Positions 1-64,000 of a stretch of DNA of 64,000 nucleotides are shown here, one piece after another. Origin of the DNA: Paracoccaceae bacterium. GTDB taxonomy: Bacteria > Pseudomonadota > Alphaproteobacteria > Rhodobacterales > Rhodobacteraceae. The stretch is taken from contig JAFIEO010000066.1 of NCBI GenBank assembly GCA_020832445.1, positions 1 to 64,000 on the forward strand. The letters are read 5' to 3'. A model generated the notes under the pieces. It was given only the letters and a program-made list of their open reading frames with translations, was not told where the DNA came from and searched no databases. The first letter of the stretch is position 1; each line of letters opens with the position of its first letter. The position numbers and the translations under genes were made by a program.

Positions 1-136
1 TTCAAGGCAAGCTCCGAAACAGCGAAAAAGAAACGGAAGGAAACACCAGTATTGACGCCAGAATGACACGTAGAACATAACAACTGGGTGGGTCAGTTCT
101 CGGTGACAATGCCGGGTCAAATCTCAGTGGCAATCA
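1..136. mobile_element. IS21-family-like terminal remnant
   Basis: Two imperfect direct repeats of 21 bp lie at 90-110 and 114-134. They agree at 17 of 21 positions and both start with GGGTCA and end with CAAT. Closely spaced GGGTCA-type repeats like these are typical of the ends of IS21-family elements. Positions 1-66 are open in frame 1 and end in TGA, giving a short lysine-rich tail that could be the C terminus of an IstB ATPase. The rest of the element would lie left of the window. The identification rests on repeat style only. Confidence 0.45.
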
Positions 137-228
137 ACAGCAGCTGCTCACTTTCTTTTTGCCGTAAGCCTCGAGCAGTGACAAATCAGAAGAAACAGCG
201 TGAATGTCGCTTAGGATCAAAAATCGCA

Positions 229-1035
229 TTATTGAAAAATCGCCACTAATTCCTGATCGGTTTTCCGCCTTCCAGAAAACCCACCGACATTTCGCTGAAC
301 GGTAATTTCGGATTGGATAAAAGAACCGAATATATCTCGAAACTCAGTACAATCCTTGTAAGAGATCACGACTGTATTTTTAGCGAAAACCAACTGGGTC
401 GTCACATCAAATAGCCTTTGTAGATCAACTCCTTTGAAGGTCTGAGCGCCATACTCGCCAAACACCCTTGAGTCGTCTGTGAAGTACGGAGGATCCATGT
501 AAATACAGCAACCTTCGGGGGACAGGTTTTTCAAGAAGACCTCAAAGTCGCCGCAATAGAGATTGGTGCATTTCAGCAGTTCGGAGTAATCAAGAACCTC
601 TTCAAAGGACATCTTTTTCCGAGCTTTAGTTCGTGCTCCATAAGGAGTGTTCAATTCACCTTTCTTATTCGTGCGATAGATACCGTTGAAGCCGTAGTGA
701 TTGAGGTACAGGAAGAGCGATGCTTTCCTAGTCCCGGATTCGAGCTCATTGAACTCTTTTCGCTTTTCATAGTAGGTGTGCTCGTCGATCGGAGTGTCAT
801 TGTAGTCGCTCCAGACTTCGGCTGGATCGCGGCACAGTTCTTGATAGAATGAGATCAGCGCAGGATTGCTATCGTTTAGATGCGAGTGTATTGGGCGTTT
901 CTTAAAGAAAAATGTTGCCGATCCGCAGAAAGGTTCGATGTAAGGTCGCTCAAAGTCGAGCAGAGGCATGATCTGGGAAGCAGACAACGCTTTGCTGCCT
1001 GCCCATTTTATCGGTGATCCTCTTTGTTTGTTCAT
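229..1035 (-). CDS. D12-class DNA adenine N6-methyltransferase (Dam-like)
   Basis: This 268-residue protein should transfer a methyl group from SAM to adenine N6 in a short DNA target. It has the D12-class order: an N-terminal IKWAGSK segment (residues 9-15), the SAM-binding PFCGSATF motif (about 35-42), a central target-recognition region, and the catalytic DPPY tetrad at 181-184. Length fits Dam-type enzymes. Start is the ATG at 1035. Base composition is clearly more AT-rich than the rest of the window, which suggests recent acquisition, and an IS-end-like sequence lies downstream. No restriction endonuclease is adjacent, so it looks like an orphan or phage-type methylase. The target sequence cannot be read from the protein. 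Confidence 0.88.
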   Translation of the reverse strand: MNKQRGSPIKWAGSKALSASQIMPLLDFERPYIEPFCGSATFFFKKRPIHSHLNDSNPALISFYQELCRDPAEVWSDYNDTPIDEHTYYEKRKEFNELESGTRKASLFLYLNHYGFNGIYRTNKKGELNTPYGARTKARKKMSFEEVLDYSELLKCTNLYCGDFEVFLKNLSPEGCCIYMDPPYFTDDSRVFGEYGAQTFKGVDLQRLFDVTTQLVFAKNTVVISYKDCTEFRDIFGSFIQSEITVQRNVGGFSGRRKTDQELVAIFQ

Positions 1036-1439
1036 GGTTCCCTGCCACTTGTAGACGGCAGCGACCTGCCTTGCATCTCATCTGACTGCATACATTCCGC
1101 AGTTTGGCCGATCGCGTCAAGATATCAAACTTCCATTCGAGCGTCGTAACTGAGCAGTTCTTCGATTTCGCCAGCAGATACTCTTAAACATCGTTCTCGG
1201 GGCATCATCAGCGTGCAGCAGCTATGCAAGTAAGAACAGCAAGTTTTCTTGGATCTTGAGTGATTCATCCGCCAAACGATACGCTACCTGCAAAGTCAGT
1301 TTTTGCGATGCTGCACCGCGGCGCAGGGTGTCACCATGGGTGTCTGCTTCGGGCCGGGCACGCCTATCGAATGTCGCTCGGCGGGGCGCTCGGTATCGCA
1401 GTTGCCATCTCTCCAGCTCCCGGGTTCGTTATTCTCCCT
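1036..1439. other. Intergenic region without a recognised gene
   Basis: About 400 bp between the methylase and the MarR gene. Short open frames exist (for example 1260-1586 on the plus strand), but they run into the MarR gene on the opposite strand and match no family I recognise. Around 1365-1435 one frame reads as a small hydrophobic stretch, possibly a decayed membrane-protein fragment; this is speculative. Confidence 0.4.
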
Positions 1440-1862
1440 CTACTTCAACTTCGCCATGACGCTTGTCAGGATTGCCCGTGCTTTCGCAAGATCCGCCTCA
1501 TCTGTACCGTGAAGCGCCTTCACCTCTATGATTTGTACGGCCATCCGAGCATCCGTCAGGATCGCGCGCCCCTTGGGGGACAGTGATATAATGACCATCC
1601 GGCTGTTATTAGGGTCCGTCTTGCGCTCAATCCAGCCATCCCGTTCGGTACGGTTCAGGGTGTTCGTGGTGGTTGAGGTTTCGATGTCGAGACGACGCGC
1701 GATCTGTGCAGGGCGCATATCACCGTCGCGTCCCATGAGATCGAGCATCGCGAATTGTGCCGGGGCCAGTCCCAAGGGCGCAAGAGCCGCCGCGATCTCA
1801 CGGGTTGCTATCCGGGCCGCTGGAAGTACGATCCTTGTCAGAAAATCCTGTTCACCAGACAT
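1440..1862 (-). CDS. MarR-family transcriptional regulator
   Basis: This 140-residue protein has the MarR winged-helix layout: an N-terminal dimerisation helix, a helix-turn-helix around residues 50-75 (MRPAQIARRLDIETSTTTN), then the basic wing (ERKTDPNNSRMVIISLSPKG), which is the DxRs-like wing motif with N in place of R. It is divergent from the nuclease-like gene at 2011. The shared 148-bp gap carries two copies of a TTGCTAG-NN-TGCTA element, the obvious candidate operator. The ligand is unknown. It probably represses the 2011-4963 gene pair, itself, or both. Confidence 0.88.
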   Translation of the reverse strand: MSGEQDFLTRIVLPAARIATREIAAALAPLGLAPAQFAMLDLMGRDGDMRPAQIARRLDIETSTTTNTLNRTERDGWIERKTDPNNSRMVIISLSPKGRAILTDARMAVQIIEVKALHGTDEADLAKARAILTSVMAKLK

Positions 1863-1937
1863 GATGCCCCCTCATAACCCGAAAAGATCGGGGTGATTCC
1901 TTCTTGTTCAAGTCAGATTAAGTTTTTTTCGGAAAAG

Positions 1938-1992
1938 TTGCTAGCATGCTATTGAATGTAAAAGCTTCGCGCTCCATATTGCTAGTCTGCTA
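1938..1992. promoter_or_regulatory. Paired operator-like direct repeats
   Basis: TTGCTAGCATGCTA (1938-1951) and TTGCTAGTCTGCTA (1979-1992) differ at two central bases and are 41 bp apart, about four helical turns. The first contains the perfect palindrome TAGCATGCTA. They sit between the divergent MarR gene and the nuclease/protease pair, with the second copy just upstream of the ribosome-binding site of the gene at 2011. MarR binding is inferred, not shown. Confidence 0.5.
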
Positions 1993-2010
1993 GCCCGAAA
2001 GGAGTATTCA

Positions 2011-2628
2011 ATGCCTCGTCCCATCGCCCAGCAGCTCTCGCTGCCTCACCTGACCTCGCCCGCGCTGCCGCCTCAGGTCGCGCACGACGTGGACCTTGCC
2101 GCCGCCCTCGGTCCGAGCTTCATGACCCTGAACCGCTTTCCGGATCTGTCTTCTGCCGATATCTGCCGCCACGCGCCCGAGATCGGAAATGCCGGCGAGG
2201 CGCATGTGGCGTCGTGGGGCGCGCGCCGGGGGTTGCATCCGGTGCCTGCGCCTGCGGGCGCGCAGTTCGATCACATCTTTACAGTAGGGCGCAATCTGCT
2301 TCGCATCCAGACGAAGACGACCGCCGGTCCGGGCCGGGATGGTCAGTATCACTTCCGGATGACGCGCGGAAATTCCGGGGACCCCCATGGCACCTGTCGT
2401 TATGCGCAAGACGCTTATGACATCGCGGCATTGGTGTTTCTTGATCGCGGGATCGTTACGTTTACCCGCGAAAAGAAGTCGAGCTTCACCTTCAGTGTCG
2501 CTGACGTTGAAATGATCGGCCGGATCGAATTGCACTGCTTTTGCGATTGCCTGCTGGGTTTGGGCATCCTGACCCAGCAGCAGTTCGAAGATCTTCTCCC
2601 GGAAGATATCAGCCCCGCCTGCGGCTGA
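2011..2628 (+). CDS. PD-(D/E)XK nuclease-like protein of unknown function
   Basis: A 205-residue protein whose central part fits the PD-(D/E)XK nuclease core: E63 in NAGEAH, D87 in AQFDHIF, and Q100-T-K102 in RIQTKT, with the spacing expected of this superfamily (E, about 24 residues, D, about 13 residues, QxK). No other domain was recognised. The N-terminal 50 residues and C-terminal 60 residues lack known motifs. The start is supported by AAAGGAG a few bases upstream of ATG 2011. It lies 79 bp before an FtsH-like AAA+ protease on the same strand, so the two are probably co-transcribed. Nuclease activity is inferred from three motif positions only; a non-catalytic DNA-binding role is possible. 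Confidence 0.6.
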   Translation: MPRPIAQQLSLPHLTSPALPPQVAHDVDLAAALGPSFMTLNRFPDLSSADICRHAPEIGNAGEAHVASWGARRGLHPVPAPAGAQFDHIFTVGRNLLRIQTKTTAGPGRDGQYHFRMTRGNSGDPHGTCRYAQDAYDIAALVFLDRGIVTFTREKKSSFTFSVADVEMIGRIELHCFCDCLLGLGILTQQQFEDLLPEDISPACG

Positions 2629-2707
2629 TCGCCCCCCCCACGAAAAAGATCGCGAAATCACCGATCCGGTTGACGGGTCGGCCCTCCCTTTATTGTCAGG
2701 AGACACC

Positions 2708-4963
2708 ATGTCGAACACCACGCCCCCCACCCTTGAGGCGGACGCGGATTGGAAGAAATTCGCCGCCGATATTCTGGATGATCTGCTTGAGAGCGGATTT
2801 GAACGCTGGTCGCACCGGATCATTGAAGTTGCCGCGTCCCATGAGACCGCCAAGCCGACGAAACCCGCGCCCGCAAAGAAATTGAGCGGGACGGATCGCA
2901 GCGGCTGGGACGGCGTGTACGATGTCGACTCGATCCTCGATGAGATTGAGAATGAGGAATTCGGCCCTGTTCTGCCGCCTTGCCACGAGCAGGACAGCAT
3001 TGCCCCGCGCAGGTACCTGCCCCAAGCAGCCGCAGCCCTCGCCGCAGTTCAGCTTGCGCGTAAGTTCACGAACGCGACGGGGCTGAGCCAGGCGCTTTGT
3101 GTCTCCGGATCGATCACCCATATCGCGACCAGCGCACCCGAGCTGGAAGAGATCACTTTCAAGACACTCGATGCCCTGTTTGATTCAGAAGGCCCTTGCG
3201 CGACCCGCAGCAAGCCCCGGTTCTTCTGTGCGGGTGATGTCATGTCCTCGGGCCCGAAGTCGAAATCCGAGGTGCTGGGCGCATTTGACGCAAGATTTCG
3301 TGATGCATTGATCGAGAACAGGACGATCGTGCTGGTCTCGCCTGCGTATCAGGCAGTGCCGCCTGCGCTTGCAGCACTGATCACACAACGCATCTCGCTG
3401 CCTGAGATTGATGCGGCGATGCTGTCGGAAATCCTGAAACATCTCTTCCCCGATGCAGCGCCTGTCGACATTGACGACGCTGATCCAGCGATTTTGAACG
3501 CGACGCCGGAGGCCCTCGCGCTCTGCGCGCGCGCAGATAACCCCGAGACGGCGCTTATCCAGCTCCGGGCGCGCAGCGAACGGGCGGTCTCTGATGGTCC
3601 CGGGTTCGACGATTTCCCGCTCTCGTTCAGCGTACGGGCACCCTTGGACCAGTTGATCAACGATATGCAAGACTGGCGCGCCGGGAAGATCGGGTGGTCT
3701 GATGTGCAGCGAGGTATCCTGCTCTATGGTCCGCCCGGGTGTGGCAAGACCGAGATTCCGCGGCTTATTGCGCGCTCGGTCGATATCCCGGTACTCGCAG
3801 CGTCCATGTCGAGCTGGCAGGCTGATGGGAGCCGCGCATCTGAAATCTGCAGCGAGATGCGGAAGTGTTTCAACAAAGCGCGGGCCGCTGCACCGAGTGT
3901 GCTCTTTATCGACGAGTTGGACACCTTTGGTGATCGTGCGCGGCCACATGATCAAAATAGTTCCTGGACTGACATGGTCATTGGGGGCTTGCTGGAATGT
4001 CTTGATGGATTCAATGAGTTGGAAGGTGTCGTTGTCATTGCCGCGACGAACCACCTGCACAAGATTGATGCCGCACTTCGCCGTCCGGGCAGGTTCGACC
4101 GGGTTGTATCCATTGATCATCCCAGCGCAGAGCTGATGCCGAAGGCATTCCGCTGGCACCTGCGGGATGACCTGGAGGGGGTCGATCTGGCGGACGCCGC
4201 GATGGCCGCTGTGGGGATGACTGGCGCCGAGGTCGCCGCAACCGTCCGCGATGCACGCGCCCTCGCGCGGCGGGGAAAGCGGGTGCTGGCGGTTGATGAT
4301 CTCCAGGCAGCGATCCGGAACCGCCGCCCACGGGTTGATGCTGCGCTGCATTGGAGGATCGCAGTACACGAATGCGGTCACGCAATCGCAGGTCATCTCG
4401 TCGGTCGGGCCATTCCAAAGCTGTTGACCGTCAACGGATCCGGCGGTGATGCGACAATGCTGCGGCGGCCCTGCGCGGGTACTAAGTCGGATTACGAGAG
4501 TGACCTGATCCTGCTTCTGGCGGGTCGGGCCGCAGAGGGCCTTGTCCTTCGCGAGCCGTCGGGCGGGTGCGGAGGGGATGAACGCTCTGATCTCGCGCAA
4601 GCCACGACCATCGCGACTGCGATTGAAACGAGCTATGGGCTCGGGACGGGCGGTATGGTCTGGCAGTCATCGCCGGAGCACGCAGCCGAGCGGCTGCGTT
4701 TCGATCGGCCGCTGCGTGATCGGGTTCAGGTCCATCTTCAGCGGGCCGAGGCAGAGGCCATCCGCATCCTGCAGGGCCATCAGTCGGTTCTGGAAGACAT
4801 GGCGACCGCTCTCGCGGAGAAAGGCGTTCTGACTGGGCAGCCCCTCCGGGACTACCTTGATCAGCTTCCGGCCGAGCCATCCCTCTCGACCTCATCAGAT
4901 GAGCGGCATCAGACCCCTCCCACAAAAGCGGTCGCAGACCAAGACAGTATCAACGTGAGTTGA
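2708..4963 (+). CDS. Soluble FtsH-like AAA+ ATPase with M41 metallopeptidase domain
   Basis: A 751-residue protein with three parts. Residues 1-300 match nothing I recognise and have no convincing transmembrane segment. An AAA+ module follows, with Walker A GPPGCGKT (341-348), Walker B VLFIDE (398-403), sensor 1 IAATN and an arginine-finger-like RRPGRFDR. The C-terminal M41-type zinc peptidase has HECGH (554-558) and a likely third ligand D628 in ERSDL. Housekeeping FtsH is about 640 residues with two N-terminal membrane helices, so this is a divergent, apparently cytoplasmic relative. ATG 2708 is preferred over an in-frame upstream start at 2693 because AGGAG lies 5 nt before it. It follows the nuclease-like gene and is likely in its operon. 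The substrate is unknown; targeted protein degradation tied to the nuclease is a hypothesis. Confidence 0.82.
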   Translation: MSNTTPPTLEADADWKKFAADILDDLLESGFERWSHRIIEVAASHETAKPTKPAPAKKLSGTDRSGWDGVYDVDSILDEIENEEFGPVLPPCHEQDSIAPRRYLPQAAAALAAVQLARKFTNATGLSQALCVSGSITHIATSAPELEEITFKTLDALFDSEGPCATRSKPRFFCAGDVMSSGPKSKSEVLGAFDARFRDALIENRTIVLVSPAYQAVPPALAALITQRISLPEIDAAMLSEILKHLFPDAAPVDIDDADPAILNATPEALALCARADNPETALIQLRARSERAVSDGPGFDDFPLSFSVRAPLDQLINDMQDWRAGKIGWSDVQRGILLYGPPGCGKTEIPRLIARSVDIPVLAASMSSWQADGSRASEICSEMRKCFNKARAAAPSVLFIDELDTFGDRARPHDQNSSWTDMVIGGLLECLDGFNELEGVVVIAATNHLHKIDAALRRPGRFDRVVSIDHPSAELMPKAFRWHLRDDLEGVDLADAAMAAVGMTGAEVAATVRDARALARRGKRVLAVDDLQAAIRNRRPRVDAALHWRIAVHECGHAIAGHLVGRAIPKLLTVNGSGGDATMLRRPCAGTKSDYESDLILLLAGRAAEGLVLREPSGGCGGDERSDLAQATTIATAIETSYGLGTGGMVWQSSPEHAAERLRFDRPLRDRVQVHLQRAEAEAIRILQGHQSVLEDMATALAEKGVLTGQPLRDYLDQLPAEPSLSTSSDERHQTPPTKAVADQDSINVS

Positions 4964-4978
4964 AGATATTAATTGGAT

Positions 4979-5000
4979 CCCGCGCCGACTGAGGCGCGGG
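4979..5000 (+). terminator. Hairpin after the AAA+/M41 gene
   Basis: A perfect 8-bp stem CCCGCGCC/GGCGCGGG with a 6-nt loop begins 16 nt after the stop codon of the protease gene. No strong T-run follows, so termination may be weak or Rho-assisted. Confidence 0.55.
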
Positions 5001-5810
5001 GCGCTCCCTCCGTATGAAACAGATTACAGGGAGCGCAAAAGAAAGGGATATCTGAATGTGAAATGAATTACCGTCGAGGTCAGGGATTGTCCGATTAATG
5101 ATGATGTGGCTCTGGCTCGTGTAAGACCGTAACCGTTCATTAAATCGGATCTGGCGCACAATTTAGCTCCGTTCTTCGGCCGAGCCGCCAAAGCTATATA
5201 TTTTTCTTTTATTACAGCGCCTTAATGGCGCTGAACGTAGCTCTTCCAAAGACCCGAAAATTACGCTAAGTTTCACACATGTAACACAAGCGTCTCACAA
5301 AATGCGCACAAAACGCCGAAATTGGCTGGTGTTGTGAAAAATATTATGCTGAGTTTTCAGCGCCTTGGGGTGAGTCCCTGAAATTAGCTCCGTTCCCTAC
5401 CGCCGGAGCCATAATCTAAAAATCTTTTGGGAACTCAATGGCTTGGGGATTCCGCCCCGTGCCGTTCCCGTGAATCTGCCCTCTGTGCCCAATGGCGTGG
5501 TTTTTGCTGCGCCCAAAAGGCCGATCTGGACCGCGCCGATTTTGCCCGACAGGGCTGGGCAAGTGCGTTGAACGCACAGGCAATCTTTACCTTCTGAGAG
5601 GAGATCGTGCCGGATATTTTTGCGGATATCTAGGCGCGGGTCATGGCTGCGCGCCGGTGGTGGGGCAGGGGGGCGATATCGCGCCATTTTTGCCCATGTC
5701 CGCGCCCCAACGGTCCACAAACCCGCCAGGTTCCGCTGATTGTGTTGACCGCTTTGCAGATGAACAGCTATACCTGAATTTGCAAGACTTCTCAGGGATG
5801 TATAGGCGTA
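5001..5810. other. Long intergenic region with repeated segments
   Basis: About 800 bp without a convincing gene. The AT-rich part (5030-5400) contains TTAGCTCCGTTC twice (5163-5174 and 5384-5395), each followed by a GC-rich GCCG/GAGCC stretch. It also has a 7-bp hairpin CAGCGCC-ttaat-GGCGCTG at 5215-5233, and CAGCGCCTT recurs near 5359. The GC-rich part (5400-5800) has coding-like composition in broken frames and may be a decayed gene. The promoter of the large operon at 5811 should lie in this region, but I cannot place it. Confidence 0.4.
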
Positions 5811-6440
5811 ATGATCATTCTAAGCCACCGGGGGTTCTGGCGCATCCCTGCCGAAAAGAACACGTCGGAGGCATTTGTGCATTCCTTCGCGCAGGGGTTC
5901 GGCACCGAAACGGATTTGCGCGACCTGAACGGCACGCTTGTGGTGGCCCATGACCCGCCTGATGCCTGCGCCATCACCGCCGAGGTAATGTTTGAACTGC
6001 ACGCGCGGCATGATAGCAACCTGCCGCTTGCCCTGAACATAAAATGCGACGGGTTGCAGCCGTTGCTGGCCCCGCTTCTGGCGCGGTTTGCGCCGCGCGA
6101 TGCCTTTGTCTTTGACATGGCTGTTCCCGACATGCTGGGTTGGCTGCGCGCGGGCGTGCCGGTTTTTACCCGCCGTAGCGATATTGAACCCGACCCCGTT
6201 TTGCTGGCAGAGTCTGCCGGTGTCTGGCTGGACGGGTTTCAGTCCGATTGGTGGGACGCTGATGTGATCCGCCGTTATCTGGACGCCGGAAAACGGGTAT
6301 GCGTTGTCTCGCCCGAGTTGCACGGCCGCGCCTGCCGCCCTGTATGGGATGCACTGGCGGCCACGGACCTGCCACAGGCGGAGGGGCTGCTGTTATGCAC
6401 CGATTTTCCCGCTGACGCGAAGGAGTTGTTTGGCCTATGA
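5811..6440 (+). CDS. Glycerophosphodiester phosphodiesterase-like protein
   Basis: A 209-residue TIM-barrel-like protein with GDPD hallmarks: SHRGFWRIP near the N terminus, the ENT-like segment EKNTSEAF, the metal-site region ETDLRD, and VVAHDP. The family hydrolyses glycerophosphodiesters to glycerol 3-phosphate and an alcohol, using divalent metal. The protein is shorter than typical GDPDs (about 240-300 residues) and has no signal peptide, so it should act in the cytoplasm. It is the first gene of a long operon and overlaps the HAD gene by an ATGA. In this context it may act on a sugar-phosphodiester or a glycan precursor rather than a phospholipid; that is inference. Confidence 0.72.
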   Translation: MIILSHRGFWRIPAEKNTSEAFVHSFAQGFGTETDLRDLNGTLVVAHDPPDACAITAEVMFELHARHDSNLPLALNIKCDGLQPLLAPLLARFAPRDAFVFDMAVPDMLGWLRAGVPVFTRRSDIEPDPVLLAESAGVWLDGFQSDWWDADVIRRYLDAGKRVCVVSPELHGRACRPVWDALAATDLPQAEGLLLCTDFPADAKELFGL

Positions 6441-7069
6441 CCATTGAAGCTGTCGTTTTCGACATGGACGGGGTGCTGATTGATGCCAAGGACTGGCATT
6501 ATGAGGCGCTGAACCGCGCATTGGCGTTGTTTGGTTTTACCATCTCGCGCGCTGATCACCTGTCCACCTTTGACGGGCTGCCAACGCGGCGCAAGCTGGA
6601 AATGCTGACGCAGGAACGCGGCCTGCCGCGCGCGTTGCACGGGTTTCTGAACGACATGAAACAGCAATACACCACCGATCAGGTGCATCTGAAATGCCGG
6701 CCGCTTTTTGTGCATGAATTCGCGCTTTCGAACCTGAAGGCGCGGGGCTACAAGCTGGGGCTTGGGTCCAATTCTGTGCGGTCAAGCTGCGAATTGATGA
6801 TGCAAAAAAGCGCGCTTATGCCGTATCTGGATGTCATCGTCAGCAACGAGGATGTTGCGCGCGCGAAACCCGCACCAGATATCTACCTGAAAGCCTGTGA
6901 CGCGCTTGGTGTGTCCCCCGCGAATTGTCTGGTGGTCGAGGATAACCCCAACGGCATAAAAGCCGCCGAGGATGCGGGCTGCAAGCTGTTGGTGGTCAAT
7001 TCGGTGCATGATGTGCAGCTGGACCGGATTCTGGGCGCAATCGCCCGCGCCGAGGAGGTGGCCATATGA
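6437..7069 (+). CDS. HAD-superfamily phosphatase/phosphomutase-like (subclass IA)
   Basis: A 210-residue protein with the four HAD motifs: DMDGVLID (motif I, nucleophile Asp near residue 9), LGSNS (motif II), the Lys in RAKPAPD (motif III), and VEDNPNGIKAA (motif IV). An alpha-helical cap follows motif I, as in the beta-phosphoglucomutase/gph group. It overlaps both neighbours by 4 nt, so translation is probably coupled. A phosphatase or mutase step in making an activated sugar or polyol is likely, given the nucleotidyltransferases next door. The substrate cannot be read from sequence. Confidence 0.83.
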   Translation: MTIEAVVFDMDGVLIDAKDWHYEALNRALALFGFTISRADHLSTFDGLPTRRKLEMLTQERGLPRALHGFLNDMKQQYTTDQVHLKCRPLFVHEFALSNLKARGYKLGLGSNSVRSSCELMMQKSALMPYLDVIVSNEDVARAKPAPDIYLKACDALGVSPANCLVVEDNPNGIKAAEDAGCKLLVVNSVHDVQLDRILGAIARAEEVAI

Positions 7070-7806
7070 TCAATGTCCTTATTCCCATGGCCGGGGGCGA
7101 CAAGCTGTTTCGTGATGCGGGCTATCCTTTTGCCAAGCCGATGGTTGAAATCGCGGGCCGGTCGCTGGTTGAACATGCGTTCGACGGGTTGCGCGACATC
7201 CCGGATGCGCGCTTTATTTTCATCATCCGCAAGGAAGATGACCAGCGCTTTTATATGCGCGATGTGCTGGAACTGATGGTGCCGGGTTGCGTGGTCATCC
7301 GCGCCGATGGCGACACGGCAGGCGCGGCCTGCACTGCGCTTTTGGGGATTGATTACCTGCTGGGCGATGATGAATTGCTGATTGCGAATGCCGATCAGGT
7401 GATCAGGGCCGATCTGGCCGCTGTGATAGACGAGTTTCGCGCCGCCGGTCTGGATGGTGGCACCATCACATTCGATTCGGTGCATCCGCGCTGGTCCTTC
7501 GTCAAGACCGATGAAAACGGGCTGGTGATCGAAGCCGCCGAAAAACGCCCGATCAGCCGCCACGCCACCGCAGGGGTCTATTACTTCCGCCACAGCAAGG
7601 ATTATGTGGCCGCCGCGCAAGCCATGATCACCAAGGGCGCGCATGTGAACGGGCTGTATTTTGTGTGTCCCTGTTTCAACGAAATGATTCTGAATCAAAA
7701 ACGCATTGGCATCTGGCCGATTGACCGCGACGACTACATCTCGCTCGCGACGCCGCAAGCGGTCGAGGAATATGACCAGAACCTACGAAATTTGAAACGG
7801 GGCTAA
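7066..7806 (+). CDS. Sugar-phosphate nucleotidyltransferase-like protein (copy 1)
   Basis: A 246-residue NTP-transferase-fold protein. The N-terminal nucleotide-binding loop reads IPMAGGDKLFRDAGYPFAKP; the family form is PMAGxGxRFxxxGYxxPKP, so the usual Arg is replaced by Lys or Leu. The metal Asp lies in IANADQ. It is a paralogue of the gene at 8125: both share ANxDQ, a WSFV segment and a VNGxYxVxPxY/F region. Such enzymes join a sugar or alcohol phosphate to CTP, UTP or GTP. It sits between a HAD and a cupin gene in one operon. Whether the altered loop still binds NTP is uncertain. Confidence 0.75.
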   Translation: MINVLIPMAGGDKLFRDAGYPFAKPMVEIAGRSLVEHAFDGLRDIPDARFIFIIRKEDDQRFYMRDVLELMVPGCVVIRADGDTAGAACTALLGIDYLLGDDELLIANADQVIRADLAAVIDEFRAAGLDGGTITFDSVHPRWSFVKTDENGLVIEAAEKRPISRHATAGVYYFRHSKDYVAAAQAMITKGAHVNGLYFVCPCFNEMILNQKRIGIWPIDRDDYISLATPQAVEEYDQNLRNLKRG

Positions 7807-7810
7807 ACAT

Positions 7811-8131
7811 ATGCAGGTTTTCAAGCTGGACGATATGACCAAGGGCTGGTTTGTGGGCGATTTCGCGCCGGTGGCCTTGCGCACCAAGGACGCTGAAGTT
7901 GCCGTCAAACGCTACACCGCCGGCACGAAAGAGCCGCGCCATATGCACAAGATCGCCCCGGAAGTGACGCTAATTCTGGAAGGGAGCGCGCGGATGAATG
8001 ACCAGATTCACAGTGCAGGTGATATCGTGAAGATCGACCCCGGAGAGGCCACGGACTTTGAGGCCCTGACCGATGTCACCACGGTCGTGGTCAAGCTGCC
8101 CAGTGTCGCAGGGGACAAATACGAATGCTGA
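7811..8131 (+). CDS. Small cupin-fold protein
   Basis: A 106-residue single-domain cupin. The first cupin motif is seen in KEPRHMHKIAPEVTLILEG (His, His, Glu ligands) and the second in GDIVKIDPGEATDF. It starts 4 nt after the upstream nucleotidyltransferase and overlaps the next one by 7 nt. Lone cupins in nucleotide-sugar clusters are often isomerases, epimerases or small-molecule sensors. The metal ligands are only partly conserved in motif 2 (no His), so the exact role is open. Confidence 0.72.
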   Translation: MQVFKLDDMTKGWFVGDFAPVALRTKDAEVAVKRYTAGTKEPRHMHKIAPEVTLILEGSARMNDQIHSAGDIVKIDPGEATDFEALTDVTTVVVKLPSVAGDKYEC

Positions 8132-8895
8132 ATATCGTGGTGCCCATGGCAGGGCGCGGACAGCGCTTCATTGATGCGGGCTATACGCTGCCCAAACCGT
8201 TGATCGCGGTGCATGACGTGCCCATGATCCGGCTTGTCATTGCCAACCTGACGCCCGACTGCCCGCACAGGTTCCATTTTCTGTTGCAGCGCGAGCATGC
8301 GGAACGCTACCGGCTGGACGCCCTGTTGCGCGACTGGGCGCCGGGATGCGCCCTGACCCTGCTGGACGGTGTGACCGAAGGTGCGGCCTGTACCGTGCTT
8401 CTGGCGCGCGATGCAATTGACAATGACAACCCGCTGATGATTGCAAATTGCGATCAGTATATTGATGTGGACATCAACACCTATCTGGCCGCGCAACAGG
8501 GTGCGGACGGGCTGATTATGACGATGTGGGCGGATGATGCAAAATGGTCCTTCGTGCGCCGCAACGCTGATGGTCGCGTGACCGGCGTTGTCGAAAAGGA
8601 AGTGGTGTCGAATGAAGCGACAGTCGGCATTTATAATTTTGCACGCGGGCGCGATTTCGTGCGTGCCGCTGATGCCATGATTGCCGCTGATCTGCGCGTG
8701 AACGGCGAATTCTATGTCGCCCCCGCCTATGACCGCCTGATCGCCGAAGGGGGCAGGGTTGTCTGCCACAGCATTGGCGGTGTCGGATCGGGGATGTATG
8801 GCATCGGCACGCCCGCCGATCTGGAGGCGTTTCTGGCCTTGCCACTGTCGCGTCAGGCCGTCGCAGGCGTGTTGCCGTCCGGGGGCGCGCCATGA
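8125..8895 (+). CDS. Sugar-phosphate nucleotidyltransferase-like protein (copy 2)
   Basis: A 256-residue NTP-transferase-fold protein with a canonical loop VPMAGRGQRFIDAGYTLPKP and metal-binding ANCDQ. It is a paralogue of the gene at 7066. The two together suggest either two activated precursors or a heteromeric enzyme. It overlaps the cupin gene by 7 nt and the WavE-like gene by an ATGA. Expected reaction: NTP plus sugar or polyol phosphate to NDP-conjugate plus pyrophosphate, in the cytoplasm. The intact loop makes this the better candidate for activity of the pair. Confidence 0.8.
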   Translation: MLNIVVPMAGRGQRFIDAGYTLPKPLIAVHDVPMIRLVIANLTPDCPHRFHFLLQREHAERYRLDALLRDWAPGCALTLLDGVTEGAACTVLLARDAIDNDNPLMIANCDQYIDVDINTYLAAQQGADGLIMTMWADDAKWSFVRRNADGRVTGVVEKEVVSNEATVGIYNFARGRDFVRAADAMIAADLRVNGEFYVAPAYDRLIAEGGRVVCHSIGGVGSGMYGIGTPADLEAFLALPLSRQAVAGVLPSGGAP

Positions 8896-9989
8896 GTAAC
8901 GCTGCACCAAAGCCACCGCTTGGGCCAGAGCGTGGCGGCGACAGATCGCTGCGCGCGCGCCTGTTGCGACGTTTGCGGCGCTGGGTTATCGCGCAGGAAA
9001 ACGTGCATAGCGACGATTACACAACCTTGCATCACCGGCCCAAACGCGCAGACCAGATCGGCACATGGCCGGACCCGTCCATCGCGCACCCGCGCGCGGC
9101 CGTGGTCATGCAGGGCCCGCCCTTCATGGCCGATGATTTCACGCTGGAAACATTGCGCCTGTATACCCGCAGCATGCGCGACTGCCAGTTGATCCTGTCC
9201 ACATGGGACGACACGGACCCTGCGTTTCTGGCGGCGGCGCGCGATCTTGGGGTGACAGTGGTTCTTAGCCGCAAGCCCGATTATGCGGGGCTGTTCAATA
9301 TCAACATGCAACTGGTTTCCGCGGCGGCAGGGGTGGAACGCGCGGTGCAGGACGGGGCCGAATGGGTGATGAAAACCCGCACCGACCAGCGGCTATACGC
9401 GCCTGATGTGCTGCCGTTTCTGGTGGCGGTGGCGCAGGGGTTTGCGGTTGGCGGCGCGACTGCGCAACGCCACCGCATTATCGGTGTGGGGCACGGGTCG
9501 CTGAAATATGCCCCCTATCATGTGACCGACCAGACCGTTTTTGGCCATGCGGATGACATGCTGGCCTATTGGACACCCCCGTTGCGCATGGACCGCGCCC
9601 CCGCGCATTGGCCGGATGATCTGCCTTCGATCTTTACCAAAACGCCGATTGGCGAATTGTGCAGGCTGGGCGCGGCGGAATGCTATTTTGCCAGCCGGTT
9701 CTTGCAGCGCATGGGGCGCGACCTGGACTGGACACTTGCCGACAGCTGGGCGGCCTACCGTGACCATTTCGCGTTTGTCGATTATGCCGCGACCGATTTT
9801 TTCTGGGTAAAGACGCAGCTTCACACGCAGCGTGAAATGACGCAAAGCTATGATGCGGTGTCCAACCGCCATGAGATGGGGTTTCAGGACTGGATGCTGC
9901 TGTATTCCGGTCAGGTGCAGCCCAAGGATGCTACGCCGTTTGAACCAGTGCAACACCAGCTTTTCAATCAGGCTGTCGTGAAGCCCTGA
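8892..9989 (+). CDS. WavE-like lipopolysaccharide/capsule synthesis protein
   Basis: A 365-residue protein resembling the WavE family of LPS core biosynthesis. It has an N-terminal AVVMQGPPFMADDFTLETL segment, a STWDDTD motif, a KTRTDQRLY motif that could serve as the acidic metal/sugar-nucleotide site, and a later TDFFWVKTQ. WavE proteins are probably glycosyltransferases of the cell-surface polysaccharide. No membrane helix or signal peptide is seen. It closes the sugar-type half of the operon; the next gene starts after a 109-bp gap, the largest in the operon. Assignment is from motif memory, with moderate certainty on the activity. Confidence 0.68.
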   Translation: MSNAAPKPPLGPERGGDRSLRARLLRRLRRWVIAQENVHSDDYTTLHHRPKRADQIGTWPDPSIAHPRAAVVMQGPPFMADDFTLETLRLYTRSMRDCQLILSTWDDTDPAFLAAARDLGVTVVLSRKPDYAGLFNINMQLVSAAAGVERAVQDGAEWVMKTRTDQRLYAPDVLPFLVAVAQGFAVGGATAQRHRIIGVGHGSLKYAPYHVTDQTVFGHADDMLAYWTPPLRMDRAPAHWPDDLPSIFTKTPIGELCRLGAAECYFASRFLQRMGRDLDWTLADSWAAYRDHFAFVDYAATDFFWVKTQLHTQREMTQSYDAVSNRHEMGFQDWMLLYSGQVQPKDATPFEPVQHQLFNQAVVKP

Positions 9990-10030
9990 TACAGCAGCGC
10001 CTGTTTGCCGCCGATTGTTGCCATTTTGGA

Positions 10031-10048
10031 AATTTGGTGACACAAATT
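10031..10048. promoter_or_regulatory. Inverted repeat in the largest gap of the long operon
   Basis: AATTTG-gtgaca-CAAATT is a perfect 6-bp dyad 50 bp upstream of the HMG-CoA reductase start. It is the only sizeable gap inside the operon, so it may mark an internal operator or promoter separating the sugar-type and lipid-type halves. It could also be chance. Confidence 0.3.
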
Positions 10049-10098
10049 GTCGCCTATGCGTTTTTTGCACCGGTAATTTCAACCAATGGTATGCGACA

Positions 10099-11364
10099 AT
10101 GACTATTCCTTCCCATGTCAAGGACATGCTGAATAGAATTCGGGCCCGTTTTTTTGACTCCCCGCTGCATGAACGCATGCTGCCAAGTGATGCGCAGTTC
10201 ACCACGCTGCGCCCCGTTCGCAAGGCCACACAGGCCTCTGTCGCGAAATACTGGTCCCGTCTTGCCAACACCACCGGCCCTGCCGATCGCGATGCAATCG
10301 CCGACCCGCTGACAATGGCCATGCCAGAGCAGTTTAACGCCAATATAGAAAATTTCATCGGGACCGTGAAACTGCCTGTCGGGATAATTGGCCCTTTGCG
10401 GATCAACGGGTTGAATGCGCACGGTGATTACCATGTGCCAATGGCCACCACCGAAGCCGCGCTTGTCGCGTCCTATGCGCGCGGGGCCTATGCCGCAACG
10501 AAATCAGGGGGCATCAGCACGGCAATCCTGTATGAAGGGGTCATCCGCACACCGGCCTTTGTGCTGGAAAACCTGCTGAATGCGGGGCTGTTTGTCGAAT
10601 GGGTCGTGACCGAGGTTGAGACGCTGAAGGCGGCGGCAGAATCCACCACACGGCACGGCAAACTGGTGTCGGTGGAGCCGATGATCGACAATAACGTGGT
10701 GTTCCTGATCTGCCGCTATACAACCGGCGATGCGGCGGGGCAGAACATGGTGACAATCGCCACGAATGCCCTGTGCGATGATATTGTGGCGCGCTGCCCC
10801 GTTGCCCTGAAGGCGTGGTATATCGAAGGCAATTTTTCCGGTGACAAGAAAGCATCATTTCTGGGGCTGGTCACGGGACGCGGGCGCAAGGTCAGTGCGT
10901 CGGTCACGCTGAAGGCAGATGTGGTGGAACGCACCTTGGGGACACGTGTTCAGGACATGCTGGAATACGGCCAGGTGGCCAATCTTGGCGCGCATCTGTC
11001 GGGGCAGTTGGGGGCGCAGGCGCATTATGCCAACGGGCTGGCGGCGCTCTATATCGCAACCGGTCAGGATGCCGCCTGCGTTGCCGAAAGCGCCATGGGC
11101 ATCACCCGTATGGAAGCGCGCGGCGATGACCTGTTTTGCAGTGTGACCATGCCCAACATTCTTGTCGGGTCGGTCGGCGGGGGGACATCGCTGCCCAGCC
11201 AGTCGGCGGGGCTGAACATCCTTGGGCTGAAGGGCGCGGGCCATGGTGCGGCGCTGGCCGAAGTGGTGGCCGCAACCTGCCTGTGCGGCGAAATCTCGAT
11301 TGTGGCGGCGATTGCGGCGGGGCATTTCACGCGCGCCCATGAAAATCTGGCGCGGCATAGATGA
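10099..11364 (+). CDS. Hydroxymethylglutaryl-CoA reductase, class I-like
   Basis: A 421-residue protein with HMG-CoA reductase signatures: ENFIGTVKLPVGIIGPL (84-100), the catalytic Glu119 in MATTEAAL, GDAAGQNMVTIAT (210-222), catalytic Lys in SGDKKAS (248-253), Asp324 in TGQDAAC, a glycine-rich SVGGGTSLPSQ, and His residues at 409-420 where the acid-base His is expected. The family reduces HMG-CoA to mevalonate with two NAD(P)H. Class I features outnumber class II ones. ATG 10099 is chosen because the conserved sequence starts soon after; it has no good ribosome-binding site and a TTG at 10015 is possible. It overlaps the UbiA gene by ATGA. No mevalonate kinase or diphosphomevalonate decarboxylase is present. 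Confidence 0.88.
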   Translation: MTIPSHVKDMLNRIRARFFDSPLHERMLPSDAQFTTLRPVRKATQASVAKYWSRLANTTGPADRDAIADPLTMAMPEQFNANIENFIGTVKLPVGIIGPLRINGLNAHGDYHVPMATTEAALVASYARGAYAATKSGGISTAILYEGVIRTPAFVLENLLNAGLFVEWVVTEVETLKAAAESTTRHGKLVSVEPMIDNNVVFLICRYTTGDAAGQNMVTIATNALCDDIVARCPVALKAWYIEGNFSGDKKASFLGLVTGRGRKVSASVTLKADVVERTLGTRVQDMLEYGQVANLGAHLSGQLGAQAHYANGLAALYIATGQDAACVAESAMGITRMEARGDDLFCSVTMPNILVGSVGGGTSLPSQSAGLNILGLKGAGHGAALAEVVAATCLCGEISIVAAIAAGHFTRAHENLARHR

Positions 11365-12266
11365 CACCTGCGGCGCTGTGGACCTATCAGAAAGAACGCT
11401 TTCCGCTGGCCAGAACAGTGCCCTTGCTGGCGGTTTTTTCCGCAGCCAGCATCAGTGTCTCGGCCGAGTTGGCGGGGCGGCCCCTGCCGGGCTGGGGGGC
11501 GTTTGTGGCAGGGTTCGTTGTGGCAATGCTGCTGTTTTTCCAGATGCGGGTTTGCGATGAATACAAGGATCTGGAAGATGACAAACGCTACCGCCCCGAC
11601 CGCCCCATCCCGCGCGGGCTGATTTCGCTTCGCGCAGTGCTGGCACTGGGGCTGGTGTCCTTGCCGGTGACGGCCTTTGCTGCATGGGCATGGCACCCGC
11701 CGCTATTATGGCTGCTTGGCGTTGTCTGGCTGTGGCTGCTGGCCATGACCGCAGAATTTGGCGCGCCAAGGTGGCTGAAGGCGCGGCCCGTGCTGTATCT
11801 GGCCAGTCATATGGCGATCATGCCGCTGATTGACTTGTTGTTGACCGCAATGGAATGGCTGCCCGCTGGCACGCCCGCATTCTGGCTGGGGCTGTTTCTG
11901 GCGCTGTCGTTTGTGAATGGCTGCGTGCTGGAAATCGGGCGCAAACTTTGGGCACCGCAAAACGAGATTGACGGGGTCGACACTTATTCCGGCCTGTGGG
12001 GGCCAAGAAAGGCCGCATTGATCTGGGCTGCCTGTGTCGTGGTGTCATGGGGCTTGCTGGTCGGTGTGGGGGCGGCAACTGGTGTGGTCTGGGTTGCGGT
12101 ATCGCTGGGCGGGGCGGGCGCGTTTCTGTGCCTTCGGGCGGCGGCGGCTTATGTGGCAGCGCCCACCGCAGCGGCGCAAAAGCGCCTTGATACGGTTGCA
12201 GGGCTTTGGGTCTTTGCCTGCTATGCGCTGGCCGGTTTTGCGCCCCTGATTGTAAGGATGGTCTGA
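11361..12266 (+). CDS. UbiA-family membrane prenyltransferase
   Basis: A 301-residue, strongly hydrophobic protein with about eight to nine predicted membrane segments. The first Asp-rich motif is CDEYKDLEDDKRYRPDRP (65-82) and a second acidic site is NEIDGVDTYSG (201-211). UbiA enzymes transfer a prenyl group from a polyprenyl diphosphate to an aromatic, glycerol-phosphate or other acceptor at the membrane. The second site is diverged from the DxxxD of ubiquinone enzymes, so the acceptor may be unusual. It lies between HMG-CoA reductase (ATGA overlap) and a dikinase (TGATG overlap). Confidence 0.83.
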   Translation: MTPAALWTYQKERFPLARTVPLLAVFSAASISVSAELAGRPLPGWGAFVAGFVVAMLLFFQMRVCDEYKDLEDDKRYRPDRPIPRGLISLRAVLALGLVSLPVTAFAAWAWHPPLLWLLGVVWLWLLAMTAEFGAPRWLKARPVLYLASHMAIMPLIDLLLTAMEWLPAGTPAFWLGLFLALSFVNGCVLEIGRKLWAPQNEIDGVDTYSGLWGPRKAALIWAACVVVSWGLLVGVGAATGVVWVAVSLGGAGAFLCLRAAAAYVAAPTAAAQKRLDTVAGLWVFACYALAGFAPLIVRMV

Positions 12267-14692
12267 TGGGGTTTATTGTTCCGCAGGATCAGGCGCGCAA
12301 CGTGGAAGATGTCGGCGGCAAGGCGGCGGCGCTGTCGCGTCTGGCTGAAAACGGGTTTGCACCGCCTGCGTTTTTTGTCATTCGCGCCGACGCGTTCGAC
12401 ACTGGCACGCCGCTTCAGGGCTTGCCCGACGCGCTGGCGCATCTTGGCGCGGGGCCGTTTGCCGTGCGCAGTTCGGCGCGGCAGGAAGATGGCGCCGCGC
12501 ACAGCCACGCAGGACAGTTTGACACGCTGCTGAATGTGCCTGCGGGCGGGGTCGAGGATGCGGCGCGACAGGTCTGGCAATCGGGCTTTTCCGACACAGT
12601 GGCCACTTACCGCGCGCTGAAGTCACAAACCGGGGCTGAAGGGCCAGCGGTTATTGTCCAGCGCATGATTGATGCGCGCGCGGCGGGTGTGGCGTTTTCC
12701 GCCGACCCCGTGACAGGACGGCGCGACCGCGTTGTGATCTCGGCGATTGCCGGATTGGGCGAGCGTCTGGTTTCAGGCGAAGAAGACGGCGAAGACTGGA
12801 CAATCGGCGCGACCGCGAACTGTGCCACAGTGCCTGCCGTTCTGAACGCGGCGCAGGCCGAAGCGATTGCCGCATTGGCGCGGCGCGCAGAGGATGTGTT
12901 TGGCGCGCCGCAGGATATTGAATGGGCGATAGATGATGACGGGCTGCATATCTTGCAATCGCGCCCCATCACCACGCCGCTGCTGCCACCGCCCAACCCC
13001 GATACCGCACTGACAATATTTGATAATTCCAATATTGTCGAAAGCTATCCGGGTATGGTCAGCCCGCTGACCTATTCCTTTGCGGTTCATGTCTATGCCC
13101 GCGTCTACCGTGCCTTCGTGGCCTTGCTGGGGGTGCCCGACCGCACAATCGCCGCGCAATCTGCCGTGTTTGGCAATATGCTGGGCCGTGTTGACGGGCG
13201 GGTTTATTACAATCTGGTTAACTGGTATCGGGCGCTGGCGCTGTTGCCCGGTTTTTCGCTGAACAGGGCGTATATGGAAACCATGATGGGGGTGGACACG
13301 CCCATGCCCCGCGATGTGACCGACAGCATTGGCCCACCACCTGCCACAGGGGCCGCGCGCGTTTTCGAATACCTGCGGCTGGGGCGCGCGGGCGCAGGGT
13401 TGGTGTGGCAGGCGATGATGCTGCCGCGCACGCGCCGCCGGTTTTATGCGCGCCTGAATACCGCGCTGAACAGCGGCTTTGATGTGACGCGCGCCGGGCC
13501 AACAGCACTTGCGGCGGAATACCGCAAGATCGAAAGCACCTTGCTGGATCGTTGGGATGCGCCGCTGGTCAATGATTTTCTGTGCATGATTGCGTTCGGG
13601 GCCTCGCGCAACCTTTTGGAAAAGTGGCTGGGGCCGGATGGTCTGGCCCTGCATAACGATGTGATGATCGGGCAGGGCGACATTATTTCGGCAGAACCCG
13701 CGCAGCGCATCATGAAAATGGGACAGATGGCCCGCGCCGCCGGTCTGGATGCTGCGCTGATGGCGGACGGGATGGCCGGCCTTGACCCCCATCCCGACCT
13801 GCGCCGACAGGTCGAGAGCTATCTTGATAAATTCGGCGATCGCTGCACAGAAGAGCTGAAACTTGAAAGCCTGACACTGCGCGATGACCCGTCCAGCCTG
13901 CTTGCCGCGATTGTGGCCAGCGCGCAACGCGGCGCACATGATGCGCACAAGGCCAAAGACCCCGACTGGCGCGCGCTATTTCCCAATCCGTTCAAACGCA
14001 TGATTGCAAAGGGCCTGATTTCATGGACCAAAAATCGCGTGCGCGACCGCGAAAACCTGCGGTTTGAGCGCACGCGCATCTTCGGCTATGCGCGCCGTGT
14101 GTTTCTGGGACTGGGCCGTGAATTTGCCGCGCGCGGGTTGCTGTGCGGCCCGCGCGACGTGTTTTACCTGACCACGTCAGAAGTGCTTGGCGCGGTCGAA
14201 GGGTATGGGCTGTCGGGCGATCTGAAATCGCTGGTCAGCTTGCGCAAGGCCGAAGATGCGGCGGCAGCAAACCGCCCCGACCCGCCCGAACGGATTGAAT
14301 TGCGCGGCCCTGCCATTGCGCCCGTCTGGGCCAATGCGCCTGCCCTGCAAGACCAGTCCGCGCGCCGCAGTGCAACCGGCTGCTCGGCAGGGCGGGTGAC
14401 AGCGGTAGCCCGCGTGATCCGCGACCCGCGCACGCAATCGCTGGGCGCGGGCGAAATACTTGTGGCGCGTCATACTGATCCGGGCTGGATTGCCGTTTTC
14501 TCGAACGCGTCGGCCATTGTTGTCGAGCGCGGATCGCTGTTGTCACATTCGGCCATTGTGGCGCGCGAATTGGGCATTCCTTGCGTGGTGGGGCTGAAGG
14601 GGGCGACGCAATGGGTTGCAGATGGCGAAACCCTGACCGTTGACGGCGCAACCGGCGAGGTGGAGAGGCATATTGACGAATTCCGAGATTGA
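12266..14692 (+). CDS. PEP-synthase/rifampin-phosphotransferase-like dikinase
   Basis: An 808-residue protein. The N-terminal 260 residues are a PPDK-type ATP-grasp domain (GGKAAALSRL, FAVRSSARQEDG, GVAFSADPVTG, DIEWAID, LQSRPIT). A long middle domain of about 450 residues matches nothing I recognise. The C terminus is a swivelling phosphohistidine domain with LLSHSAIVARELGIP, His761 being the likely phospho-acceptor. There is no C-terminal PEP/pyruvate barrel. That order (ATP, substrate, His) is that of rifampin phosphotransferase, not of PEP synthase, so it probably phosphorylates some hydroxyl compound made in this operon. ATG 12266 overlaps the UbiA stop codon; an upstream in-frame start at 12206 is less likely. 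Confidence 0.83.
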   Translation: MGFIVPQDQARNVEDVGGKAAALSRLAENGFAPPAFFVIRADAFDTGTPLQGLPDALAHLGAGPFAVRSSARQEDGAAHSHAGQFDTLLNVPAGGVEDAARQVWQSGFSDTVATYRALKSQTGAEGPAVIVQRMIDARAAGVAFSADPVTGRRDRVVISAIAGLGERLVSGEEDGEDWTIGATANCATVPAVLNAAQAEAIAALARRAEDVFGAPQDIEWAIDDDGLHILQSRPITTPLLPPPNPDTALTIFDNSNIVESYPGMVSPLTYSFAVHVYARVYRAFVALLGVPDRTIAAQSAVFGNMLGRVDGRVYYNLVNWYRALALLPGFSLNRAYMETMMGVDTPMPRDVTDSIGPPPATGAARVFEYLRLGRAGAGLVWQAMMLPRTRRRFYARLNTALNSGFDVTRAGPTALAAEYRKIESTLLDRWDAPLVNDFLCMIAFGASRNLLEKWLGPDGLALHNDVMIGQGDIISAEPAQRIMKMGQMARAAGLDAALMADGMAGLDPHPDLRRQVESYLDKFGDRCTEELKLESLTLRDDPSSLLAAIVASAQRGAHDAHKAKDPDWRALFPNPFKRMIAKGLISWTKNRVRDRENLRFERTRIFGYARRVFLGLGREFAARGLLCGPRDVFYLTTSEVLGAVEGYGLSGDLKSLVSLRKAEDAAAANRPDPPERIELRGPAIAPVWANAPALQDQSARRSATGCSAGRVTAVARVIRDPRTQSLGAGEILVARHTDPGWIAVFSNASAIVVERGSLLSHSAIVARELGIPCVVGLKGATQWVADGETLTVDGATGEVERHIDEFRD

Positions 14693-15773
14693 AGCGAAAG
14701 CCGCCTTTGACCACATCCGCTATGCCCAGTTATGGGAAGATGCGGATATCCTGACGGCGGCAATGGGCGATTGCAGCGGGCGAACGCTGGTGTCGATCTG
14801 CGCGGCGGGGGATAATGCACTGGCAATGCTGGTGCTGGACCCCGCCAAAATTGTGGTGGTCGACCTGTCGCCTGCGCAGATCGCCTGCCTGAAGCTGCGG
14901 ATCGCGGCCTATTCGACCCTGACCCATGCGGAATTTCTGGAACTGATGGGCGCGCGTGCGTCCATGCAGCGCAAGGCACTGCTGGCGCGTGTCGTGGCCG
15001 CGCTTGACCCTGAAACACAGGCATTCTGGAACGCACAGGCCACGGATGTCGCGCGTTTCGGGGCTGGCGGGGTGGGCAAGTTCGAACGCTATTTCCGTAT
15101 ATTCCGAACGTGGTTTTTGCCGCTCGTGCATTCCCGCGCGACGCGTGACGCCATATTCGTGCCGCGCAACCGGCAGGGGCGTCAGGACTTCTTTGACACG
15201 CGGTTCAACACATGGCGCTGGCGGGTGTTGCTGAATGTCTTTTTCTCGCGCTTTGTCATGGGCCGGATGGGGCGGGACAAGGCGTTTTTTGACCATGTTG
15301 ATGGCAGTCCCGCGCAGCATGTGGCGCGGCGCATCCATCACGCAGCGGCGCAAACCGACCCGTCGGAAAACCCCTATCTGCACTGGATCATCAAGGGCAC
15401 GCATGGCGCGGCCCTGCCAATGGCGTGGCGCGCGGAGAATTTTGACGTGATCCGCGACCGCTGCGCCCGCATTGAAATCCGCCCCGGTTCGCTGGAGGCA
15501 TTTATCAAAACCGGCGAATTGGCGCATGGGTTCAACCTGTCGGATATTTTCGAATATATGTCCCCGCCCGTTTTTGCGCAGGTGTATGACAGCATTCTGG
15601 GGGCCGCAGCCCCCGGTGCGCGGCTGGTCTACTGGAACATGATGGCCCCGCGCCGCGTGCCTGCGCACCTGTCCGCACGCGTGACGCGCCTGCGCGCGCT
15701 GGAGGATGACCTGAAATCGCGTGACAAGGCGTTCTTCTATTCGGATTTCGTGATCGAGGAAGTTGTCGGGTGA
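14673..15773 (+). CDS. DUF3419/BtaA-like S-adenosylmethionine:lipid aminocarboxypropyl transferase
   Basis: About 366 residues. The N-terminal HIRYAQLWEDADI and the SAM-binding stretch SICAAGDNALAML...VVVDLSPAQ match the DUF3419 family, whose characterised member BtaA transfers the 3-amino-3-carboxypropyl group of SAM to diacylglycerol in betaine-lipid synthesis. No BtaB-type methyltransferase is next to it, so the product may stop at a homoserine-type ether or involve another acceptor. I prefer a TTG start at 14673 because GGAGAGG sits 4 nt upstream; another TTG at 14640 is possible. It overlaps the dikinase gene by 20 nt and the kinase-like gene by GTGA. Confidence 0.75.
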   Translation: MTNSEIEAKAAFDHIRYAQLWEDADILTAAMGDCSGRTLVSICAAGDNALAMLVLDPAKIVVVDLSPAQIACLKLRIAAYSTLTHAEFLELMGARASMQRKALLARVVAALDPETQAFWNAQATDVARFGAGGVGKFERYFRIFRTWFLPLVHSRATRDAIFVPRNRQGRQDFFDTRFNTWRWRVLLNVFFSRFVMGRMGRDKAFFDHVDGSPAQHVARRIHHAAAQTDPSENPYLHWIIKGTHGAALPMAWRAENFDVIRDRCARIEIRPGSLEAFIKTGELAHGFNLSDIFEYMSPPVFAQVYDSILGAAAPGARLVYWNMMAPRRVPAHLSARVTRLRALEDDLKSRDKAFFYSDFVIEEVVG

Positions 15774-17089
15774 GTATGGCTGCGCAACTGGTCATCGCGT
15801 TCGGGTCGGTTGCGGCCCTTTTGGGGTTGATGGCACTGGTGCGCCGCCTGCCCTTCAGCGCCGAAGTGAAACGCAAGCTGGTGCATGTTGGCACGGGTAT
15901 CTATGCGATGGGGTTGCCGTGGCTTTTCCCTGATCGCTGGCCTGTTTACATGATTGTCGCACTGACACTGGTGATGATGGTTGCGCTGCGCCTGCCGCAG
16001 ATTTCGGGGCGGCTGGGCGACGCGGTGCACAGTGTCGAGCGCCGGTCCTACGGGGATTTCCTGCTGGCCATTTCGGTGGGGCTTTGTTTCTTTTTCGCAG
16101 ACGGGGTGGCGCTGTTTTATGTGCTGCCAATCGCGGTCCTGACGCTGGCCGATGCGGCGGCGGCACTGGCGGGAACCGCCTATGGCACGCGCCGATTCAA
16201 GGTGGAACAGGGCGTCAAAAGTGTCGAAGGCACAGTGGTGTTTTTTGTCATCACGCTTCTGGTGGCGCTGATTTGCCTGATGTTCCTGTCGGACCTGCCG
16301 CCCCTGAACATTTTGACCCTTGCCCTGCTGGTCGCCGGTTTCGGCGCATTGGTCGAGGCCCAAAGCTGGCGGGGGTTCGACAACCTGTTTCTGCCGCTGG
16401 GGTTGCTGGTCTTTCTGGAGGTTCACAGCAACAGCACCCTGTTTGAGCTGCTGCCCATTGCCGTGCTGTTCGTGTTGGCAATCATTGCGTCGCGCATCAT
16501 CGGCCCGCGTTGTGGCCTGTCGACCCATGCCGCGCGTGTCTATGTCGTGGCGATGTTTCTGATACTGGCGTCAGTTGAATTGCAAAACGCGATACTGCCC
16601 GCGCTGGTGCTTGTGGCCTATCCCTGGGCCAGTGCGCGATCCCCCGGTGGCGATGATTTTGGCGATCTGGACATGGTTGCAGGGCTGGCGTTGTTCAGTT
16701 TCGGCTGGCTGGCGCTTGGCAATGCTGTCGGGTGGAACGCGGTCCAGTTTTATGGCCTGACGGCGATGGGGCTGGTCATGGGGTTAGGCACGCTGGCGTT
16801 GCGGCGCAATCTGGTCTGGGTGCCGGTAATCGCGGCGGCGCTGCTGGCGCTCCGCCAGATTGTGACATGGCTGAACCCGCCGCATAGTTTATGGGCGGAA
16901 CCGTTGCTGGTGCTGGCCTGCCTGTGTCTGGCCCTAAGCGCTGCGGCCAGTGCGGCGCTGCCTGACATGTTTTTCAGGCAGCGGGTGTTGAAGCTGACAG
17001 TGTTGTCCATGATCCTGCCGCTGGCCTATTATACCCTTGCGGTCATAGATCAGGGCGGCACACCCCCACCAGCCGGAGGAAGCCTGTGA
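15770..17089 (+). CDS. Phytol/dolichol-kinase-like integral membrane protein with C-terminal extension
   Basis: A 439-residue multi-span membrane protein. Residues 30-210 resemble the CTP-dependent polyprenol/phytol kinase family: KRKLVHVGTGIYAM, RRSYGDFLL, LADAAAALAGTAYGTRRF, and EQGVKSVEGT. The family phosphorylates long-chain alcohols such as phytol or dolichol using CTP. The usual length is about 200-300 residues; here some 200 extra residues with five or six membrane segments follow, of unknown role. GTG 15770 overlaps the upstream stop (GTGA) with GAGGAAG upstream; ATG 15776 is the alternative. With UbiA and HMG-CoA reductase it points to isoprenoid-alcohol chemistry. Confidence 0.75.
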   Translation: MSMAAQLVIAFGSVAALLGLMALVRRLPFSAEVKRKLVHVGTGIYAMGLPWLFPDRWPVYMIVALTLVMMVALRLPQISGRLGDAVHSVERRSYGDFLLAISVGLCFFFADGVALFYVLPIAVLTLADAAAALAGTAYGTRRFKVEQGVKSVEGTVVFFVITLLVALICLMFLSDLPPLNILTLALLVAGFGALVEAQSWRGFDNLFLPLGLLVFLEVHSNSTLFELLPIAVLFVLAIIASRIIGPRCGLSTHAARVYVVAMFLILASVELQNAILPALVLVAYPWASARSPGGDDFGDLDMVAGLALFSFGWLALGNAVGWNAVQFYGLTAMGLVMGLGTLALRRNLVWVPVIAAALLALRQIVTWLNPPHSLWAEPLLVLACLCLALSAAASAALPDMFFRQRVLKLTVLSMILPLAYYTLAVIDQGGTPPPAGGSL

Positions 17090-17931
17090 CGATTGAGACA
17101 CTGAAAACCGATAGCGCGTCCCTGACCCTTCATCTGAACGGGCCGGATTGGGACGGTGCGTGTGCCGCGACGCTTGGCAATGTGTCGTTCAAGACGCCAC
17201 AGGCGGGCACGGATTTGTTGCAACAGGCGCTGGCGCGCGTGCGGGATGCGGGGTTCGACCGTGTGTTGGGGCCAATGGCAGGCGACACATGGCACAGTTA
17301 CCGTTTTGTCAGCGAAACTGACGGCACGCCCGCCTTTTTGATGGAACCGGCCAACCGCCCGCATGAGCCGTTGATTTTTGCCACCGCCGGTTTCCAGCCA
17401 GTGGCGCGCTATTTTTCGGCGCGGATGCCCTTGGACATATGCGACCCCGCGCCATTGCCCGCCCCCGCTGGTTTCACCATCGAGGCATGGGACGGCCACG
17501 ACCCGGACGCCATGCTGCGAGAGGTGTTTGCCCTGTCGTCAGTGGCATTTGCGGGTAACGCGTTTTACACGCCTATCCATGAATCCGCGTTCCTTGAAAT
17601 GTATAAACCCGTTCTTCCCATGCTAAAGCCCGCATTGATCTTTTTCGCGCGGCGGCCAGACGGGGCGTTGGCGGGCTTTTTGTTTGCAATCCCAAACTAT
17701 GCCGAAGGGCTGGGCACGAAAACCGTCATCCTGAAAACCTATGCCAGTCTTATTCCCGGTGCGGGGCGGCATATGGTGCATGCCTGTCATGTTGCCGCCC
17801 TTGCGATGGGCTACAAGACAATGATCCATGCGCTGATCCATGACGACAACCGTTCTGCCGCGCGCAGCCGTCAGGAAGGCGGGCAGGTGTTTCGCCGTTA
17901 TGAATTGCTTGGGCTGAAATGGGATGTCTGA
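17086..17931 (+). CDS. GNAT-like N-acyltransferase domain protein
   Basis: A 281-residue soluble protein that reads as a two-part GNAT-like fold: an N-terminal half ending in GDTWHSYRF and a C-terminal half with LAGFLFAIPNY, a possible acyl-CoA-binding strand-loop around ILKTYASLIPGAGRHMVHA, and HDDNRSAARSRQEGGQVFRRY. The latter resembles the terminal GNAT segment with conserved Asn-Ser and Tyr. The likely role is transfer of an acyl group to an amine, perhaps the amino group added by the DUF3419 enzyme two genes upstream. Start GTG 17086 overlaps the previous stop; ATG-TCTGA overlap with the ligase gene. Assignment is moderate. Confidence 0.6.
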   Translation: MTIETLKTDSASLTLHLNGPDWDGACAATLGNVSFKTPQAGTDLLQQALARVRDAGFDRVLGPMAGDTWHSYRFVSETDGTPAFLMEPANRPHEPLIFATAGFQPVARYFSARMPLDICDPAPLPAPAGFTIEAWDGHDPDAMLREVFALSSVAFAGNAFYTPIHESAFLEMYKPVLPMLKPALIFFARRPDGALAGFLFAIPNYAEGLGTKTVILKTYASLIPGAGRHMVHACHVAALAMGYKTMIHALIHDDNRSAARSRQEGGQVFRRYELLGLKWDV

Positions 17932-19345
17932 CCTGCTGCGCGACTTTGCCGCCGCAGTCGAACGGCATCCCGACAGGGTGGCGCTGGTCGATGGCAAGGG
18001 GCGCGCGGTAACGTTTGCCGAACTGGATGCGCGCCGCGTGCGTTTTGCAGGGGCGTGGCACCGCAAGGGCATTCGTGCGGGCGACAAGGTGTTGGTGGCC
18101 ATGTCTGTGGATGCAGATCTTTATGCCGCGCTGGCCGCGCTGTGGACACTTGGCGCAACTGCCGTTCTGCCAGAACCGGCATTGGGGCTTGCGGGGCTGC
18201 GCCATGCCGCGCACGTCACCAGACCACGCGCCTTTTGCAGTTCTGGCCTGTATGGGCTGCTGCGTTGGGTGTTGCCCCAACTATGGGGGCTGCGCCATTT
18301 GCGCCCGAACGGGCAGGCCGCGCCCCTGCCCGCGATGCCCCCCCCTGCGGGCGCGGATATTGCGCTTATCTCATTCACATCGGGCACGACGGGGGCGCCG
18401 AAGGCCATTCCGCGCAGCCATGATTTCCTTGCAGCACAGCATAGCGCCATCGCGCCGCTGCTCCGCAGCGCGCAGGCCGAACGCGATCTGGTAGCGTTTC
18501 CCGTGTTCGTGCTGATCAATATTGCCAGCGGGCAGACATCGGTGTTGCCGAACTGGAAGATGTCGCGCCTTGATGCGCTGGACCCCGCGCAATTGCGCGA
18601 CTGGATGCACAAGAACCGCGTCACCCGCGCACTTGTGCCCCCATCCCTGTGCGAAATGTTGGTGCAGGCAGGCGCAGATGCGCCGCTGCATACGGTCTTT
18701 ACCGGCGGTGGCCCTGTTTTCCCCGAACTGATTGACCGGATGCACGCGGTCCGGCCTGATTTGCGCGTGTGTTGTGTCTATGGCTCGACCGAGGCGGAGC
18801 CGATTGCCCATCTGGACGCCACTGATATAACACCTGATGACCGCGCGGCGATGGACGGGGGGCAGGGGCTTCTGGTCGGCCACCCTGTTGCAGGGATAGA
18901 CTTGCGCATTCACAAGGATGAAATTCAGGTTGCCGGTGCGCATGTGAACCGCGGCTATCTTGACCCCGCCCATGATGCGCAAAACAAGATCCGTGATGGC
19001 GCAATAGTCTGGCACCGAACAGGCGATGCAGGCCGTCTGGATGCGCAAGGCCGGCTTTGGTTGCTGGGGCGTATGGGCACGGATGTGAAAATCGCGGGTC
19101 GCATGTGCTATCCGTTCGCGGTCGAGGGTGCTGCGCGGCAATGGCCCGGCGTGCGCCAATGCGCCCTGATGGAAGCCCATGACACTGCCTGCCTTGTGAT
19201 CGAAGGGGACAGCGCACAGATGCCAGTCTGGCAAACCCGCGCCACTGCGTTGGGGGGCGCGGGAGTCGTTCATGTGGCCAGCATGCCAATGGATAAACGC
19301 CACCGGTCCAAGATTGACCGCAACGCCCTGCGCGCAATGCTGTAG
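17924..19345 (+). CDS. AMP-forming acyl-CoA synthetase/ligase
   Basis: A 473-residue ANL-superfamily enzyme that activates a carboxylic acid as acyl-AMP. Core motifs are present: SFTSGTTGAPKAIPR (150-164, phosphate loop), VYGSTEAEP (A5), HRTGDAG (A7), LGRMGTDVKIAGR (A8), and the C-terminal catalytic Lys463 in DKRHRSKID. It is a little shorter than typical acyl-CoA synthetases (500-550). It overlaps the GNAT gene by 8 nt and ends the operon; no clear terminator is seen in the 25 bp before the convergent TAXI gene. A ligase and acyltransferase pair suggests a fatty or branched acyl group is put on the product. Confidence 0.86.
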   Translation: MSDLLRDFAAAVERHPDRVALVDGKGRAVTFAELDARRVRFAGAWHRKGIRAGDKVLVAMSVDADLYAALAALWTLGATAVLPEPALGLAGLRHAAHVTRPRAFCSSGLYGLLRWVLPQLWGLRHLRPNGQAAPLPAMPPPAGADIALISFTSGTTGAPKAIPRSHDFLAAQHSAIAPLLRSAQAERDLVAFPVFVLINIASGQTSVLPNWKMSRLDALDPAQLRDWMHKNRVTRALVPPSLCEMLVQAGADAPLHTVFTGGGPVFPELIDRMHAVRPDLRVCCVYGSTEAEPIAHLDATDITPDDRAAMDGGQGLLVGHPVAGIDLRIHKDEIQVAGAHVNRGYLDPAHDAQNKIRDGAIVWHRTGDAGRLDAQGRLWLLGRMGTDVKIAGRMCYPFAVEGAARQWPGVRQCALMEAHDTACLVIEGDSAQMPVWQTRATALGGAGVVHVASMPMDKRHRSKIDRNALRAML

Positions 19346-19370
19346 CTGGCACGGCTTACAGCGGTCTGCG

Positions 19371-20345
19371 CTATCCCAGCAGCCCCACTTCCTGGAAATA
19401 TGATTTCGCGCCTGCATGCATTTTGGCAGAAAGGGCTTCATTTACCATTTCATTGCGGTCCAGCCCGTTCAGGGCGGAATGCAGCCCCCTGAACTGGTCC
19501 AGATTTTCAAAGATGGTCCTGGCCAGTTGATATGTGACCATTTCAGGCACGTCCGCCGATGCGACAAGCGTGGCGCGCATGCCAAAGGTTGGTGTGTCAT
19601 CTTCCGCGCCGCGATACATGCCACCGGCGATGGTGGCCATGCTGTAATATTCATGCTTGTCCACCAAAGCGCGGATTGCGGGATTGTCGACCTTGACCAG
19701 AACCGTGTCGCAGGCGGTGGCGTCATGGATGGCAATCGACGGGTGACCGACGGCATAGACAATGGCATCAACGTCGTTGTCGCACAGCGCCTGGGCTTGT
19801 CGCGCGGGCGACAATTCGGTGACCTGCGCGAAACTGTCCAGCCCCCAGCCCATGGCTTGCATCACAACTTCCATCGTGGCCCGCTGGCCTGATCCGGGAT
19901 TGCCAATATTGACCCGCTTGCCTGCCAGATCGTCAAATACCCTGATGCCGCTATCGGCGCGCGCAATCACCGTGAAGGGTTCGGGATGCAGCGAAAACAC
20001 CGCGCGCAGCCCGTCAAACGCGCCATCGTGTTCAAAACCGCCGCTGCCGTTATAGGCATGGAATTGCAGATCGGATTGCACTACGCCAAATTCCAGCCCG
20101 TCAAAGCGTATTGCTTGCAGATTGTGCATCGAACCACCGGTCGGCTGCACCATGCACCTGATGCCATGCGCGGCACGATCCTGGTTAAGCAACCGGCAAA
20201 TGGCGTTGCTGGCAGGGAAATACACCCCCGTCACGCCACCTGTGCCGATGGTGATCGATGTTTCATGCGCGGGCGCAGCCGTGCCAAGAAACGCGCATGA
20301 CGCTGAAATGAATATTGCCCGCGTGAAAATGATCCCCTCCGTCAC
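19371..20345 (-). CDS. TAXI-family TRAP transporter substrate-binding protein (orphan)
   Basis: A 324-residue secreted protein with a signal peptide (hydrophobic segment IFISASCAFLGTAAPAHA-like, residues 11-27) and TAXI hallmarks: ITIGTGGVTGVYFPASNAIC, a QPTGGSMHNLQAI segment, GVVQSD, and VNIGNPGSGQR. TAXI receptors deliver substrates such as dicarboxylates or glutamate to a fused TRAP permease. No permease gene is adjacent, so it either serves a permease elsewhere or is regulatory. It is convergent with the long operon. Only a GTG start at 20345 fits; a GGAGGGG lies inside the predicted N terminus, so the start is uncertain. Confidence 0.85.
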   Translation of the reverse strand: MTEGIIFTRAIFISASCAFLGTAAPAHETSITIGTGGVTGVYFPASNAICRLLNQDRAAHGIRCMVQPTGGSMHNLQAIRFDGLEFGVVQSDLQFHAYNGSGGFEHDGAFDGLRAVFSLHPEPFTVIARADSGIRVFDDLAGKRVNIGNPGSGQRATMEVVMQAMGWGLDSFAQVTELSPARQAQALCDNDVDAIVYAVGHPSIAIHDATACDTVLVKVDNPAIRALVDKHEYYSMATIAGGMYRGAEDDTPTFGMRATLVASADVPEMVTYQLARTIFENLDQFRGLHSALNGLDRNEMVNEALSAKMHAGAKSYFQEVGLLG

Positions 20346-20676
20346 CGATAAAATGCATGCCGCTTGGTCACACGCTCGCCTGATTCCGGTTTGTGTTCAA
20401 GTGTTTCATCAAGCGGGGGGTGAGTTGCGCGCCTGCAAATGCACGGGCGCAGGCAGATTGGGCGTTTGTGTGACTTTCGCACATGTATCGCGCCGCGCTG
20501 GCGGGTGCGGGCATAATAACGCGGGAAATGCGGCCCCTTTCTACGCTAGGCTAGTGGCCGGTAAAGTGGCCAAAAATAAGGAAATCAATAGGCTTCATAT
20601 TACATCAAGTATATGATAGTGTTTAATTTATATAGAATTTGAAAGCGGCCAAAGAAGCGGCCAAGGTGCAGGACAA
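20346..20676. other. Intergenic region with repeats upstream of the Fic gene
   Basis: About 330 bp between the divergent TAXI and Fic genes. The decamer AAGYGGCCAA occurs at 20564-20573, 20643-20652 and 20655-20664, and a related TAGTGGCCG lies near 20552. The last two copies abut the Fic start. Between them is an AT-rich stretch (20580-20640). The repeats could bind a regulator of the Fic gene; nothing else is recognised. Confidence 0.4.
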
Positions 20677-21876
20677 ATGACGATCCCTGATGATGGCGAG
20701 ATGATTGTCTTGTTCGAACCGCTGATGGTTGCCGAAGGTGCGCCTGCGCGTGCGGGCCTGAATGATCTTGCGCTTGAACTGGCAGAAAAATCAGCGGCCT
20801 TTCGCAGTGGCCTGCCGCCGTCCATGGCCTGTGCGCTGGCAGATCTGGTGCGCGCGATGAACTGTTATTACAGCAATCTGATCGAAGGTCACGCCACCCA
20901 CCCCATTGATATCGAGCGTGCGATGCAGGGCGATTACAGCGCCGATCTGACAAAACGCAACCTGCAACTTGAAGCCAAGGCGCATGTCACCGTTCAGAAA
21001 TGGATCGATGAGGATGGCATGCCGGACCCGCCGACCGCGCCCCAGTCGGTTGTCGCGTTGCATCGTCGTTTTTGCGAATTGCTGCCGCCCGAACTTCTGT
21101 TTGTCGAAAACCCGCAAACATGCGAACGGATTGCGGTTGTGCCGGGCGAATTGCGCACCCGCTATGTCGAGGTCGGGCGCCATATCGCCATCAGTCCCGG
21201 TGCCGTGCCACGTTTTCTGGACCGGATGCACAAGGCCTACAGCTTGCCCGGCCGGATAGAGCCTATTCTGGCGGCGGCCTGCGCGCATCATCGGCTGTTG
21301 TGGGTGCACCCGTTCCTTGATGGCAACGGACGGATTGCGCGGCTTATGTCCTATGCCATGTTGCGCCGCGCACTGGATACGCGCGGCCTTTGGTCTGTGG
21401 CGCGCGGGCTGGCGCGGCAGGACGCTGCCTATAAAGAGCATCTTGCGGCCTGTGACAGCCCGCGCAGGGGCGACAGGGACGGGCGCGGCACCCTTAGCGA
21501 AGCGGCGCTTGCGTCTTTTGCCGGATTCTTTCTGCGCATCTGCATTGAACAGGTTGAATTCATGGAAAACCTTATGCGGCCCGACCGGCTGCGCGACCGC
21601 ATATTGATCTGGGCCGAAGAGGAAATGCGCGCCGCGATCCTGCCTGCGAAATCCGATGTGGTGCTGAAGGCTGTTCTGTATCAGGGGCAGATACAGCGGG
21701 GCGAGGTTGAAGCAATTCTTGGCACCAGCGACCGCACGGCGCGGCGGGTCACATCCGCATTGCTTGATGCGGGCGCGCTGTCGTCGCCCAGCCCGCGCGC
21801 GCCGCTTACGCTGGCGTTTCCGGCAAAATATGCAGGCCGGTGGATGCCGGGGTTGTTTCCCGAGCAGCAGGATTGA
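20677..21876 (+). CDS. Fic-domain protein (putative AMP transferase) with inhibitory motif
   Basis: A 399-residue Fic protein. The catalytic motif HPFLDGNGRIAR lies at 211-222 and the (S/T)xxxE(G/N) autoinhibitory motif SNLIEG at 66-71, so this is a class II (self-inhibited) Fic. The C-terminal part may form a winged-helix-like domain (VEAILGTSDRTARRVTSALLDAG). The family transfers AMP or other nucleotides from NTP to protein Ser, Thr or Tyr. The ATG 20677 start has AGGA upstream. Its 3' end overlaps the convergent ABC ATPase gene by 71 bp. No adjacent antitoxin gene is seen, as expected when the inhibitory helix is built in. Confidence 0.87.
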   Translation: MTIPDDGEMIVLFEPLMVAEGAPARAGLNDLALELAEKSAAFRSGLPPSMACALADLVRAMNCYYSNLIEGHATHPIDIERAMQGDYSADLTKRNLQLEAKAHVTVQKWIDEDGMPDPPTAPQSVVALHRRFCELLPPELLFVENPQTCERIAVVPGELRTRYVEVGRHIAISPGAVPRFLDRMHKAYSLPGRIEPILAAACAHHRLLWVHPFLDGNGRIARLMSYAMLRRALDTRGLWSVARGLARQDAAYKEHLAACDSPRRGDRDGRGTLSEAALASFAGFFLRICIEQVEFMENLMRPDRLRDRILIWAEEEMRAAILPAKSDVVLKAVLYQGQIQRGEVEAILGTSDRTARRVTSALLDAGALSSPSPRAPLTLAFPAKYAGRWMPGLFPEQQD

Positions 21877-23290
21877 CGCACCCTTGCGCATCTGCGCGCA
21901 ATTCAAGCGTTTCGTGGCAGAAATCGCGCAGCATGGCGCGGTCATGGCTGACAAGGATGATTGCGGCGCCTGCCTTTGCAAGTCGTGCCAGACCGGCCAG
22001 CGCGGCTGATTTTTGCCGTGGATCAAGCGCGCTTGTCGGTTCATCCGCAAGTATCAGCGTTGGTTTGGCAAGGCTGGCGCGCGCCAGTGTTACACGCTGG
22101 GCCTGCCCCATCGACAATGCGCCGGGGCGCGAGTTCAGGTTGATATGCCCAAGTCCGAAAGCGCCCATTGCCTGACGGATTGCATCGGGCCGGTCGCGCC
22201 GGGGTTGCCGCCCGTTGGCGCTGGTCAGGGGTTCGGATACGATGCGCGAAACCGGCCAGCGCGGGTTCATACTTGACACTGCGTCCTGAAACAGGACCAG
22301 CACTTCGCCCTGTCGCGGCGCGCGGGTCTGCCCGCCCCGCACGATAACGCCGGCAGCGGGGGGCAGGCGTCCTGCAAGTGTTGCCAGCAAGCTGGTCTTG
22401 CCAACACCTGACGGGCCTGCAACCCCCAGTATCTTGCCCGGTTGCAAGGCAAAGTTCAGCCCCGACACCAGACGCCGCCCGCCGCGATCAATGGCCAGAT
22501 CCCTGACGTCAAGCATGTTCAAGCCGGGCGCGGGCGGCGCGGGGCAAGGGGGCTGGCCGGTGCGGATGAAATCGTACAACGGTGCGGGGGCACGCCCTGA
22601 CGACAGCTCAGCGCGGCCCGCGATGGCGGCAATGCGGCCATCCTCGATCAGGATCACGCGATCTGCACAGCGCGCCACCAGCGGCAGGTCGTGGCTGACG
22701 ACAATAACACCGGGCGCGCCGCTGCGCAGGCAGGACATGACCCTTTCGGCCATATCGGCATCAACCGCAGATGTCGGCTCATCCGCCAGCAGAACAGGCG
22801 GGGACAGCGCGATGGCGGCTGCGATATTTGCCCGCTGCAACATCCCCCCCGACCATTCATGCGGGTAGCGCTCCAGCATATGCTTGGCCAGTCCCAGACG
22901 GTTGCACAGCGCGATGATGCGCTTGTGGTCCGGTGTCAGGCCATGGGCGCGCCATGCTTCCGCGATATGGGCGCGGACGGTGCGCAAGGGCGCGCAGGCA
23001 TCAAAGGGGTTTTGCGCGACAAAGCCTATTTCGCGCCCCAATCTGCGCCGCAGAACACGCGTATTGCCCAGCGGGACGGTGCCTGCGGCGGTGCGCAGGT
23101 CGCCCGATACCTGCATCGATTGCGGCAACAGCCCCAGCAAGGCGCGCATCAGGGTTGTTTTGCCACAGCCCGACAGCCCGACAATGGCCAGACATTCCCC
23201 CGCCGCAAGATCGAAGGAAATATCGTGCAAGATGCTGACGCCGCCATGGGTGACCGACAGGTTTGTGACTGAAAACACGGGTGCGGTCAT
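21806..23290 (-). CDS. Double ATP-binding subunit of Dpp/Nik-type ABC importer
   Basis: A 494-residue protein with two complete ABC cassettes in tandem, a fusion equivalent of DppD and DppF. Cassette 1 has GLSGCGKTT (about 38-46), WSGGM and LLADEPTSAVD. Cassette 2 has GVAGPSGVGKTS, LSMGQAQR (Gly-Gln signature with Met in place of Gly) and LILADEPTSALD. It is the last gene of a riboswitch-controlled operon and overlaps the upstream permease gene by ATGA. It powers uptake through the two permeases at 23287 and 24159. The open frame extends upstream to 23581, but that part overlaps the permease, so ATG 23290 is used. Confidence 0.92.
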   Translation of the reverse strand: MTAPVFSVTNLSVTHGGVSILHDISFDLAAGECLAIVGLSGCGKTTLMRALLGLLPQSMQVSGDLRTAAGTVPLGNTRVLRRRLGREIGFVAQNPFDACAPLRTVRAHIAEAWRAHGLTPDHKRIIALCNRLGLAKHMLERYPHEWSGGMLQRANIAAAIALSPPVLLADEPTSAVDADMAERVMSCLRSGAPGVIVVSHDLPLVARCADRVILIEDGRIAAIAGRAELSSGRAPAPLYDFIRTGQPPCPAPPAPGLNMLDVRDLAIDRGGRRLVSGLNFALQPGKILGVAGPSGVGKTSLLATLAGRLPPAAGVIVRGGQTRAPRQGEVLVLFQDAVSSMNPRWPVSRIVSEPLTSANGRQPRRDRPDAIRQAMGAFGLGHINLNSRPGALSMGQAQRVTLARASLAKPTLILADEPTSALDPRQKSAALAGLARLAKAGAAIILVSHDRAMLRDFCHETLELRADAQGCVNPAARETTPASTGLHILPETPA

Positions 23291-24162
23291 GACCTCCCCT
23301 CGGGTGTGGCAAGGTCGCGCAGGGCCTCGCCCAGCAGGTTTGATGCCAGCACCGACAGCAGAATGCACGCCGACGGGCCAAGCAAAAGCCACGGCGCGAC
23401 CGTGAACAAAAAGCGCGTATCGGCCAGCATTGCGCCCCATTCGGCATGGGGCACCTGCACCCCAAGCCCAAGAAACGAAAACGCCGATATGGCCGCGATC
23501 TGCCCCCCCAACCCCAGGGTGCCCAGCACCAGAAGCGGCCAGAAAACCGGCGGCAGGACATGATGAAGCACGACGCGCCATTCAGGCACGCCAAACTGGC
23601 GCGACACTTCGGCGGCGGGGCTGCGCACGGCGTCGAACGCGCAGGCCCGCGCAATCCGCGCCTTATAGGCCCAGTCAGCGGCGATCAGCGCGATCAGCAG
23701 GTTCACATATCCCGGCCCCAAAAGCCCGATCACGGCAAATGCAACGATCAGCCCGGGCAGTGCCATGATGACATCGACAAACCGCATCAGCGCGGCATCG
23801 ACCCAGCGACCGGCCAGCGCCGCCAATGTGCCGACTATCAACCCGATCAGGGTAATTGCAACCGACACGGCCAGCGCCCCGCCCAGCGACCGCCGCGCCC
23901 CGTCGACCAGCCGCGACAGCTGGTCGCGCCCGGTGGCATCGGTGCCCAGCCAGTACCCTGATCCGGGCGGACGCAATGCGGCGGCATAATCCGGCACATT
24001 TGGCGGATGGGCCACAACCCACGGCCCCGCCACGGCCATGGCGGCCAGCGCCGCGCCCAGCACCACCCCCCAGCGCCCTGACGGATGGTGCAGCAGGGCG
24101 GCAAGAATGCCGCGCGGCGGGGGCGCAACGGGCCCTGACAATGTGGCGCGGCGCAGATTCAT
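23287..24162 (-). CDS. ABC importer permease, DppC/NikC-like
   Basis: A 291-residue inner-membrane protein with about six membrane segments and the EAA loop region typical of DppC-type permeases (RSPAAEVSRQFGVPEWRVVLHH). The N-terminal LGTDATGRDQLSRLVDGAR matches the GTDxxGRDxxSR signature of this family. It pairs with the DppB-like protein encoded just upstream. It overlaps both neighbours by ATGA-type junctions, so stoichiometric production is likely. Substrate not determined by sequence. Confidence 0.9.
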   Translation of the reverse strand: MNLRRATLSGPVAPPPRGILAALLHHPSGRWGVVLGAALAAMAVAGPWVVAHPPNVPDYAAALRPPGSGYWLGTDATGRDQLSRLVDGARRSLGGALAVSVAITLIGLIVGTLAALAGRWVDAALMRFVDVIMALPGLIVAFAVIGLLGPGYVNLLIALIAADWAYKARIARACAFDAVRSPAAEVSRQFGVPEWRVVLHHVLPPVFWPLLVLGTLGLGGQIAAISAFSFLGLGVQVPHAEWGAMLADTRFLFTVAPWLLLGPSACILLSVLASNLLGEALRDLATPEGRS

Positions 24163-25151
24163 GCGGGCCTCGCATGGCGCATGCGCGGGTCCAGCATGAT
24201 GGCCATTGCATCAACCACCAGACTGGCCGCGACATAGGCCAGCACGGCAATCAGGACGAAGGCCTGAATCACGGGGACATCGCGCACTGAAAGGGCCGTC
24301 AGGACATGTTCACCTATTCCGGGCCATGTGAATATCATTTCCAGTATCGGCGCGCCGCCGATCAGGCCACCAAGACTGATGCCAAGCGCGGTCATCCATG
24401 GCAGCAGGGCAGCGGGCAGGGCATAGATTGCCAGCACGCGGCCCGGCCTTGCGCCGCGCGCTTTGGCAACATCGGCGGGGCCGCGCGCAAGGTGCTCCAG
24501 CAATCCGGCGCGCAGCAATTGTGTCCAGCCCGCCGCGCGGTCAATCCCCAGAATTGCGGCGGCGATAATCAGCGTGGCACCCGCGCCCCCTGACAGAACC
24601 AGCCCGATCCCCATGCCCACCACGACGAATTGCAGCACCAGAAGCGCCAGCACGAATGACGGTGTTGCAGCCAGCAGCCGCGTATAGGCCAGCACCAGCC
24701 GGTCCGGCCAGCGCCCCGCCCAGCGTGCGGCAACCAGCGCCAGCCCCAGCGACCACGCCACAGAGATCACGAAGGACAGCCCGACCAGTTGCAAGGTTGC
24801 AGGCAGGCGGCGCATCAGCCCCGACAGGACCGGTTCACCCGTGCGCCATGACAGGCCGAAATCGCCCTGCACCACGCCCCCGATCCAGACCAGATATCGC
24901 TGCCATAAAGGCCGGTCCAGACCGAAGCGGTCGCGCAGAGCTGCGATGTGCTGGTCTGTCGGTTCCTCCACCCGCTGGGCATTCAGGATCATGTCCACGG
25001 GATCACCGGGCGCAAGCGGCAGCATCAGCCACACCAGCAGGCTTGCGCCGAACGCCGCCAGCACGGCCTGACCCAGCCGCATTACAAGGGCGCGGCCCAA
25101 ACCGCGCGCCTTGATGTCACGCAACCTTAGTCGCAAGGCGCGGTCTGCCAC
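24159..25151 (-). CDS. ABC importer permease, DppB/NikB-like
   Basis: A 330-residue inner-membrane protein with about six membrane segments. It has the DppB-type signatures PGDPVDMIL, RFGLDRPLWQRYLVWIGGVVQGDFGLSW, and PILEMIFTWPGIGEHVLTALSVRDVPVIQAFVL. It forms the transmembrane pore with the DppC-like partner. The start is uncertain: GTG 25151 lies inside the 3' end of the receptor gene, while TTG 25124 and ATG 25082 are alternatives; none has a good ribosome-binding site. Confidence 0.88.
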   Translation of the reverse strand: MADRALRLRLRDIKARGLGRALVMRLGQAVLAAFGASLLVWLMLPLAPGDPVDMILNAQRVEEPTDQHIAALRDRFGLDRPLWQRYLVWIGGVVQGDFGLSWRTGEPVLSGLMRRLPATLQLVGLSFVISVAWSLGLALVAARWAGRWPDRLVLAYTRLLAATPSFVLALLVLQFVVVGMGIGLVLSGGAGATLIIAAAILGIDRAAGWTQLLRAGLLEHLARGPADVAKARGARPGRVLAIYALPAALLPWMTALGISLGGLIGGAPILEMIFTWPGIGEHVLTALSVRDVPVIQAFVLIAVLAYVAASLVVDAMAIMLDPRMRHARPA

Positions 25152-26674
25152 GACACATGATACAGCGCAAAACCCGGCGCGTAGCAGGCATACCTGTCAT
25201 TCACGATGACGCGCCCAAGATGGATGTTGAACGAGAATGCATAGGGGTCTTCGTCCCACAGGATTGTCTGGATACGGTGCAGGATTTCGGTGCGGCGTTC
25301 GGGGTCCACCTCTGTGGCCAGTTCGGGGACAAGTGCGTTCACTTCTGCATTGTCATAGCCGCCATAGTTCCGGCGCGCACCCGGCAAAAGATAGGTGTTC
25401 AGAAAATTCTGCACGCGGCCCCAACTGGCGGCCCCTGTGGAAACCATGGCCAGATCCCACTGGTTCGATGGCTCCAACAGGGCCTGATTGATGCCGTCGA
25501 AGCTGACAATCTCGGCGTCAATTCCCACGCGCGCAAGCTGCGCCTGCACCGCCGTGGACAGCGGCACCAGATCGGGTTGCTGGGGATAGATTGCCAGAAT
25601 GACCGACAGTTTCCTGCCGTCCTTGTGCCGGAAGCCGTCCGGCCCTGTCACCCACCCTGCGGCATCCAGCAGGGCTGCGGCGTCCAGCAGATCGGTTTGG
25701 TAGTTCTGCAATGCGAAGGGCAGGTTTTCCGCATAAAGCGAATGTGCCTGCGCCAGCCCGCCGCGGAACACATCTTCCGCGATCTCGCGGTAATCAACGG
25801 CCCGCAAAACGGCCTTGCGCACCGACACATCCGCCAGCGGCCCTTGTTCAAGATTCATGTAGCCCGTGAAGCCGCCGGTGGACAGCCCGCCGATGTTGAA
25901 ATGCACATCCGGCATGGCGTCCACTGCGGGCCTCGCGGCAAGCGGGGGGTACAGCGCGATGTCGGCCTCATTATTCTGCACGGCCAGAATGCGGGCATTC
26001 GGGTCGGGAACAAACGCGACAGTCAGCCCCGGCAAGGCCGGTGTTCCCTGCCAGTAATCTGCGAAGGCTTCGGCCTTCAGGCGTGTGTCGTCCAGTCCGG
26101 TAACAGTGTAGGGCCCGGTGTAAATTCCGGCACCCACCAGTTGCGCCCAGTCATCGCCCACGGCGGCAACCGCATCCGCATCAAGGATCAGAAAAACCTG
26201 CTCGTCCGCCAGAACGCCGGGAAGTTCCGGCCATGGGGCAGGTGTGGTCACTGTCAGCTCCAACGCGCCGGTTACTGTAAATTCGGCACCATCCGGCACC
26301 GACCCTTGCGCTGCGGGCGAATGGTCTAGCGCGGCGTCTATTGCGGCCAATACGGCTGCGGCATCGACCGGCCTGCCGTTTTGGAAATGCAGCCCGTCGC
26401 GCAGTGTCAGAACCCAGCGGTTCGGTTCGGGGTTTTCAAGCGATGACAGAAGCCACGGGTGGTGTTGGCCGTCTTCGTTGAATTTCATCAGCAATTCGGC
26501 CTGCCCGAATTCCTGCATCCAATACCCGTCCTGCCACGGGTTCATGCTGTTGATCGTGAATGAGGTGACGATGCGCAGGTCGGCGTGGGGATCATGCGCC
26601 ATGGCAAGCTGCGGCAGGGCCAGCACAACAGCCGCCACTGCGCCGGACAGGGAAGCTCGGGCAAGGTTTATCAT
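25127..26674 (-). CDS. Family 5 extracellular solute-binding protein of the ABC importer
   Basis: A 515-residue periplasmic receptor. It has a Sec-type signal peptide of about 27 residues ending AMA, followed by a His- and Asp-rich start (HDPHADLR). The family 5 fold is seen in VLTLRDGLHFQNGRPVDAAAV and in VSTGAASWGRVQNF near the hinge. Family 5 receptors bind peptides, nickel or heme-like ligands. Because the operon starts with a cobalamin riboswitch, cobalt, nickel or a metal chelate is the best guess. ATG 26674 follows the CbiX-like stop by 2 nt; a GTG at 26680 would give GTGA coupling. The open frame upstream to 27199 is a shadow of the CbiX-like gene. Confidence 0.88.
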   Translation of the reverse strand: MINLARASLSGAVAAVVLALPQLAMAHDPHADLRIVTSFTINSMNPWQDGYWMQEFGQAELLMKFNEDGQHHPWLLSSLENPEPNRWVLTLRDGLHFQNGRPVDAAAVLAAIDAALDHSPAAQGSVPDGAEFTVTGALELTVTTPAPWPELPGVLADEQVFLILDADAVAAVGDDWAQLVGAGIYTGPYTVTGLDDTRLKAEAFADYWQGTPALPGLTVAFVPDPNARILAVQNNEADIALYPPLAARPAVDAMPDVHFNIGGLSTGGFTGYMNLEQGPLADVSVRKAVLRAVDYREIAEDVFRGGLAQAHSLYAENLPFALQNYQTDLLDAAALLDAAGWVTGPDGFRHKDGRKLSVILAIYPQQPDLVPLSTAVQAQLARVGIDAEIVSFDGINQALLEPSNQWDLAMVSTGAASWGRVQNFLNTYLLPGARRNYGGYDNAEVNALVPELATEVDPERRTEILHRIQTILWDEDPYAFSFNIHLGRVIVNDRYACYAPGFALYHVSWQTAPCD

Positions 26675-26676
26675 GG

Positions 26677-27444
26677 TCACGTTATCCTTTCGATTTTTGT
26701 GTGGGACATGTCGCGGCGCCTGCCCGGGCGTTCGCTCAGGCGCAGGTCGGGGGCGTCGCCACCCTGTGCGATGACATCGCACACGATCCGGTCCAGCGCG
26801 TCCTGATCCGGGACGTGATACCAGGCCCCTTGCGGATACAGCACCAGCAACGGACCTTGATTGCAGGGAAACAAACAGCCGGTCGTGGTGGTCATGCAGC
26901 GATCGGACAGGCCTGCTTTTGCAAGGCGGGCCTTCAGTTGTGCATGCAGTGTTCCTGCACCGCGAAAGGCGCAGCGCGGACCGGTGCAAACAAGAATATG
27001 GGTGTCGAAATCGGGCAGAAACTGCCAGCCCGGCTTGCCAAGGCTGGGCCGGACGGCCTGCATGTCCTGTGCATCTGCGGTGGTCGACAGGGCAACGAGT
27101 GCCTGCGCTGCATCCTCGATATTGCACAGATCGGCAAGGTCTATGCGCATATCCCCGCCTTCTGTGGCGGCAAAATGGGCAATTGCGCCGGGAAGCCACG
27201 CGCGGATATTGGCAGCCATCGGGAACCCGACCGGCATGATGCGCAGATGTTGCGCACCCGTGTCGCGCGCATCGCGCATCGCGGCCACCAGACCGGTTCC
27301 GGCCCCTTCCAGCCGGACCACCGAAATTGCGGGTCCGAATGTCTTGCGCGCCGCCAGATCAAGCGCTGCCCTGAAACGCGCTTCGTCGCGCGCCGACAGG
27401 CTGGGCTGCGAAAAGCAGATGACAAGATGATCTGCGCCCGGCAT
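26677..27444 (-). CDS. CbiX-like domain fused to a [2Fe-2S] thioredoxin-fold ferredoxin
   Basis: A 255-residue protein. Residues 1-110 resemble the CbiX/sirohydrochlorin-chelatase fold, but the usual GHGS start is replaced by CFSQPS, so the chelatase site looks altered. Residues 145-235 form a thioredoxin-like [2Fe-2S] ferredoxin domain with ILVCTGPRC and TGCLFPCNQGP carrying the cluster cysteines. It lies directly upstream of the ABC receptor gene and downstream of a cobalamin riboswitch, so a role in cobalt or tetrapyrrole handling is likely. Start ATG 27444 overlaps the TGA of a small open frame (27444-27542); a GTG at 27447 is in frame too. Confidence 0.72.
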   Translation of the reverse strand: MPGADHLVICFSQPSLSARDEARFRAALDLAARKTFGPAISVVRLEGAGTGLVAAMRDARDTGAQHLRIMPVGFPMAANIRAWLPGAIAHFAATEGGDMRIDLADLCNIEDAAQALVALSTTADAQDMQAVRPSLGKPGWQFLPDFDTHILVCTGPRCAFRGAGTLHAQLKARLAKAGLSDRCMTTTTGCLFPCNQGPLLVLYPQGAWYHVPDQDALDRIVCDVIAQGGDAPDLRLSERPGRRRDMSHTKIERIT

Positions 27445-27542
27445 CACGGTTGCACCCCTGGCCGGATGGGGCCAGAGCGCGGCAGGCCGCTGATGCCCGT
27501 CCGTTGTGATGTGGCAGTGTCAGATTTTGCAATCATGCGCAT
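27444..27542 (-). CDS. Small open frame coupled to the CbiX-like gene (32 aa)
   Basis: A 32-codon frame that starts with ATG after an AAGGAGAGGG ribosome-binding sequence and ends in TGATG, exactly overlapping the next start. Its product has no recognised domain. It may be a leader peptide that couples translation, or a chance frame. It lies between the cobalamin riboswitch and the CbiX-like gene. Confidence 0.4.
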   Translation of the reverse strand: MRMIAKSDTATSQRTGISGLPRSGPIRPGVQP

Positions 27543-27609
27543 TCCCTCTCCTTGCGGAGAAGCAGGAACGCGCCAGTATGTGGCCGGGCACGGCCATAGG
27601 TCTGGTCAT
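27520..27609 (-). CDS. Small open frame directly behind the cobalamin riboswitch (29 aa)
   Basis: A 29-codon frame beginning with ATG 27609, preceded by a very strong GGAGGAGG ribosome-binding sequence 5 nt away. The product contains two Cys and two His. It overlaps the next small frame by 23 nt in a different frame. The strong ribosome-binding site just after a riboswitch hairpin suggests it is the element the riboswitch controls, so this may be a real leader peptide. No family recognised. Confidence 0.42.
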   Translation of the reverse strand: MTRPMAVPGHILARSCFSARRGNAHDCKI

Positions 27610-27654
27610 TACTTCCTCCTCCGGGGCACCCCGCCCGGGTTTGTGTTTCTGGTG

Positions 27655-27825
27655 ATGGCAGGTCTCCTGGCTCGCGGGTGTCGCACCTTCCCGCCTTCCC
27701 GAACCGGTTGGTCCAGTGGCATAAAGGGGGTGCGTACCGCTTACAGTTGCGGGGGCAGCGCCGGAATTGGGGGTTGTCCCCGCACCGGCTTCCCTATTCT
27801 CCCGGAACGTTCCGGGCACCATCAC
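27655..27825 (-). ncRNA. Cobalamin (B12) riboswitch
   Basis: Read on the minus strand, the region holds the conserved cobalamin aptamer order: GGTGCC at 27820, GGGAGAATAGGGAA, a GCTGCCCCCGCAACTGTAA core, the B12 box GCCACTGG (complement of CCAGTGGC at 27713-27720), GGGAAGGCGGG, and the 3' end GCCAGGAGACCTGCC. Immediately downstream, a CCGGG/CCCGG hairpin precedes GGAGGAGG at about 27614-27621, suggesting translational control by hiding that ribosome-binding site. It should reduce expression of the CbiX-like gene and the ABC importer when adenosylcobalamin is plentiful. Boundaries are approximate by about 10 nt. Confidence 0.95.
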
Positions 27826-27979
27826 AGGTTGAATAGCTTGAACTTTATTCGGCGGCAAGGTCATTTCGGCATGGTGTCGGGCAAAGGGGAAAGACCGCGC
27901 AACAGCACGGTCAGGATCAGGCAGATGATGTGGGTCGGCGGGGTCATGGGCATGCAGACAAAAATTGCAGGGCAGATAG

Positions 27980-28002
27980 GAAGTGTTATATTATAACATT
28001 TC
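27980..28002. promoter_or_regulatory. Zur box-like palindrome
   Basis: GAAGTGTTATA-T-TATAACATTTC differs at a single base from the Zur-type consensus (GAAATGTTATA-N-TATAACATTTC), and TGTTATA/TATAACA is a perfect inverted repeat around the central T. It lies about 160 bp upstream of the cobalamin riboswitch and 185 bp before the plus-strand hydrolase gene. A TATAAT on the minus strand (27990-27995) and a TTGCAG-N16-TATATT on the plus strand overlap it, so it could repress either direction. Zinc-responsive control is inferred from the motif. Confidence 0.7.
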
Positions 28003-28120
28003 TCAGACGCAAGGCCATGTCGCGGAATTCAAGGTTTTTGCCGTAAGCGGCCTTGCGCGGCGGCATTTTCAGCCCGCCCCGAAAGGACCGCGCTGCTGGT
28101 GTCCGGTGTGATCTGACCTT

Positions 28121-28140
28121 AAACTTGTATATACAAGTTT
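28121..28140. promoter_or_regulatory. Perfect 20-bp palindrome, GntR/HutC-type operator candidate
   Basis: AAACTTGTATATACAAGTTT is fully self-complementary and contains CTTGTATATACAAG, the core typical of HutC-group GntR operators. It is 47 bp before the start codon of the hydrolase operon, so a repressor there would block transcription. No GntR gene of this type is adjacent. Confidence 0.6.
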
Positions 28141-28186
28141 ATCTTGCTACAAAGCGTAATACACTATGTCCAAACGGGAGAGATTG

Positions 28187-29440
28187 ATGTGCAACCCCCG
28201 CTTTTTTACGCGCAGGCAAACGCTGGTCGGGGCGGCTGCACTGCCCTTGGCGCTTGGCTGGACTAATCCTGTGCGGGCGTCAGATTTCCGCAGTTTGCAA
28301 GCCACGCTGGACAGGGCGGTCGCGTCCGGTCAGGTGCCGGGGCTGGTGGCACTGATCGCGCGCGGGCCGGATGTCTGGACCCATGTTGCGGGCCTGCGCG
28401 ATATTGACAGCGGCGCGCCCATGACGCGCGATACGCTGTTCGCTATTGCGTCCATCGGCAAGCCCCTGACGGCGGTTGCTGCACTGATACTGGTGCAGGA
28501 TGGCACAATAGGGCTGGATGATCCTGTCGAACCATGGTTGCCCGAACTGGCCGCGCGGCATGTGCTGCGCCAACAGGGTGGCGCACTTGATGACACGGTG
28601 CCTGCCACCCGCGCAATCACGCTGCGCGACCTGTTAACCATGCGCATGGGGCTGGGTATTGTGTTCGCCGACCCTGCCGAAGTGCCGGTTGCAGGCCAGA
28701 TGCAGGCGCTTGGCGTAATGCCGGGGCCAAAGCTGTTTGCGGAAGATGCCGACACTTATATGGCGCGGCTGGGGTCATTGCCGCTGATGCACCAACCGGG
28801 CGCGGCGTGGCGCTATCACACCGGCCTTGATGTTGCGGGCGTGCTGGTTGCACGCGCCAGTGGCATGTCGCTGGGCGAATTTCTGCGCGCACGGGTCTGC
28901 GCGCCCTTGGGGATGCAAGACACCGCGTTTTCCGGCCCTGCCGACCGTCTGGCCACGCAATACGCGGCCAACCCCGACACCGGCGCGCTGGAGCGGTGGA
29001 ATTCAGCCGCTGCCGACAGTTTTGCGGACCCGCCTGTGTTTCAGGCCGGTGGCGGGGGGCATGTTTCCAGCGTTGATGATTTTCTGGCGTTTGGCCGGTT
29101 TTTGCTGGCAGGCGGCATGGCGGATGGCGGGCGGCTGCTGGATGCGGCTTTGGTGGATGACATGCTGCGCGACCAGATTACGCCCGCGCAAAAAGCGGCA
29201 TCGCCATGGTTTCCGGCAGATTTCTGGGACACACATGGCTGGGGTCTGGGCGTGGCCATACGCACCGCGCCGCAGGGCGCAATCGGGCGCTTTGGCTGGT
29301 GGGGCGGGTATGGAACCAGCTTCTGGTGCGATCCGGCCACCAACACTGTGGCGGCCCTGTTCACCCAACGCATGATGACCGGCCCGGATGATGTCGCGCT
29401 GGCCGATGCGTTTACCCATGCGGCCTTTGACGCGCGATGA
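28187..29440 (+). CDS. Serine hydrolase of the beta-lactamase/class C family
   Basis: A 417-residue exported protein. A Tat-like signal (RRQTLVGAAALPLALG) is followed by the beta-lactamase fold. The SxxK nucleophile motif is SIGK in AIASIGKPLTA; the YxN-like site is WRYHTG; near the C terminus a GWGGYG loop stands where KTG/HxG occurs. The family contains penicillin-binding proteins, class C beta-lactamases and esterases. A mature esterase or peptidase in the periplasm is likely. ATG 28187 is preferred over 28166 because GGGAGAG precedes it. ATGA overlap couples it to a glutathione-transferase gene, and a 20-bp palindrome lies upstream. Confidence 0.86.
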   Translation: MCNPRFFTRRQTLVGAAALPLALGWTNPVRASDFRSLQATLDRAVASGQVPGLVALIARGPDVWTHVAGLRDIDSGAPMTRDTLFAIASIGKPLTAVAALILVQDGTIGLDDPVEPWLPELAARHVLRQQGGALDDTVPATRAITLRDLLTMRMGLGIVFADPAEVPVAGQMQALGVMPGPKLFAEDADTYMARLGSLPLMHQPGAAWRYHTGLDVAGVLVARASGMSLGEFLRARVCAPLGMQDTAFSGPADRLATQYAANPDTGALERWNSAAADSFADPPVFQAGGGGHVSSVDDFLAFGRFLLAGGMADGGRLLDAALVDDMLRDQITPAQKAASPWFPADFWDTHGWGLGVAIRTAPQGAIGRFGWWGGYGTSFWCDPATNTVAALFTQRMMTGPDDVALADAFTHAAFDAR

Positions 29441-30111
29441 CCAAGGACATGCCAATGCCCGATATGATACTGACAACATTCGACTGGGTGCCCGACCTGC
29501 CCCGCGGTTATGTGCGTGATCTGCGCGTGCGCTGGGCGCTGGAAGAAGCGCGATTGCCCTACCGCGTGGCCAGCGTGCCGTTTACGCCAAGCGTGCCGTT
29601 CCGCGACCTTGATGCAGACCAGATGGCACAGCACCCCTATGCGCAGGTCCCGTGGCTGACAGATGGCGACCAGACCATCTTTGAATCGGGGGCGATCCTG
29701 CTTTATTTGGGGGAACGCAGTGCCGCGCTGATGCCAACCGACCCACGCGCGCGGCAAGATGTCATCACATGGCTTTTCGCCGCGCTGAATTCGGTCGAAG
29801 CGGCCAGTCTGCCTTGGTCGATCTATCAGTTTGCAGGCGACAGCGAACAAACACCGGGGCGGGCGCACTTGGATGCGTTCCTAAAAGCGCGGGTGCGCTA
29901 TACCGAACAGGTTCTGGCGGGGCGCGACTGGCTGGCAGGGACGTTTTCAATTGCAGATATCGCGATGTCCGATGTGCTGCGCCTTGTTGACCGCTTTGAC
30001 GGGCTGGCCGATGCGCCCGCCTGCCGCGCCTATGTCGCACGCGCCACCGCGCGCCCTGCCTTCGCCAAAGCATATGCCGACCAGATGGCCCATTTTGCGG
30101 CGGCAGACTGA
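29437..30111 (+). CDS. Glutathione S-transferase-like protein
   Basis: A 224-residue cytosolic protein with the GST two-domain pattern. The N-terminal thioredoxin-like half contains RVRWALEEARLPYRV and the conserved cis-Pro/ES signature VPWLTDGDQTIFESGAILLYL. The C-terminal half is helical, with the FSIADIAMSDVL motif that matches the conserved N-capping box/Asp of GSTs. It overlaps the hydrolase gene by ATGA and is followed by a DUF1428 gene, suggesting a small detoxification operon. Substrate unknown. Confidence 0.9.
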   Translation: MTKDMPMPDMILTTFDWVPDLPRGYVRDLRVRWALEEARLPYRVASVPFTPSVPFRDLDADQMAQHPYAQVPWLTDGDQTIFESGAILLYLGERSAALMPTDPRARQDVITWLFAALNSVEAASLPWSIYQFAGDSEQTPGRAHLDAFLKARVRYTEQVLAGRDWLAGTFSIADIAMSDVLRLVDRFDGLADAPACRAYVARATARPAFAKAYADQMAHFAAAD

Positions 30112-30150
30112 TACCACGCAAAAAAACCACATATGAAAGGAAATAGAGAG

Positions 30151-30864
30151 ATGAGTTATATCCAAGGCTTCGTTGCCGCTGTCCCCAATGCCAACCGCGA
30201 CACGTTTCGCACCCATGCCACGACTGCGATGGACGGGTTTCGCGCTTACGGCCTGCTGCATGGGGCCGAATGCTGGGGTGATGATGTGCCCGATGGCAAG
30301 CTGACATCCTTCCCCATGGCGGTGAAAGCACAGGCAGATGAAACCGTTGTGTTCGCGTGGTATCAATGGCCGTCAAGGGCCATCCATGACGCGGCCATGA
30401 AAGACGCCATCAACGACCCGCGTCTAAGCATGGACACCAACCCCATGCCCTTTGATGGCAAGCGCGTGATCTATGGCGGGTTTGAACCGGTTCTGGAGCT
30501 GGGCACGCGCCAGCCGGGCGGGTATTTCGACGGCTTTATCTGTGCCGTGCCAAAGGACGGGCGTGATGCGTTTCGCGATTTCGCGCACGAGGTCGATCCG
30601 ATCTTTATGGAATATGGTGCGACATGGATCATGGAAAACCGGGGTGTCGATGTGCCGGACGGCACAGTCACCGATTTCCGCCGCGCCGTGCAGGCCAAAC
30701 CTGATGAAGACGTGATGTTTTCATGGACACAATGGCCCGACAAGGCCACCCGCGATGACGGATCACGCCGCATGATGCAGGATGCGCGCTTTGCACAAAT
30801 GCAGATGCCCTTTGACGGCAAGCGCATGATTTTTGGCGGTTTTGCACCGCTGGTCGAGGTGTAG
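30151..30864 (+). CDS. Tandem-domain DUF1428 protein
   Basis: A 237-residue protein made of two copies of a DUF1428 domain (about 1-115 and 125-237). Each copy carries a YxxGFxxAVP-like start, a DDVPDGxxTxF or VDVPDGTVTDF segment, a WxQWP segment, and MPFDGKRxIxGGF near its end. DUF1428 proteins are usually single-domain of about 120 residues; here the duplication makes an internal pseudo-dimer. Function is unknown (ferredoxin-like alpha+beta barrel fold). The start ATG 30151 is inside the longer frame beginning at 30133 and is preferred because the domain begins there. It follows the GST gene by 39 bp and is probably in its operon. Confidence 0.85.
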   Translation: MSYIQGFVAAVPNANRDTFRTHATTAMDGFRAYGLLHGAECWGDDVPDGKLTSFPMAVKAQADETVVFAWYQWPSRAIHDAAMKDAINDPRLSMDTNPMPFDGKRVIYGGFEPVLELGTRQPGGYFDGFICAVPKDGRDAFRDFAHEVDPIFMEYGATWIMENRGVDVPDGTVTDFRRAVQAKPDEDVMFSWTQWPDKATRDDGSRRMMQDARFAQMQMPFDGKRMIFGGFAPLVEV

Positions 30865-31198
30865 ACCGGTTGCAAAGGGGGCGCGCACGACATGCGCCCG
30901 GCGCAGGCTTGTGGCAGGATGCCCCCGCGGTGACTGTCCAAAAGCCCCCCCCGTTGCAAGAGTGACGCCAAAATAGCAGGTCTATGGAATTTCATCTTTA
31001 TCCTCCCTGAAGCAGTTGCGCGCCTGTTTTTGGAAGATATTTTTTATTGTGTATTAAATAGCGCGCCTGTTTGACGCTCCATCAGGATTTTTGCCATTTT
31101 GCGGGAGAAATGCCTGTTTTCGCTTGCTTCCACGGGCGTGGTCAGGCAGGAATGACAGAATAATTTTGCATCAGGAAATAAATGGATAGCACCTGCTA
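30865..31198. other. Intergenic region upstream of the ROK regulator
   Basis: A GGGCGC/GCGCCC hairpin at 30879-30899 follows the DUF1428 stop and may be a weak terminator. The rest is AT-rich near 31030-31060. The 12-mer GCGCGCCTGTTT occurs twice (31018-31029 and 31061-31072, 43 bp apart), possibly an operator. No gene is seen. Confidence 0.4.
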
Positions 31199-32446
31199 AT
31201 GAAGACCGCCGATCCGGAATTAATGCGTGCTATAAACCGCTTCCATGTTCTTGATACGATCAGGCGGCATGGCCCTTTGGCCCGTGTTGCCATATCCGAA
31301 AGGACCGAATTGTCGCCCACGACCATTTCGGCCATCACCGGATCGTTGATAGAAAGCGGATTCATTGAACCTGTAAGCGTCGGCGATCTGCGCAACAGTG
31401 GCACGGGCGGTCGCGGACGACCCAGAGTCATGCTGCAACTGAAGGCCGACGCGGCCTGCGTCATTGGCGTCAAGGTGTCCCCCTACCGGATGCATTTTGT
31501 TCTGACCGACTTTCAAGGTGATGTGTTGTCAGAATTCAGCCTGCCGGTGCGCCTGACCCGCGAACCAGTGGATGTGCTGGCCTATCTGATTGCCGATGGC
31601 GTCCGGTCCTGTCTGATTGACGCGGGCCGGACCCTGGACGCGATTGACAGCCTGTCGATTGCCATGCCGGGGGTCATCGAACACGCAACCGGCGCTGTCC
31701 GGGAAAGTCCGTTGCTTGGCCAGCCCAACGCGCCACTGGCTGCGGCATTGCAAGATCGTCTGGGTATTCTGACATTTCTGGAAAGCGATGCGGATGCCAT
31801 CGCACAAGGGGAACGCTGGTTTGGCAAGGCGCGCGATCTTGATGACTTTGTCCTTGTTTCGCTTGAACATTCCATCGGTTTGTCAATCATGAACAAGGGG
31901 CAGCTTTTCAGGGGCGCAACCGGTTTGTCGCCCAATCTGGGGGATCTGGTGATCAGCGCGCCGGACGCGCCCGTGCTGATCCGCCTGTCAGAACTGGCGG
32001 AACAAAGCGCCATCATTGCGGGCCATGCCAGAACGGATGTCGCGCGCGATACCTTCCTTAGCGGGCCGCCTGATACGATAATCCCGCGCATTCAGGCAGG
32101 TGATCTGGTTGTGATTGAAAACGCGGCGCGCGCAGGGGCCGCGCTGGGAACGGCGCTGGCCAATATCATCACGCTTCTTGCGCCCCCGCGAATACTGCTG
32201 GTGGGATCAGTCCTTGGTCTGGGTGACCACCTGCTTGAACCGCTGCGCCGCGCAATGAAGGCTGCGGTTCCGCCCGCGCTTGCTGATCTTGGCAATGTGG
32301 ACATTCATCACGTCGATGATGGCCTTTGGGCGCGTGGTGCCGCTGCATTGGCGCTGCGCGAACTTTACGGGTCCCCGTGGGGGACGATGCGCCCAAAGCA
32401 ATCCAGCAGTAAAAGTGATCAGGAGGGAGTGAAGCATGTCGGCTGA
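31199..32446 (+). CDS. ROK-family transcriptional regulator
   Basis: A 415-residue protein with an N-terminal winged helix-turn-helix (LARVAISERTELSPTTISAITGSLIESG) followed by a ROK sugar-kinase-like domain. ROK repressors sense sugars or sugar phosphates. The classic ROK zinc motif (CxCGxxGCxE) is not present; the region that would hold it reads differently (GLSPNLGDLVI), so this is a diverged member. It is the first gene of an operon with a Gfo/Idh/MocA dehydrogenase (11-bp overlap) and a ThuA-like gene, which it probably controls. Confidence 0.83.
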   Translation: MKTADPELMRAINRFHVLDTIRRHGPLARVAISERTELSPTTISAITGSLIESGFIEPVSVGDLRNSGTGGRGRPRVMLQLKADAACVIGVKVSPYRMHFVLTDFQGDVLSEFSLPVRLTREPVDVLAYLIADGVRSCLIDAGRTLDAIDSLSIAMPGVIEHATGAVRESPLLGQPNAPLAAALQDRLGILTFLESDADAIAQGERWFGKARDLDDFVLVSLEHSIGLSIMNKGQLFRGATGLSPNLGDLVISAPDAPVLIRLSELAEQSAIIAGHARTDVARDTFLSGPPDTIIPRIQAGDLVVIENAARAGAALGTALANIITLLAPPRILLVGSVLGLGDHLLEPLRRAMKAAVPPALADLGNVDIHHVDDGLWARGAAALALRELYGSPWGTMRPKQSSSKSDQEGVKHVG

Positions 32447-33545
32447 AAAACCAGTCGCCATAGGGATCATCGGGTGCGGAAATATTTCAGGCACTTATCT
32501 AAAGGCAGCGCCGGAATTTCCAATCCTTGATATTCGCGCTGTGGCCGACCGTGACCACGAGACGGCGGCCGCACAGGGGGAAGCTTTCGGCATTCCTGCA
32601 CGCCCGGTCGCTGATATTCTTGCCGATGACAGTATTGAAGTAATCCTGAATCTTACCATCCCGCAAGCACATGTCGCGGTTGGCATGGCGGCACTTGCTG
32701 CCGGAAAACACGTCTATTCGGAAAAACCGCTGGCCGTGACCGTTGCAGCAGGCAGGACACTGGTTGACGAAGCCCACCGGCTGGGGTTGCGGGTCGGGTG
32801 CGCGCCCGACACATTCATGGGCGGCGCCCACCAGACCTGCCGCAATTTCATCGACACCGGCATCTTGGGACAGGTGGTCGGGGGCACGGCCTCTTTCATG
32901 TGTCCGGGCCACGAACGCTGGCACCCCAATCCTGATTTCTATTACAAATCCGGCGGTGGGCCGATGCTGGACATGGGGCCGTATTACATAACCCAGCTTG
33001 TCAACCTGTTGGGCCCTGTTGCCTCTGTCACCGGCATGGCGTCTAAGTTGCGGAAGTCACGGCCCATCACCAGCGCACCGCGCAGCGGCGAGATGATAGA
33101 GGTTGAGGTGTTCACCCATGTTTCAGGCACGCTGGCATTTTCATCCGGTGCCATTGTCCAGATCACCATGAGTTTCGATGTGGCGGGCCACCGCCATAGC
33201 CCGATTGAAATTTACGGCACGGAAGGAACGCTTCTGGTCCCCGACCCCAACCATTTCGGCGGCCGGATAGAAGCGTTTGCAAAGAATGGCGACTGGGCTG
33301 ATGTGCCGATAGCGATGCCATATTGGGACGGTAATTTCCGCTCGCTCGGTTTGGCCGACATGGCGCTGGCCATACGCTCGGACCGGGCGCACAGGGCAAG
33401 CGGTGCGCTGGCGCTTCATGCGCTTGAGGTTATGGAGGCTGTAGAGCAGGCCGCCATCACCCGCAGCCGGATTGACATCACGACACAGCCAGAGCGGCCG
33501 GAGCCGCTTGGGAACAGTATCGTCAACGATGTGTTGGCGGCTTGA
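32436..33545 (+). CDS. Gfo/Idh/MocA-family oxidoreductase
   Basis: A 369-residue NAD(P)-dependent dehydrogenase. The Rossmann loop is GIIGCGNISGTYLKAA, followed by VADRD, and the catalytic Lys lies in the EKP motif (YSEKPLAV). The C-terminal domain continues with GGGPMLDMGPYYI and with GTEGTLLVPDPN. The family acts on sugars, inositols or keto-glycosides. It is followed by a ThuA-like gene; ThuA/ThuB-type pairs oxidise disaccharides to 3-keto forms, and this protein could be the ThuB partner. The start overlaps the ROK gene by 11 bp. Confidence 0.9.
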   Translation: MSAEKPVAIGIIGCGNISGTYLKAAPEFPILDIRAVADRDHETAAAQGEAFGIPARPVADILADDSIEVILNLTIPQAHVAVGMAALAAGKHVYSEKPLAVTVAAGRTLVDEAHRLGLRVGCAPDTFMGGAHQTCRNFIDTGILGQVVGGTASFMCPGHERWHPNPDFYYKSGGGPMLDMGPYYITQLVNLLGPVASVTGMASKLRKSRPITSAPRSGEMIEVEVFTHVSGTLAFSSGAIVQITMSFDVAGHRHSPIEIYGTEGTLLVPDPNHFGGRIEAFAKNGDWADVPIAMPYWDGNFRSLGLADMALAIRSDRAHRASGALALHALEVMEAVEQAAITRSRIDITTQPERPEPLGNSIVNDVLAA

Positions 33546-33571
33546 GATCTGAGACAAGGGGGAGAAACACT

Positions 33572-34219
33572 ATGCGCGAAGCACTGATCGTCTGGGGCGG
33601 CTGGAACGGCCACGAACCGGAAGCCTGCGCAAGCATCGTTCGCGACATGCTTGAGGAAGATGGCTTCAAGGTCCATGTTCACGACACAACCGAAGCATTC
33701 GCGGATGAAGGCATCAAGGAAATGAGCCTGATTGTCCCCATCGCCAGCATGTCCAAAATTGAAAAGGAAGAGGTGAACATGCTGACCGCCGCCATCAAAG
33801 GTGGTGTCGGACTGGGGGGATTTCACGGCGGAATGTGCGATGCCTTCCGCGAAGTGCCGGAATACCAGTTCATGTGCGGTGGCCAATGGGTCGCCCATCC
33901 CGGCGACATTATCGACTACCGGGTTGATGTTATTCGCCCCGATGATGCCGTGATGGAAGGTATCGACAGCTTTCCCTACAGGTCGGAACAGTACTACATG
34001 CATATCGACCCATCAAACGAGGTTCTTGCCACCACGACCTTTACTGGCGCGCATGCGGACTGGATTGACGGAACAGTGATGCCCGTGGTCTGGAAGCGCC
34101 GCTATGGTGCAGGGCGGGTGTTCTTTTCCTCGCTCGGGCATGTCGCAAGCGAATTTGAAGTGCCGCAGATGAAGACGATTCTAAGGCGTGGTCTAGGATG
34201 GGCCGCACGCGCGGTTTGA
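33572..34219 (+). CDS. ThuA-like domain protein
   Basis: A 215-residue protein with the ThuA glutamine-amidotransferase-like fold: an N-terminal ALIVWGGWNGHEPEACASI, a GGVGLGGFHGGMCDAFRE nucleophile-elbow-like region, and a C-terminal MPVVWKRRYGAGRVFFSSLGH that matches the ThuA end. ThuA proteins work with Gfo/Idh/MocA dehydrogenases in disaccharide or keto-sugar metabolism. ATG 33572 is chosen because GGGGGAGA precedes it; an in-frame start at 33542 overlaps the upstream gene. Confidence 0.87.
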   Translation: MREALIVWGGWNGHEPEACASIVRDMLEEDGFKVHVHDTTEAFADEGIKEMSLIVPIASMSKIEKEEVNMLTAAIKGGVGLGGFHGGMCDAFREVPEYQFMCGGQWVAHPGDIIDYRVDVIRPDDAVMEGIDSFPYRSEQYYMHIDPSNEVLATTTFTGAHADWIDGTVMPVVWKRRYGAGRVFFSSLGHVASEFEVPQMKTILRRGLGWAARAV

Positions 34220-34399
34220 CCCTATGACGTGACGACCAAAAACCCCCTTGTGGATTTGTTCCTGAATGCTCGATGCACCAATCGGGGCGGGTGGCCGCGT
34301 TGTCGGTGGCCATCATGTTCAGTTATTCCGCAGCACCAGAATATGGCACGAACATCCGGTCTTGTATCTTGACAGCAGACTGATGATCGGGTCGGTTTA

Positions 34400-34510
34400 G
34401 GCCATGTTGCTCAAAAGTGGGAACCGGTTTTGAGCTTCTCGAACATGCGCAATCAATAAGTTAGAGCATGTCTCGTGAATGCGAATGAACGTGATATGCT
34501 CTAGGGTGCA
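34400..34510. repeat. Alphaproteobacterial intergenic palindromic repeat element
   Basis: Two hairpins in tandem. The first is GCTCAAAA at 34409-34416 paired with TTTTGAGC at 34428-34435, around the GTGGGAACCGG core. The second is TAGAGCAT at 34462-34469 paired with ATGCTCTA at 34496-34503. The AAAAGTGGGAACCGGTTTT core and TAGAGCAT arm match a dispersed repeat common in alphaproteobacterial (notably Rhizobiales) intergenic regions. It lies between the ThuA-like and M20 genes. 34220-34399 holds no gene that I see. Confidence 0.65.
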
Positions 34511-34561
34511 GGAAACCGGCAGCGCGCATGTTTTGCCCTGTCGTGAGTGAAAGGAACAGAC

Positions 34562-35929
34562 ATGAGCGATCTGGCAGCGGTTTTCGACCATATCGAGCAG
34601 CACCGGGACACATATCTGGAGCGCCTGATGGAGTATCTCAGGCACCCCAGCATCAGCGCCCATGATATTGGCATCCGCGAGGTTGCAGCCCTGCTTGTTG
34701 ATAAATTGACAACCCTTGGCATGACCGCAGAAGCCATCCCCACAGCGGGCCACCCAATGGTGCTTGGGCGGCGTTCGGATGTTCCCGGCGGGCCGACCGT
34801 GTTGCTATACGGGCATTACGATGTGCAGCCCTCCGACCCGCTGGAGGCATGGGACAGCCCCCCGTTCGAGCCGACGCTGCGCAACGGACGGGTCTATGCG
34901 CGTGGCGCGGGTGACAACAAAGGCCAGCATTTCGCGCAACTTCTGGCCATCGAGGCCTATCTGGACGTGCATGGCAAGCTGCCGTGCAATGTCATTGTTC
35001 TGTTGGAAGGCGAAGAAGAGATTGGCAGCCCCCGCATTGCAGATTTTGTGCGCGACCATGCCGATTTGCTGAAAACCGATCTGGTGATAACCGCAGACGG
35101 GCCGCTGCACCCGTCGGGGCGGTCGATTGTGACATTCGGCGTGCGTGGTATGGCCGGGTTCGATCTGGTGGTGCGCACAGGGCGTACAGACGCGCATTCG
35201 GGCAATCACGGCGGCACCATGCCGAACGCGATCTGGACTTTGGTGCATTTGCTGGCAACCATGAAAACACCGCAAGGGCAGATCACGATTGACGGGCTGC
35301 ACGACCCGATTATTCCCCCCACCAATGCCGAACGTGCCGCCGCCGATGCGCTGCCGGTCGATATTGCGGGCTATATGGATGAAATGGGGTTGGCGCGGCT
35401 GGACGCACCGGCAGATCGTCCGTTCCATGACCGGCTGATGTTCCACCCGACGCTGACGATCAACGGGTTGCACGGCGGATATGACGGGCCGGGGTCGAAA
35501 ACGGTTCTGCCCTGCGCTGCGGTGGCAAAATGCGATATACGCCTTGTGCCCGATATGACGCCAGATCAGGTGCTCAGCTGTGTGCGCGCCCATGTTGCCC
35601 GCCACGCCCCTGAGGTAGAGGTTATTCCCCGCGGCGGAATGCTGCCATCGCGGACGCCCATCGACTCGGCATTCACGGCGGTTATCATGGACGCGATCCA
35701 CGCTGCGCGCGATGAAGTTCCCTTGATGTACCCTTCGGCAGGGGGAAGCCTGCCGGATTATGTGTTCACCAAAATACTTGGCGTTCCGGCCTTCGTCGTG
35801 CCCTATGCGAATGCGGACGAGGCAAACCATGCGCCGAATGAAAACCTGGAAGTGGACCTGTTTTATGCAGGCATCCGCACGGGTGCAGCATTGCTGGACA
35901 AACTGGGCGCGCTGAAACCCGATGCTTGA
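34562..35929 (+). CDS. M20-family metallopeptidase/dipeptidase
   Basis: A 455-residue zinc peptidase of the M20 family, ArgE/dipeptidase-like. Zinc and catalytic motifs are VLLYGHYDVQPSD (His and Asp), GAGDNKGQ, EGEEEIGSP (catalytic Glu), and DAHSGNHGG of the dimerisation region; the late His occurs in ANADEANHAPNENL. Such enzymes cleave dipeptides or N-acyl amino acids in the cytoplasm. It is monocistronic: an intergenic repeat lies upstream and the SulP gene is convergent. ATG 34562 follows AAAGGA; an earlier in-frame start at 34547 is weaker. Confidence 0.9.
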   Translation: MSDLAAVFDHIEQHRDTYLERLMEYLRHPSISAHDIGIREVAALLVDKLTTLGMTAEAIPTAGHPMVLGRRSDVPGGPTVLLYGHYDVQPSDPLEAWDSPPFEPTLRNGRVYARGAGDNKGQHFAQLLAIEAYLDVHGKLPCNVIVLLEGEEEIGSPRIADFVRDHADLLKTDLVITADGPLHPSGRSIVTFGVRGMAGFDLVVRTGRTDAHSGNHGGTMPNAIWTLVHLLATMKTPQGQITIDGLHDPIIPPTNAERAAADALPVDIAGYMDEMGLARLDAPADRPFHDRLMFHPTLTINGLHGGYDGPGSKTVLPCAAVAKCDIRLVPDMTPDQVLSCVRAHVARHAPEVEVIPRGGMLPSRTPIDSAFTAVIMDAIHAARDEVPLMYPSAGGSLPDYVFTKILGVPAFVVPYANADEANHAPNENLEVDLFYAGIRTGAALLDKLGALKPDA

Positions 35930-35942
35930 TCGGTTGGCAGTA

Positions 35943-37661
35943 TCAGCTGGCATCGTGATCAATGCGGATGCGGTTGCGCGCTTTTGCAAGCGCTGCGTCC
36001 ACCGTGGCGGCATAATGGACAAGCGGGTGTTTCAGGCCATGTGTTATGAACGCCCGCCGGATATTGCGGCCGCCCCCTGTCAGCCACAGTGACACGCCGC
36101 GCTTATGCGCCTTGTGTGCCAGCCCTTCGATCATGTTCGCACCGGTCGAGTCAAGAAACGGCACAGCCGAGAAATCGATGATCAGGGCCTTGTGTGTGTC
36201 CTGAATGCGATCCAGCACCGACCCGATGGATGCCGCAGCCCCGAAAAACAACGCACCGTTGATGCGGTAGATGACGACATCGGGGTTTGCGGTGCGCGCG
36301 TCGTCATAAGCCGCGCGGGGGCGTGCGGTGTCTGCCTCGTCGCCCCGAACGAAAGCGGTGTTGGTGGCAACCTCGGTGGTGCGGCTCATGCGGTGGATGA
36401 ACAGAACTGAACCAAGCGCGAAACCAACAACGATGGCTTCGGTCAAATCGCGAAAGATGGTCAGGAAAAACGTGGCACCAAGCACCGTCGCCTCGCCCCA
36501 GCCGGAGCGCAGCAGAATGGCGATGGCAGGTTTCTCGATCATGTTCCAGGCAACGACAGCAAGCACCCCCGCAAGCGCGGCAAGCGGGATATAGGCGGCA
36601 AGCGGCGCTGCCACCAGCATGAACATAAGAAGAAAGACCGCATGCAGCATGCCTGCAACCGGTCCGTGCGCACCCGCCCGCACATTGGTTGCCGTCCGCG
36701 CGATGGTGCCTGTCACGCAAAACCCGCCAAAAAGCGACGACCCGATATTGGCCACGCCCTGCGCAACCAGTTCGCAGTTTGACCGGTGCCTGCGCCCTGT
36801 CATGCCATCGGCCACGACCGCCGACAGCAGCGATTCAATCGCGCCAAGCAGCGTGAAGGAAAGCGCGGCGGGAAGCACCGCCACAATCTTGTCCATGGAA
36901 AAGCCGGGCAGCAATGGCGCGGGAAGTGATGACGGAATTCCCCCGAATTTTGTGCCGATCGTTTCCACGGGCAGGGCGAAGAAGGCTGTGAGCGAAGCCA
37001 ATGCAACCGCGATCAGCATGCCCGGCCAGTGCGGGCGCCAGCGGCGCAGTCCAAGGATGACCCCGACCGTGGCGGCTGACAGGACGATGGCGGCGGGTGT
37101 GATGGTGTCGCGCGCCAACCATAGGGCCGGGATCTTTTCCAGCAGCTCGCCCGGCTCATGCTCCAGCGTCAGGCCGAAAAGTTCCTTGATCTGACTGGCA
37201 AAAATGATGACCGCAATTCCGGCCGTGAAACCGACAGTCACCGGAAAGGGAATGAACTTTATGAACGTTCCAAGGCGCAGGAAACCGATTGCCGCCAGCA
37301 TCAGACCCGACAGAAAGGTTGCAAGGATCAGCCCGTCTATTCCGTGCAGCGCGACCGTGCTGGCGACCAGCACGATGAAGGCCCCCGCAGGCCCGCCGAT
37401 CTGGAAGCGCGAGCCACCAAGCATCGAGACAAGGAAGCCGCCGACGATGGCAGTGTACAGCCCCTGCGCGGGGCTGGCGCCGGACGCAATGGCAATGGCC
37501 ATCGACAGCGGCAGCGCCACGATGGCGACAGTCAGCCCCGCGACGGCATCGGCGCGCAGCTGCGCCACCCCATAACCTTCGCGCAGAACGGTTACGATTT
37601 TGGGTGTGTAAAGTTCGGCGAAGCTGGGGGCATCGCTTTGAATGATTGTCTGGTCTTTCAT
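35943..37661 (-). CDS. SulP-family inorganic anion transporter with STAS domain
   Basis: A 572-residue membrane protein with about 10-12 membrane segments and a C-terminal STAS domain of about 100 residues (ALIIDFSAVPFLDSTGANMIEGLAHKA). The SulP signature region ALPLSMAIAIASGASPAQGLYTAIVGG is present near the N terminus. The family carries sulfate, bicarbonate or dicarboxylates. The gene lies 76 bp downstream of a small XRE-type regulator on the same strand, which might control it. The start is ATG 37661 (weak ribosome-binding site); a GTG at 37673 is the alternative. Confidence 0.93.
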   Translation of the reverse strand: MKDQTIIQSDAPSFAELYTPKIVTVLREGYGVAQLRADAVAGLTVAIVALPLSMAIAIASGASPAQGLYTAIVGGFLVSMLGGSRFQIGGPAGAFIVLVASTVALHGIDGLILATFLSGLMLAAIGFLRLGTFIKFIPFPVTVGFTAGIAVIIFASQIKELFGLTLEHEPGELLEKIPALWLARDTITPAAIVLSAATVGVILGLRRWRPHWPGMLIAVALASLTAFFALPVETIGTKFGGIPSSLPAPLLPGFSMDKIVAVLPAALSFTLLGAIESLLSAVVADGMTGRRHRSNCELVAQGVANIGSSLFGGFCVTGTIARTATNVRAGAHGPVAGMLHAVFLLMFMLVAAPLAAYIPLAALAGVLAVVAWNMIEKPAIAILLRSGWGEATVLGATFFLTIFRDLTEAIVVGFALGSVLFIHRMSRTTEVATNTAFVRGDEADTARPRAAYDDARTANPDVVIYRINGALFFGAAASIGSVLDRIQDTHKALIIDFSAVPFLDSTGANMIEGLAHKAHKRGVSLWLTGGGRNIRRAFITHGLKHPLVHYAATVDAALAKARNRIRIDHDAS

Positions 37662-37737
37662 CTGTGGCCGCACCTTTGGAAAGGACGCGGCGGGATCGTC
37701 GGCTTGCAGTCGGCGGTCGCCGTCGCGGATTGGATTG

Positions 37738-37998
37738 CTAATGTTCTACCGAAGGCCCCTTCAGTCGTACGCCGCGCCCGCCTGTGGTGCTGACGGCGTT
37801 TTCGCCGATCAGCTCGATGCCCGCGCGTTCAAGCGCTGCGATCACCTTTGTCAGGCTTTCAACGACGCCCCGCACATTGCCGCCGCTGGCTTCCATCCGC
37901 TGGATGGTCGGAACGGACAGCCCCGCAAGTTCGGCCAGTGTCTTCTGGTCGATACCAAGGAGGGCGCGCGCCGCGCGCATTTGTGGGCCAGTGATCAT
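37738..37998 (-). CDS. Small XRE-family helix-turn-helix regulator
   Basis: An 86-residue protein with one HTH of the Xre/Cro type (ARALLGIDQKTLAELAGLSVPTIQRMEA). A short C-terminal tail follows (residues 60-86). The family represses its own promoter or neighbouring genes. It is upstream of the SulP gene on the same strand with no partner toxin nearby. In the region upstream of its start, ATGCAT occurs twice (38022-38027, 38037-38042) 15 bp apart, a possible operator. Confidence 0.85.
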   Translation of the reverse strand: MITGPQMRAARALLGIDQKTLAELAGLSVPTIQRMEASGGNVRGVVESLTKVIAALERAGIELIGENAVSTTGGRGVRLKGPSVEH

Positions 37999-38438
37999 GG
38001 ATAAATATCCAGAAAGGTATGATGCATCTTTAGCCTATGCATACTGATATGTAAAACATGATTGTTATTGCTTTGCCTATGATCATTTGCGCGCCGGCAT
38101 CACATTGTCCGGCCCCTTGATCTTTGTGCCTGACATACAGGCGGACGTGGAAAAAACCGCCATGCAATACGCGCTTTCGCCGAAGGACGCCTGACGGTAA
38201 GGAATGGGTATTGCAACTCGTGCGATTTACGGCACCAGATGGCGTGACACGCAGCAACAAGAAACGCCGGCCTGTTGTGCGGATTGTGGGAAATGCGCGG
38301 CCCGCATGGAACGGGGTTCAGGGGGGCACAAAATCGGGCGGCTTGTGCGCCAATCGCGGACGCGCCAACAACACGGCGGCGACTGGTGCAGGCGCGCCGG
38401 TGCACAACAGGCGTGCATATAAGTTGGGATAAACTTGC
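37999..38438. other. Intergenic region between XRE regulator and DMT transporter
   Basis: About 440 bp with no convincing gene. It has the paired ATGCAT sites near 38022-38042, AT-rich promoter-like sequence up to about 38090, a short GCCGG/CCGGC dyad near 38095-38115, and GC-rich sequence of no recognised coding meaning up to the DMT gene. Open frames here match no family I know. Confidence 0.4.
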
Positions 38439-39341
38439 ATGGAATTGTGGATCACCCTTTCAATCGCGGCAGCCGCGTTTCAGACCTTGCGATTCATGCT
38501 GCAAAAGCACCTGAGCATGGGCGCGCTCAGCGCAGGTGGCGCAACGCTGGCGCGGTTTTTCTACTCTGTGCCCTTTATCGTGGCGCTGGCGCTTGGCTAT
38601 CTGGCCCTCGGCGGTGCAGGAGTGCCGGAATATACGCCGATGTTCTGGCTCTATGCTGTTGTCGGCGGGCTTACCCAGATTCTGGCCACATGGTGCGTGG
38701 TCGCGCTGTTTGCCGAGCGTAACTTCGCAGTTGGCATAACCTTCAAGAAAACCGAGGTCGTCCAGACCGCGGTGGTGGGGCTTGTCATTCTGGGGGACAG
38801 GGTATCGCTGCTTGCGGTGGGGGCCATCATGCTGGGGCTAGTGGGGGTGTTGCTGCTGTCGGACACACCCGGCCTGCAAGGGCGCTGGTGGCGGCGGTTT
38901 GGCAGCAGGGCGACCGTGTTGGGGCTGGCATCGGGCGCGTTTTTCGCTGTTTCCGCCGTTGGCTACCGCGGGGCAACACTGGAAATCGCCAGCGACGACC
39001 CATTGCTGCGCGCTGCACTTGCGCTGTGTGTGGTCACAGTGCTGCAAACCATTGGCCTGTCGCTGTGGCTTTTGTGGCGCGAGCCGGGACAGCTTGGGCG
39101 GGTGATCGCGGCGCGGCGCACAGCGGTTTGGATGGGCCTGACGGGGATGGCAGGCAGCCTGTGCTGGTTCACGGCATTCACGCTGGAAAACGCCGCATTG
39201 GTTTTCGCGGTCGGACAAGTGGAAGTGATCTTTTCGCTGTTCGCCGCCGTGCTGTTTTTCGGCGAGCGTATTACCGCGCGCGAAGGCATGGGCATCACGC
39301 TGGTCACCCTGTCCGTGATCGCCGTCGTGGCATTTCGATAG
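38439..39341 (+). CDS. EamA/DMT-superfamily transporter
   Basis: A 300-residue inner-membrane protein with about 10 membrane segments in two EamA repeats. The first repeat ends near the KTEVVQTAVVGLVILGDRVS segment and the second near FSLFAAVLFFGERITAREG; the repeated glycine/aromatic pattern before each GDR/GER motif is typical. DMT carriers export amino acids or metabolites, or take up nucleotide precursors. No obvious operon partner. No good ribosome-binding site was found before ATG 38439. Confidence 0.9.
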   Translation: MELWITLSIAAAAFQTLRFMLQKHLSMGALSAGGATLARFFYSVPFIVALALGYLALGGAGVPEYTPMFWLYAVVGGLTQILATWCVVALFAERNFAVGITFKKTEVVQTAVVGLVILGDRVSLLAVGAIMLGLVGVLLLSDTPGLQGRWWRRFGSRATVLGLASGAFFAVSAVGYRGATLEIASDDPLLRAALALCVVTVLQTIGLSLWLLWREPGQLGRVIAARRTAVWMGLTGMAGSLCWFTAFTLENAALVFAVGQVEVIFSLFAAVLFFGERITAREGMGITLVTLSVIAVVAFR

Positions 39342-39449
39342 GACGCATCGGGTGCGCGGCGCAGTTTTTCCGGTGGGTTCCAGAAGGGGCTGTCAACCGC
39401 GAAGGCGAAGCGTATGGCCACCTTGTAAACCGCCCCGCCCCGCCGGGCG

Positions 39450-40745
39450 CTAAAGGTTTGGCAGCCACAACACCAAAATCGGGAATGCAAGCAACAGCGC
39501 GACGTGCAGGATATCTGCCCCGACAAAAGGAAAAGCCCCTTTGAAAATCTTGTTCAGCGGCACATCCTTTGCGACGCCGGATAATATGTAGACGTTCATG
39601 CCCACGGGTGGTGTGATCAAGGCAATCTCTGTCATGCGCACGACAAGCACGCCGAACAGAATGGCATCAAACCCCAGACCGGTTACAAGCGGAAAGAACA
39701 GGGGCACGGTCAGGGTCATCATTGCGGATGCGTCCAGGACCATGCCAAGAATAAAATACACCGCAAGGATCATCAGCAGAATCGTCATTGGCGCAAAGCC
39801 GCTGTTGCTGACAAAATCAACAATATGCAGCGGAATTCTTGTGACAGTAATAAAGCTGTTGAACACCAGTGCACCAAACAGGATGCCGAAGATCATGCCT
39901 GTTGTCTTGACTGTGGCATATATTGCAGTGCGGGCTGTGGCCCATGTCAGGCGGCGGCGCGCAGCGGTTATGACAATGGCGCCAAAAGCCCCGATGGCGC
40001 CCGCCTCTGTCGGGGTGAACCACCCGAAGATTATCCCCCCCATGACCAGACCAAACAAAGCGATCACTTCGCCGGTTGTTTTGAAACTGGCAATTTTTTC
40101 GCGGAAGGTGAATTTCGGGCCGCGTGGGCCGGCGTCCGGATTGATGCGGCAAATAATTGCGATGGTGACAATATAGAAAAGCGCCAGCAACAGGCCGGGA
40201 ATGATGCCGGCGGCGAACATTGCCCCGATCGAAGTTTCGGTAAGAATGCCATAAATGATGAACATCCCCGATGGTGGTATCAATGCGCCAATCGTGCCGC
40301 CCGCAACCACACTGCCAGATGCAAGTGACAGGTCGTATTTATGTTTGCGCATCTCTGGCATGGCGACCAGCCCCATGGTTGCGGTCGTCGCCAGACTGGA
40401 GGCGCTTACCGATGCAAACCCTGCCGATGCCCCGATTGTCGCCATGGCAAGCCCGCCACGCCTGCGGCCCATCCATTTCGCAGCGAAATCATAGATATCC
40501 CTGCCAATTCCAGACGCGAACATCAGATGCGCCATGAACAGGAACAGCGGAATTGTTCCGATGGCGTGATTGGTGACAATGCCGTAGGTCGTGACCCCGA
40601 TCCGCACCACGGCGGCGTCAAAGCTGATGATCGCCGCAAAGCCTGCAAAACCCACCAGCCCCATCGCAAAGCCGATGGGCATGCCCGCTGCGATAAAGGC
40701 AAAGACGATGGCAAGCCCGATGAAACCGATAGCGACAGTGCTCAT
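39450..40745 (-). CDS. TRAP transporter large permease, DctM-like (TRAP system A)
   Basis: A 431-residue protein with about 12 membrane segments. It carries the DctM signature regions GTIGALIPPSGMFIIYG and GFASVSASSLATTATMGLVA. It forms the sodium-coupled channel of a TRAP transporter with the small permease (ATGA overlap) and the receptor at 41347. It lies downstream of the CoA-transferase genes and is probably in their operon, so it may import the acid they activate. Confidence 0.93.
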   Translation of the reverse strand: MSTVAIGFIGLAIVFAFIAAGMPIGFAMGLVGFAGFAAIISFDAAVVRIGVTTYGIVTNHAIGTIPLFLFMAHLMFASGIGRDIYDFAAKWMGRRRGGLAMATIGASAGFASVSASSLATTATMGLVAMPEMRKHKYDLSLASGSVVAGGTIGALIPPSGMFIIYGILTETSIGAMFAAGIIPGLLLALFYIVTIAIICRINPDAGPRGPKFTFREKIASFKTTGEVIALFGLVMGGIIFGWFTPTEAGAIGAFGAIVITAARRRLTWATARTAIYATVKTTGMIFGILFGALVFNSFITVTRIPLHIVDFVSNSGFAPMTILLMILAVYFILGMVLDASAMMTLTVPLFFPLVTGLGFDAILFGVLVVRMTEIALITPPVGMNVYILSGVAKDVPLNKIFKGAFPFVGADILHVALLLAFPILVLWLPNL

Positions 40746-41263
40746 AGTTTGTTTTCCAGTTTCTCTGGGGTGTTGATGCTGTCATCGTGTCCAATGAACA
40801 GCTGAATAACCTTGAAAAGCAGTGTCGCGCAGATCAGTATCATGGCGATTGCCATCATCCATCTGAAAGGTGCTATTGGTATATTGATAATCGGGGACGT
40901 TTCCCCCTGCGCCCCGCGTCTGATGGCCTCGCGTATGGTGGCAAGGGCAACCGCCATCCAGAACAACGACCCCAAGGCCAGCATTATACCCTTCAGGGTC
41001 AGACGAAAGCGCCTGTGGTGCAGCACGTCCACAAACAAGCTGACCCCCGTATGCTCGTTCTGCATTGTTGCATAGACCAATGCAAAACTGATGGCGGGAA
41101 TAAGCAACAATTCGGCCAAGGCATAGGTTCCCGGAAAAGCGATGCCGATTGCCCGGAATACCACAGTCACGACAGTCAGCGTCATCAGGGCCAGAATGCC
41201 GCTGACTGCAATCAACCCTGATACACGACTAAGAAATTCCAAAAGGCGCTGACCGTGACGCAT
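40742..41263 (-). CDS. TRAP transporter small permease, DctQ-like (TRAP system A)
   Basis: A 173-residue membrane protein with four predicted membrane segments, the size and layout of DctQ. It helps the large permease dock with the receptor. Its 3' end overlaps the DctM gene by ATGA, and a hairpin in the gap upstream separates it from the receptor gene. Confidence 0.9.
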   Translation of the reverse strand: MRHGQRLLEFLSRVSGLIAVSGILALMTLTVVTVVFRAIGIAFPGTYALAELLLIPAISFALVYATMQNEHTGVSLFVDVLHHRRFRLTLKGIMLALGSLFWMAVALATIREAIRRGAQGETSPIINIPIAPFRWMMAIAMILICATLLFKVIQLFIGHDDSINTPEKLENKL

Positions 41264-41304
41264 GTTTTCATACCTTGGCTTTTGTCGCAGAGCACCGGGA
41301 AAGG

Positions 41305-41334
41305 GACGGGGGCGGGCAACGCCCTGCCCCCGTC
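41305..41334 (-). terminator. Hairpin between TRAP receptor and small permease (system A)
   Basis: GACGGGGGC-GGGC and GCCC-TGCCCCCGTC pair into a stem of about 12 bp with a single bulge and a short loop. It lies after the receptor stop and before the DctQ start. Such hairpins may trim mRNA or limit readthrough so that the receptor is made in excess over the membrane parts. Confidence 0.55.
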
Positions 41335-41346
41335 AATCCGCCGCGA

Positions 41347-42354
41347 TCAGTCGCGACCGGCCCGCACCCGTTCAAGAACTTCGGTGCCGGGCAGTCCCAT
41401 CCCATCCAGCCGTTGCGCGGTCGCGCGCGCAGGTTCGGCAAAGGCTTCGGAATATTCGGCGATCACGCTTTCATCGACCGCGTTGAACACCACGCCCATT
41501 TCCTCGCCATATGCGCGACCGGCTTCTTCCGACCCTTCGGCAAGTTCATAGGTCATCTTGGTCAGCCACAGGGTATTTTCCTCGAATATCTGTTGAATAT
41601 CCGCAGGCAATCTGGCCCAGACATTGCCATTCATGGCCCGCGACGGATACGCACCGCGGCTATGGGGCAGTTCGGAATAGTAGTTGATGACTTCGGCAAA
41701 ACTAAGCGAGCGCAGCGCCTCGTATGGTGCGATCACACCATCCAGAACACCGCGTTCCAGCCCGGGATAAGTATCTGTCATGGGCATGGTGACGCCTTCT
41801 GCACCGAAATTGGCCAGCGCACCAACATAGTCAACTGCCGACCGGATCCGCAGCCCTTGCAAATCGCCGATCTGCTCGAATGGGCGGTCCCGCAGCATCA
41901 GGTGCATGGGGGTGCCGACATTGAAGCCCAGAACCTTCACGCCATCCAGTTCTTCCTGAAACTGAGGAAAGTCGTTCCACAGCTCAAGATACACGTCCAG
42001 CACATCCAATGCATCTTCATAGCCATAGAAGAATGATGGCGACAGGCGTGACAACTCATATCCCGAACTTGCATAAATCGGCGCGATATAGGCCATATCC
42101 GCGACACCTGCGGCCAGTTCGTCAATGCCTTCGCGGCTGGTAATCAGTGACCGCCCCCAGAACGGCGTGATTTCGACCCGCCCATCAGTTTGTTCATGAA
42201 TCCTGTCAATCCATGCCTGATCTGCCTCTCCATATGGGTGGGTCGGCCCATAGGGTGATGCATAACTCAGCCGGAATTCCTGCGCTGTGGCGATGCCCAG
42301 CCCAAGAAGTGTAATCAGACCAGCGGTTAGTCCTGTTTTCGTCAAGTGTGCCAT
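41347..42354 (-). CDS. TRAP transporter substrate-binding protein, DctP-like (system A)
   Basis: A 335-residue periplasmic receptor. A signal peptide (residues 1-24, ending near ATAQ) precedes the DctP fold: LSYASPYGPTHPYGEADQAW, GISDMAYI-like region (GVADMAYIAPIY), and LRIRSAVDYVGALANFGAEGVTMP, where the arginine that binds a carboxylate is expected. It is the first TRAP gene of this cassette, lying just downstream of a CoA-transferase gene; a carboxylic acid substrate is likely. Confidence 0.92.
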   Translation of the reverse strand: MAHLTKTGLTAGLITLLGLGIATAQEFRLSYASPYGPTHPYGEADQAWIDRIHEQTDGRVEITPFWGRSLITSREGIDELAAGVADMAYIAPIYASSGYELSRLSPSFFYGYEDALDVLDVYLELWNDFPQFQEELDGVKVLGFNVGTPMHLMLRDRPFEQIGDLQGLRIRSAVDYVGALANFGAEGVTMPMTDTYPGLERGVLDGVIAPYEALRSLSFAEVINYYSELPHSRGAYPSRAMNGNVWARLPADIQQIFEENTLWLTKMTYELAEGSEEAGRAYGEEMGVVFNAVDESVIAEYSEAFAEPARATAQRLDGMGLPGTEVLERVRAGRD

Positions 42355-42380
42355 CGTTTCCTCCCGATTTGATGGTTAGC

Positions 42381-43565
42381 TTACAGATCACCCCCGAAGG
42401 CACCAGCGTCTGCCAAGGTTTTGATATCTTGTGCATTCAGGCCAGCGGCCAGCAATATGCTGTCCCTGTCCTGGCCGGGCATCGGGGCAAGGTTTCGGAA
42501 TTTTGCAGGCGTTTTGGTCAGTTTGACGGGCGTGCCAATCTGGCGCAGCATGCGCCCTGTGTCGGAACGCGCCGTCACAACCATCCCGCGCGCCAGATTA
42601 TGGCTGTCGCTCAGCGCATCCTCAACATCATGCACGGGGGCGAATTGCGTTTGTGCATCATTGAGCAGCGCAAGCCACTGCGCACGGGTGCGCGTTGAAA
42701 AGATATCCTGCAACTCTGCCCGTAGTGCGGGCCATGACGCGACATCATGTTGCAGGGATGCGAATTCGGGCTTGCCCACCGCATCGCAAAAACGCCGCCA
42801 GTAGCGTGGTTCCATATCCGTCGTGACAATGAATTTTCCGTCCTTGGTGCGCCATAACCCCATATCCGCGCGCCGCGTGCCGCGCGGCGGTATGGTTGAC
42901 GGGTCCGGATGGCGCGAAAGAACATTGACCAGCAGCGACATGGAACAATCGCTCATGGCGATATCGACATGTTGTCCCTTGCCATCCGCCTGACGTGCAA
43001 CCACAGCCGCCAGAATACCAAATGCGGCGTGGGTTCCTGTCACGATATCGGCAACCGGCACCCCCGCGAATGAAGGCGTGTCAGGGTTTTCCCCGATCCG
43101 CGACAATGCGCCCGACATGGCCAGCGCAACGGGGTCATGGCCGGGCTTGTCGCGGCAAGGTCCGGTTTGCCCGCATAGCGTTACGCTGCAATAGATCAGG
43201 CGCGGGTTGATTTGCGCCAGCGTGTCATAGTCCAGCCCCAGACTTGCCATGACACCGGGCCGGTAATCTTCGACGATGATATCGGCGTCCAGCACCAGCC
43301 GCTTGATAAGCGCTTTCGCGTCTGCATTCCCGATATCCAGCTTCAGCGATGCCTTGTTGCGTGACAGGATGTCATTCTGGCGCATCCCGGCGCGCGCGGT
43401 TTCATCCAGCTTATCCCAGCCGAAAACCTTGGCCTGTTTTTCCAACTCTCGCGGGTTTTCAACGCGTGTGACCTCTGCGCCCATGTCGGCCAAAAGCCAT
43501 GTGCAATATGGTCCGGGCAACAAGCGGGAAAAATCCAGCACTTTCAGGCCATGCAAGGCAGTCAT
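42381..43565 (-). CDS. CaiB/BaiF-family class III CoA-transferase, AMACR-like
   Basis: A 394-residue protein of the CoA-transferase family III fold. The N-terminal MTALHGLKVLDFSRLLPGPY and the active-site region GQTGPCRDKPGHDPVALA match the racemase branch (alpha-methylacyl-CoA racemase), where the GHD motif supplies the catalytic Asp. Expected to work on a CoA thioester, either by transfer or racemisation. It overlaps the next CoA-transferase gene by ATGA in the same operon, upstream of the TRAP system. Confidence 0.85.
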   Translation of the reverse strand: MTALHGLKVLDFSRLLPGPYCTWLLADMGAEVTRVENPRELEKQAKVFGWDKLDETARAGMRQNDILSRNKASLKLDIGNADAKALIKRLVLDADIIVEDYRPGVMASLGLDYDTLAQINPRLIYCSVTLCGQTGPCRDKPGHDPVALAMSGALSRIGENPDTPSFAGVPVADIVTGTHAAFGILAAVVARQADGKGQHVDIAMSDCSMSLLVNVLSRHPDPSTIPPRGTRRADMGLWRTKDGKFIVTTDMEPRYWRRFCDAVGKPEFASLQHDVASWPALRAELQDIFSTRTRAQWLALLNDAQTQFAPVHDVEDALSDSHNLARGMVVTARSDTGRMLRQIGTPVKLTKTPAKFRNLAPMPGQDRDSILLAAGLNAQDIKTLADAGAFGGDL

Positions 43566-44659
43566 TCCAATGCCCCCCAGCCAGCAAGTTCGTCCAGCGG
43601 ACGTTCAGGGGGACAGTTGCGCGCGGGTGCAGGGCCGCCGGCGCCGTGCCCGAACAAGGGTGCGGGCAGCGCTATTGTGCCGGTATCGGTGGTAATGGGC
43701 ACAAACAGACCGCGTTCTGCCAGATGGGCGCTATTGCGTACCTCATCCAGATCATGAATGACCGAAAGCCCCCAGCCCAGCGTCAGCGACCATTCCCCAA
43801 GCTGCGCTTTGGTGTGGCGCGCGAAAAACCCCTCGATAATGGTTTCCCACCGGTCGATCACGTCCTGCGGCATATCCGCAACCAGAATACCCGCCCAATC
43901 CACCTGTGACAGCTCGCCTGCGGCGTCGTGCTGTTCCAGAACCTTCACAACAGCGCGCATCATATTCGGATTGTCGATCATGGACCACGTCACATAGCCG
44001 TCCGCGCACGGCCAGACCTGCCGCACACCGGATTTGCCACGCACCAACCGGTTGCCGGTACGATTGCCTATGCGTCCGGTCCATTCATACATGATGGCTT
44101 CGCGGTAATTCGCCAATGTTGTGGCCTGAAGGGCGCTGACATCGACCCGTTGGCCGCACCCTGTGCTGTGGCGCGCATGCAGGGCCATCAAGGCGCCGGT
44201 TGCAACCTGTATCCCTGTCAACGCATAGGCCTGCTCGCCCGGGAAGCGCAAGGGCGGGCGATCAGGGTCGCCGGTGATATGCATCAGACCACTTTGCGCC
44301 ATCAACGTCAGGTCCGTCGCCGTATGCCCGCTGCGGGGGCCGCCCGCGCTATAGGGGCGGGCCACAACATGGATCAACCGATCATGACCTTTCAGCATGG
44401 CATCGGGAATAGCCGTGCCGCGCCTGCGATCCTCCAACAGAATATCGGCATCTTTCAAAAGGGGTGCCAGCGCCGAGATATCATCTGGCCAACTGACGCG
44501 ATACTTGCCGTGCCCCCAAGCGATTTCGCGCGCGGTCGTGCGTGGCGCACCCCGCGGCAGGCTGATGACTGTCGCGCCCAGTTCAGCCAGCATGCGGCCA
44601 CCCAGATCAATCAGCCCGTCAGCCAGTTCCAGAACGCGAATTCCCTGTAGCTGGCTCAT
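43562..44659 (-). CDS. Class III CoA-transferase family protein (second copy)
   Basis: A 365-residue protein of the CaiB/BaiF fold. It begins with LQGIRVLELADGLIDLGGRMLAELGATV and has an acidic residue in HTATDLTLMAQSGLM, in the position of the catalytic Asp (nucleophile) of the family. It is shorter than the typical 390-400 residues. It lies between two other CoA-transferase genes with ATGA overlaps on both sides, so it may form a heteromer with the protein encoded upstream. Confidence 0.82.
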   Translation of the reverse strand: MSQLQGIRVLELADGLIDLGGRMLAELGATVISLPRGAPRTTAREIAWGHGKYRVSWPDDISALAPLLKDADILLEDRRRGTAIPDAMLKGHDRLIHVVARPYSAGGPRSGHTATDLTLMAQSGLMHITGDPDRPPLRFPGEQAYALTGIQVATGALMALHARHSTGCGQRVDVSALQATTLANYREAIMYEWTGRIGNRTGNRLVRGKSGVRQVWPCADGYVTWSMIDNPNMMRAVVKVLEQHDAAGELSQVDWAGILVADMPQDVIDRWETIIEGFFARHTKAQLGEWSLTLGWGLSVIHDLDEVRNSAHLAERGLFVPITTDTGTIALPAPLFGHGAGGPAPARNCPPERPLDELAGWGALE

Positions 44660-45837
44660 GCAATAACCCCCAAGGATTCGAGTTCTTCCAACTGCGCGGC
44701 AGAAACGCCCAGTATGCCGGACAACACGTTTTCATTATCCGCCCCCAGACACGGCGCGGCGCTGACAACCGGCGGGGTCTGCGAAAACGTCATGGGCGGG
44801 GCGGGCATCATGCTTTCGCCCAGAACGGGATGCAGGACAGGAACAAAATGACCCGCTGCGCGCAATTCGGGGTCTTCAAATACATCGCGGCCGTTCTGAA
44901 CCGCAGCGGCAGGCACGTCAGATTGTGCAAGCGCAGACAGCAACGCCTCGCGGTCCTGCAAAACCGTAACTTCAGCGATACTGCGGTCCAGAATATCCGA
45001 CTGTGCGACCCGGTCTTGCGCAGTCGCAAGCTGCGGATCGAATGGCATGTGCAGAATTTCGCAAAGGCTGCGCCACTGCGCATCTGTTTCAGCGGCAATA
45101 GCAATCCATTCGTCGCGGCCCTTGCAGGGGTAAACCCCATGCGGCGCGATCACAGGGTCCGCATTTCCGGTTTTTGTCGAATGTGGATCAGCAAACAGAT
45201 CGGCAATAACGTGAACCATGGGTTCAATCTGCGAGATGTCCAGATGCTGGCCCTGTTTCGTGCGGGTGCGGTATTCAAGGGCGGCAAGAATGGCCACGGT
45301 TGCGAACATCGGGGCCACAACATCGCCATAGGCAAGCGGGGGCATATGCGGGGGGCGGTCGGGCCACCCTGACAGCGCGGCATGGCCGGAATGGGCTGCG
45401 GCAGAATTGCCATATCCCCGAAATCCCGCCATCGGACCAGTGCGCCCTGCGACCGAAACACTGGCCAGAATGATGTCAGGCTTGATCCGGCGCAGTTCGT
45501 CAAACCCCAGTCCGATACGCTCCATATAACCGGGGCCAAAATTTTCGACGACAACATCTGCCCATGCAACCAGTTTTCGCGCCAGATCAACGCCACGCGG
45601 GTCTGACAGGTTCAGCGTGACGCTTTTCTTCGATGTGTTGGATTGCGCAAAAAAGGCAGAGCCATCATGGTCTTTCGGCCTGCCGGCGAAGGGGGGCGAG
45701 CGACGCCCCAAATCCAGCCTGCGCGCCGATTCAATCTTGATGACCAGCGCGCCATTATCGGCCAGATCCTTGGTCGAGCGCGGACCCGCCCCGACCCAAC
45801 TGAAGTCTGCTATTTTTACGCCATCCAACGCGCGCAT
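44656..45837 (-). CDS. Class III CoA-transferase family protein lacking the usual Asp
   Basis: A 393-residue protein with a family III N terminus (RALDGVKIADFSWVGAGP) and a C-terminal domain with PMVHVIADLFADPHS. In the stretch where the catalytic Asp is expected the sequence reads GFRGYGNSAAAHSG, with no Asp, so it may be non-catalytic or use another residue. In BbsEF-type enzymes two different subunits form the active transferase; this one and the gene at 43562 could be such a pair. ATG 45837 is supported by GGGGAGGGGG upstream; longer frames are shadows. An inverted repeat lies just upstream (45871-45887). Confidence 0.78.
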   Translation of the reverse strand: MRALDGVKIADFSWVGAGPRSTKDLADNGALVIKIESARRLDLGRRSPPFAGRPKDHDGSAFFAQSNTSKKSVTLNLSDPRGVDLARKLVAWADVVVENFGPGYMERIGLGFDELRRIKPDIILASVSVAGRTGPMAGFRGYGNSAAAHSGHAALSGWPDRPPHMPPLAYGDVVAPMFATVAILAALEYRTRTKQGQHLDISQIEPMVHVIADLFADPHSTKTGNADPVIAPHGVYPCKGRDEWIAIAAETDAQWRSLCEILHMPFDPQLATAQDRVAQSDILDRSIAEVTVLQDREALLSALAQSDVPAAAVQNGRDVFEDPELRAAGHFVPVLHPVLGESMMPAPPMTFSQTPPVVSAAPCLGADNENVLSGILGVSAAQLEELESLGVIA

Positions 45838-45870
45838 ATTTCCCCCTCCCCAAATCCGCATAACCAATGG

Positions 45871-45887
45871 TTCGCTAGGCGAACTAA
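45871..45887. promoter_or_regulatory. MarR-operator-like inverted repeat upstream of the CoA-transferase operon
   Basis: GGTTCG-CTAGG-CGAACT contains a perfect GTTCG/CGAAC dyad with 5-nt spacing. It has the same geometry as the two AGTTCA-N5-TGAACT sites at 48290 and 48964. It sits in the 61-bp gap upstream of the CoA-transferase start, so it is probably a third, weaker site of the same regulator. Confidence 0.45.
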
Positions 45888-45898
45888 CGACTGTGTGT

Positions 45899-47155
45899 TC
45901 AACTGATTGCATCCAGCGCTTCGGCAACATGTGCCTGCATCTGCTCGCGGTTCCAGTCACGGCGGTCCACCATATCGGACCATATCTCGATCACCTTGAT
46001 ACCGGCGGCTTCAAGGGCACGGCGGGCAAAGCGCGACCCGTAACCCGAAAACCGGTCATGGCGCGGCACCAACATTAGCGCTGCGTCAACACGGTAGCGC
46101 CGCGCCTGTTCGACCAGCCATTCGTTCACCCAAGGCGGTTGGTGCAACTGTTCGTTCATAAGCGAGATGCGCGCCGCCAACGCGCGCAACGGATCATCCC
46201 CAATGGTCCGAATATACCCGTCAGCGGCAAACGGCAGATACATGGACCACACGAAGACAGCCCCGTGGCTGTCCTCGAATGCAGAATAGAAATCTGTATC
46301 GAACCACAGACCCGCGCCAATCCACATCATGCGGATACGTTCATTCTCGCAAACGGAATGCCCGTCGGAAATGCGGGTCGCAACCTCCTCCCTGAAGGTG
46401 CCGGCATGCTGCAAGGCCCAGTCAGACCCGCGATGCCATTGTGGAACCATGACATTCGGAATCTGTTCTGATATGCGCAAAGGCGCTTGCGGCGCTTGTG
46501 CGATCATGCGGTCTACATCTTCGAATATGGCTTCTTGCTGATTGATTGCGTGCATGTATTGCGCAAACTGGTCATGATCGAATTGCCTGCCGGTCATATC
46601 TTCCAGTTTGGCGATCAATGTGTGCATTTCCTGAACCATAAGGTCCAGCCGGTCCGAATGATAAAGGTCCTCCCACTTGTCGCGCGCAAGTTCCCACCAG
46701 CGCGGCGCCGGGTCAGGAACACCGGGTGCACTGAACAGATGCAACGGCGCGCCAGTCGCTTTGGACCAGAGGGAAAACACTTTCTGATGCTCGTCCGAAC
46801 TTTGGCGGGCGCACAGAACAGACGGCGTTGGCAGGCCCCCCCAAGGTTGACGCGACGGGTCGCCGTCCAGTTCGGCGATCAGGGGCAGGCTTGAATAGCG
46901 CGGCAAATGGGCGTGAAACCCCATTTCTGTTGCGCGGTCCAGATAATGTTCTGACAGTTGTTTCGCGGCGATGACCGCCGACCACCATTGGTTGGTTACA
47001 AGCGGCATGCCCATGGCATGGAACAGTTCATGGGGGGTATCGGCATTTACAAAAGCGAATTTCTTGCCGCCGGTAATATCCTTGCGCAGTTGGCTGACCC
47101 ATTCGCGCTGAAACAGCATGGCCGCCTTCGTGGCATCTAAGGGCCTATAGCTCAT
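45899..47155 (-). CDS. 2-Hydroxyacyl-CoA dehydratase-like subunit (HgdB/BcrC family)
   Basis: A 418-residue protein of the HgdB/BadD/BcrC family, recognised by fold-level features: an N-terminal KKFAFVNADTPHELFHAMGMP region, LVPRHDRFSGYGSRFARRALEAAGIKVIEIWSDM near the C terminus, and the family length. Family members form a [4Fe-4S]-containing dehydratase or reductase with a partner subunit. Only two cysteines are seen, fewer than the usual cluster ligands, so cluster binding may differ. It overlaps its partner gene by ATGA. No activator ATPase is in the window. Confidence 0.75.
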   Translation of the reverse strand: MSYRPLDATKAAMLFQREWVSQLRKDITGGKKFAFVNADTPHELFHAMGMPLVTNQWWSAVIAAKQLSEHYLDRATEMGFHAHLPRYSSLPLIAELDGDPSRQPWGGLPTPSVLCARQSSDEHQKVFSLWSKATGAPLHLFSAPGVPDPAPRWWELARDKWEDLYHSDRLDLMVQEMHTLIAKLEDMTGRQFDHDQFAQYMHAINQQEAIFEDVDRMIAQAPQAPLRISEQIPNVMVPQWHRGSDWALQHAGTFREEVATRISDGHSVCENERIRMMWIGAGLWFDTDFYSAFEDSHGAVFVWSMYLPFAADGYIRTIGDDPLRALAARISLMNEQLHQPPWVNEWLVEQARRYRVDAALMLVPRHDRFSGYGSRFARRALEAAGIKVIEIWSDMVDRRDWNREQMQAHVAEALDAIS

Positions 47156-48270
47156 GTCAGGCCCCGCTGCTGTAATTCGTGCGATAGCGCGGCGCTTATT
47201 GTGTTCAGCGCTGCGGTATCAAGGACGGGGTGAATGAACCCCAGATTGATAAACTGGATGGCGCGCTTGTGCAGATGGGCCGAAATCTGCGGCACATCCC
47301 ACCCGAATACGTCATCATCGGGATGAAGCTGGCAGATCACAGCATCGCATTGCGCATCTGTCAGGCGGCGCAAAACTGTGTCGGTGTGAATATCCGGCGG
47401 AACTACTCTGGCGCAAGCCGGGTCAGATGCAGCGGCACGCAAGAACGCGTCTGCTGTTGGCTGTTGCGGCAGCGGGACCGGCCACGCAGCGGTCATGGGT
47501 TGCATATCACAGACAATGGCGCCATGCGCCTCGATCGTGCGGTAAAGGGCGATTTCTGTAACCCCCGATCCGATCAAGCCAAACCGCAAGGCTGCCCGGG
47601 CCGGGCGCGGGGCAGATGGGCGCGCCGCGAATATCAGTTCGGCATGCTGGCGTCCGTCCATTCCGCCGCGCCCCGCAATGCGCCAGGTCAGCGCTGTGCT
47701 GGCAGAAATGCCGGCCCCATTCTGGCCGATATCAGCGTCAAGTGCCGCCAATGCATCTGCACGGGTGCATTCATCCTGCCATGTTGATGCCAACGCGCTT
47801 TCGGTCGGTGCGGATGTATTCAGACTTTGCCATAGTTTCGCCAATTGACGCATATTGAAGTCATGTGCATGGGGGGCATGGACCAAATTCCACAAAATCA
47901 AACGCGGCCCTGCCGGGGCCAGTCCCAGACGCCGGAATTCCAGTACGTATTGGTACGCCACCAATGCGGCCGTGTCATCGCGGCAAAAAATGATCGCGTG
48001 CAGCCCCTGATACCAACCGGTTGCAAAACGGTGCAGAAAACGGCGCACAGTGTGATCGACAAAAGGTTCGATGCATTCCGACACACCCTGCCCTGCGCAG
48101 GCGTCGTCTGTTTCTGGGGTCAGGTGCATGCAGACGGGTTGCAAGCCAGTGGCGCGCAGCAGTGGTTCGGGAAACCCTTCGCCGAATATGCCGACCATAT
48201 CCGCACACACCCCTGTCGCGCGCATGGCATATGCACTATCCAGTATTTTGGCTGCAGATTGTGGCGTCAC
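47152..48270 (-). CDS. 2-Hydroxyacyl-CoA dehydratase-like partner subunit (HgdA/B family)
   Basis: A 372-residue protein of the same superfamily as the gene at 45899. It is more Cys-rich (VCADMVGIFGEGFPEPLLRATG, DDACAGQGVSEC, IIFCRDD and others), so it may bind the cluster. It probably forms a heterodimer with the downstream protein. It starts with GTG 48270 after GGGGG. Its promoter carries the inverted repeat AGTTCA-N5-TGAACT at 48290-48306. It is divergent from a MarR gene. Confidence 0.72.
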   Translation of the reverse strand: MTPQSAAKILDSAYAMRATGVCADMVGIFGEGFPEPLLRATGLQPVCMHLTPETDDACAGQGVSECIEPFVDHTVRRFLHRFATGWYQGLHAIIFCRDDTAALVAYQYVLEFRRLGLAPAGPRLILWNLVHAPHAHDFNMRQLAKLWQSLNTSAPTESALASTWQDECTRADALAALDADIGQNGAGISASTALTWRIAGRGGMDGRQHAELIFAARPSAPRPARAALRFGLIGSGVTEIALYRTIEAHGAIVCDMQPMTAAWPVPLPQQPTADAFLRAAASDPACARVVPPDIHTDTVLRRLTDAQCDAVICQLHPDDDVFGWDVPQISAHLHKRAIQFINLGFIHPVLDTAALNTISAALSHELQQRGLT

Positions 48271-48289
48271 AGCTTACCCCCTGTTATAT

Positions 48290-48306
48290 AGTTCATAAAG
48301 TGAACT
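48290..48306. promoter_or_regulatory. MarR operator candidate, site 1
   Basis: AGTTCA-TAAAG-TGAACT is a perfect 6-bp inverted repeat with a 5-nt spacer. It lies in the divergent gap between the dehydratase operon (minus) and the MarR gene (plus). The same sequence recurs at 48964. Repression by the adjacent MarR protein is the natural reading. Confidence 0.72.
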
Positions 48307-48396
48307 GCATATGGTGCATGTGTCAATCCCTTTTTCGGCCTTTGACAGCAATGCGACCCCCAATATAGGTTGTTCACAAATTCGAAAGAGGACCCC

Positions 48397-48924
48397 ATGA
48401 CCGAACAACAGGGCGCCCGGCACCCCCGCGCGGATTCAATTAATCTGGGCCATTTACGCGAGAATTTGCCGTTCCTGTCCCGTACAATCCGGGCTTTTAT
48501 CCGCGCCGAGAATTTCGTGCATTTTGGCGATATGAACACCGAACACGGTGAGATAGCGACCCTTAGCCTGATACGCGAAAATCAGGGCATGTCTCAGAAT
48601 GAACTGGCGCAGCATGTTGTTTTGAAAAAATCTGCAGTGACAAGTCTGATCAAGAATCTGGAACGGCGTGGTCTGGTCCAGCGGCGCAAAGTATCCAGTG
48701 ACCGTCGTTATAATGCGCTGTCGCTTACGGCAGCCGGGATCGCATGGCATGACCAGTTGCTGGAACGGATGGAGGCACAGCATAAAGCCATGCTTGGACC
48801 GTTCAGCGATGCAGAATCGGCGATGCTGTTTCAGTTTCTGAATGACCTTCATGATCATCTGGCAATGCGGTCCGCTGATCGGGATACAGCAGCGCCCCTT
48901 CCCGGCCCGCAAGCAGAGGAGTGA
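48397..48924 (+). CDS. MarR-family transcriptional regulator (acyl-CoA island)
   Basis: A 175-residue protein with the MarR winged helix: recognition region SQNELAQHVVLKKSAVTSLIKNLERRGLV and wing QRRKVSSDRRYNALSLTAAG, which contains the conserved SDRR. It divides the dehydratase operon (minus) from the CoA-transferase gene (plus) and has an identical-architecture operator on both sides. It probably senses an aromatic or acyl-CoA compound. ATG 48397 follows AAAGAGGA. Confidence 0.9.
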   Translation: MTEQQGARHPRADSINLGHLRENLPFLSRTIRAFIRAENFVHFGDMNTEHGEIATLSLIRENQGMSQNELAQHVVLKKSAVTSLIKNLERRGLVQRRKVSSDRRYNALSLTAAGIAWHDQLLERMEAQHKAMLGPFSDAESAMLFQFLNDLHDHLAMRSADRDTAAPLPGPQAEE

Positions 48925-48963
48925 TCACACAATAAGCAACCAGCTTGACCTTGGGTGCCATAA

Positions 48964-48980
48964 AGTTCATAAGATGAACT
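48964..48980. promoter_or_regulatory. MarR operator candidate, site 2
   Basis: AGTTCA-TAAGA-TGAACT is a perfect 6-bp inverted repeat with a 5-nt spacer, matching the site at 48290. It lies 22 bp before the CoA-transferase start at 49002 and could block that promoter. Confidence 0.72.
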
Positions 48981-49001
48981 GTTTTTAGCTGGAGGGTCAT
49001 C

Positions 49002-50177
49002 ATGGGGCAGCCACTTGCCGGTATGCGTATTGCAGATTTTTCGCATGTCATTGCAGGTCCGCTTGCGACGCATTTCTTGCGCTTGATGGGTGCAGAAGTC
49101 ATCAAGGTTGAGCCACCGAAAGGCGATGTGCTGCGCAATTACACCCAAAGGCAGGAACTGCGCGGCATGGCAGAAGCCTTTATTGGCGTCAATGCAGGCA
49201 AGAAGTCCCTGGTGCTCGATCTGAAAACCGACTTCGGACAAGAGGCCGCACGTCGATTGATCGCCACCAGCGATGTCATGATTGAAAACTTCCGCCCCGG
49301 CGTCATAGACCGTCTTGGGCTGGGACATACGCGCGTGACGCAAGACAACCCTTCTTTGATCTATTGTTCGGTATCAGGCTATGGACAAAAAGGGCCGATG
49401 CGTGACCATCCCGCCATAGACCAGATTATTCAAAGCGTTTCAGGGCTGATGACGCTTTCGGGGGAAGACAACACGCCCCCAATGCGCATAGGCTTTCCGT
49501 TGGTTGATACCTATAGCGCGCTGATGACCGCTTTTGCTGTTCAGTCTGCCTTGCTGCAACGCGAGCGTGATCCACAAAAACAAGGCCAATACATTGATAT
49601 TGCAATGCTGGATGCGTCGCTGGTCATGATGGCGTCGGTTATCTATCCACTGCTGATTTCGGGCACGGAACCTGTCAGAACAGGGAACAGAGGCTTCTCT
49701 CGCGCCCCGACAGCAGATACATTTGCCACGCGGGATCAGCCCATAACCATAGGGGCGGTTCAGCAGAACCAGTTTGAACGATTGTGCGAAGCGCTGGGTG
49801 TGGAACATCTGATCATGGACCCACGGTTCAAAGATTCTGATATGCGGATCGCGCATGATACGGCCTTGCAAACAGAACTGTCGGCAGCTTTTGCAACCCG
49901 CAGCGCTACAGAATGCGAAGAATTGCTTGCCAAGGCCGGAGTCCCCGCAGGAGTCGTGCGAAATGTGTCCGATGCTTTGGCCTTGGACCAGCTTAACGGA
50001 CGAAACCTGACGCTGGAGGTTCCGACCCCCAACCCGCATGTCCCGTCAGCAACCATCCTGAATGCAGGATTCCTGTTCGCCCATGGCGGACCCGGACTTG
50101 ATGCACCACCGCCCCGCCTGGGCGAGCATTCTGCCGAGATTCTGACTGAACTGGGCATGGACAGTTTCGAAAAATAG
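49002..50177 (+). CDS. Class III CoA-transferase (CaiB/BaiF family)
   Basis: A 391-residue protein with MGQPLAGMRIADFSHVIAGPLATHF at the start and the nucleophilic Asp in GPMRDHPAIDQIIQSVSGLM, the family III signature. It should transfer CoA between a donor acyl-CoA and a carboxylic acid. It is transcribed away from the dehydratase operon but shares a MarR-operator-like site, so it is probably the partner acid-activating enzyme of the pathway. This is the fourth CoA-transferase family gene in 11 kb. Confidence 0.88.
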   Translation: MGQPLAGMRIADFSHVIAGPLATHFLRLMGAEVIKVEPPKGDVLRNYTQRQELRGMAEAFIGVNAGKKSLVLDLKTDFGQEAARRLIATSDVMIENFRPGVIDRLGLGHTRVTQDNPSLIYCSVSGYGQKGPMRDHPAIDQIIQSVSGLMTLSGEDNTPPMRIGFPLVDTYSALMTAFAVQSALLQRERDPQKQGQYIDIAMLDASLVMMASVIYPLLISGTEPVRTGNRGFSRAPTADTFATRDQPITIGAVQQNQFERLCEALGVEHLIMDPRFKDSDMRIAHDTALQTELSAAFATRSATECEELLAKAGVPAGVVRNVSDALALDQLNGRNLTLEVPTPNPHVPSATILNAGFLFAHGGPGLDAPPPRLGEHSAEILTELGMDSFEK

Positions 50178-50279
50178 CTTTCAGCATTCGCCGTTACAGC
50201 CGCCTATGGCAGTCGGCGATCACCCGGCTTACCCACGGGTGCGCGTAGGGCCGCCCTTATGCATGGTCTGTCCGGTCTT

Positions 50280-51305
50280 TTAATGCAATTGCAAATGGCT
50301 GGATACAGCCCCAAGCATCCGGTTTTCGGCACTGAAATCTCGTCCGGCATAAACAGATGCAAGTCTGATCCCTGCCTTGTGAAGTGGCATGTCCACACCG
50401 ACAAGACCGGCAATATGTACAAGTGGAACCAACCCAAAAGGAATGTCCTCGGTCAGATAACGCGTATCAAGTGACCTTGGCCCGGGCACAGGCGGACCCT
50501 TGCTGCTGACTTGTGATGCCATTGCGGTCACAGGGCCGGCTGTGATGCCCGGAAAGGTTGAAAGATAGTGTTCGAAAACTGTGCGCACCTTCAATCCGAA
50601 ATGCGCCGCCAATGCCAGCCGTTCCAGATCAAGCGCTTCGATCACACGCCCGACTGATGGTGTGATACCGGCATAATTCTCCCAATTCTCGGCCTTTTCT
50701 ATTCGCGTCAGATTGGCCAACGCATTGGCAAGATGTATGGGCGGGTTAAGGTTGCTCAGGGCAACAGCCAGGGCACTGGGCAATTCGCGGAACTCTGTGT
50801 TGAACAAGCCTGCCAACACCGCATGACTGTCGTCTGGATCACGCGCAGCGGTTACAGCGTAGTCAACCCGGTCCCGAATGGTGCCACAGCTGATGCGGTC
50901 GGCAGCAATCCGGCGCGCAGTGACAACAGTGGTAGACCACGACATGATCGGAACCTGTTTGCCCGCGCTTTTCAGCATCTGGTCCGCATAAGCCGAACAC
51001 AGGCTAAGTTCCGCGCTGAAGATGATCGTCTGGCCAGACGTGGTTAACGGCACAAGCTGGTCGATCAGGTCTTGCGTGCCTCTGGCACCGCGCGCACAAA
51101 TAAGCACATCTGCGTTCTGAACCGCCTTGCGCAGGTCGGGGTTCTGCTGGATATGGCCCGAGAAGGTGAACGCACCCTCGACATATATTGTATCATTCAA
51201 CGGACCTGCCGTTTCAGACCACAGAACGACATCATGGCCGGACCGGGTCAGCATGGCAGCGTAGGTGATGCCAATGGCACCACCACCAAGAATTGCAACT
51301 TTCAT
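50280..51305 (-). CDS. Ketopantoate-reductase-like (PanE/ApbA) protein
   Basis: A 341-residue NAD(P)-dependent reductase. The Rossmann loop is VAILGGGAIGITYAAML and the sequence continues with the PanE/ApbA pattern (VLICARGARGTQDLI, later NWENYAGITPSVGRVIEALDLERLALA). The family reduces 2-dehydropantoate or similar 2-keto acids. It is transcribed with, and 28 bp after, the TRAP genes at 51334-54160, so its substrate is probably an imported oxo- or hydroxy-acid rather than the pantothenate precursor. ATG 51305 is used; the frame extends upstream without a good start. Confidence 0.82.
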   Translation of the reverse strand: MKVAILGGGAIGITYAAMLTRSGHDVVLWSETAGPLNDTIYVEGAFTFSGHIQQNPDLRKAVQNADVLICARGARGTQDLIDQLVPLTTSGQTIIFSAELSLCSAYADQMLKSAGKQVPIMSWSTTVVTARRIAADRISCGTIRDRVDYAVTAARDPDDSHAVLAGLFNTEFRELPSALAVALSNLNPPIHLANALANLTRIEKAENWENYAGITPSVGRVIEALDLERLALAAHFGLKVRTVFEHYLSTFPGITAGPVTAMASQVSSKGPPVPGPRSLDTRYLTEDIPFGLVPLVHIAGLVGVDMPLHKAGIRLASVYAGRDFSAENRMLGAVSSHLQLH

Positions 51306-51333
51306 ATTCTGTCTCTGGTTGTTTGGGCGACGT

Positions 51334-52635
51334 TCAGCCAACGATTCCGAAGGATTGCGGAAAGAACGTGCGTGGTAGAAAAAGGAAAACATCCGGCAAT
51401 AGAATGACGCCGATGATCACAAGCAGTGTCAGCCCAACGATGGGCAGGACCGCCATGAACGCACGGGGCGTCGAAACATTGCCGATTTGCGCCGCGATCA
51501 GCAGGCAAATGCCATAAGGTGGCGTTGTCAGCCCGACGGCCAGCGAAAGGCAGACCACAAGTGCCATGTGAATATCGGATATCTGCGCGGCACTTGTCAG
51601 TTCCTTGATGATCGGCAAGAAGATGATCACTGCGGTCATAGGGCTAAGAACAGTTCCCACCAGCAGGCAGAAGACCATTATCATAAGCATCACCGCAATC
51701 GGGTGATCCGACACACCCAGGATGAAGTCCGCAACATCCTGCGCGATGCCCATATAGGCTATCAGCCACCCCATGATCCCGGCGGCGGCCACCGCGAACA
51801 TCGGCAAAGAATAGGCCACGACCGTAGAAGAGATCAGCTCGAACAGTTGCCCCGGCCTGATGGTCCGATAGACGACCACTGCCAGCACAAACCCGATCAA
51901 TGCAGCTACAGAAGCCGCTTCGGTTGCTGTGAAGAAGCCACTGGTGATACCGCCCAGGATGACGATGGGGATCAGAAGCACTGGTGCGGCCATCCGCCCG
52001 GAACGCAGCCGACCACGCAAGTCAACGCGTTCGGGATTCACGACGCCATAGCGGCTGGCAACATGATATGTGTAACCCATCTGCACAAGCCCAACGAGCA
52101 CACCAGGCAAGATCCCCGCAAGAAACAGTGCCGCAATCGAGATGTTCCCGAACGCACCGTATATTACGAAAAGGATCGATGGCGGAATAATCACCCCCAA
52201 GGTCGAGGATGTCGCGGTCAGCGCCACCGCAAAAGGGGCCGGATAACCGGCTTTCTTCATGGTCGGAATCATGATCGCCCCGACACTGGCAGTGTCTGCC
52301 GCAGCCGAACCTGACATCGAGGCAAACATCATACTTACCAGCACATTGATGTGACCAAGACCGCCCTTAATATGTCCGACCATGGATTGCGCGAACATCA
52401 TCAGCCGTTCGGTGATGCCGCTGTCGTTCATCAACCGTCCAAGCAGCAGGAAAAAAGGAACTGCCAGCAGCGCGAAAGAGTTGATGTTCGACACCATCTG
52501 ATTGACCACCGATGTCGGCGGCAGACCAAGTGTCAGCACCGTCAGCAATGACGACACACCTATTGCGAAAGCAATTGGAACACGCAGGGTGATCAGCGCG
52601 ATGAAACTTCCCAATAATATGACGATGGAATTCAT
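51334..52635 (-). CDS. TRAP transporter large permease, DctM-like (TRAP system B)
   Basis: A 433-residue membrane protein with about 12 segments and the DctM signature STLGVIIPPSILFVIYG plus MSGSAAADTASVGAIMIP. It is the third of three TRAP genes; the ATG overlaps the end of the small permease gene. It works with the receptor at 53174. Confidence 0.94.
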   Translation of the reverse strand: MNSIVILLGSFIALITLRVPIAFAIGVSSLLTVLTLGLPPTSVVNQMVSNINSFALLAVPFFLLLGRLMNDSGITERLMMFAQSMVGHIKGGLGHINVLVSMMFASMSGSAAADTASVGAIMIPTMKKAGYPAPFAVALTATSSTLGVIIPPSILFVIYGAFGNISIAALFLAGILPGVLVGLVQMGYTYHVASRYGVVNPERVDLRGRLRSGRMAAPVLLIPIVILGGITSGFFTATEAASVAALIGFVLAVVVYRTIRPGQLFELISSTVVAYSLPMFAVAAAGIMGWLIAYMGIAQDVADFILGVSDHPIAVMLMIMVFCLLVGTVLSPMTAVIIFLPIIKELTSAAQISDIHMALVVCLSLAVGLTTPPYGICLLIAAQIGNVSTPRAFMAVLPIVGLTLLVIIGVILLPDVFLFLPRTFFPQSFGIVG

Positions 52636-53177
52636 TCCGGCTCCTTGCCCCCGATAGAGGATATTCCCCGGACTTCCCGCAAACCCTGAAAGGCAATCTC
52701 TATTGTAAACAGCATCATTGCCGCGCCGCTGATTGCGACGACGATGTTCTGGTAAAACAGCGGAAACCCAAGCGAAAACGAATAACGCCGCCAGCCAAGC
52801 TGGGCATATTCAAGACCATTGACGGCCATCACCCAGATCAAGGGAAACCCAAGGACAATAGCCAGCAGGCGCAGGAAAAGGTTGATGCGCACATAGTGTT
52901 CGGGAAAGACTTCGACAACGTAGTGCAATCCGTGGCGGTATCCTATGGCGGCGCCAAGAAAGACACTCCAGATGAAACAAAACATCGCGATTTCATCTGT
53001 CCAGACAAAGGACATCGAAATGAAATTCCGAACAAATACCTGAAACAGGATCACCAAGATAAAGGCTGCAAACAAAACACCGCCTGTGATCTTCAGTATA
53101 GCCTCTATGATGTTGTTGAGCTTGCTTATCATGCGCGCACCGATCTTCTTTGATACAGACCTGGTTCGGGTGGTCAC
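52632..53177 (-). CDS. TRAP transporter small permease, DctQ-like (TRAP system B)
   Basis: About 181 residues with four predicted membrane segments (e.g. VLFAAFILVILFQVFV, AMFCFIWSVFLGAAIGY). A GTG start at 53177 overlaps the receptor stop (GTGA), unlike the systems where a hairpin separates them; ATG 53132 would give a shorter DctQ-like protein. Which start is used is uncertain. Confidence 0.85.
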   Translation of the reverse strand: MTTRTRSVSKKIGARMISKLNNIIEAILKITGGVLFAAFILVILFQVFVRNFISMSFVWTDEIAMFCFIWSVFLGAAIGYRHGLHYVVEVFPEHYVRINLFLRLLAIVLGFPLIWVMAVNGLEYAQLGWRRYSFSLGFPLFYQNIVVAISGAAMMLFTIEIAFQGLREVRGISSIGGKEPE

Positions 53178-54160
53178 TCGACGCTGCGGATCAGTTCCAG
53201 CAGATCCGCGACATCAAGTTCGGCGGCGACCTGATCATGCAGTGGCGCGACGATTTCAATAAAGGGTGCCTTGTCAACCTCGGTCACGGTCACCTGCCCG
53301 CTTTCGATCAGCGGTTGCAGCAGCGATTGGTCATATTGGATGCCCGCATCAATAGCCACCTGAGAGGCGCGCGCGGCGGCGTCCATCAATGCGTCCTGAT
53401 CCTCGGGGCTAAGCCTGTCGAAGCTGGCCTGACTCATGGTGATATGGCTGACCATGAATTGATGTTCAGTCCGGGCGTGATAGGGCGCAACCTCATACAG
53501 CTTGTTTGCGACATAGGCGCTGATCGTGCTCTCGAATGCATCGACCACGCCTGTCTGCATGCCTGTGTATAGCTCCGTGAACGGCAGCGAGGACGGCAGC
53601 GCACCCGATGTTTCCCACATCAAGGCGTCCATACGCGACCCCGGCACACGCATCCGCAGGGCGGAAATATCTTCGATCTCAGTCACGCTATGTCTGCGGT
53701 TGCTAAGATTTCGGACGCCGCCCCCTGTCAGCGCAAGCAGTTTCAGCCTACTTCCGTTATTCGCATACACATCGCGAAAATAGTCTGAAACAGCGCTGTC
53801 TGTGGCAACGGTCGCGCGAAGTGCCTCATCATTGGCAAAAAGATAGCTGAGCGAGAAAAGCTGAAATTCGGGAAAGAAGGGCGTGGCTTCCTGCGTGCCG
53901 CCGATCAGGATATCAATTGTCCCCAAGCGCATTTCGTCCAGTGCGGTTGCGTCATTTCCAAGCGAACCGCCGCTGAAGATGCGGATATCCACACGCCCGT
54001 CCGTCGCCTCCAGCATATCCTCGCGCAGCGCTTCGGCGGCATCAAGCCACGGGTGTGGTGCATTGGCCTGTGTTGACAGGCGCAGCGTCTGGGCCGTTGT
54101 CGGAAGTGCGATGCCGGCAAGAAGAACGCAGACAGTTGACAGTTGAGCAATATTTTTCAT
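53174..54160 (-). CDS. TRAP transporter substrate-binding protein, DctP-like (system B)
   Basis: A 328-residue periplasmic receptor. The signal peptide spans residues 1-23 (ending TTAQ), then RLSTQANAPHPWLDAAEALREDM and the carboxylate-binding region ISALRMRVPGSRMDALMWETSGA (conserved Arg). It is the first gene of TRAP system B, divergent from the LysR gene. The substrate is likely a small carboxylic acid. Confidence 0.92.
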   Translation of the reverse strand: MKNIAQLSTVCVLLAGIALPTTAQTLRLSTQANAPHPWLDAAEALREDMLEATDGRVDIRIFSGGSLGNDATALDEMRLGTIDILIGGTQEATPFFPEFQLFSLSYLFANDEALRATVATDSAVSDYFRDVYANNGSRLKLLALTGGGVRNLSNRRHSVTEIEDISALRMRVPGSRMDALMWETSGALPSSLPFTELYTGMQTGVVDAFESTISAYVANKLYEVAPYHARTEHQFMVSHITMSQASFDRLSPEDQDALMDAAARASQVAIDAGIQYDQSLLQPLIESGQVTVTEVDKAPFIEIVAPLHDQVAAELDVADLLELIRSVE

Positions 54161-54208
54161 TTTGAACCTTTCCCTGTTGATTGTGACGCTTGGTGTGCGC
54201 CTTCTTCA

Positions 54209-54239
54209 TTGACAAAGGATCAGACAACCTAACTATAAT
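54209..54239 (+). promoter_or_regulatory. Sigma70-like promoter of the LysR gene, with candidate LysR site
   Basis: TTGACA (54209-54214) and TATAAT (54234-54239) are perfect consensus hexamers but 19 bp apart, slightly long. CTATAATG occurs here and again at 54261. Between 54263 and 54280, ATAA-N10-TTAT forms an inverted repeat, close to the T-N11-A pattern of LysR sites. The divergent TRAP promoter must lie in the same 118 bp. Confidence 0.5.
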
Positions 54240-54278
54240 GTCAAATATCAATGAAGCATCCTATAATGCGCTAGAGTT

Positions 54279-55223
54279 ATGATAGACCTTCCGAAAGATA
54301 CTCCCTTGCCGCGCGTCACCTTGCGCCAGGTAGAGGCATTTCGCGCCGTCATGCGAACGCACGGGATGACGTCGGCGGCACAAATGCTGTCTATTTCCCA
54401 ACCTGCCGTAAGCAGGCTGATCGCCGATATGGAACTGGGGCTGGGGCTGAAGCTTTTTGAACGCAACGGTCCGCGGCTGAAACCCACTGACAATGCCTTG
54501 CGCCTTATGGAGGAGGTGGAGCGCGTCTTTCTGGGGCTGCATCAGATCGAACAGGCCGCGCGCACGATCAAGCGCTTTCCACAAACGCTGATGCGGATTG
54601 CGGCGCCGCCTTTTCTGTCATTGGAATATGTGGCGGTTGTGGTCGGGGCCTTGCGGCGCGCCTACCCCGAGTTGCGTTTCAGCATCCATACCGACAGTTC
54701 CATGTCGATTGCAGACCAGATTGCGCGGGGGCAGCATCATCTGGGGTTTTGCACCCTGCCCGCCAGCGCGGATGATGTGCGTGTCGTGCATGAAAGCCGG
54801 GTCGAGGCCGTTTGCGTACTCCCGCGGTCGCACCCGCTGGCGGCGAATGACACCATATATGTGTCCCAACTTGAACATGAGCCGCTGATAGTCCTTGGCC
54901 AAAGCGGCAGCATCCGCCCCCAGATCAATGATGTTTTTGCGGCCGAGCAGATATCACCAAATATAGTTGGCGAAATACTGTTTGCTGCAACCGCAGGAAG
55001 CCTTGTCTCCGAAGGGGTGGGCCTTGCATTGATGGACCCGTTTTCCGCCCGCGCGTGCCGCAGCAATGCCATCGTGATCCGCCGCTTCATGCCGCGTGTC
55101 GAACTAAGCTATTCGATGATTGTTCCTTTACACACCAAACTTGGCGACCCGATCGCGTTTGCCACCCGTATTGTACGCGACGAAATCGAGCCGATGTTAC
55201 CAGACTGGGCATTCCAAAACTGA
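54279..55223 (+). CDS. LysR-family transcriptional regulator
   Basis: A 314-residue LysR protein: N-terminal helix-turn-helix (VTLRQVEAFRAVMRTHGMTSAAQMLSISQPAVSRLIADME) and a C-terminal effector domain of about 220 residues. LysR proteins usually activate a divergent gene set when an inducer binds. Here the divergent set is TRAP system B plus the PanE-like reductase, so its ligand may be the imported acid. Confidence 0.92.
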   Translation: MIDLPKDTPLPRVTLRQVEAFRAVMRTHGMTSAAQMLSISQPAVSRLIADMELGLGLKLFERNGPRLKPTDNALRLMEEVERVFLGLHQIEQAARTIKRFPQTLMRIAAPPFLSLEYVAVVVGALRRAYPELRFSIHTDSSMSIADQIARGQHHLGFCTLPASADDVRVVHESRVEAVCVLPRSHPLAANDTIYVSQLEHEPLIVLGQSGSIRPQINDVFAAEQISPNIVGEILFAATAGSLVSEGVGLALMDPFSARACRSNAIVIRRFMPRVELSYSMIVPLHTKLGDPIAFATRIVRDEIEPMLPDWAFQN

Positions 55224-55284
55224 AGTGTTGATTGCCAAACGCGCAGATCATCGTGGCATCAGCAGGGCTTCAAGCCGGTTTTCT

Positions 55285-56457
55285 TCACCAGTTTGCGATT
55301 GTTCCGTCAGCCAGCCGGGCCTCCAGTGCGGGAACAACTTCTGGCTTGAACGGGTGGCGGGCCGCGGCCTTTTCGTTGATTTCAACACCGAATCCCACAC
55401 CCTGCGGGACATTCCAGTATCCATCAACAAGATGCATAGGATGCGAAAAAATTTCGTCAAACCATGGCACTAACCCTACCGCTTCTTCTTGAATAACAAA
55501 ATTGGGCGTTGCAACGTCGAAATGCAAAGCCACCGCACCTGCCACCGGTCCCATGGGGTTATGTGGCGCAATGCCCATCTGTCCGGCCTCGGCAATGGCC
55601 GCAATCTTGCGCCCGCCGGTCAAGCCACCGCAATGGCTAAGGTCGGGCTGGACATGCGCGACAGCCCTGTGTTCGGCCAGTTCCGCAAATTCGCGGGGGG
55701 TGAACAGCCGCTCGCCCGTGGCCAGCGGGCAATTCACGCGCTTGGAAAGTGCGGCCATGGCAGGGGCATCACCCGGCTGGATCGGTTCTTCAATGAATAG
55801 CGGGCTGATTGGCGCGATAACATCAATATACGCTTTTGCCACTTCGGGTGATGCTGGCCTGCCGTGAAAATCTGTCATGATGGCCACTTCGGGACCAACC
55901 CTGTCACGCACCGCCTGCGCCAGTTTTTCGACATGCAACAGGTCAGGCAGGGGTGCTTCATACCCTGAATATGGCACGAACCCCAGCTTGACCGCGTTGT
56001 ACCCCATTTCAACGGTTTCCTGAACCGCGTCGCAGAATGCGCCAATGTCATCTGTGCCAACCTGTGCGCCGATGCGTGCGCGGCGCATATGGGTATAGAC
56101 CCTTACGCGGTCACGCACCTGTCCGCCCAAAAGTTGCCAGACCGGCACCCCCAGATCCTTGGCCTTGATGTCCCAAAGCGCCTGATCGATGGCTGATACC
56201 GCCGACATACCGATCGACCCCAGTGGCCAGAAACTGAACTTCGTCATCTTGCTGAAAATATGTTCAATGCGGCGCGGATCCTCGCCAATGACGAATTGCG
56301 CCAGATCGTCAACCGCACCAAGGACCGCGCGGGTTTTCCATTCCAATGTCGCCTCGCCCCAGCCGTGCAGGCCGGGTTGGTCGGTCTGGACCTTCACGAA
56401 GATCCAGTTCCGGTGAATGGCGTTTACAACCACAGTGCTGATGCCGGTAATCTTCAT
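55285..56457 (-). CDS. Mandelate racemase/enolase-superfamily dehydratase, galactonate-dehydratase-like
   Basis: A 390-residue enolase-superfamily enzyme. Residues seen: MTDFHGRPS-like metal Asp (DFHGR), FIEEPIQP (metal Glu), ATGERLF (metal Glu), and the catalytic His in IAPHNPMGPVAG. That His with the D-F-H-G-R pattern fits D-galactonate dehydratase and related sugar-acid dehydratases, which remove water from an aldonic acid to give a 2-keto-3-deoxy acid. It lies upstream of a small gap before TRAP system C and is in the same orientation, so the importer probably brings in its sugar acid. ATG 56457 follows GAGAGGAC. Confidence 0.85.
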   Translation of the reverse strand: MKITGISTVVVNAIHRNWIFVKVQTDQPGLHGWGEATLEWKTRAVLGAVDDLAQFVIGEDPRRIEHIFSKMTKFSFWPLGSIGMSAVSAIDQALWDIKAKDLGVPVWQLLGGQVRDRVRVYTHMRRARIGAQVGTDDIGAFCDAVQETVEMGYNAVKLGFVPYSGYEAPLPDLLHVEKLAQAVRDRVGPEVAIMTDFHGRPASPEVAKAYIDVIAPISPLFIEEPIQPGDAPAMAALSKRVNCPLATGERLFTPREFAELAEHRAVAHVQPDLSHCGGLTGGRKIAAIAEAGQMGIAPHNPMGPVAGAVALHFDVATPNFVIQEEAVGLVPWFDEIFSHPMHLVDGYWNVPQGVGFGVEINEKAAARHPFKPEVVPALEARLADGTIANW

Positions 56458-56497
56458 GAAGTCCTCTCGCATTGCGATATGCCCGTGTTGCGGGGCG

Positions 56498-57772
56498 TCA
56501 GTTTAACAGGTCAGGCAGATAGCTGGAAATGCCCGGAATTAGGCAAACAAGGCCGATGGCCAGCAGTTGCGCCAGCAGAAATGGCAATATTGCACGCATT
56601 AACGGATACATCCGCACGCGGCCCACACGCATCATCACAAACAGCACCACCCCGACAGGGGGCGTGACAAGGCCCATTGCAAGGGTCAGCATGATGACCA
56701 TGGCCGCCTGCATCGGGTCTATGCCAAGCTGGTAGACCACAGGCATCAGCAGGGGTGCAAAGATCAGGATTGCCGCGCCAATATCCAGAAAGGTGCCAAG
56801 CACCAGCATCAGCGCGGCCACTGCAAACAGAAACAACAGCGGATTGTGTTGGAAGACACTGGCAGCCGAGGCCACCCATGACGCGATACCAAGAAGGTTC
56901 AGCGCGTAGGACAATATTGTTGCAGCGGCGACAAGCAGGTAAATCGTGGCCGATGTGCGCGCCGCCCGCAAGAATGCCTTCCATAGCCCTTTCAGGTCCA
57001 TCACGCGAAACACGACCGTGGACAGGAAAATGGCATATGCAACCGCAACCCCGCCGCCTTCTGTGGCGGTGTATATTCCGGCAAGCATTCCGCCGATGAT
57101 GATGACCGGCAGGGTCAGAACCGCGATGGCCTCGATGATCATGCGGCCAGCACCGTTACTGTTGAAGACCAGACGCCGCGGTTTTGGCACCCGCTTGCGA
57201 AACGCATCAATTGCGACAACTGCGGCGCAGGCCCCACCAAGCAACAGGCCCGGCAGAATACCGGCCAGAAACAGGTCAATGACCGAAAGGCCGGTTACGG
57301 CCGCCATAATGATTGCCAGCCCCGATGGCGGAATGATTGGCCCCACAATCGAAGAGGCCGCAGTGACGGCTGCGGCATATTCCTTGGTATAGCCTTCTTT
57401 GGGCATTTCTTCGGTAAACACCCGCCCCAGTGCCGCAGCATCCGCCACTGCCGAACCGGATATTCCCGCAAACAGAACCGACGTGCCGATATTGGCATAG
57501 GCCGTGCCGCCACGCAGCCAGCTTGTGGCGGCGGATGCAATGGAAATCAGCCGCGCGGTGATGCCACCCTGACTCATGATTTCAGCCGCCAGAATATAAA
57601 ACGGCACCGCAAGGAAAATGAAACTGTCCACACCGGTAAACAACCGCGTTGCCGTCACGGACAGCGGGATACCCGCCAGCCAGACCCCAAGAATACCTGC
57701 AAGCCCGATGGCAAATGCGACAGGAATCCCAATAAACAGCAGGCCAAGACCCAGAATTGCAACCCAGATCAT
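56498..57772 (-). CDS. TRAP transporter large permease, DctM-like (TRAP system C)
   Basis: A 424-residue membrane protein with about 12 segments; the DctM signature SIVGPIIPPSGLAIIMAAV is present. It precedes the dehydratase gene by 40 bp on the same strand and overlaps the small permease gene by ATGA, forming one transport unit with the receptor at 58409. Confidence 0.94.
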   Translation of the reverse strand: MIWVAILGLGLLFIGIPVAFAIGLAGILGVWLAGIPLSVTATRLFTGVDSFIFLAVPFYILAAEIMSQGGITARLISIASAATSWLRGGTAYANIGTSVLFAGISGSAVADAAALGRVFTEEMPKEGYTKEYAAAVTAASSIVGPIIPPSGLAIIMAAVTGLSVIDLFLAGILPGLLLGGACAAVVAIDAFRKRVPKPRRLVFNSNGAGRMIIEAIAVLTLPVIIIGGMLAGIYTATEGGGVAVAYAIFLSTVVFRVMDLKGLWKAFLRAARTSATIYLLVAAATILSYALNLLGIASWVASAASVFQHNPLLFLFAVAALMLVLGTFLDIGAAILIFAPLLMPVVYQLGIDPMQAAMVIMLTLAMGLVTPPVGVVLFVMMRVGRVRMYPLMRAILPFLLAQLLAIGLVCLIPGISSYLPDLLN

Positions 57773-58302
57773 TGGCTGGCACCATTTGCGCCGCTTTTCG
57801 GTGTATCGGCATTAACCGCGCCATCGTCATCCGGCTCGAAGCCCGAGAACCAGCTTAGCGCGATCTGCACCAGCATAAGCGCCGCACCGACCGGCAAGGC
57901 GGCATAAGGAATGACCATGGGAATCCCCGATGCGGGGGCCGTTTGCGCCGCGTTGCGCAGGGCCAGTGGCCAGCCATAATAAAGGATCACGACACAGAAA
58001 ATCGCAGCGACCGAATATAGCGCCGATTTGACAAACCGGATCATGTTTGGCCTGACCAGCCCTTCCAGCATCTCGATGCCCATATGCTCGACACGGAAAA
58101 TGCATGCGACACTGCCCAGCATCATCAACCAGATCATGGAATATCGCATCACTTCCTCTGTCCAGCTGAAGCCGGTGCTGAAGAAATAGCGCCCGCCAAC
58201 CTGCGTCAGGTTCAGCACCGTCACAGCGATCAGCAAAAGACCTGCGATAATTTCGGTGCTCATGGCAAGCACGCGGGCAGCGTGTGTTGCAATACGCGTC
58301 AT
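57769..58302 (-). CDS. TRAP transporter small permease, DctQ-like (TRAP system C)
   Basis: A 177-residue protein with four membrane segments. The open frame could start as far up as 58395, but a 15-bp perfect hairpin lies at 58367-58398 between the receptor stop and this gene, so translation should begin after it; ATG 58302 is the first good candidate and gives a DctQ-sized product. Confidence 0.85.
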   Translation of the reverse strand: MTRIATHAARVLAMSTEIIAGLLLIAVTVLNLTQVGGRYFFSTGFSWTEEVMRYSMIWLMMLGSVACIFRVEHMGIEMLEGLVRPNMIRFVKSALYSVAAIFCVVILYYGWPLALRNAAQTAPASGIPMVIPYAALPVGAALMLVQIALSWFSGFEPDDDGAVNADTPKSGANGASQ

Positions 58303-58366
58303 GTCTGACCCATCAATTGTTCCAGCCGCGGGGGCCGCGATGATTTCGGTGAATGGTGGAATGTCA

Positions 58367-58398
58367 CCCGTGGCCTTGCTGCACAGCAAGGCCACGGG
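58367..58398 (-). terminator. Long perfect hairpin between TRAP receptor and small permease (system C)
   Basis: CCCGTGGCCTTGCTG (58367-58381) and its exact complement (58384-58398) form a 15-bp stem with a 2-nt gap, so the real loop is a few nucleotides. It lies between the receptor stop (58409) and the DctQ start. Likely a processing or partial-termination signal that favours receptor over membrane subunits. Confidence 0.7.
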
Positions 58399-58408
58399 CG
58401 GGGAGCAA

Positions 58409-59437
58409 TCAGTTCCGGTAGAGTGCGGCTTTTGCCTCTTCTACTGTTGCGATCAGTTCGTCGACCAGGTCATCACCGACATTTCCGCGGATGAAATCCA
58501 GCACAGCGGGCTGGGTGATTTCCTTGAAGGCTGCCTTTTCTTCAGGCGTGGAGACATGAATTTCCATCCCCAGTTCGTCGGCCAGCTGGCGGCTGAAACG
58601 CCAGTCGCCTTCGGTTTTCTGAAGGTTTTCTGTCCACGCCATCAGAAGGGCCGCGTCCTGAATGACCTGCTGATGGCCCGGTTCCAGCGAATTGAACCAG
58701 TCATCATTGGCAATAATGACATGCAGCCCAAAGGTGTGTTCGTTCAGTGTGTAATATTTCTGAACCTCGCCATGGCCGCCACCATAGACCACGGCTGGCG
58801 GGTTTTCCTGCCCGTCAACCACACCCTGACGCAGCGCCATCACTACTTCGGCCCCGCTGATCGGCACGGCGGTCGCGCCCAGCGAATTCACCAGCTCCAT
58901 ATAGACCGGGCTTTCCATGGTGCGGATCTTAAGCCCGCGCATGTCTTCTGGGTTGATCAGGGGCCGGATGTTGTTGGTGAATGACCGAAAGCCGTTTTGC
59001 GAGAATGCCAGCGCACGAATTCCGGTTTGTGCCAGAATATCGTCTTTCATGTTTTCGGCAAATTCACTTTCCAGCACACGCCATGCCACAGGTGCAGACT
59101 CGAACAAGTAGGGAATCGACCAGACCTGCATAGGCGCATAAAAGCCGCTCATCGCACCATCGGCAGGAAAGCTGAGTTCGAGGCTGCCCTGCTGGACCAT
59201 CTCGATCATTTCGCGTTCACCACCAAGCTGGTTGTTGGGGAACAGCCGCACCGTCAACTCGCCATTGGTTTTGAATTCGACATATTCCTTGAAACGGACA
59301 AGGGCATTATATTCCGGAAAGTCCCCCTCTGGAATGCCGATGCCGAATTTAATCTCGGTCGCGTCCGCATGGGACGCACCGAACGCAAAGGTGGCGGCAG
59401 CAAGCGCTGCAGCGCAGATTGCACTTTTCATATTCAT
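58409..59437 (-). CDS. TRAP transporter substrate-binding protein, DctP-like (system C)
   Basis: A 342-residue periplasmic receptor. The signal peptide covers residues 1-25 (MNMKSAICAAALAAATFAFG). The DctP fold shows IKFGIGIPEGDFPEYNALVRF and MRGLKIRTMESPVYMELVNSLG, with the conserved Arg that binds a carboxylate. ATG 59437 has GGAGGAGG upstream. The first TRAP gene of its operon, divergent from a GntR/FCD gene; the enolase-type dehydratase at 55285 is the probable metabolic partner. Confidence 0.92.
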   Translation of the reverse strand: MNMKSAICAAALAAATFAFGASHADATEIKFGIGIPEGDFPEYNALVRFKEYVEFKTNGELTVRLFPNNQLGGEREMIEMVQQGSLELSFPADGAMSGFYAPMQVWSIPYLFESAPVAWRVLESEFAENMKDDILAQTGIRALAFSQNGFRSFTNNIRPLINPEDMRGLKIRTMESPVYMELVNSLGATAVPISGAEVVMALRQGVVDGQENPPAVVYGGGHGEVQKYYTLNEHTFGLHVIIANDDWFNSLEPGHQQVIQDAALLMAWTENLQKTEGDWRFSRQLADELGMEIHVSTPEEKAAFKEITQPAVLDFIRGNVGDDLVDELIATVEEAKAALYRN

Positions 59438-59522
59438 GGTTTCCTCCTCCATTCGATCTGGTGGCGCAGGCGGGTGTCGTTTTTTTTGGTGCCAATGCGT
59501 TGCCAGTGCAGGCCGGGTGGCG

Positions 59523-59537
59523 CTACATAAGATGTAG
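59523..59537. promoter_or_regulatory. GntR/FCD operator candidate
   Basis: CTACAT-AAG-ATGTAG is a perfect 6-bp inverted repeat with a 3-nt spacer in the gap between TRAP system C and the divergent GntR gene, about 50 bp before the GntR start. A plausible autoregulatory operator; not verified. Confidence 0.5.
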
Positions 59538-59587
59538 GATGACTCACTCTAGATCATATGTAAAGAATAATTGGAGATGTGGACAAC

Positions 59588-60358
59588 ATGCGCCCGAACA
59601 TTGAAAGCCCCTCTCGACGACATCTTGGCCTGAAGATACCGACAGAATTCATCTCGTCATTGCCGACTGGTGTGGCCAAGCAATCTGTTGAAATTCTGGG
59701 GCAGCGGATCACCAATGACGTGTATTCCCCCGATGACGTGATGCCCAACGAAGACGAACTGGCAAATTCCCTTGGGGTCAGCCGTGCCACAGTGCGCGAC
59801 GCGGTAAAGGTGCTGTCCGGCAAGGGGTTGGTGCGCACAGCGCGGCGCTATGGAACAAGGGTTCGCCCGGTCGAGGAATGGAACTTTCTGGATGGTGATG
59901 TCGTTTCATGGCATGATCCATCGCATCCGCGGATCAAACAGATATTCGCAGAAACAACCGAATTGCGCAGTGTCATCGAACCCGCCGCCGCTGCGCTTGC
60001 TGCCAAACGCGGAACCGAAGAACAGGTGCAGACGCTGTTGAGCGCAGCGCATGCCATTCACCCCGCACATGTGGATGTGGAAACCCTGTTCGCGGCCGAT
60101 TGCCAGTTTCACGTCACCCTTCTTGATATGACCAGAAACAACGTCATGCGCCAGTTGCGCCAGATCATCCTGACCATGCTGCGGGTGTCGTATGAATTCG
60201 GGGTCGTCAACCCTGACAACGAAAAGGTCAGTCGAGAGGGGCATATCGCCGTGGCCGATGCCATCGCTGCCCGTGATCATGATGCGGCCCGAAAGGCGAT
60301 GTCCGAAATGCTGGAACTGAACCGCGCAATTGCAGAAGATTACTGGCTTCACACATAG
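59588..60358 (+). CDS. GntR-family (FadR/FCD) transcriptional regulator
   Basis: A 256-residue protein. The N-terminal winged helix contains PNEDELANSLGVSRATVRDAVKVLSGKGLV and a C-terminal FCD-type ligand domain follows (ELRSVIEPAAAALAAKRGT; H-bearing FHVTLLDMTRNNVMRQL; later EGHIAVADAIAARDHDAA). FCD regulators sense sugar acids or fatty acyl-CoAs. It is divergent from the sugar-acid-dehydratase TRAP cassette and probably represses it. Start: ATG 59588, with a GTG at 59579 as alternative. Confidence 0.9.
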   Translation: MRPNIESPSRRHLGLKIPTEFISSLPTGVAKQSVEILGQRITNDVYSPDDVMPNEDELANSLGVSRATVRDAVKVLSGKGLVRTARRYGTRVRPVEEWNFLDGDVVSWHDPSHPRIKQIFAETTELRSVIEPAAAALAAKRGTEEQVQTLLSAAHAIHPAHVDVETLFAADCQFHVTLLDMTRNNVMRQLRQIILTMLRVSYEFGVVNPDNEKVSREGHIAVADAIAARDHDAARKAMSEMLELNRAIAEDYWLHT

Positions 60359-60512
60359 TCACTGTTGATGATCCGACATATCAACACTTTCGGGCGTGGT
60401 GTCCGCCTGCTGCATCGCGTGCCAGCGGGCGATCCGCCCTTTGCCCTGTCGGGTGCCACTATCCGGCGGTTTGAACCGCCAGATGCGGGCAACGGGTTGT
60501 GCCTGGCCTGCG

Positions 60513-61580
60513 TCAGATCTTGAAAACGTGTCGTGCATTGTCCTCAAAGAACATCTTCAGCCCCTCTTCGCCGATATTCATGGCATCCAGTGCGCCAACT
60601 TCGTCGGGAACAAATTGCCAAGGGTAATCCATGGCATACAGCATCCGGTCCATGCCGATGACCTTTTGCACATATTCAATGGGCGGCGCCCACCCGACAC
60701 CGCTGGATGTGTAATAGAAATTATCAATCAGGTAATCCCATGCACGCCGTTTCAGGGGTTTGACATCAGGGTAGCGGCCCGTCGCCGAAATATGCCCGTG
60801 CATATAGTCGATGCGGTACAGCCAATACGGCAGGGCTTCACCGCAATGGCCAAGAATGATTTGCAGTTTCGGGAACCTGTCGAACAATCCGGATACGACC
60901 AGACGCAAGGCATGCAGGCCGGTTTCACAGGCAAAGCCGTAAACCGCCGCATCCAGCCCACGGTTCAGGAACGGTTCGATCATTTGCGGGCTTGGCGTGT
61001 TGGGGTGCAGGTAAATGGGCACGTCCAACGCCTCGGCCGCTTCAAACAGGCCCCAGTAGCGTTCGTCATCCAGATAGGTGCCAAGGGTGTGCGAATTCAG
61101 GATACCGCCGCGCAGGCCCAGCTTGGTGACACCGCGTTCAAGTTCGCGTTCGGCCTCGCCAATATCAAGGGGGCTGAACGCGGCCAACCCGACAAAGCGG
61201 TCGGGATTGGCGGCAATCCCTTCGGCCAGCTGGTCATTGGCACTGCGCGCCAGCGCGCTTGCGGTCCTGGGGTCAAACACCTGCACACCGGGCGACGACA
61301 GGGCAACCACCTGCATGTCGATGCCCGATGCATCCATATCCGCAATCCGATCCGCCCCAAGGGTCTGGATGCGGCGGGAATGGGCGCGTGCCTTTTCGGT
61401 GGTGCTGGACCCGAAAAACCCCCAAAGGCTGCGAAAACCGGGGTCGGTGATGGTGCCGTCTTCCAGCCCTTTCAGATACAGGTTCATGATTTCAGGGGGC
61501 AGCCACGCTTCTTCTGCGGCGATGCGTTTATAGGGCGGGGCAGTTTTGCGCGGTGGCATGGGGGGGTAGCGGTCAGTCAT
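60513..61580 (-). CDS. Amidohydrolase-family protein, decarboxylase-like (ACMSD/gamma-resorcylate group)
   Basis: A 355-residue amidohydrolase 2-type protein. It starts with AAEEAWLPPEIMN and carries YLHPNTPSP (metal His), ILGHCGEALPYWLYRID (metal His, Glu and Arg region) and MDYPWQ (Asp), as in ACMSD and gamma-resorcylate decarboxylases. These decarboxylate aromatic or unsaturated carboxylic acids without organic cofactors. It overlaps the fused TRAP permease gene by 8 bp, so import and decarboxylation of one acid are probably linked. ATG 61580 follows GGAG. Confidence 0.8.
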   Translation of the reverse strand: MTDRYPPMPPRKTAPPYKRIAAEEAWLPPEIMNLYLKGLEDGTITDPGFRSLWGFFGSSTTEKARAHSRRIQTLGADRIADMDASGIDMQVVALSSPGVQVFDPRTASALARSANDQLAEGIAANPDRFVGLAAFSPLDIGEAERELERGVTKLGLRGGILNSHTLGTYLDDERYWGLFEAAEALDVPIYLHPNTPSPQMIEPFLNRGLDAAVYGFACETGLHALRLVVSGLFDRFPKLQIILGHCGEALPYWLYRIDYMHGHISATGRYPDVKPLKRRAWDYLIDNFYYTSSGVGWAPPIEYVQKVIGMDRMLYAMDYPWQFVPDEVGALDAMNIGEEGLKMFFEDNARHVFKI

Positions 61581-63468
61581 TCGAAGGCTCCGTTTGCGCC
61601 CGCGCGTCACGCGCGGGAAGTGGGGCGCCGGAAAGGCGCGAAAGTGTCCAGGCCACAGGCACAGCGATCAGCGCCAATGTCAGGACAATGAAGGAATCGG
61701 GCGGGAAAACTGTTGTCAGGCCACCTATGCCCAATGCAAGAACCGCCACTGCACGGCGCGGCCAGCCACCGCCATAGGCGCTTTTGTTGGCCAGAACTTC
61801 GGCCAGCAAATGGCCTGCAACCAAGATGGTCAGACAGGACACGGAAATTTCGATCCATGTGCCATCCATCAACAATGCGGGATTTACCGCAAAGACAAAG
61901 GGCAGCAGATAGGCCATCAATGCCAGCTTGATGCCCGTGACCCCTGTGGACCACATATCAGCGCCCGCGACACTGGCCGCCGCATAGGACGCAATCGCCA
62001 CAGGCGGTGTCAGCATGGACAAAAGCCCGAAATAGAAGATGAACAGATGCGCGGACATTTCCGTCACGCCAAAACGCACCAGCGCCGGTGCCAGCAGCAC
62101 CGAGACGATGACGTAAACCCCCGTTGTGGGCATGCCTACGCCCAAAATGATCGACAAAACTGCGGTCATCAGCAGCAGCGCGGGCAAGCCGCCCAACTCT
62201 GCGATGCGCCCCAGCGCCAATGTCAGCGCAAAACCCAAGCCCGTGACATTGATGGTGCCCACAATAATGCCTGCGACCGCGCAGACCAGCAGCACCGGAA
62301 CCAGCATTGACCCGCTGTTGACCAGCGCCTGCCCCAGCAGTGCAAGGCGCGATGCCCCCCGCGGCGCGGTGACCAGATACAGCGCAACTGCGGCCCCCGC
62401 ACTGTAAAGCGCGGCCTTGCCGGGGGAATAGCCCAGCACGAATAAAAACCACACCAACACCCCCAGCGGGGCCAGCAGCGGCCACGCGCCCAACAGCGCA
62501 TTGCGCAGTTTAGGCAGGTTTTCGCGCGGCTCGCCCGCGATACCATTCGCGGCGGCATAGCGGTCCACCTGACGATACAGCAGATAGTAATAGAAGGCCG
62601 CAGGCAGCAGCGCGGCCATAATCACATCGACATAGGCCACTTGCAGAAATTCAGCGATCACAAACGCTGTCGCCCCCATCACGGGCGGCGCGATCTGCCC
62701 CCCATTTGATGCCACAGCTTCGATTGCGGCGGCATGGCGCGCAGGAAATCCCGCCTTTTTCATCATCGGAATTGTAACTGTGCCCGTCGACATGACATTG
62801 GCCACGGTGGACCCTGACAATGTGCCAAACAGCGATGACGATAAAATAGCCACCTTCGCCGGCCCGCCGCGCCGGTGGCCCATTGTGGCCAGCGCCAACC
62901 CCGTCAGTGCCTGACTGCCGCCAACCGCGTTCAGCACGGCCCCGAAGATGATGAAGCCCAGAATTTGCGTGGCACCCACATTCAGAACAAGGCCCGGAAT
63001 GCCGTTCGTGTCATTATACAGATACAACAGGTAGCGCGCTGGTCGCAGATAGGCCCCCTCGAACAGGCCCGGCGCCATCCAGCCCCACAGCCCATAGGCT
63101 GTAAACCCAAGCGCAAGCGCGGCCAGAACCCCGCCGCAATGGCGGCGTGTGGCCTCTACGGTGGTGACAACCGCGATCAATGCAGGCACCCATTTTTCCG
63201 GCCCGCGACTGGTGGCAGTCAGCAGCCAGGCTTCATAGTTCCATGCAAGCCAGACCCAACTGGCACAGGCCAGCAATCCCAACGCCAGATCAGGCCAGCG
63301 CAGCAATCCGGGCAAGGGGCGCAGAATGATAGCCACACAGACCGTCACACCAAGAATGACCGCAAGGTACTGTTCCGTCAGCACCACGAAACCCAGACGG
63401 CGCGGCACATCAAGCAACCACAGCAGGCCAAGCACCGGAATTGCGGCGGTAACATAGACAGGCTTCAT
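61573..63468 (-). CDS. Fused TRAP transporter permease (TAXI-type, system D)
   Basis: A 631-residue fused small/large permease, with about 16 predicted membrane segments. The large-permease part contains NGGQIAPPVMGATAFVIAEFL and LSIILGVGMPTTGVYVIVSVLL, typical of fused TAXI-type TRAP permeases. It overlaps the amidohydrolase gene downstream and follows a TAXI receptor gene that begins outside the window. Sodium-coupled uptake of an aromatic or related acid is inferred. Confidence 0.93.
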   Translation of the reverse strand: MKPVYVTAAIPVLGLLWLLDVPRRLGFVVLTEQYLAVILGVTVCVAIILRPLPGLLRWPDLALGLLACASWVWLAWNYEAWLLTATSRGPEKWVPALIAVVTTVEATRRHCGGVLAALALGFTAYGLWGWMAPGLFEGAYLRPARYLLYLYNDTNGIPGLVLNVGATQILGFIIFGAVLNAVGGSQALTGLALATMGHRRGGPAKVAILSSSLFGTLSGSTVANVMSTGTVTIPMMKKAGFPARHAAAIEAVASNGGQIAPPVMGATAFVIAEFLQVAYVDVIMAALLPAAFYYYLLYRQVDRYAAANGIAGEPRENLPKLRNALLGAWPLLAPLGVLVWFLFVLGYSPGKAALYSAGAAVALYLVTAPRGASRLALLGQALVNSGSMLVPVLLVCAVAGIIVGTINVTGLGFALTLALGRIAELGGLPALLLMTAVLSIILGVGMPTTGVYVIVSVLLAPALVRFGVTEMSAHLFIFYFGLLSMLTPPVAIASYAAASVAGADMWSTGVTGIKLALMAYLLPFVFAVNPALLMDGTWIEISVSCLTILVAGHLLAEVLANKSAYGGGWPRRAVAVLALGIGGLTTVFPPDSFIVLTLALIAVPVAWTLSRLSGAPLPARDARAQTEPSND

Positions 63469-63597
63469 AAGGGCAAGCTTTCGGGTTCAGGTGCGGGCAT
63501 GGTCACGCACGCAGCGCAATGCTGCTTCTGGTCGTGACCGGACGGGCAGGAACGCAAAGGGACGTGGAAACCCTGCGTCGGGTTTCCACTTGCAGCC

Positions 63598-64000
63598 TTA
63601 GTCTATGGATGCGTCGCGCTGTGCGTTTCCGTCCGACCAGATCCCCTTCTCGCGGTAGAATTCGACCGCCGCAGAATGGAAGGGAATGGTGTTCGTGGGG
63701 CTTGTCATCAGGTCTTGTTGCGCGCCCGCCATAGCAGGATAATCGCTGACCAGTTGCGGAAGCGCGTCATACAGCGCGCCAAGAATTGCCTGCACTTCGT
63801 CATCAGGCAGGCTGGCGCTGGCGGTCAGGAACACATCATATGCGGCAACGACAACCGGCTCTGTCACCTCTGGCAGGCGCGGCGACGGGTCCACCTGCAA
63901 CAGATACACACCGGGATAGATGTCCCCGATAATCTCATCTGTCGCATCAGGCCCTGTGATCGACAAATAGCGAATGCCGCCGGGAATGGTGGCGTGCGCT
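63598..64000 (-). CDS. TAXI-family TRAP receptor, C-terminal part (system D)
   Basis: The reading frame runs from the right edge of the window to a TAG stop at 63598; about 133 codons are visible and the start lies outside. The visible C-terminal part shows a PGVYLLQVDPSPRLPEVTEPVVVAAYDVFL segment and FHSAAVEFYREKGIW near the end, as in TAXI receptors. It lies 129 bp upstream of the fused permease gene and is presumably its receptor. Partial at the 5' end. Confidence 0.82.
   Translation of the reverse strand, partial: AHATIPGGIRYLSITGPDATDEIIGDIYPGVYLLQVDPSPRLPEVTEPVVVAAYDVFLTASASLPDDEVQAILGALYDALPQLVSDYPAMAGAQQDLMTSPTNTIPFHSAAVEFYREKGIWSDGNAQRDASID

What the first reader, a model, noticed from the sequence alone, without database searches (positions are those of the whole stretch)
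5811..19345. A 13-gene operon joining glycan-type and isoprenoid/lipid-type enzymes
All 13 genes run the same way with overlaps at 10 of 12 junctions, so they work together. The gene set (GDPD-like, HAD, two nucleotidyltransferases, cupin, WavE-like, HMG-CoA reductase, UbiA, Rph-like dikinase, DUF3419/BtaA-like, phytol-kinase-like, GNAT-like, AMP ligase) matches no pathway I can name. A testable reading is a prenyl- or aminocarboxypropyl-modified, acylated lipid that anchors or decorates a surface glycan. Overlaps and motifs are seen; the product is inferred.
Basis: partly seen in the sequence, partly recalled or inferred. Interest (0 to 1): 0.88.

Follow-up and report, generated by a model that had tools for sequence, protein, structure and literature searches.

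The report
Seven-gene lipid cassette beside sugar genes
The thirteen same-strand genes look like two separate units side by side: six surface-sugar genes, and a seven-gene set, found in two bacterial phyla, that probably builds an undescribed lipid using a relative of the cholesterol-pathway enzyme HMG-CoA reductase that seems to have changed its job.

Summary
The 13 co-directional ORFs are real, with overlaps at 10 of 12 junctions. The one sizeable gap (109 bp, 9990-10098) separates two units. g1-g6 (5811-9989) recur in the same order inside a polysaccharide locus of a Ruegeria plasmid without g7-g13 nearby. They were absent from the fetched flanks of 36 other Rhodobacteraceae loci that carry g7-g13; the only other joint carrier seen is a Roseinatronobacter sp. 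S2 plasmid.

g7-g13 (HMGR-UbiA-dikinase-DUF3419-membrane kinase-like-GNAT-AMP ligase) have the same order and strand in 32 of those 36 loci; the other 4 end at contig ends. The set also occurs in Bacteroidota, with HMGR-free relatives, two of three carrying another reductase.

The HMGR keeps its catalytic residues but lacks the lysine that binds HMG's carboxylate in 18 of 18, and has Glu for Ser684 in 21 of 21. 13 of 14 hosts searched gave no mevalonate-kinase match; all 14 have MEP-pathway DXR.

I read it as an undescribed acyl-chain-to-lipid pathway with a repurposed HMGR. The product is unknown. The glycan coupling is not supported.

The parts
5811..6440 (+). g1, GDPD-like protein; first gene of the separate six-gene glycan module
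   Evidence: Motif only, recalled; no Pfam hit. A gene in the same position opens the six-gene set of the Ruegeria plasmid; g1 matched in 2 of 198 family genomes, own included.
6437..7069 (+). g2, HAD phosphatase (beta-phosphoglucomutase-like)
   Evidence: PF13419 E 2.6e-33
7066..7806 (+). g3, sugar nucleotidyltransferase-like
   Evidence: PF00483 E 5.4e-7; 64% identical copy in the Ruegeria polysaccharide locus
7811..8131 (+). g4, small cupin-like protein
   Evidence: PF07883 E 0.0018, below cut-off
8125..8895 (+). g5, second sugar nucleotidyltransferase-like
   Evidence: PF00483 E 7.7e-9
8892..9989 (+). g6, WavE-like LPS/polysaccharide enzyme; last gene of the glycan module
   Evidence: PF07507 E 2.4e-10
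9990..10098 (+). 109-bp gap separating the two modules; one weak terminator-like hairpin at 10036-10054 (1 found, 0.4 sd 0.9 expected)
10099..11364 (+). g7, HMG-CoA-reductase homologue (class I type). Catalytic residues kept; Ser684 equivalent is Glu (codon 10825-10827); Lys735 equivalent is Ala (codon 10978-10980)
   Evidence: PF00368 E 6.5e-108; start from homologues
11361..12266 (+). g8, UbiA-superfamily membrane transferase with an unusual second motif ExxRKx6E
   Evidence: PF01040 E 6e-12
12266..14692 (+). g9, PEP-synthase/rifampin-phosphotransferase-like dikinase (ATP-binding and swinging-His domains)
   Evidence: PF01326, PF00391; closest solved chains incl. 5fbs, 5hv2 (that these are rifampin phosphotransferases is recalled); motifs
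14673..15773 (+). g10, DUF3419 / BtaA-like, predicted 3-amino-3-carboxypropyl transfer from SAM (function recalled)
   Evidence: PF11899 E 1.2e-55; only match in own genome
15770..17089 (+). g11, polytopic membrane protein, proposed CTP-dependent lipid kinase; C-terminal half absent in some relatives
17086..17931 (+). g12, tandem-GNAT N-acyltransferase
17924..19345 (+). g13, AMP-forming acyl ligase of the PRK09274/OleC-related group
   Evidence: PF00501 E 9.7e-41; PRK09274 272 bits, below its cut-off of 478

Best explanation
g7-g13 are a self-contained, patchily distributed seven-gene cassette that makes an undescribed amino-lipid-like product, outside the mevalonate pathway and independent of the neighbouring glycan genes. 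Shown: conserved order and strand, two phyla, altered HMGR pocket, no mevalonate-kinase match in 13 of 14 Rhodobacteraceae hosts searched. Inferred pathway, one step per gene: (1) g13 activates a carboxylic acid as acyl-AMP/CoA; (2) the repurposed HMGR g7 reduces that thioester to an alcohol; (3) g11 phosphorylates the alcohol; (4) g9, a rifampin-phosphotransferase-like dikinase, adds or exchanges a further phosphate to activate it; (5) the UbiA-type protein g8 transfers the activated chain to an acceptor; (6) g10 adds a 3-amino-3-carboxypropyl group from SAM; (7) g12 N-acylates the new amine. In 14 of the 31 Rhodobacteraceae loci with more than 1.2 kb upstream, a divergent sulfotransferase + P450 pair may decorate the product. 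g1-g6 are a separate polysaccharide module.
For: Same order and strand in 32 of 36 Rhodobacteraceae loci; the 4 others (L032, L034, L053, L063) end at contig ends. All seven genes within the fetched 12-20 kb in 7 of the 9 strongest Bacteroidota GNAT hits. Pairwise distances of the seven proteins correlate, r 0.73-0.91, among 24 loci, though no gene outside the cassette was compared as a control. HMGR: Glu for Ser684 in 21 of 21, A/S/G for Lys735 in 18 of 18; both residues kept in human, plant and archaeal enzymes and in two Rhodobacteraceae enzymes, L019 and L160, that lie beside what look like other mevalonate-pathway genes. Lys735 salt-bridges the HMG terminal carboxylate (PMC9500038, passage read). 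No mevalonate-kinase hit at E 0.001 in 13 of 14 hosts, DXR in 14 of 14. G1087 and G1181 hold a separate HMGR, class II by eye, beside an IDI-2-like gene. HMGR-free relatives (3 found) keep UbiA-like, dikinase, DUF3419 and GNAT; 2 of 3 carry a NAD_binding_4 reductase; one has DAGK_cat and no g11. Sulfotransferase/P450.
Against: No metabolite or enzyme activity is known; steps 1-7 are inferred from families. The g11 kinase call is weak: no lipid-kinase or CTP-transferase model in Pfam or NCBIfam for any of 14 members. UbiA has an atypical second motif, so it may not use a diphosphate. One strong GNAT hit (G1119) stands alone within 19 kb. One HMGR outside the cassette (G005, L148) also lacks the lysine, so that change alone does not define the cassette. 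The mevalonate-kinase model passed its cut-off in none of 24 genomes, not even G1087 and G1181, which lack DXR; they and the other seven Bacteroidota gave only sub-cut-off hits, so the test is not perfectly sensitive. The altered pocket could still accept HMG-CoA. HMGR is not known to reduce fatty acyl-CoA (recalled).
Confidence: 0.5

Rival explanations
1. The HMGR still makes mevalonate, from HMG-CoA of leucine breakdown, and mevalonate is itself a building block: g13 activates it and g12 transfers it to an amine, much as the fungal siderophore enzymes SidI and SidF do (recalled).
For: HMGR, AMP ligase and GNAT occur together in the 32 complete Rhodobacteraceae and 7 complete Bacteroidota cassettes and the catalytic residues are intact. 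No mevalonate-kinase hit to compete in 13 of 14 hosts.
Against: Both HMG-contact positions are changed in the cassette HMGRs examined. It does not explain UbiA, dikinase and membrane kinase.
Confidence: 0.15
2. A betaine-lipid-like pathway: g10 acts as BtaA on diacylglycerol, and the other genes modify the head group or supply an unusual diradylglycerol.
For: DUF3419 E 1.2e-55, and it is the only such match in the genome.
Against: No methyltransferase of BtaB type among the seven genes; flanks and rest of the genome were not searched for one. HMGR, UbiA and AMP ligase are not needed for DGTS (recalled).
Confidence: 0.15
3. All 13 genes form one pathway for a lipid-anchored glycan.
For: Close packing of the 13 genes, and the same arrangement on the plasmid of Roseinatronobacter sp. 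S2.
Against: g1-g6 absent from the fetched flanks of 36 of 36 other Rhodobacteraceae loci. The six-gene set stands complete in a Ruegeria polysaccharide locus without g7-g13 in the 18.7 kb shown. g1 found in 2 of 198 family genomes; the other (G147, 73% complete) is not among the cassette genomes.
Confidence: 0.04
4. A prenylated natural product whose HMGR boosts isoprenoid supply through mevalonate.
For: HMGR and UbiA side by side in the 32 complete Rhodobacteraceae and 7 complete Bacteroidota cassettes.
Against: The 14 Rhodobacteraceae hosts searched have MEP-pathway DXR and 13 of 14 lack mevalonate-kinase hits; HMG-binding residues changed; G1087 and G1181 keep a separate HMGR.
Confidence: 0.06

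Closest known systems
Betaine-lipid synthesis (BtaA/BtaB)
   Same: DUF3419 protein predicted to transfer 3-amino-3-carboxypropyl from SAM to a lipid
   Different: No BtaB-type methyltransferase among the seven genes; six other enzymes not part of that pathway; 24-33% identity to the DUF3419 proteins of 18 loci from a phylum sample
Mevalonate-pathway class I HMG-CoA reductase
   Same: Domain and catalytic Glu/Lys/Asp/His
   Different: Ser684 is Glu (21 of 21) and Lys735 is lost (18 of 18); no mevalonate-kinase hit in 13 of 14 hosts; separate HMGR in two hosts
Phytol/prenol salvage (prenol kinase, prenyl-phosphate kinase, UbiA transferase) (recalled)
   Same: Alcohol, two phosphorylations, then a UbiA transferase is the logic proposed here
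   Different: Second kinase would be a PEP-synthase/Rph-like protein; a reductase and an AMP ligase would make the alcohol
Rifampin phosphotransferase / PEP synthase
   Same: ATP-binding plus swinging-His domains with the catalytic motif
   Different: Below the cut-off of the 25 NCBIfam models shown; fixed lipid-type neighbourhood
OleC / PRK09274 acyl ligases
   Same: Best NCBIfam group for g13
   Different: Below cut-off; no OleA-, OleB- or OleD-like gene among the seven
HAD-nucleotidyltransferase-cupin-nucleotidyltransferase-WavE polysaccharide set (Ruegeria, Azospirillum plasmids)
   Same: g1-g6 keep the same order in Ruegeria, a shortened form in Azospirillum (by gene order and size; only g3 was aligned)
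   Different: There with flippase and O-antigen ligase (Ruegeria); here beside the lipid cassette

Membership tests
Mevalonate-pathway HMG-CoA reductase | Catalytic Glu559, Lys691, Asp767, His866 (human numbers) | tested here: met
   E121, K252, D326 and H416 invariant in 21 of 21, aligned to 1dq8 and 6hr7
Mevalonate-pathway HMG-CoA reductase | Lys735 salt bridge to the HMG terminal carboxylate | tested here: not met
   A/S/G in 18 of 18 cassette HMGRs; Lys kept in L019 and L160; role from PMC9500038. Of six control rows, L148 also lacks it, L151 is of another class and L159, L161 came out empty
Mevalonate-pathway HMG-CoA reductase | Mevalonate kinase in the same genome | tested here: not met
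   No hit at E 0.001 in 13 of 14 Rhodobacteraceae hosts (14 of the 16 were searched); G007 and all 9 Bacteroidota genomes searched have sub-cut-off hits; none of 24 passes the cut-off
Betaine-lipid (BtaA/BtaB) synthesis | DUF3419 domain | tested here: met
   PF11899 189.7 bits, cut-off 28.2
Betaine-lipid (BtaA/BtaB) synthesis | BtaB N-methyltransferase with BtaA | tested here: inconclusive
   None among the seven genes; flanks and rest of the genome not searched
UbiA prenyltransferases | UbiA domain and first acidic motif | tested here: met
   PF01040 45.8 bits, cut-off 34.2; motif in 32/32 and 7/7 cassettes
UbiA prenyltransferases | Second Asp-rich diphosphate motif | tested here: not met
   [ED]xxRKx6E instead, in 39 of 39 cassettes, with no conserved Asp in that stretch; 9 of 10 usable UbiA controls hold an Asp there (2 of 12 dropped for a misread frame)
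PEP synthase / rifampin phosphotransferase-like dikinases | ATP-binding and swinging-His motifs | tested here: met
   ATP-binding motif in 39 of 39; His motif by pattern in 37 of 39, L065 has a one-residue variant, L045 is cut by a stop. HMGR-free relatives: pattern in L143, variants in L142 and L144
GNAT acyltransferases | GNAT fold | tested here: met
CTP-dependent lipid kinases (SEC59/DGK1/VTE5) | Fold or profile match | tested here: inconclusive
OleC beta-lactone synthetases | Score over the family cut-off | tested here: not met
   144.9 of 900 and 141.1 of 850 bits
WavE-type polysaccharide gene set (g1-g6) | Same six-gene order in a polysaccharide locus elsewhere | tested here: met
   Ruegeria sp. 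SCSIO 43209 plasmid NZ_CP065364.1: hypothetical, HAD, GT2-annotated (g3-like, 64%), small hypothetical, GT2-annotated, WavE; only g3 was aligned

The most novel reading that the evidence does not exclude
A non-isoprenoid counterpart of prenylation: an ordinary acyl chain is activated (g13), reduced to an allylic or fatty alcohol by a repurposed HMG-CoA reductase (g7), phosphorylated twice by a membrane lipid kinase (g11) and a PEP-synthase-like phosphotransferase (g9), and transferred by an altered UbiA protein (g8) to form an ether-type lipid that then gets an aminocarboxypropyl head (g10) and an N-acyl chain (g12). The HMGR-free relatives would run the same logic with other reductases and kinases plus a decarboxylase.
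Probability: 0.2. Interest if true: 0.87.

Novelty: new variant of a known kind. Interest (0 to 1): 0.66.

Why it matters
HMG-CoA reductase is widely regarded as a committed mevalonate enzyme with one substrate. A conserved branch that has lost the HMG-recognising lysine and sits in a fixed seven-gene cassette in two phyla would be an HMGR with a new job. It would also point to an unrecorded lipid class in these bacteria, and the natural variants of the cassette (other reductase, other kinase, added decarboxylase, added sulfotransferase and P450) give a ready way to read the chemistry.

Tried and rejected
One 13-gene pathway: rejected. Ordinary mevalonate supply: weakened. Terminator or promoter at the module boundary: the hairpin and the promoter-like site are single matches (0.4 and 0.2 expected), the latter inside g7. 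Naming g11 with Pfam, NCBIfam and PDB sequence profiles: no match. Naming g10 and g12 by PDB sequence profiles: no useful match. A published account: the held library gave none; all ten searches were 17, 18, 19, 65, 66, 68, 86, 87, 88 and 93, seen as listings. PMC12419801, PMC9500038 and PMC3875450 were seen as passages, PMC10584327 as term counts of zero, PMC8319176 as abstract and outline. Plasmid searches with g12, g9 (E 1e-100) and g11 found only Roseinatronobacter sp. S2. The fold lists for g12 and g11 are second looks at Foldseek's ranking, so absent families are not excluded.
Full report
Observation. The 13 ORFs are present on the + strand at 5811-19345. Ten of 12 junctions overlap. Twelve of 13 Rhodobacteraceae homologues in alignment A6 share Met 10099 of the HMGR (L066 is cut), so the g6/g7 gap is most likely 109 bp, the only sizeable gap in the run.

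Two modules. tblastn of the 13 proteins against 36 Rhodobacteraceae loci found through the HMGR shows g7-g13 in the same order and strand in 32 of 36; the other four (L032, L034, L053, L063) end at contig ends. L032 also has an unrelated AMP-ligase hit (24% identity) upstream. g1-g6 are in the fetched flanks of none of the 36, although upstream sequence varied from 1 to 10,000 bases; 26 loci had more than 8 kb. Some of the 36 are close relatives (L039 and L040 are one species). The complete 13-gene run was otherwise seen only on the plasmid of Roseinatronobacter sp. S2, at 93-99.5% protein identity, where g1 lies next to a replication-initiation gene and the HMGR runs across the record start. 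A set of the same order stands inside a polysaccharide locus, with flippase and O-antigen ligase, on a Ruegeria plasmid, without g7-g13 in the 18.7 kb shown, and in shortened form in Azospirillum. g1 matched in 2 of 198 sampled family genomes, the own one included. So the glycan half and the lipid half look like neighbours, not one pathway.

Distribution of the cassette. In 295 sampled family genomes, 32 have an HMGR match: 16 (own included) at 66% identity or more, the cassette type; three (G005, G264, G056) at 36-40%; 13 weak. A named scan returned 26 loci: 25 Rhodobacteraceae and one Cytophagales MAG. A GNAT profile over 395 genomes of the MAG's phylum gave 40 matches, nine at E 3.6e-27 or better. 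Of these nine, seven hold all seven genes in the fetched stretch, the MAG has four of them seen on two contigs (HMGR-UbiA on L057, GNAT-ligase on L104), and G1119 has the GNAT alone within 19 kb. Gene order is HMGR-UbiA-dikinase-DUF3419-kinase-like in all seven, with GNAT-ligase before (4) or after (3). Of the 31 weaker matches, flanks of four were fetched: L142 and L144 are HMGR-free relatives, L146 and L147 show no cassette gene. In a class sample of 385 genomes only the own genome gave a strong GNAT match; of the nine weak matches G476 lies in a related cluster, the other eight show no cassette gene within 3.2-3.5 kb. Pairwise distances among 24 Rhodobacteraceae loci correlate between all seven proteins, r 0.73-0.91; no outside gene was used as a control.

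Relatives without HMGR. L142 (G1163) has NAD_binding_4 reductase, DAGK_cat, UbiA, dikinase, GNAT, PS decarboxylase and DUF3419. L144 (G1379) has NAD_binding_4, dikinase, DUF3419, g11-like, a UbiA-like protein (by alignment only; no Pfam match at E 0.01), GNAT and PS decarboxylase. L143 (G476, Alphaproteobacteria) has dikinase, DUF3419, UbiA, GNAT and a PS-decarboxylase-like frame (judged by eye from its translation, not scanned), with no reductase seen on its 11 kb. These suggest that the core is UbiA + dikinase + DUF3419 + GNAT, in two of three with a lipid-kinase-like gene, and that the reductase is exchangeable. That is the main argument for reading the HMGR as a thioester reductase.

HMGR. 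Catalytic residues are invariant in 21 of 21 aligned cassette proteins. Aligned to human, plant and archaeal enzymes, Ser684 is Glu in 21 of 21 and Lys735 is Ala, Ser or Gly in 18 of 18. Two other Rhodobacteraceae HMGRs (L019, L160), which lie beside genes that look like later mevalonate-pathway steps (sequence motifs recalled), keep both. PMC9500038 states that this lysine salt-bridges the HMG terminal carboxylate (passage). HMMER places the human lysine as an insertion relative to the cassette profile, MAFFT opposite Ala/Ser/Gly; either way no lysine aligns. Against over-reading: a solitary HMGR in G005 (L148) also lacks it; of the other control rows, L151 is of another class and L159, L161 came out empty. 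Thirteen of 14 Rhodobacteraceae hosts (14 of the 16 were searched) gave no mevalonate-kinase match at E 0.001, G007 a sub-cut-off one, and all 14 have DXR. No genome of the 24 passed the kinase model's cut-off; all nine Bacteroidota had sub-cut-off hits. G1087 and G1181 lack a DXR hit and hold a separate HMGR (class II by eye) beside what looks like IDI-2, so there the cassette HMGR is extra.

Mechanism. The seven enzymes can be laid out as one linear route: acid activation, thioester reduction to an alcohol, two phosphorylations, UbiA transfer, aminocarboxypropylation, N-acylation. Each step follows from family knowledge (recalled); none is shown. The order of the two phosphorylations, the acceptor of UbiA and the acyl chain are unknown. 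The atypical UbiA second motif speaks against assuming a plain diphosphate donor.

Novelty. No paper on this gene set was found in the held library; subscription journals are mostly not in it. I rate it a new variant of a known kind (a lipid-type biosynthetic gene cluster) with a possibly new enzyme role; interest 0.66.

Noticed in passing
L148 / L068 (G005): A solitary HMGR outside any cassette lacks the HMG-carboxylate lysine but keeps Ser at 684; a second possibly repurposed HMGR lineage in the same family.
   Followed up: partly
L037, L039, L040, L041, L043, L046, L047, L048, L050, L051, L053, L056, L060, L071: Divergent Sulfotransfer_3 + P450 pair directly upstream of the cassette HMGR.
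   Followed up: yes
window 19371-23581: The TAXI/NMT1-like protein and the 21806-23581 ORF downstream are 97% identical beside the cassette on the Roseinatronobacter sp. S2 plasmid, while upstream of g1 S2 has a replication-initiation gene and the window does not show one.
   Followed up: partly
window 2693-4963: 756-aa ORF with an AAA ATPase domain and a peptidase M41 domain, FtsH-like (recalled).
   Followed up: no
window 229-1035: D12-class adenine DNA methyltransferase in a lower-GC stretch (0.50 over 1-2000, against 0.54-0.66 elsewhere).
   Followed up: no
L146, L147: Longer GNATs matched weakly by the g12 profile occur outside the cassette; L146 has one beside an epimerase-like and a CDP-alcohol-phosphotransferase-like gene (labels recalled).
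   Followed up: no
G000:C18:287234-287962 (L175): Chlorophyll-synthase-like UbiA gene in the host genome (label recalled), suggesting a phototroph.
   Followed up: no
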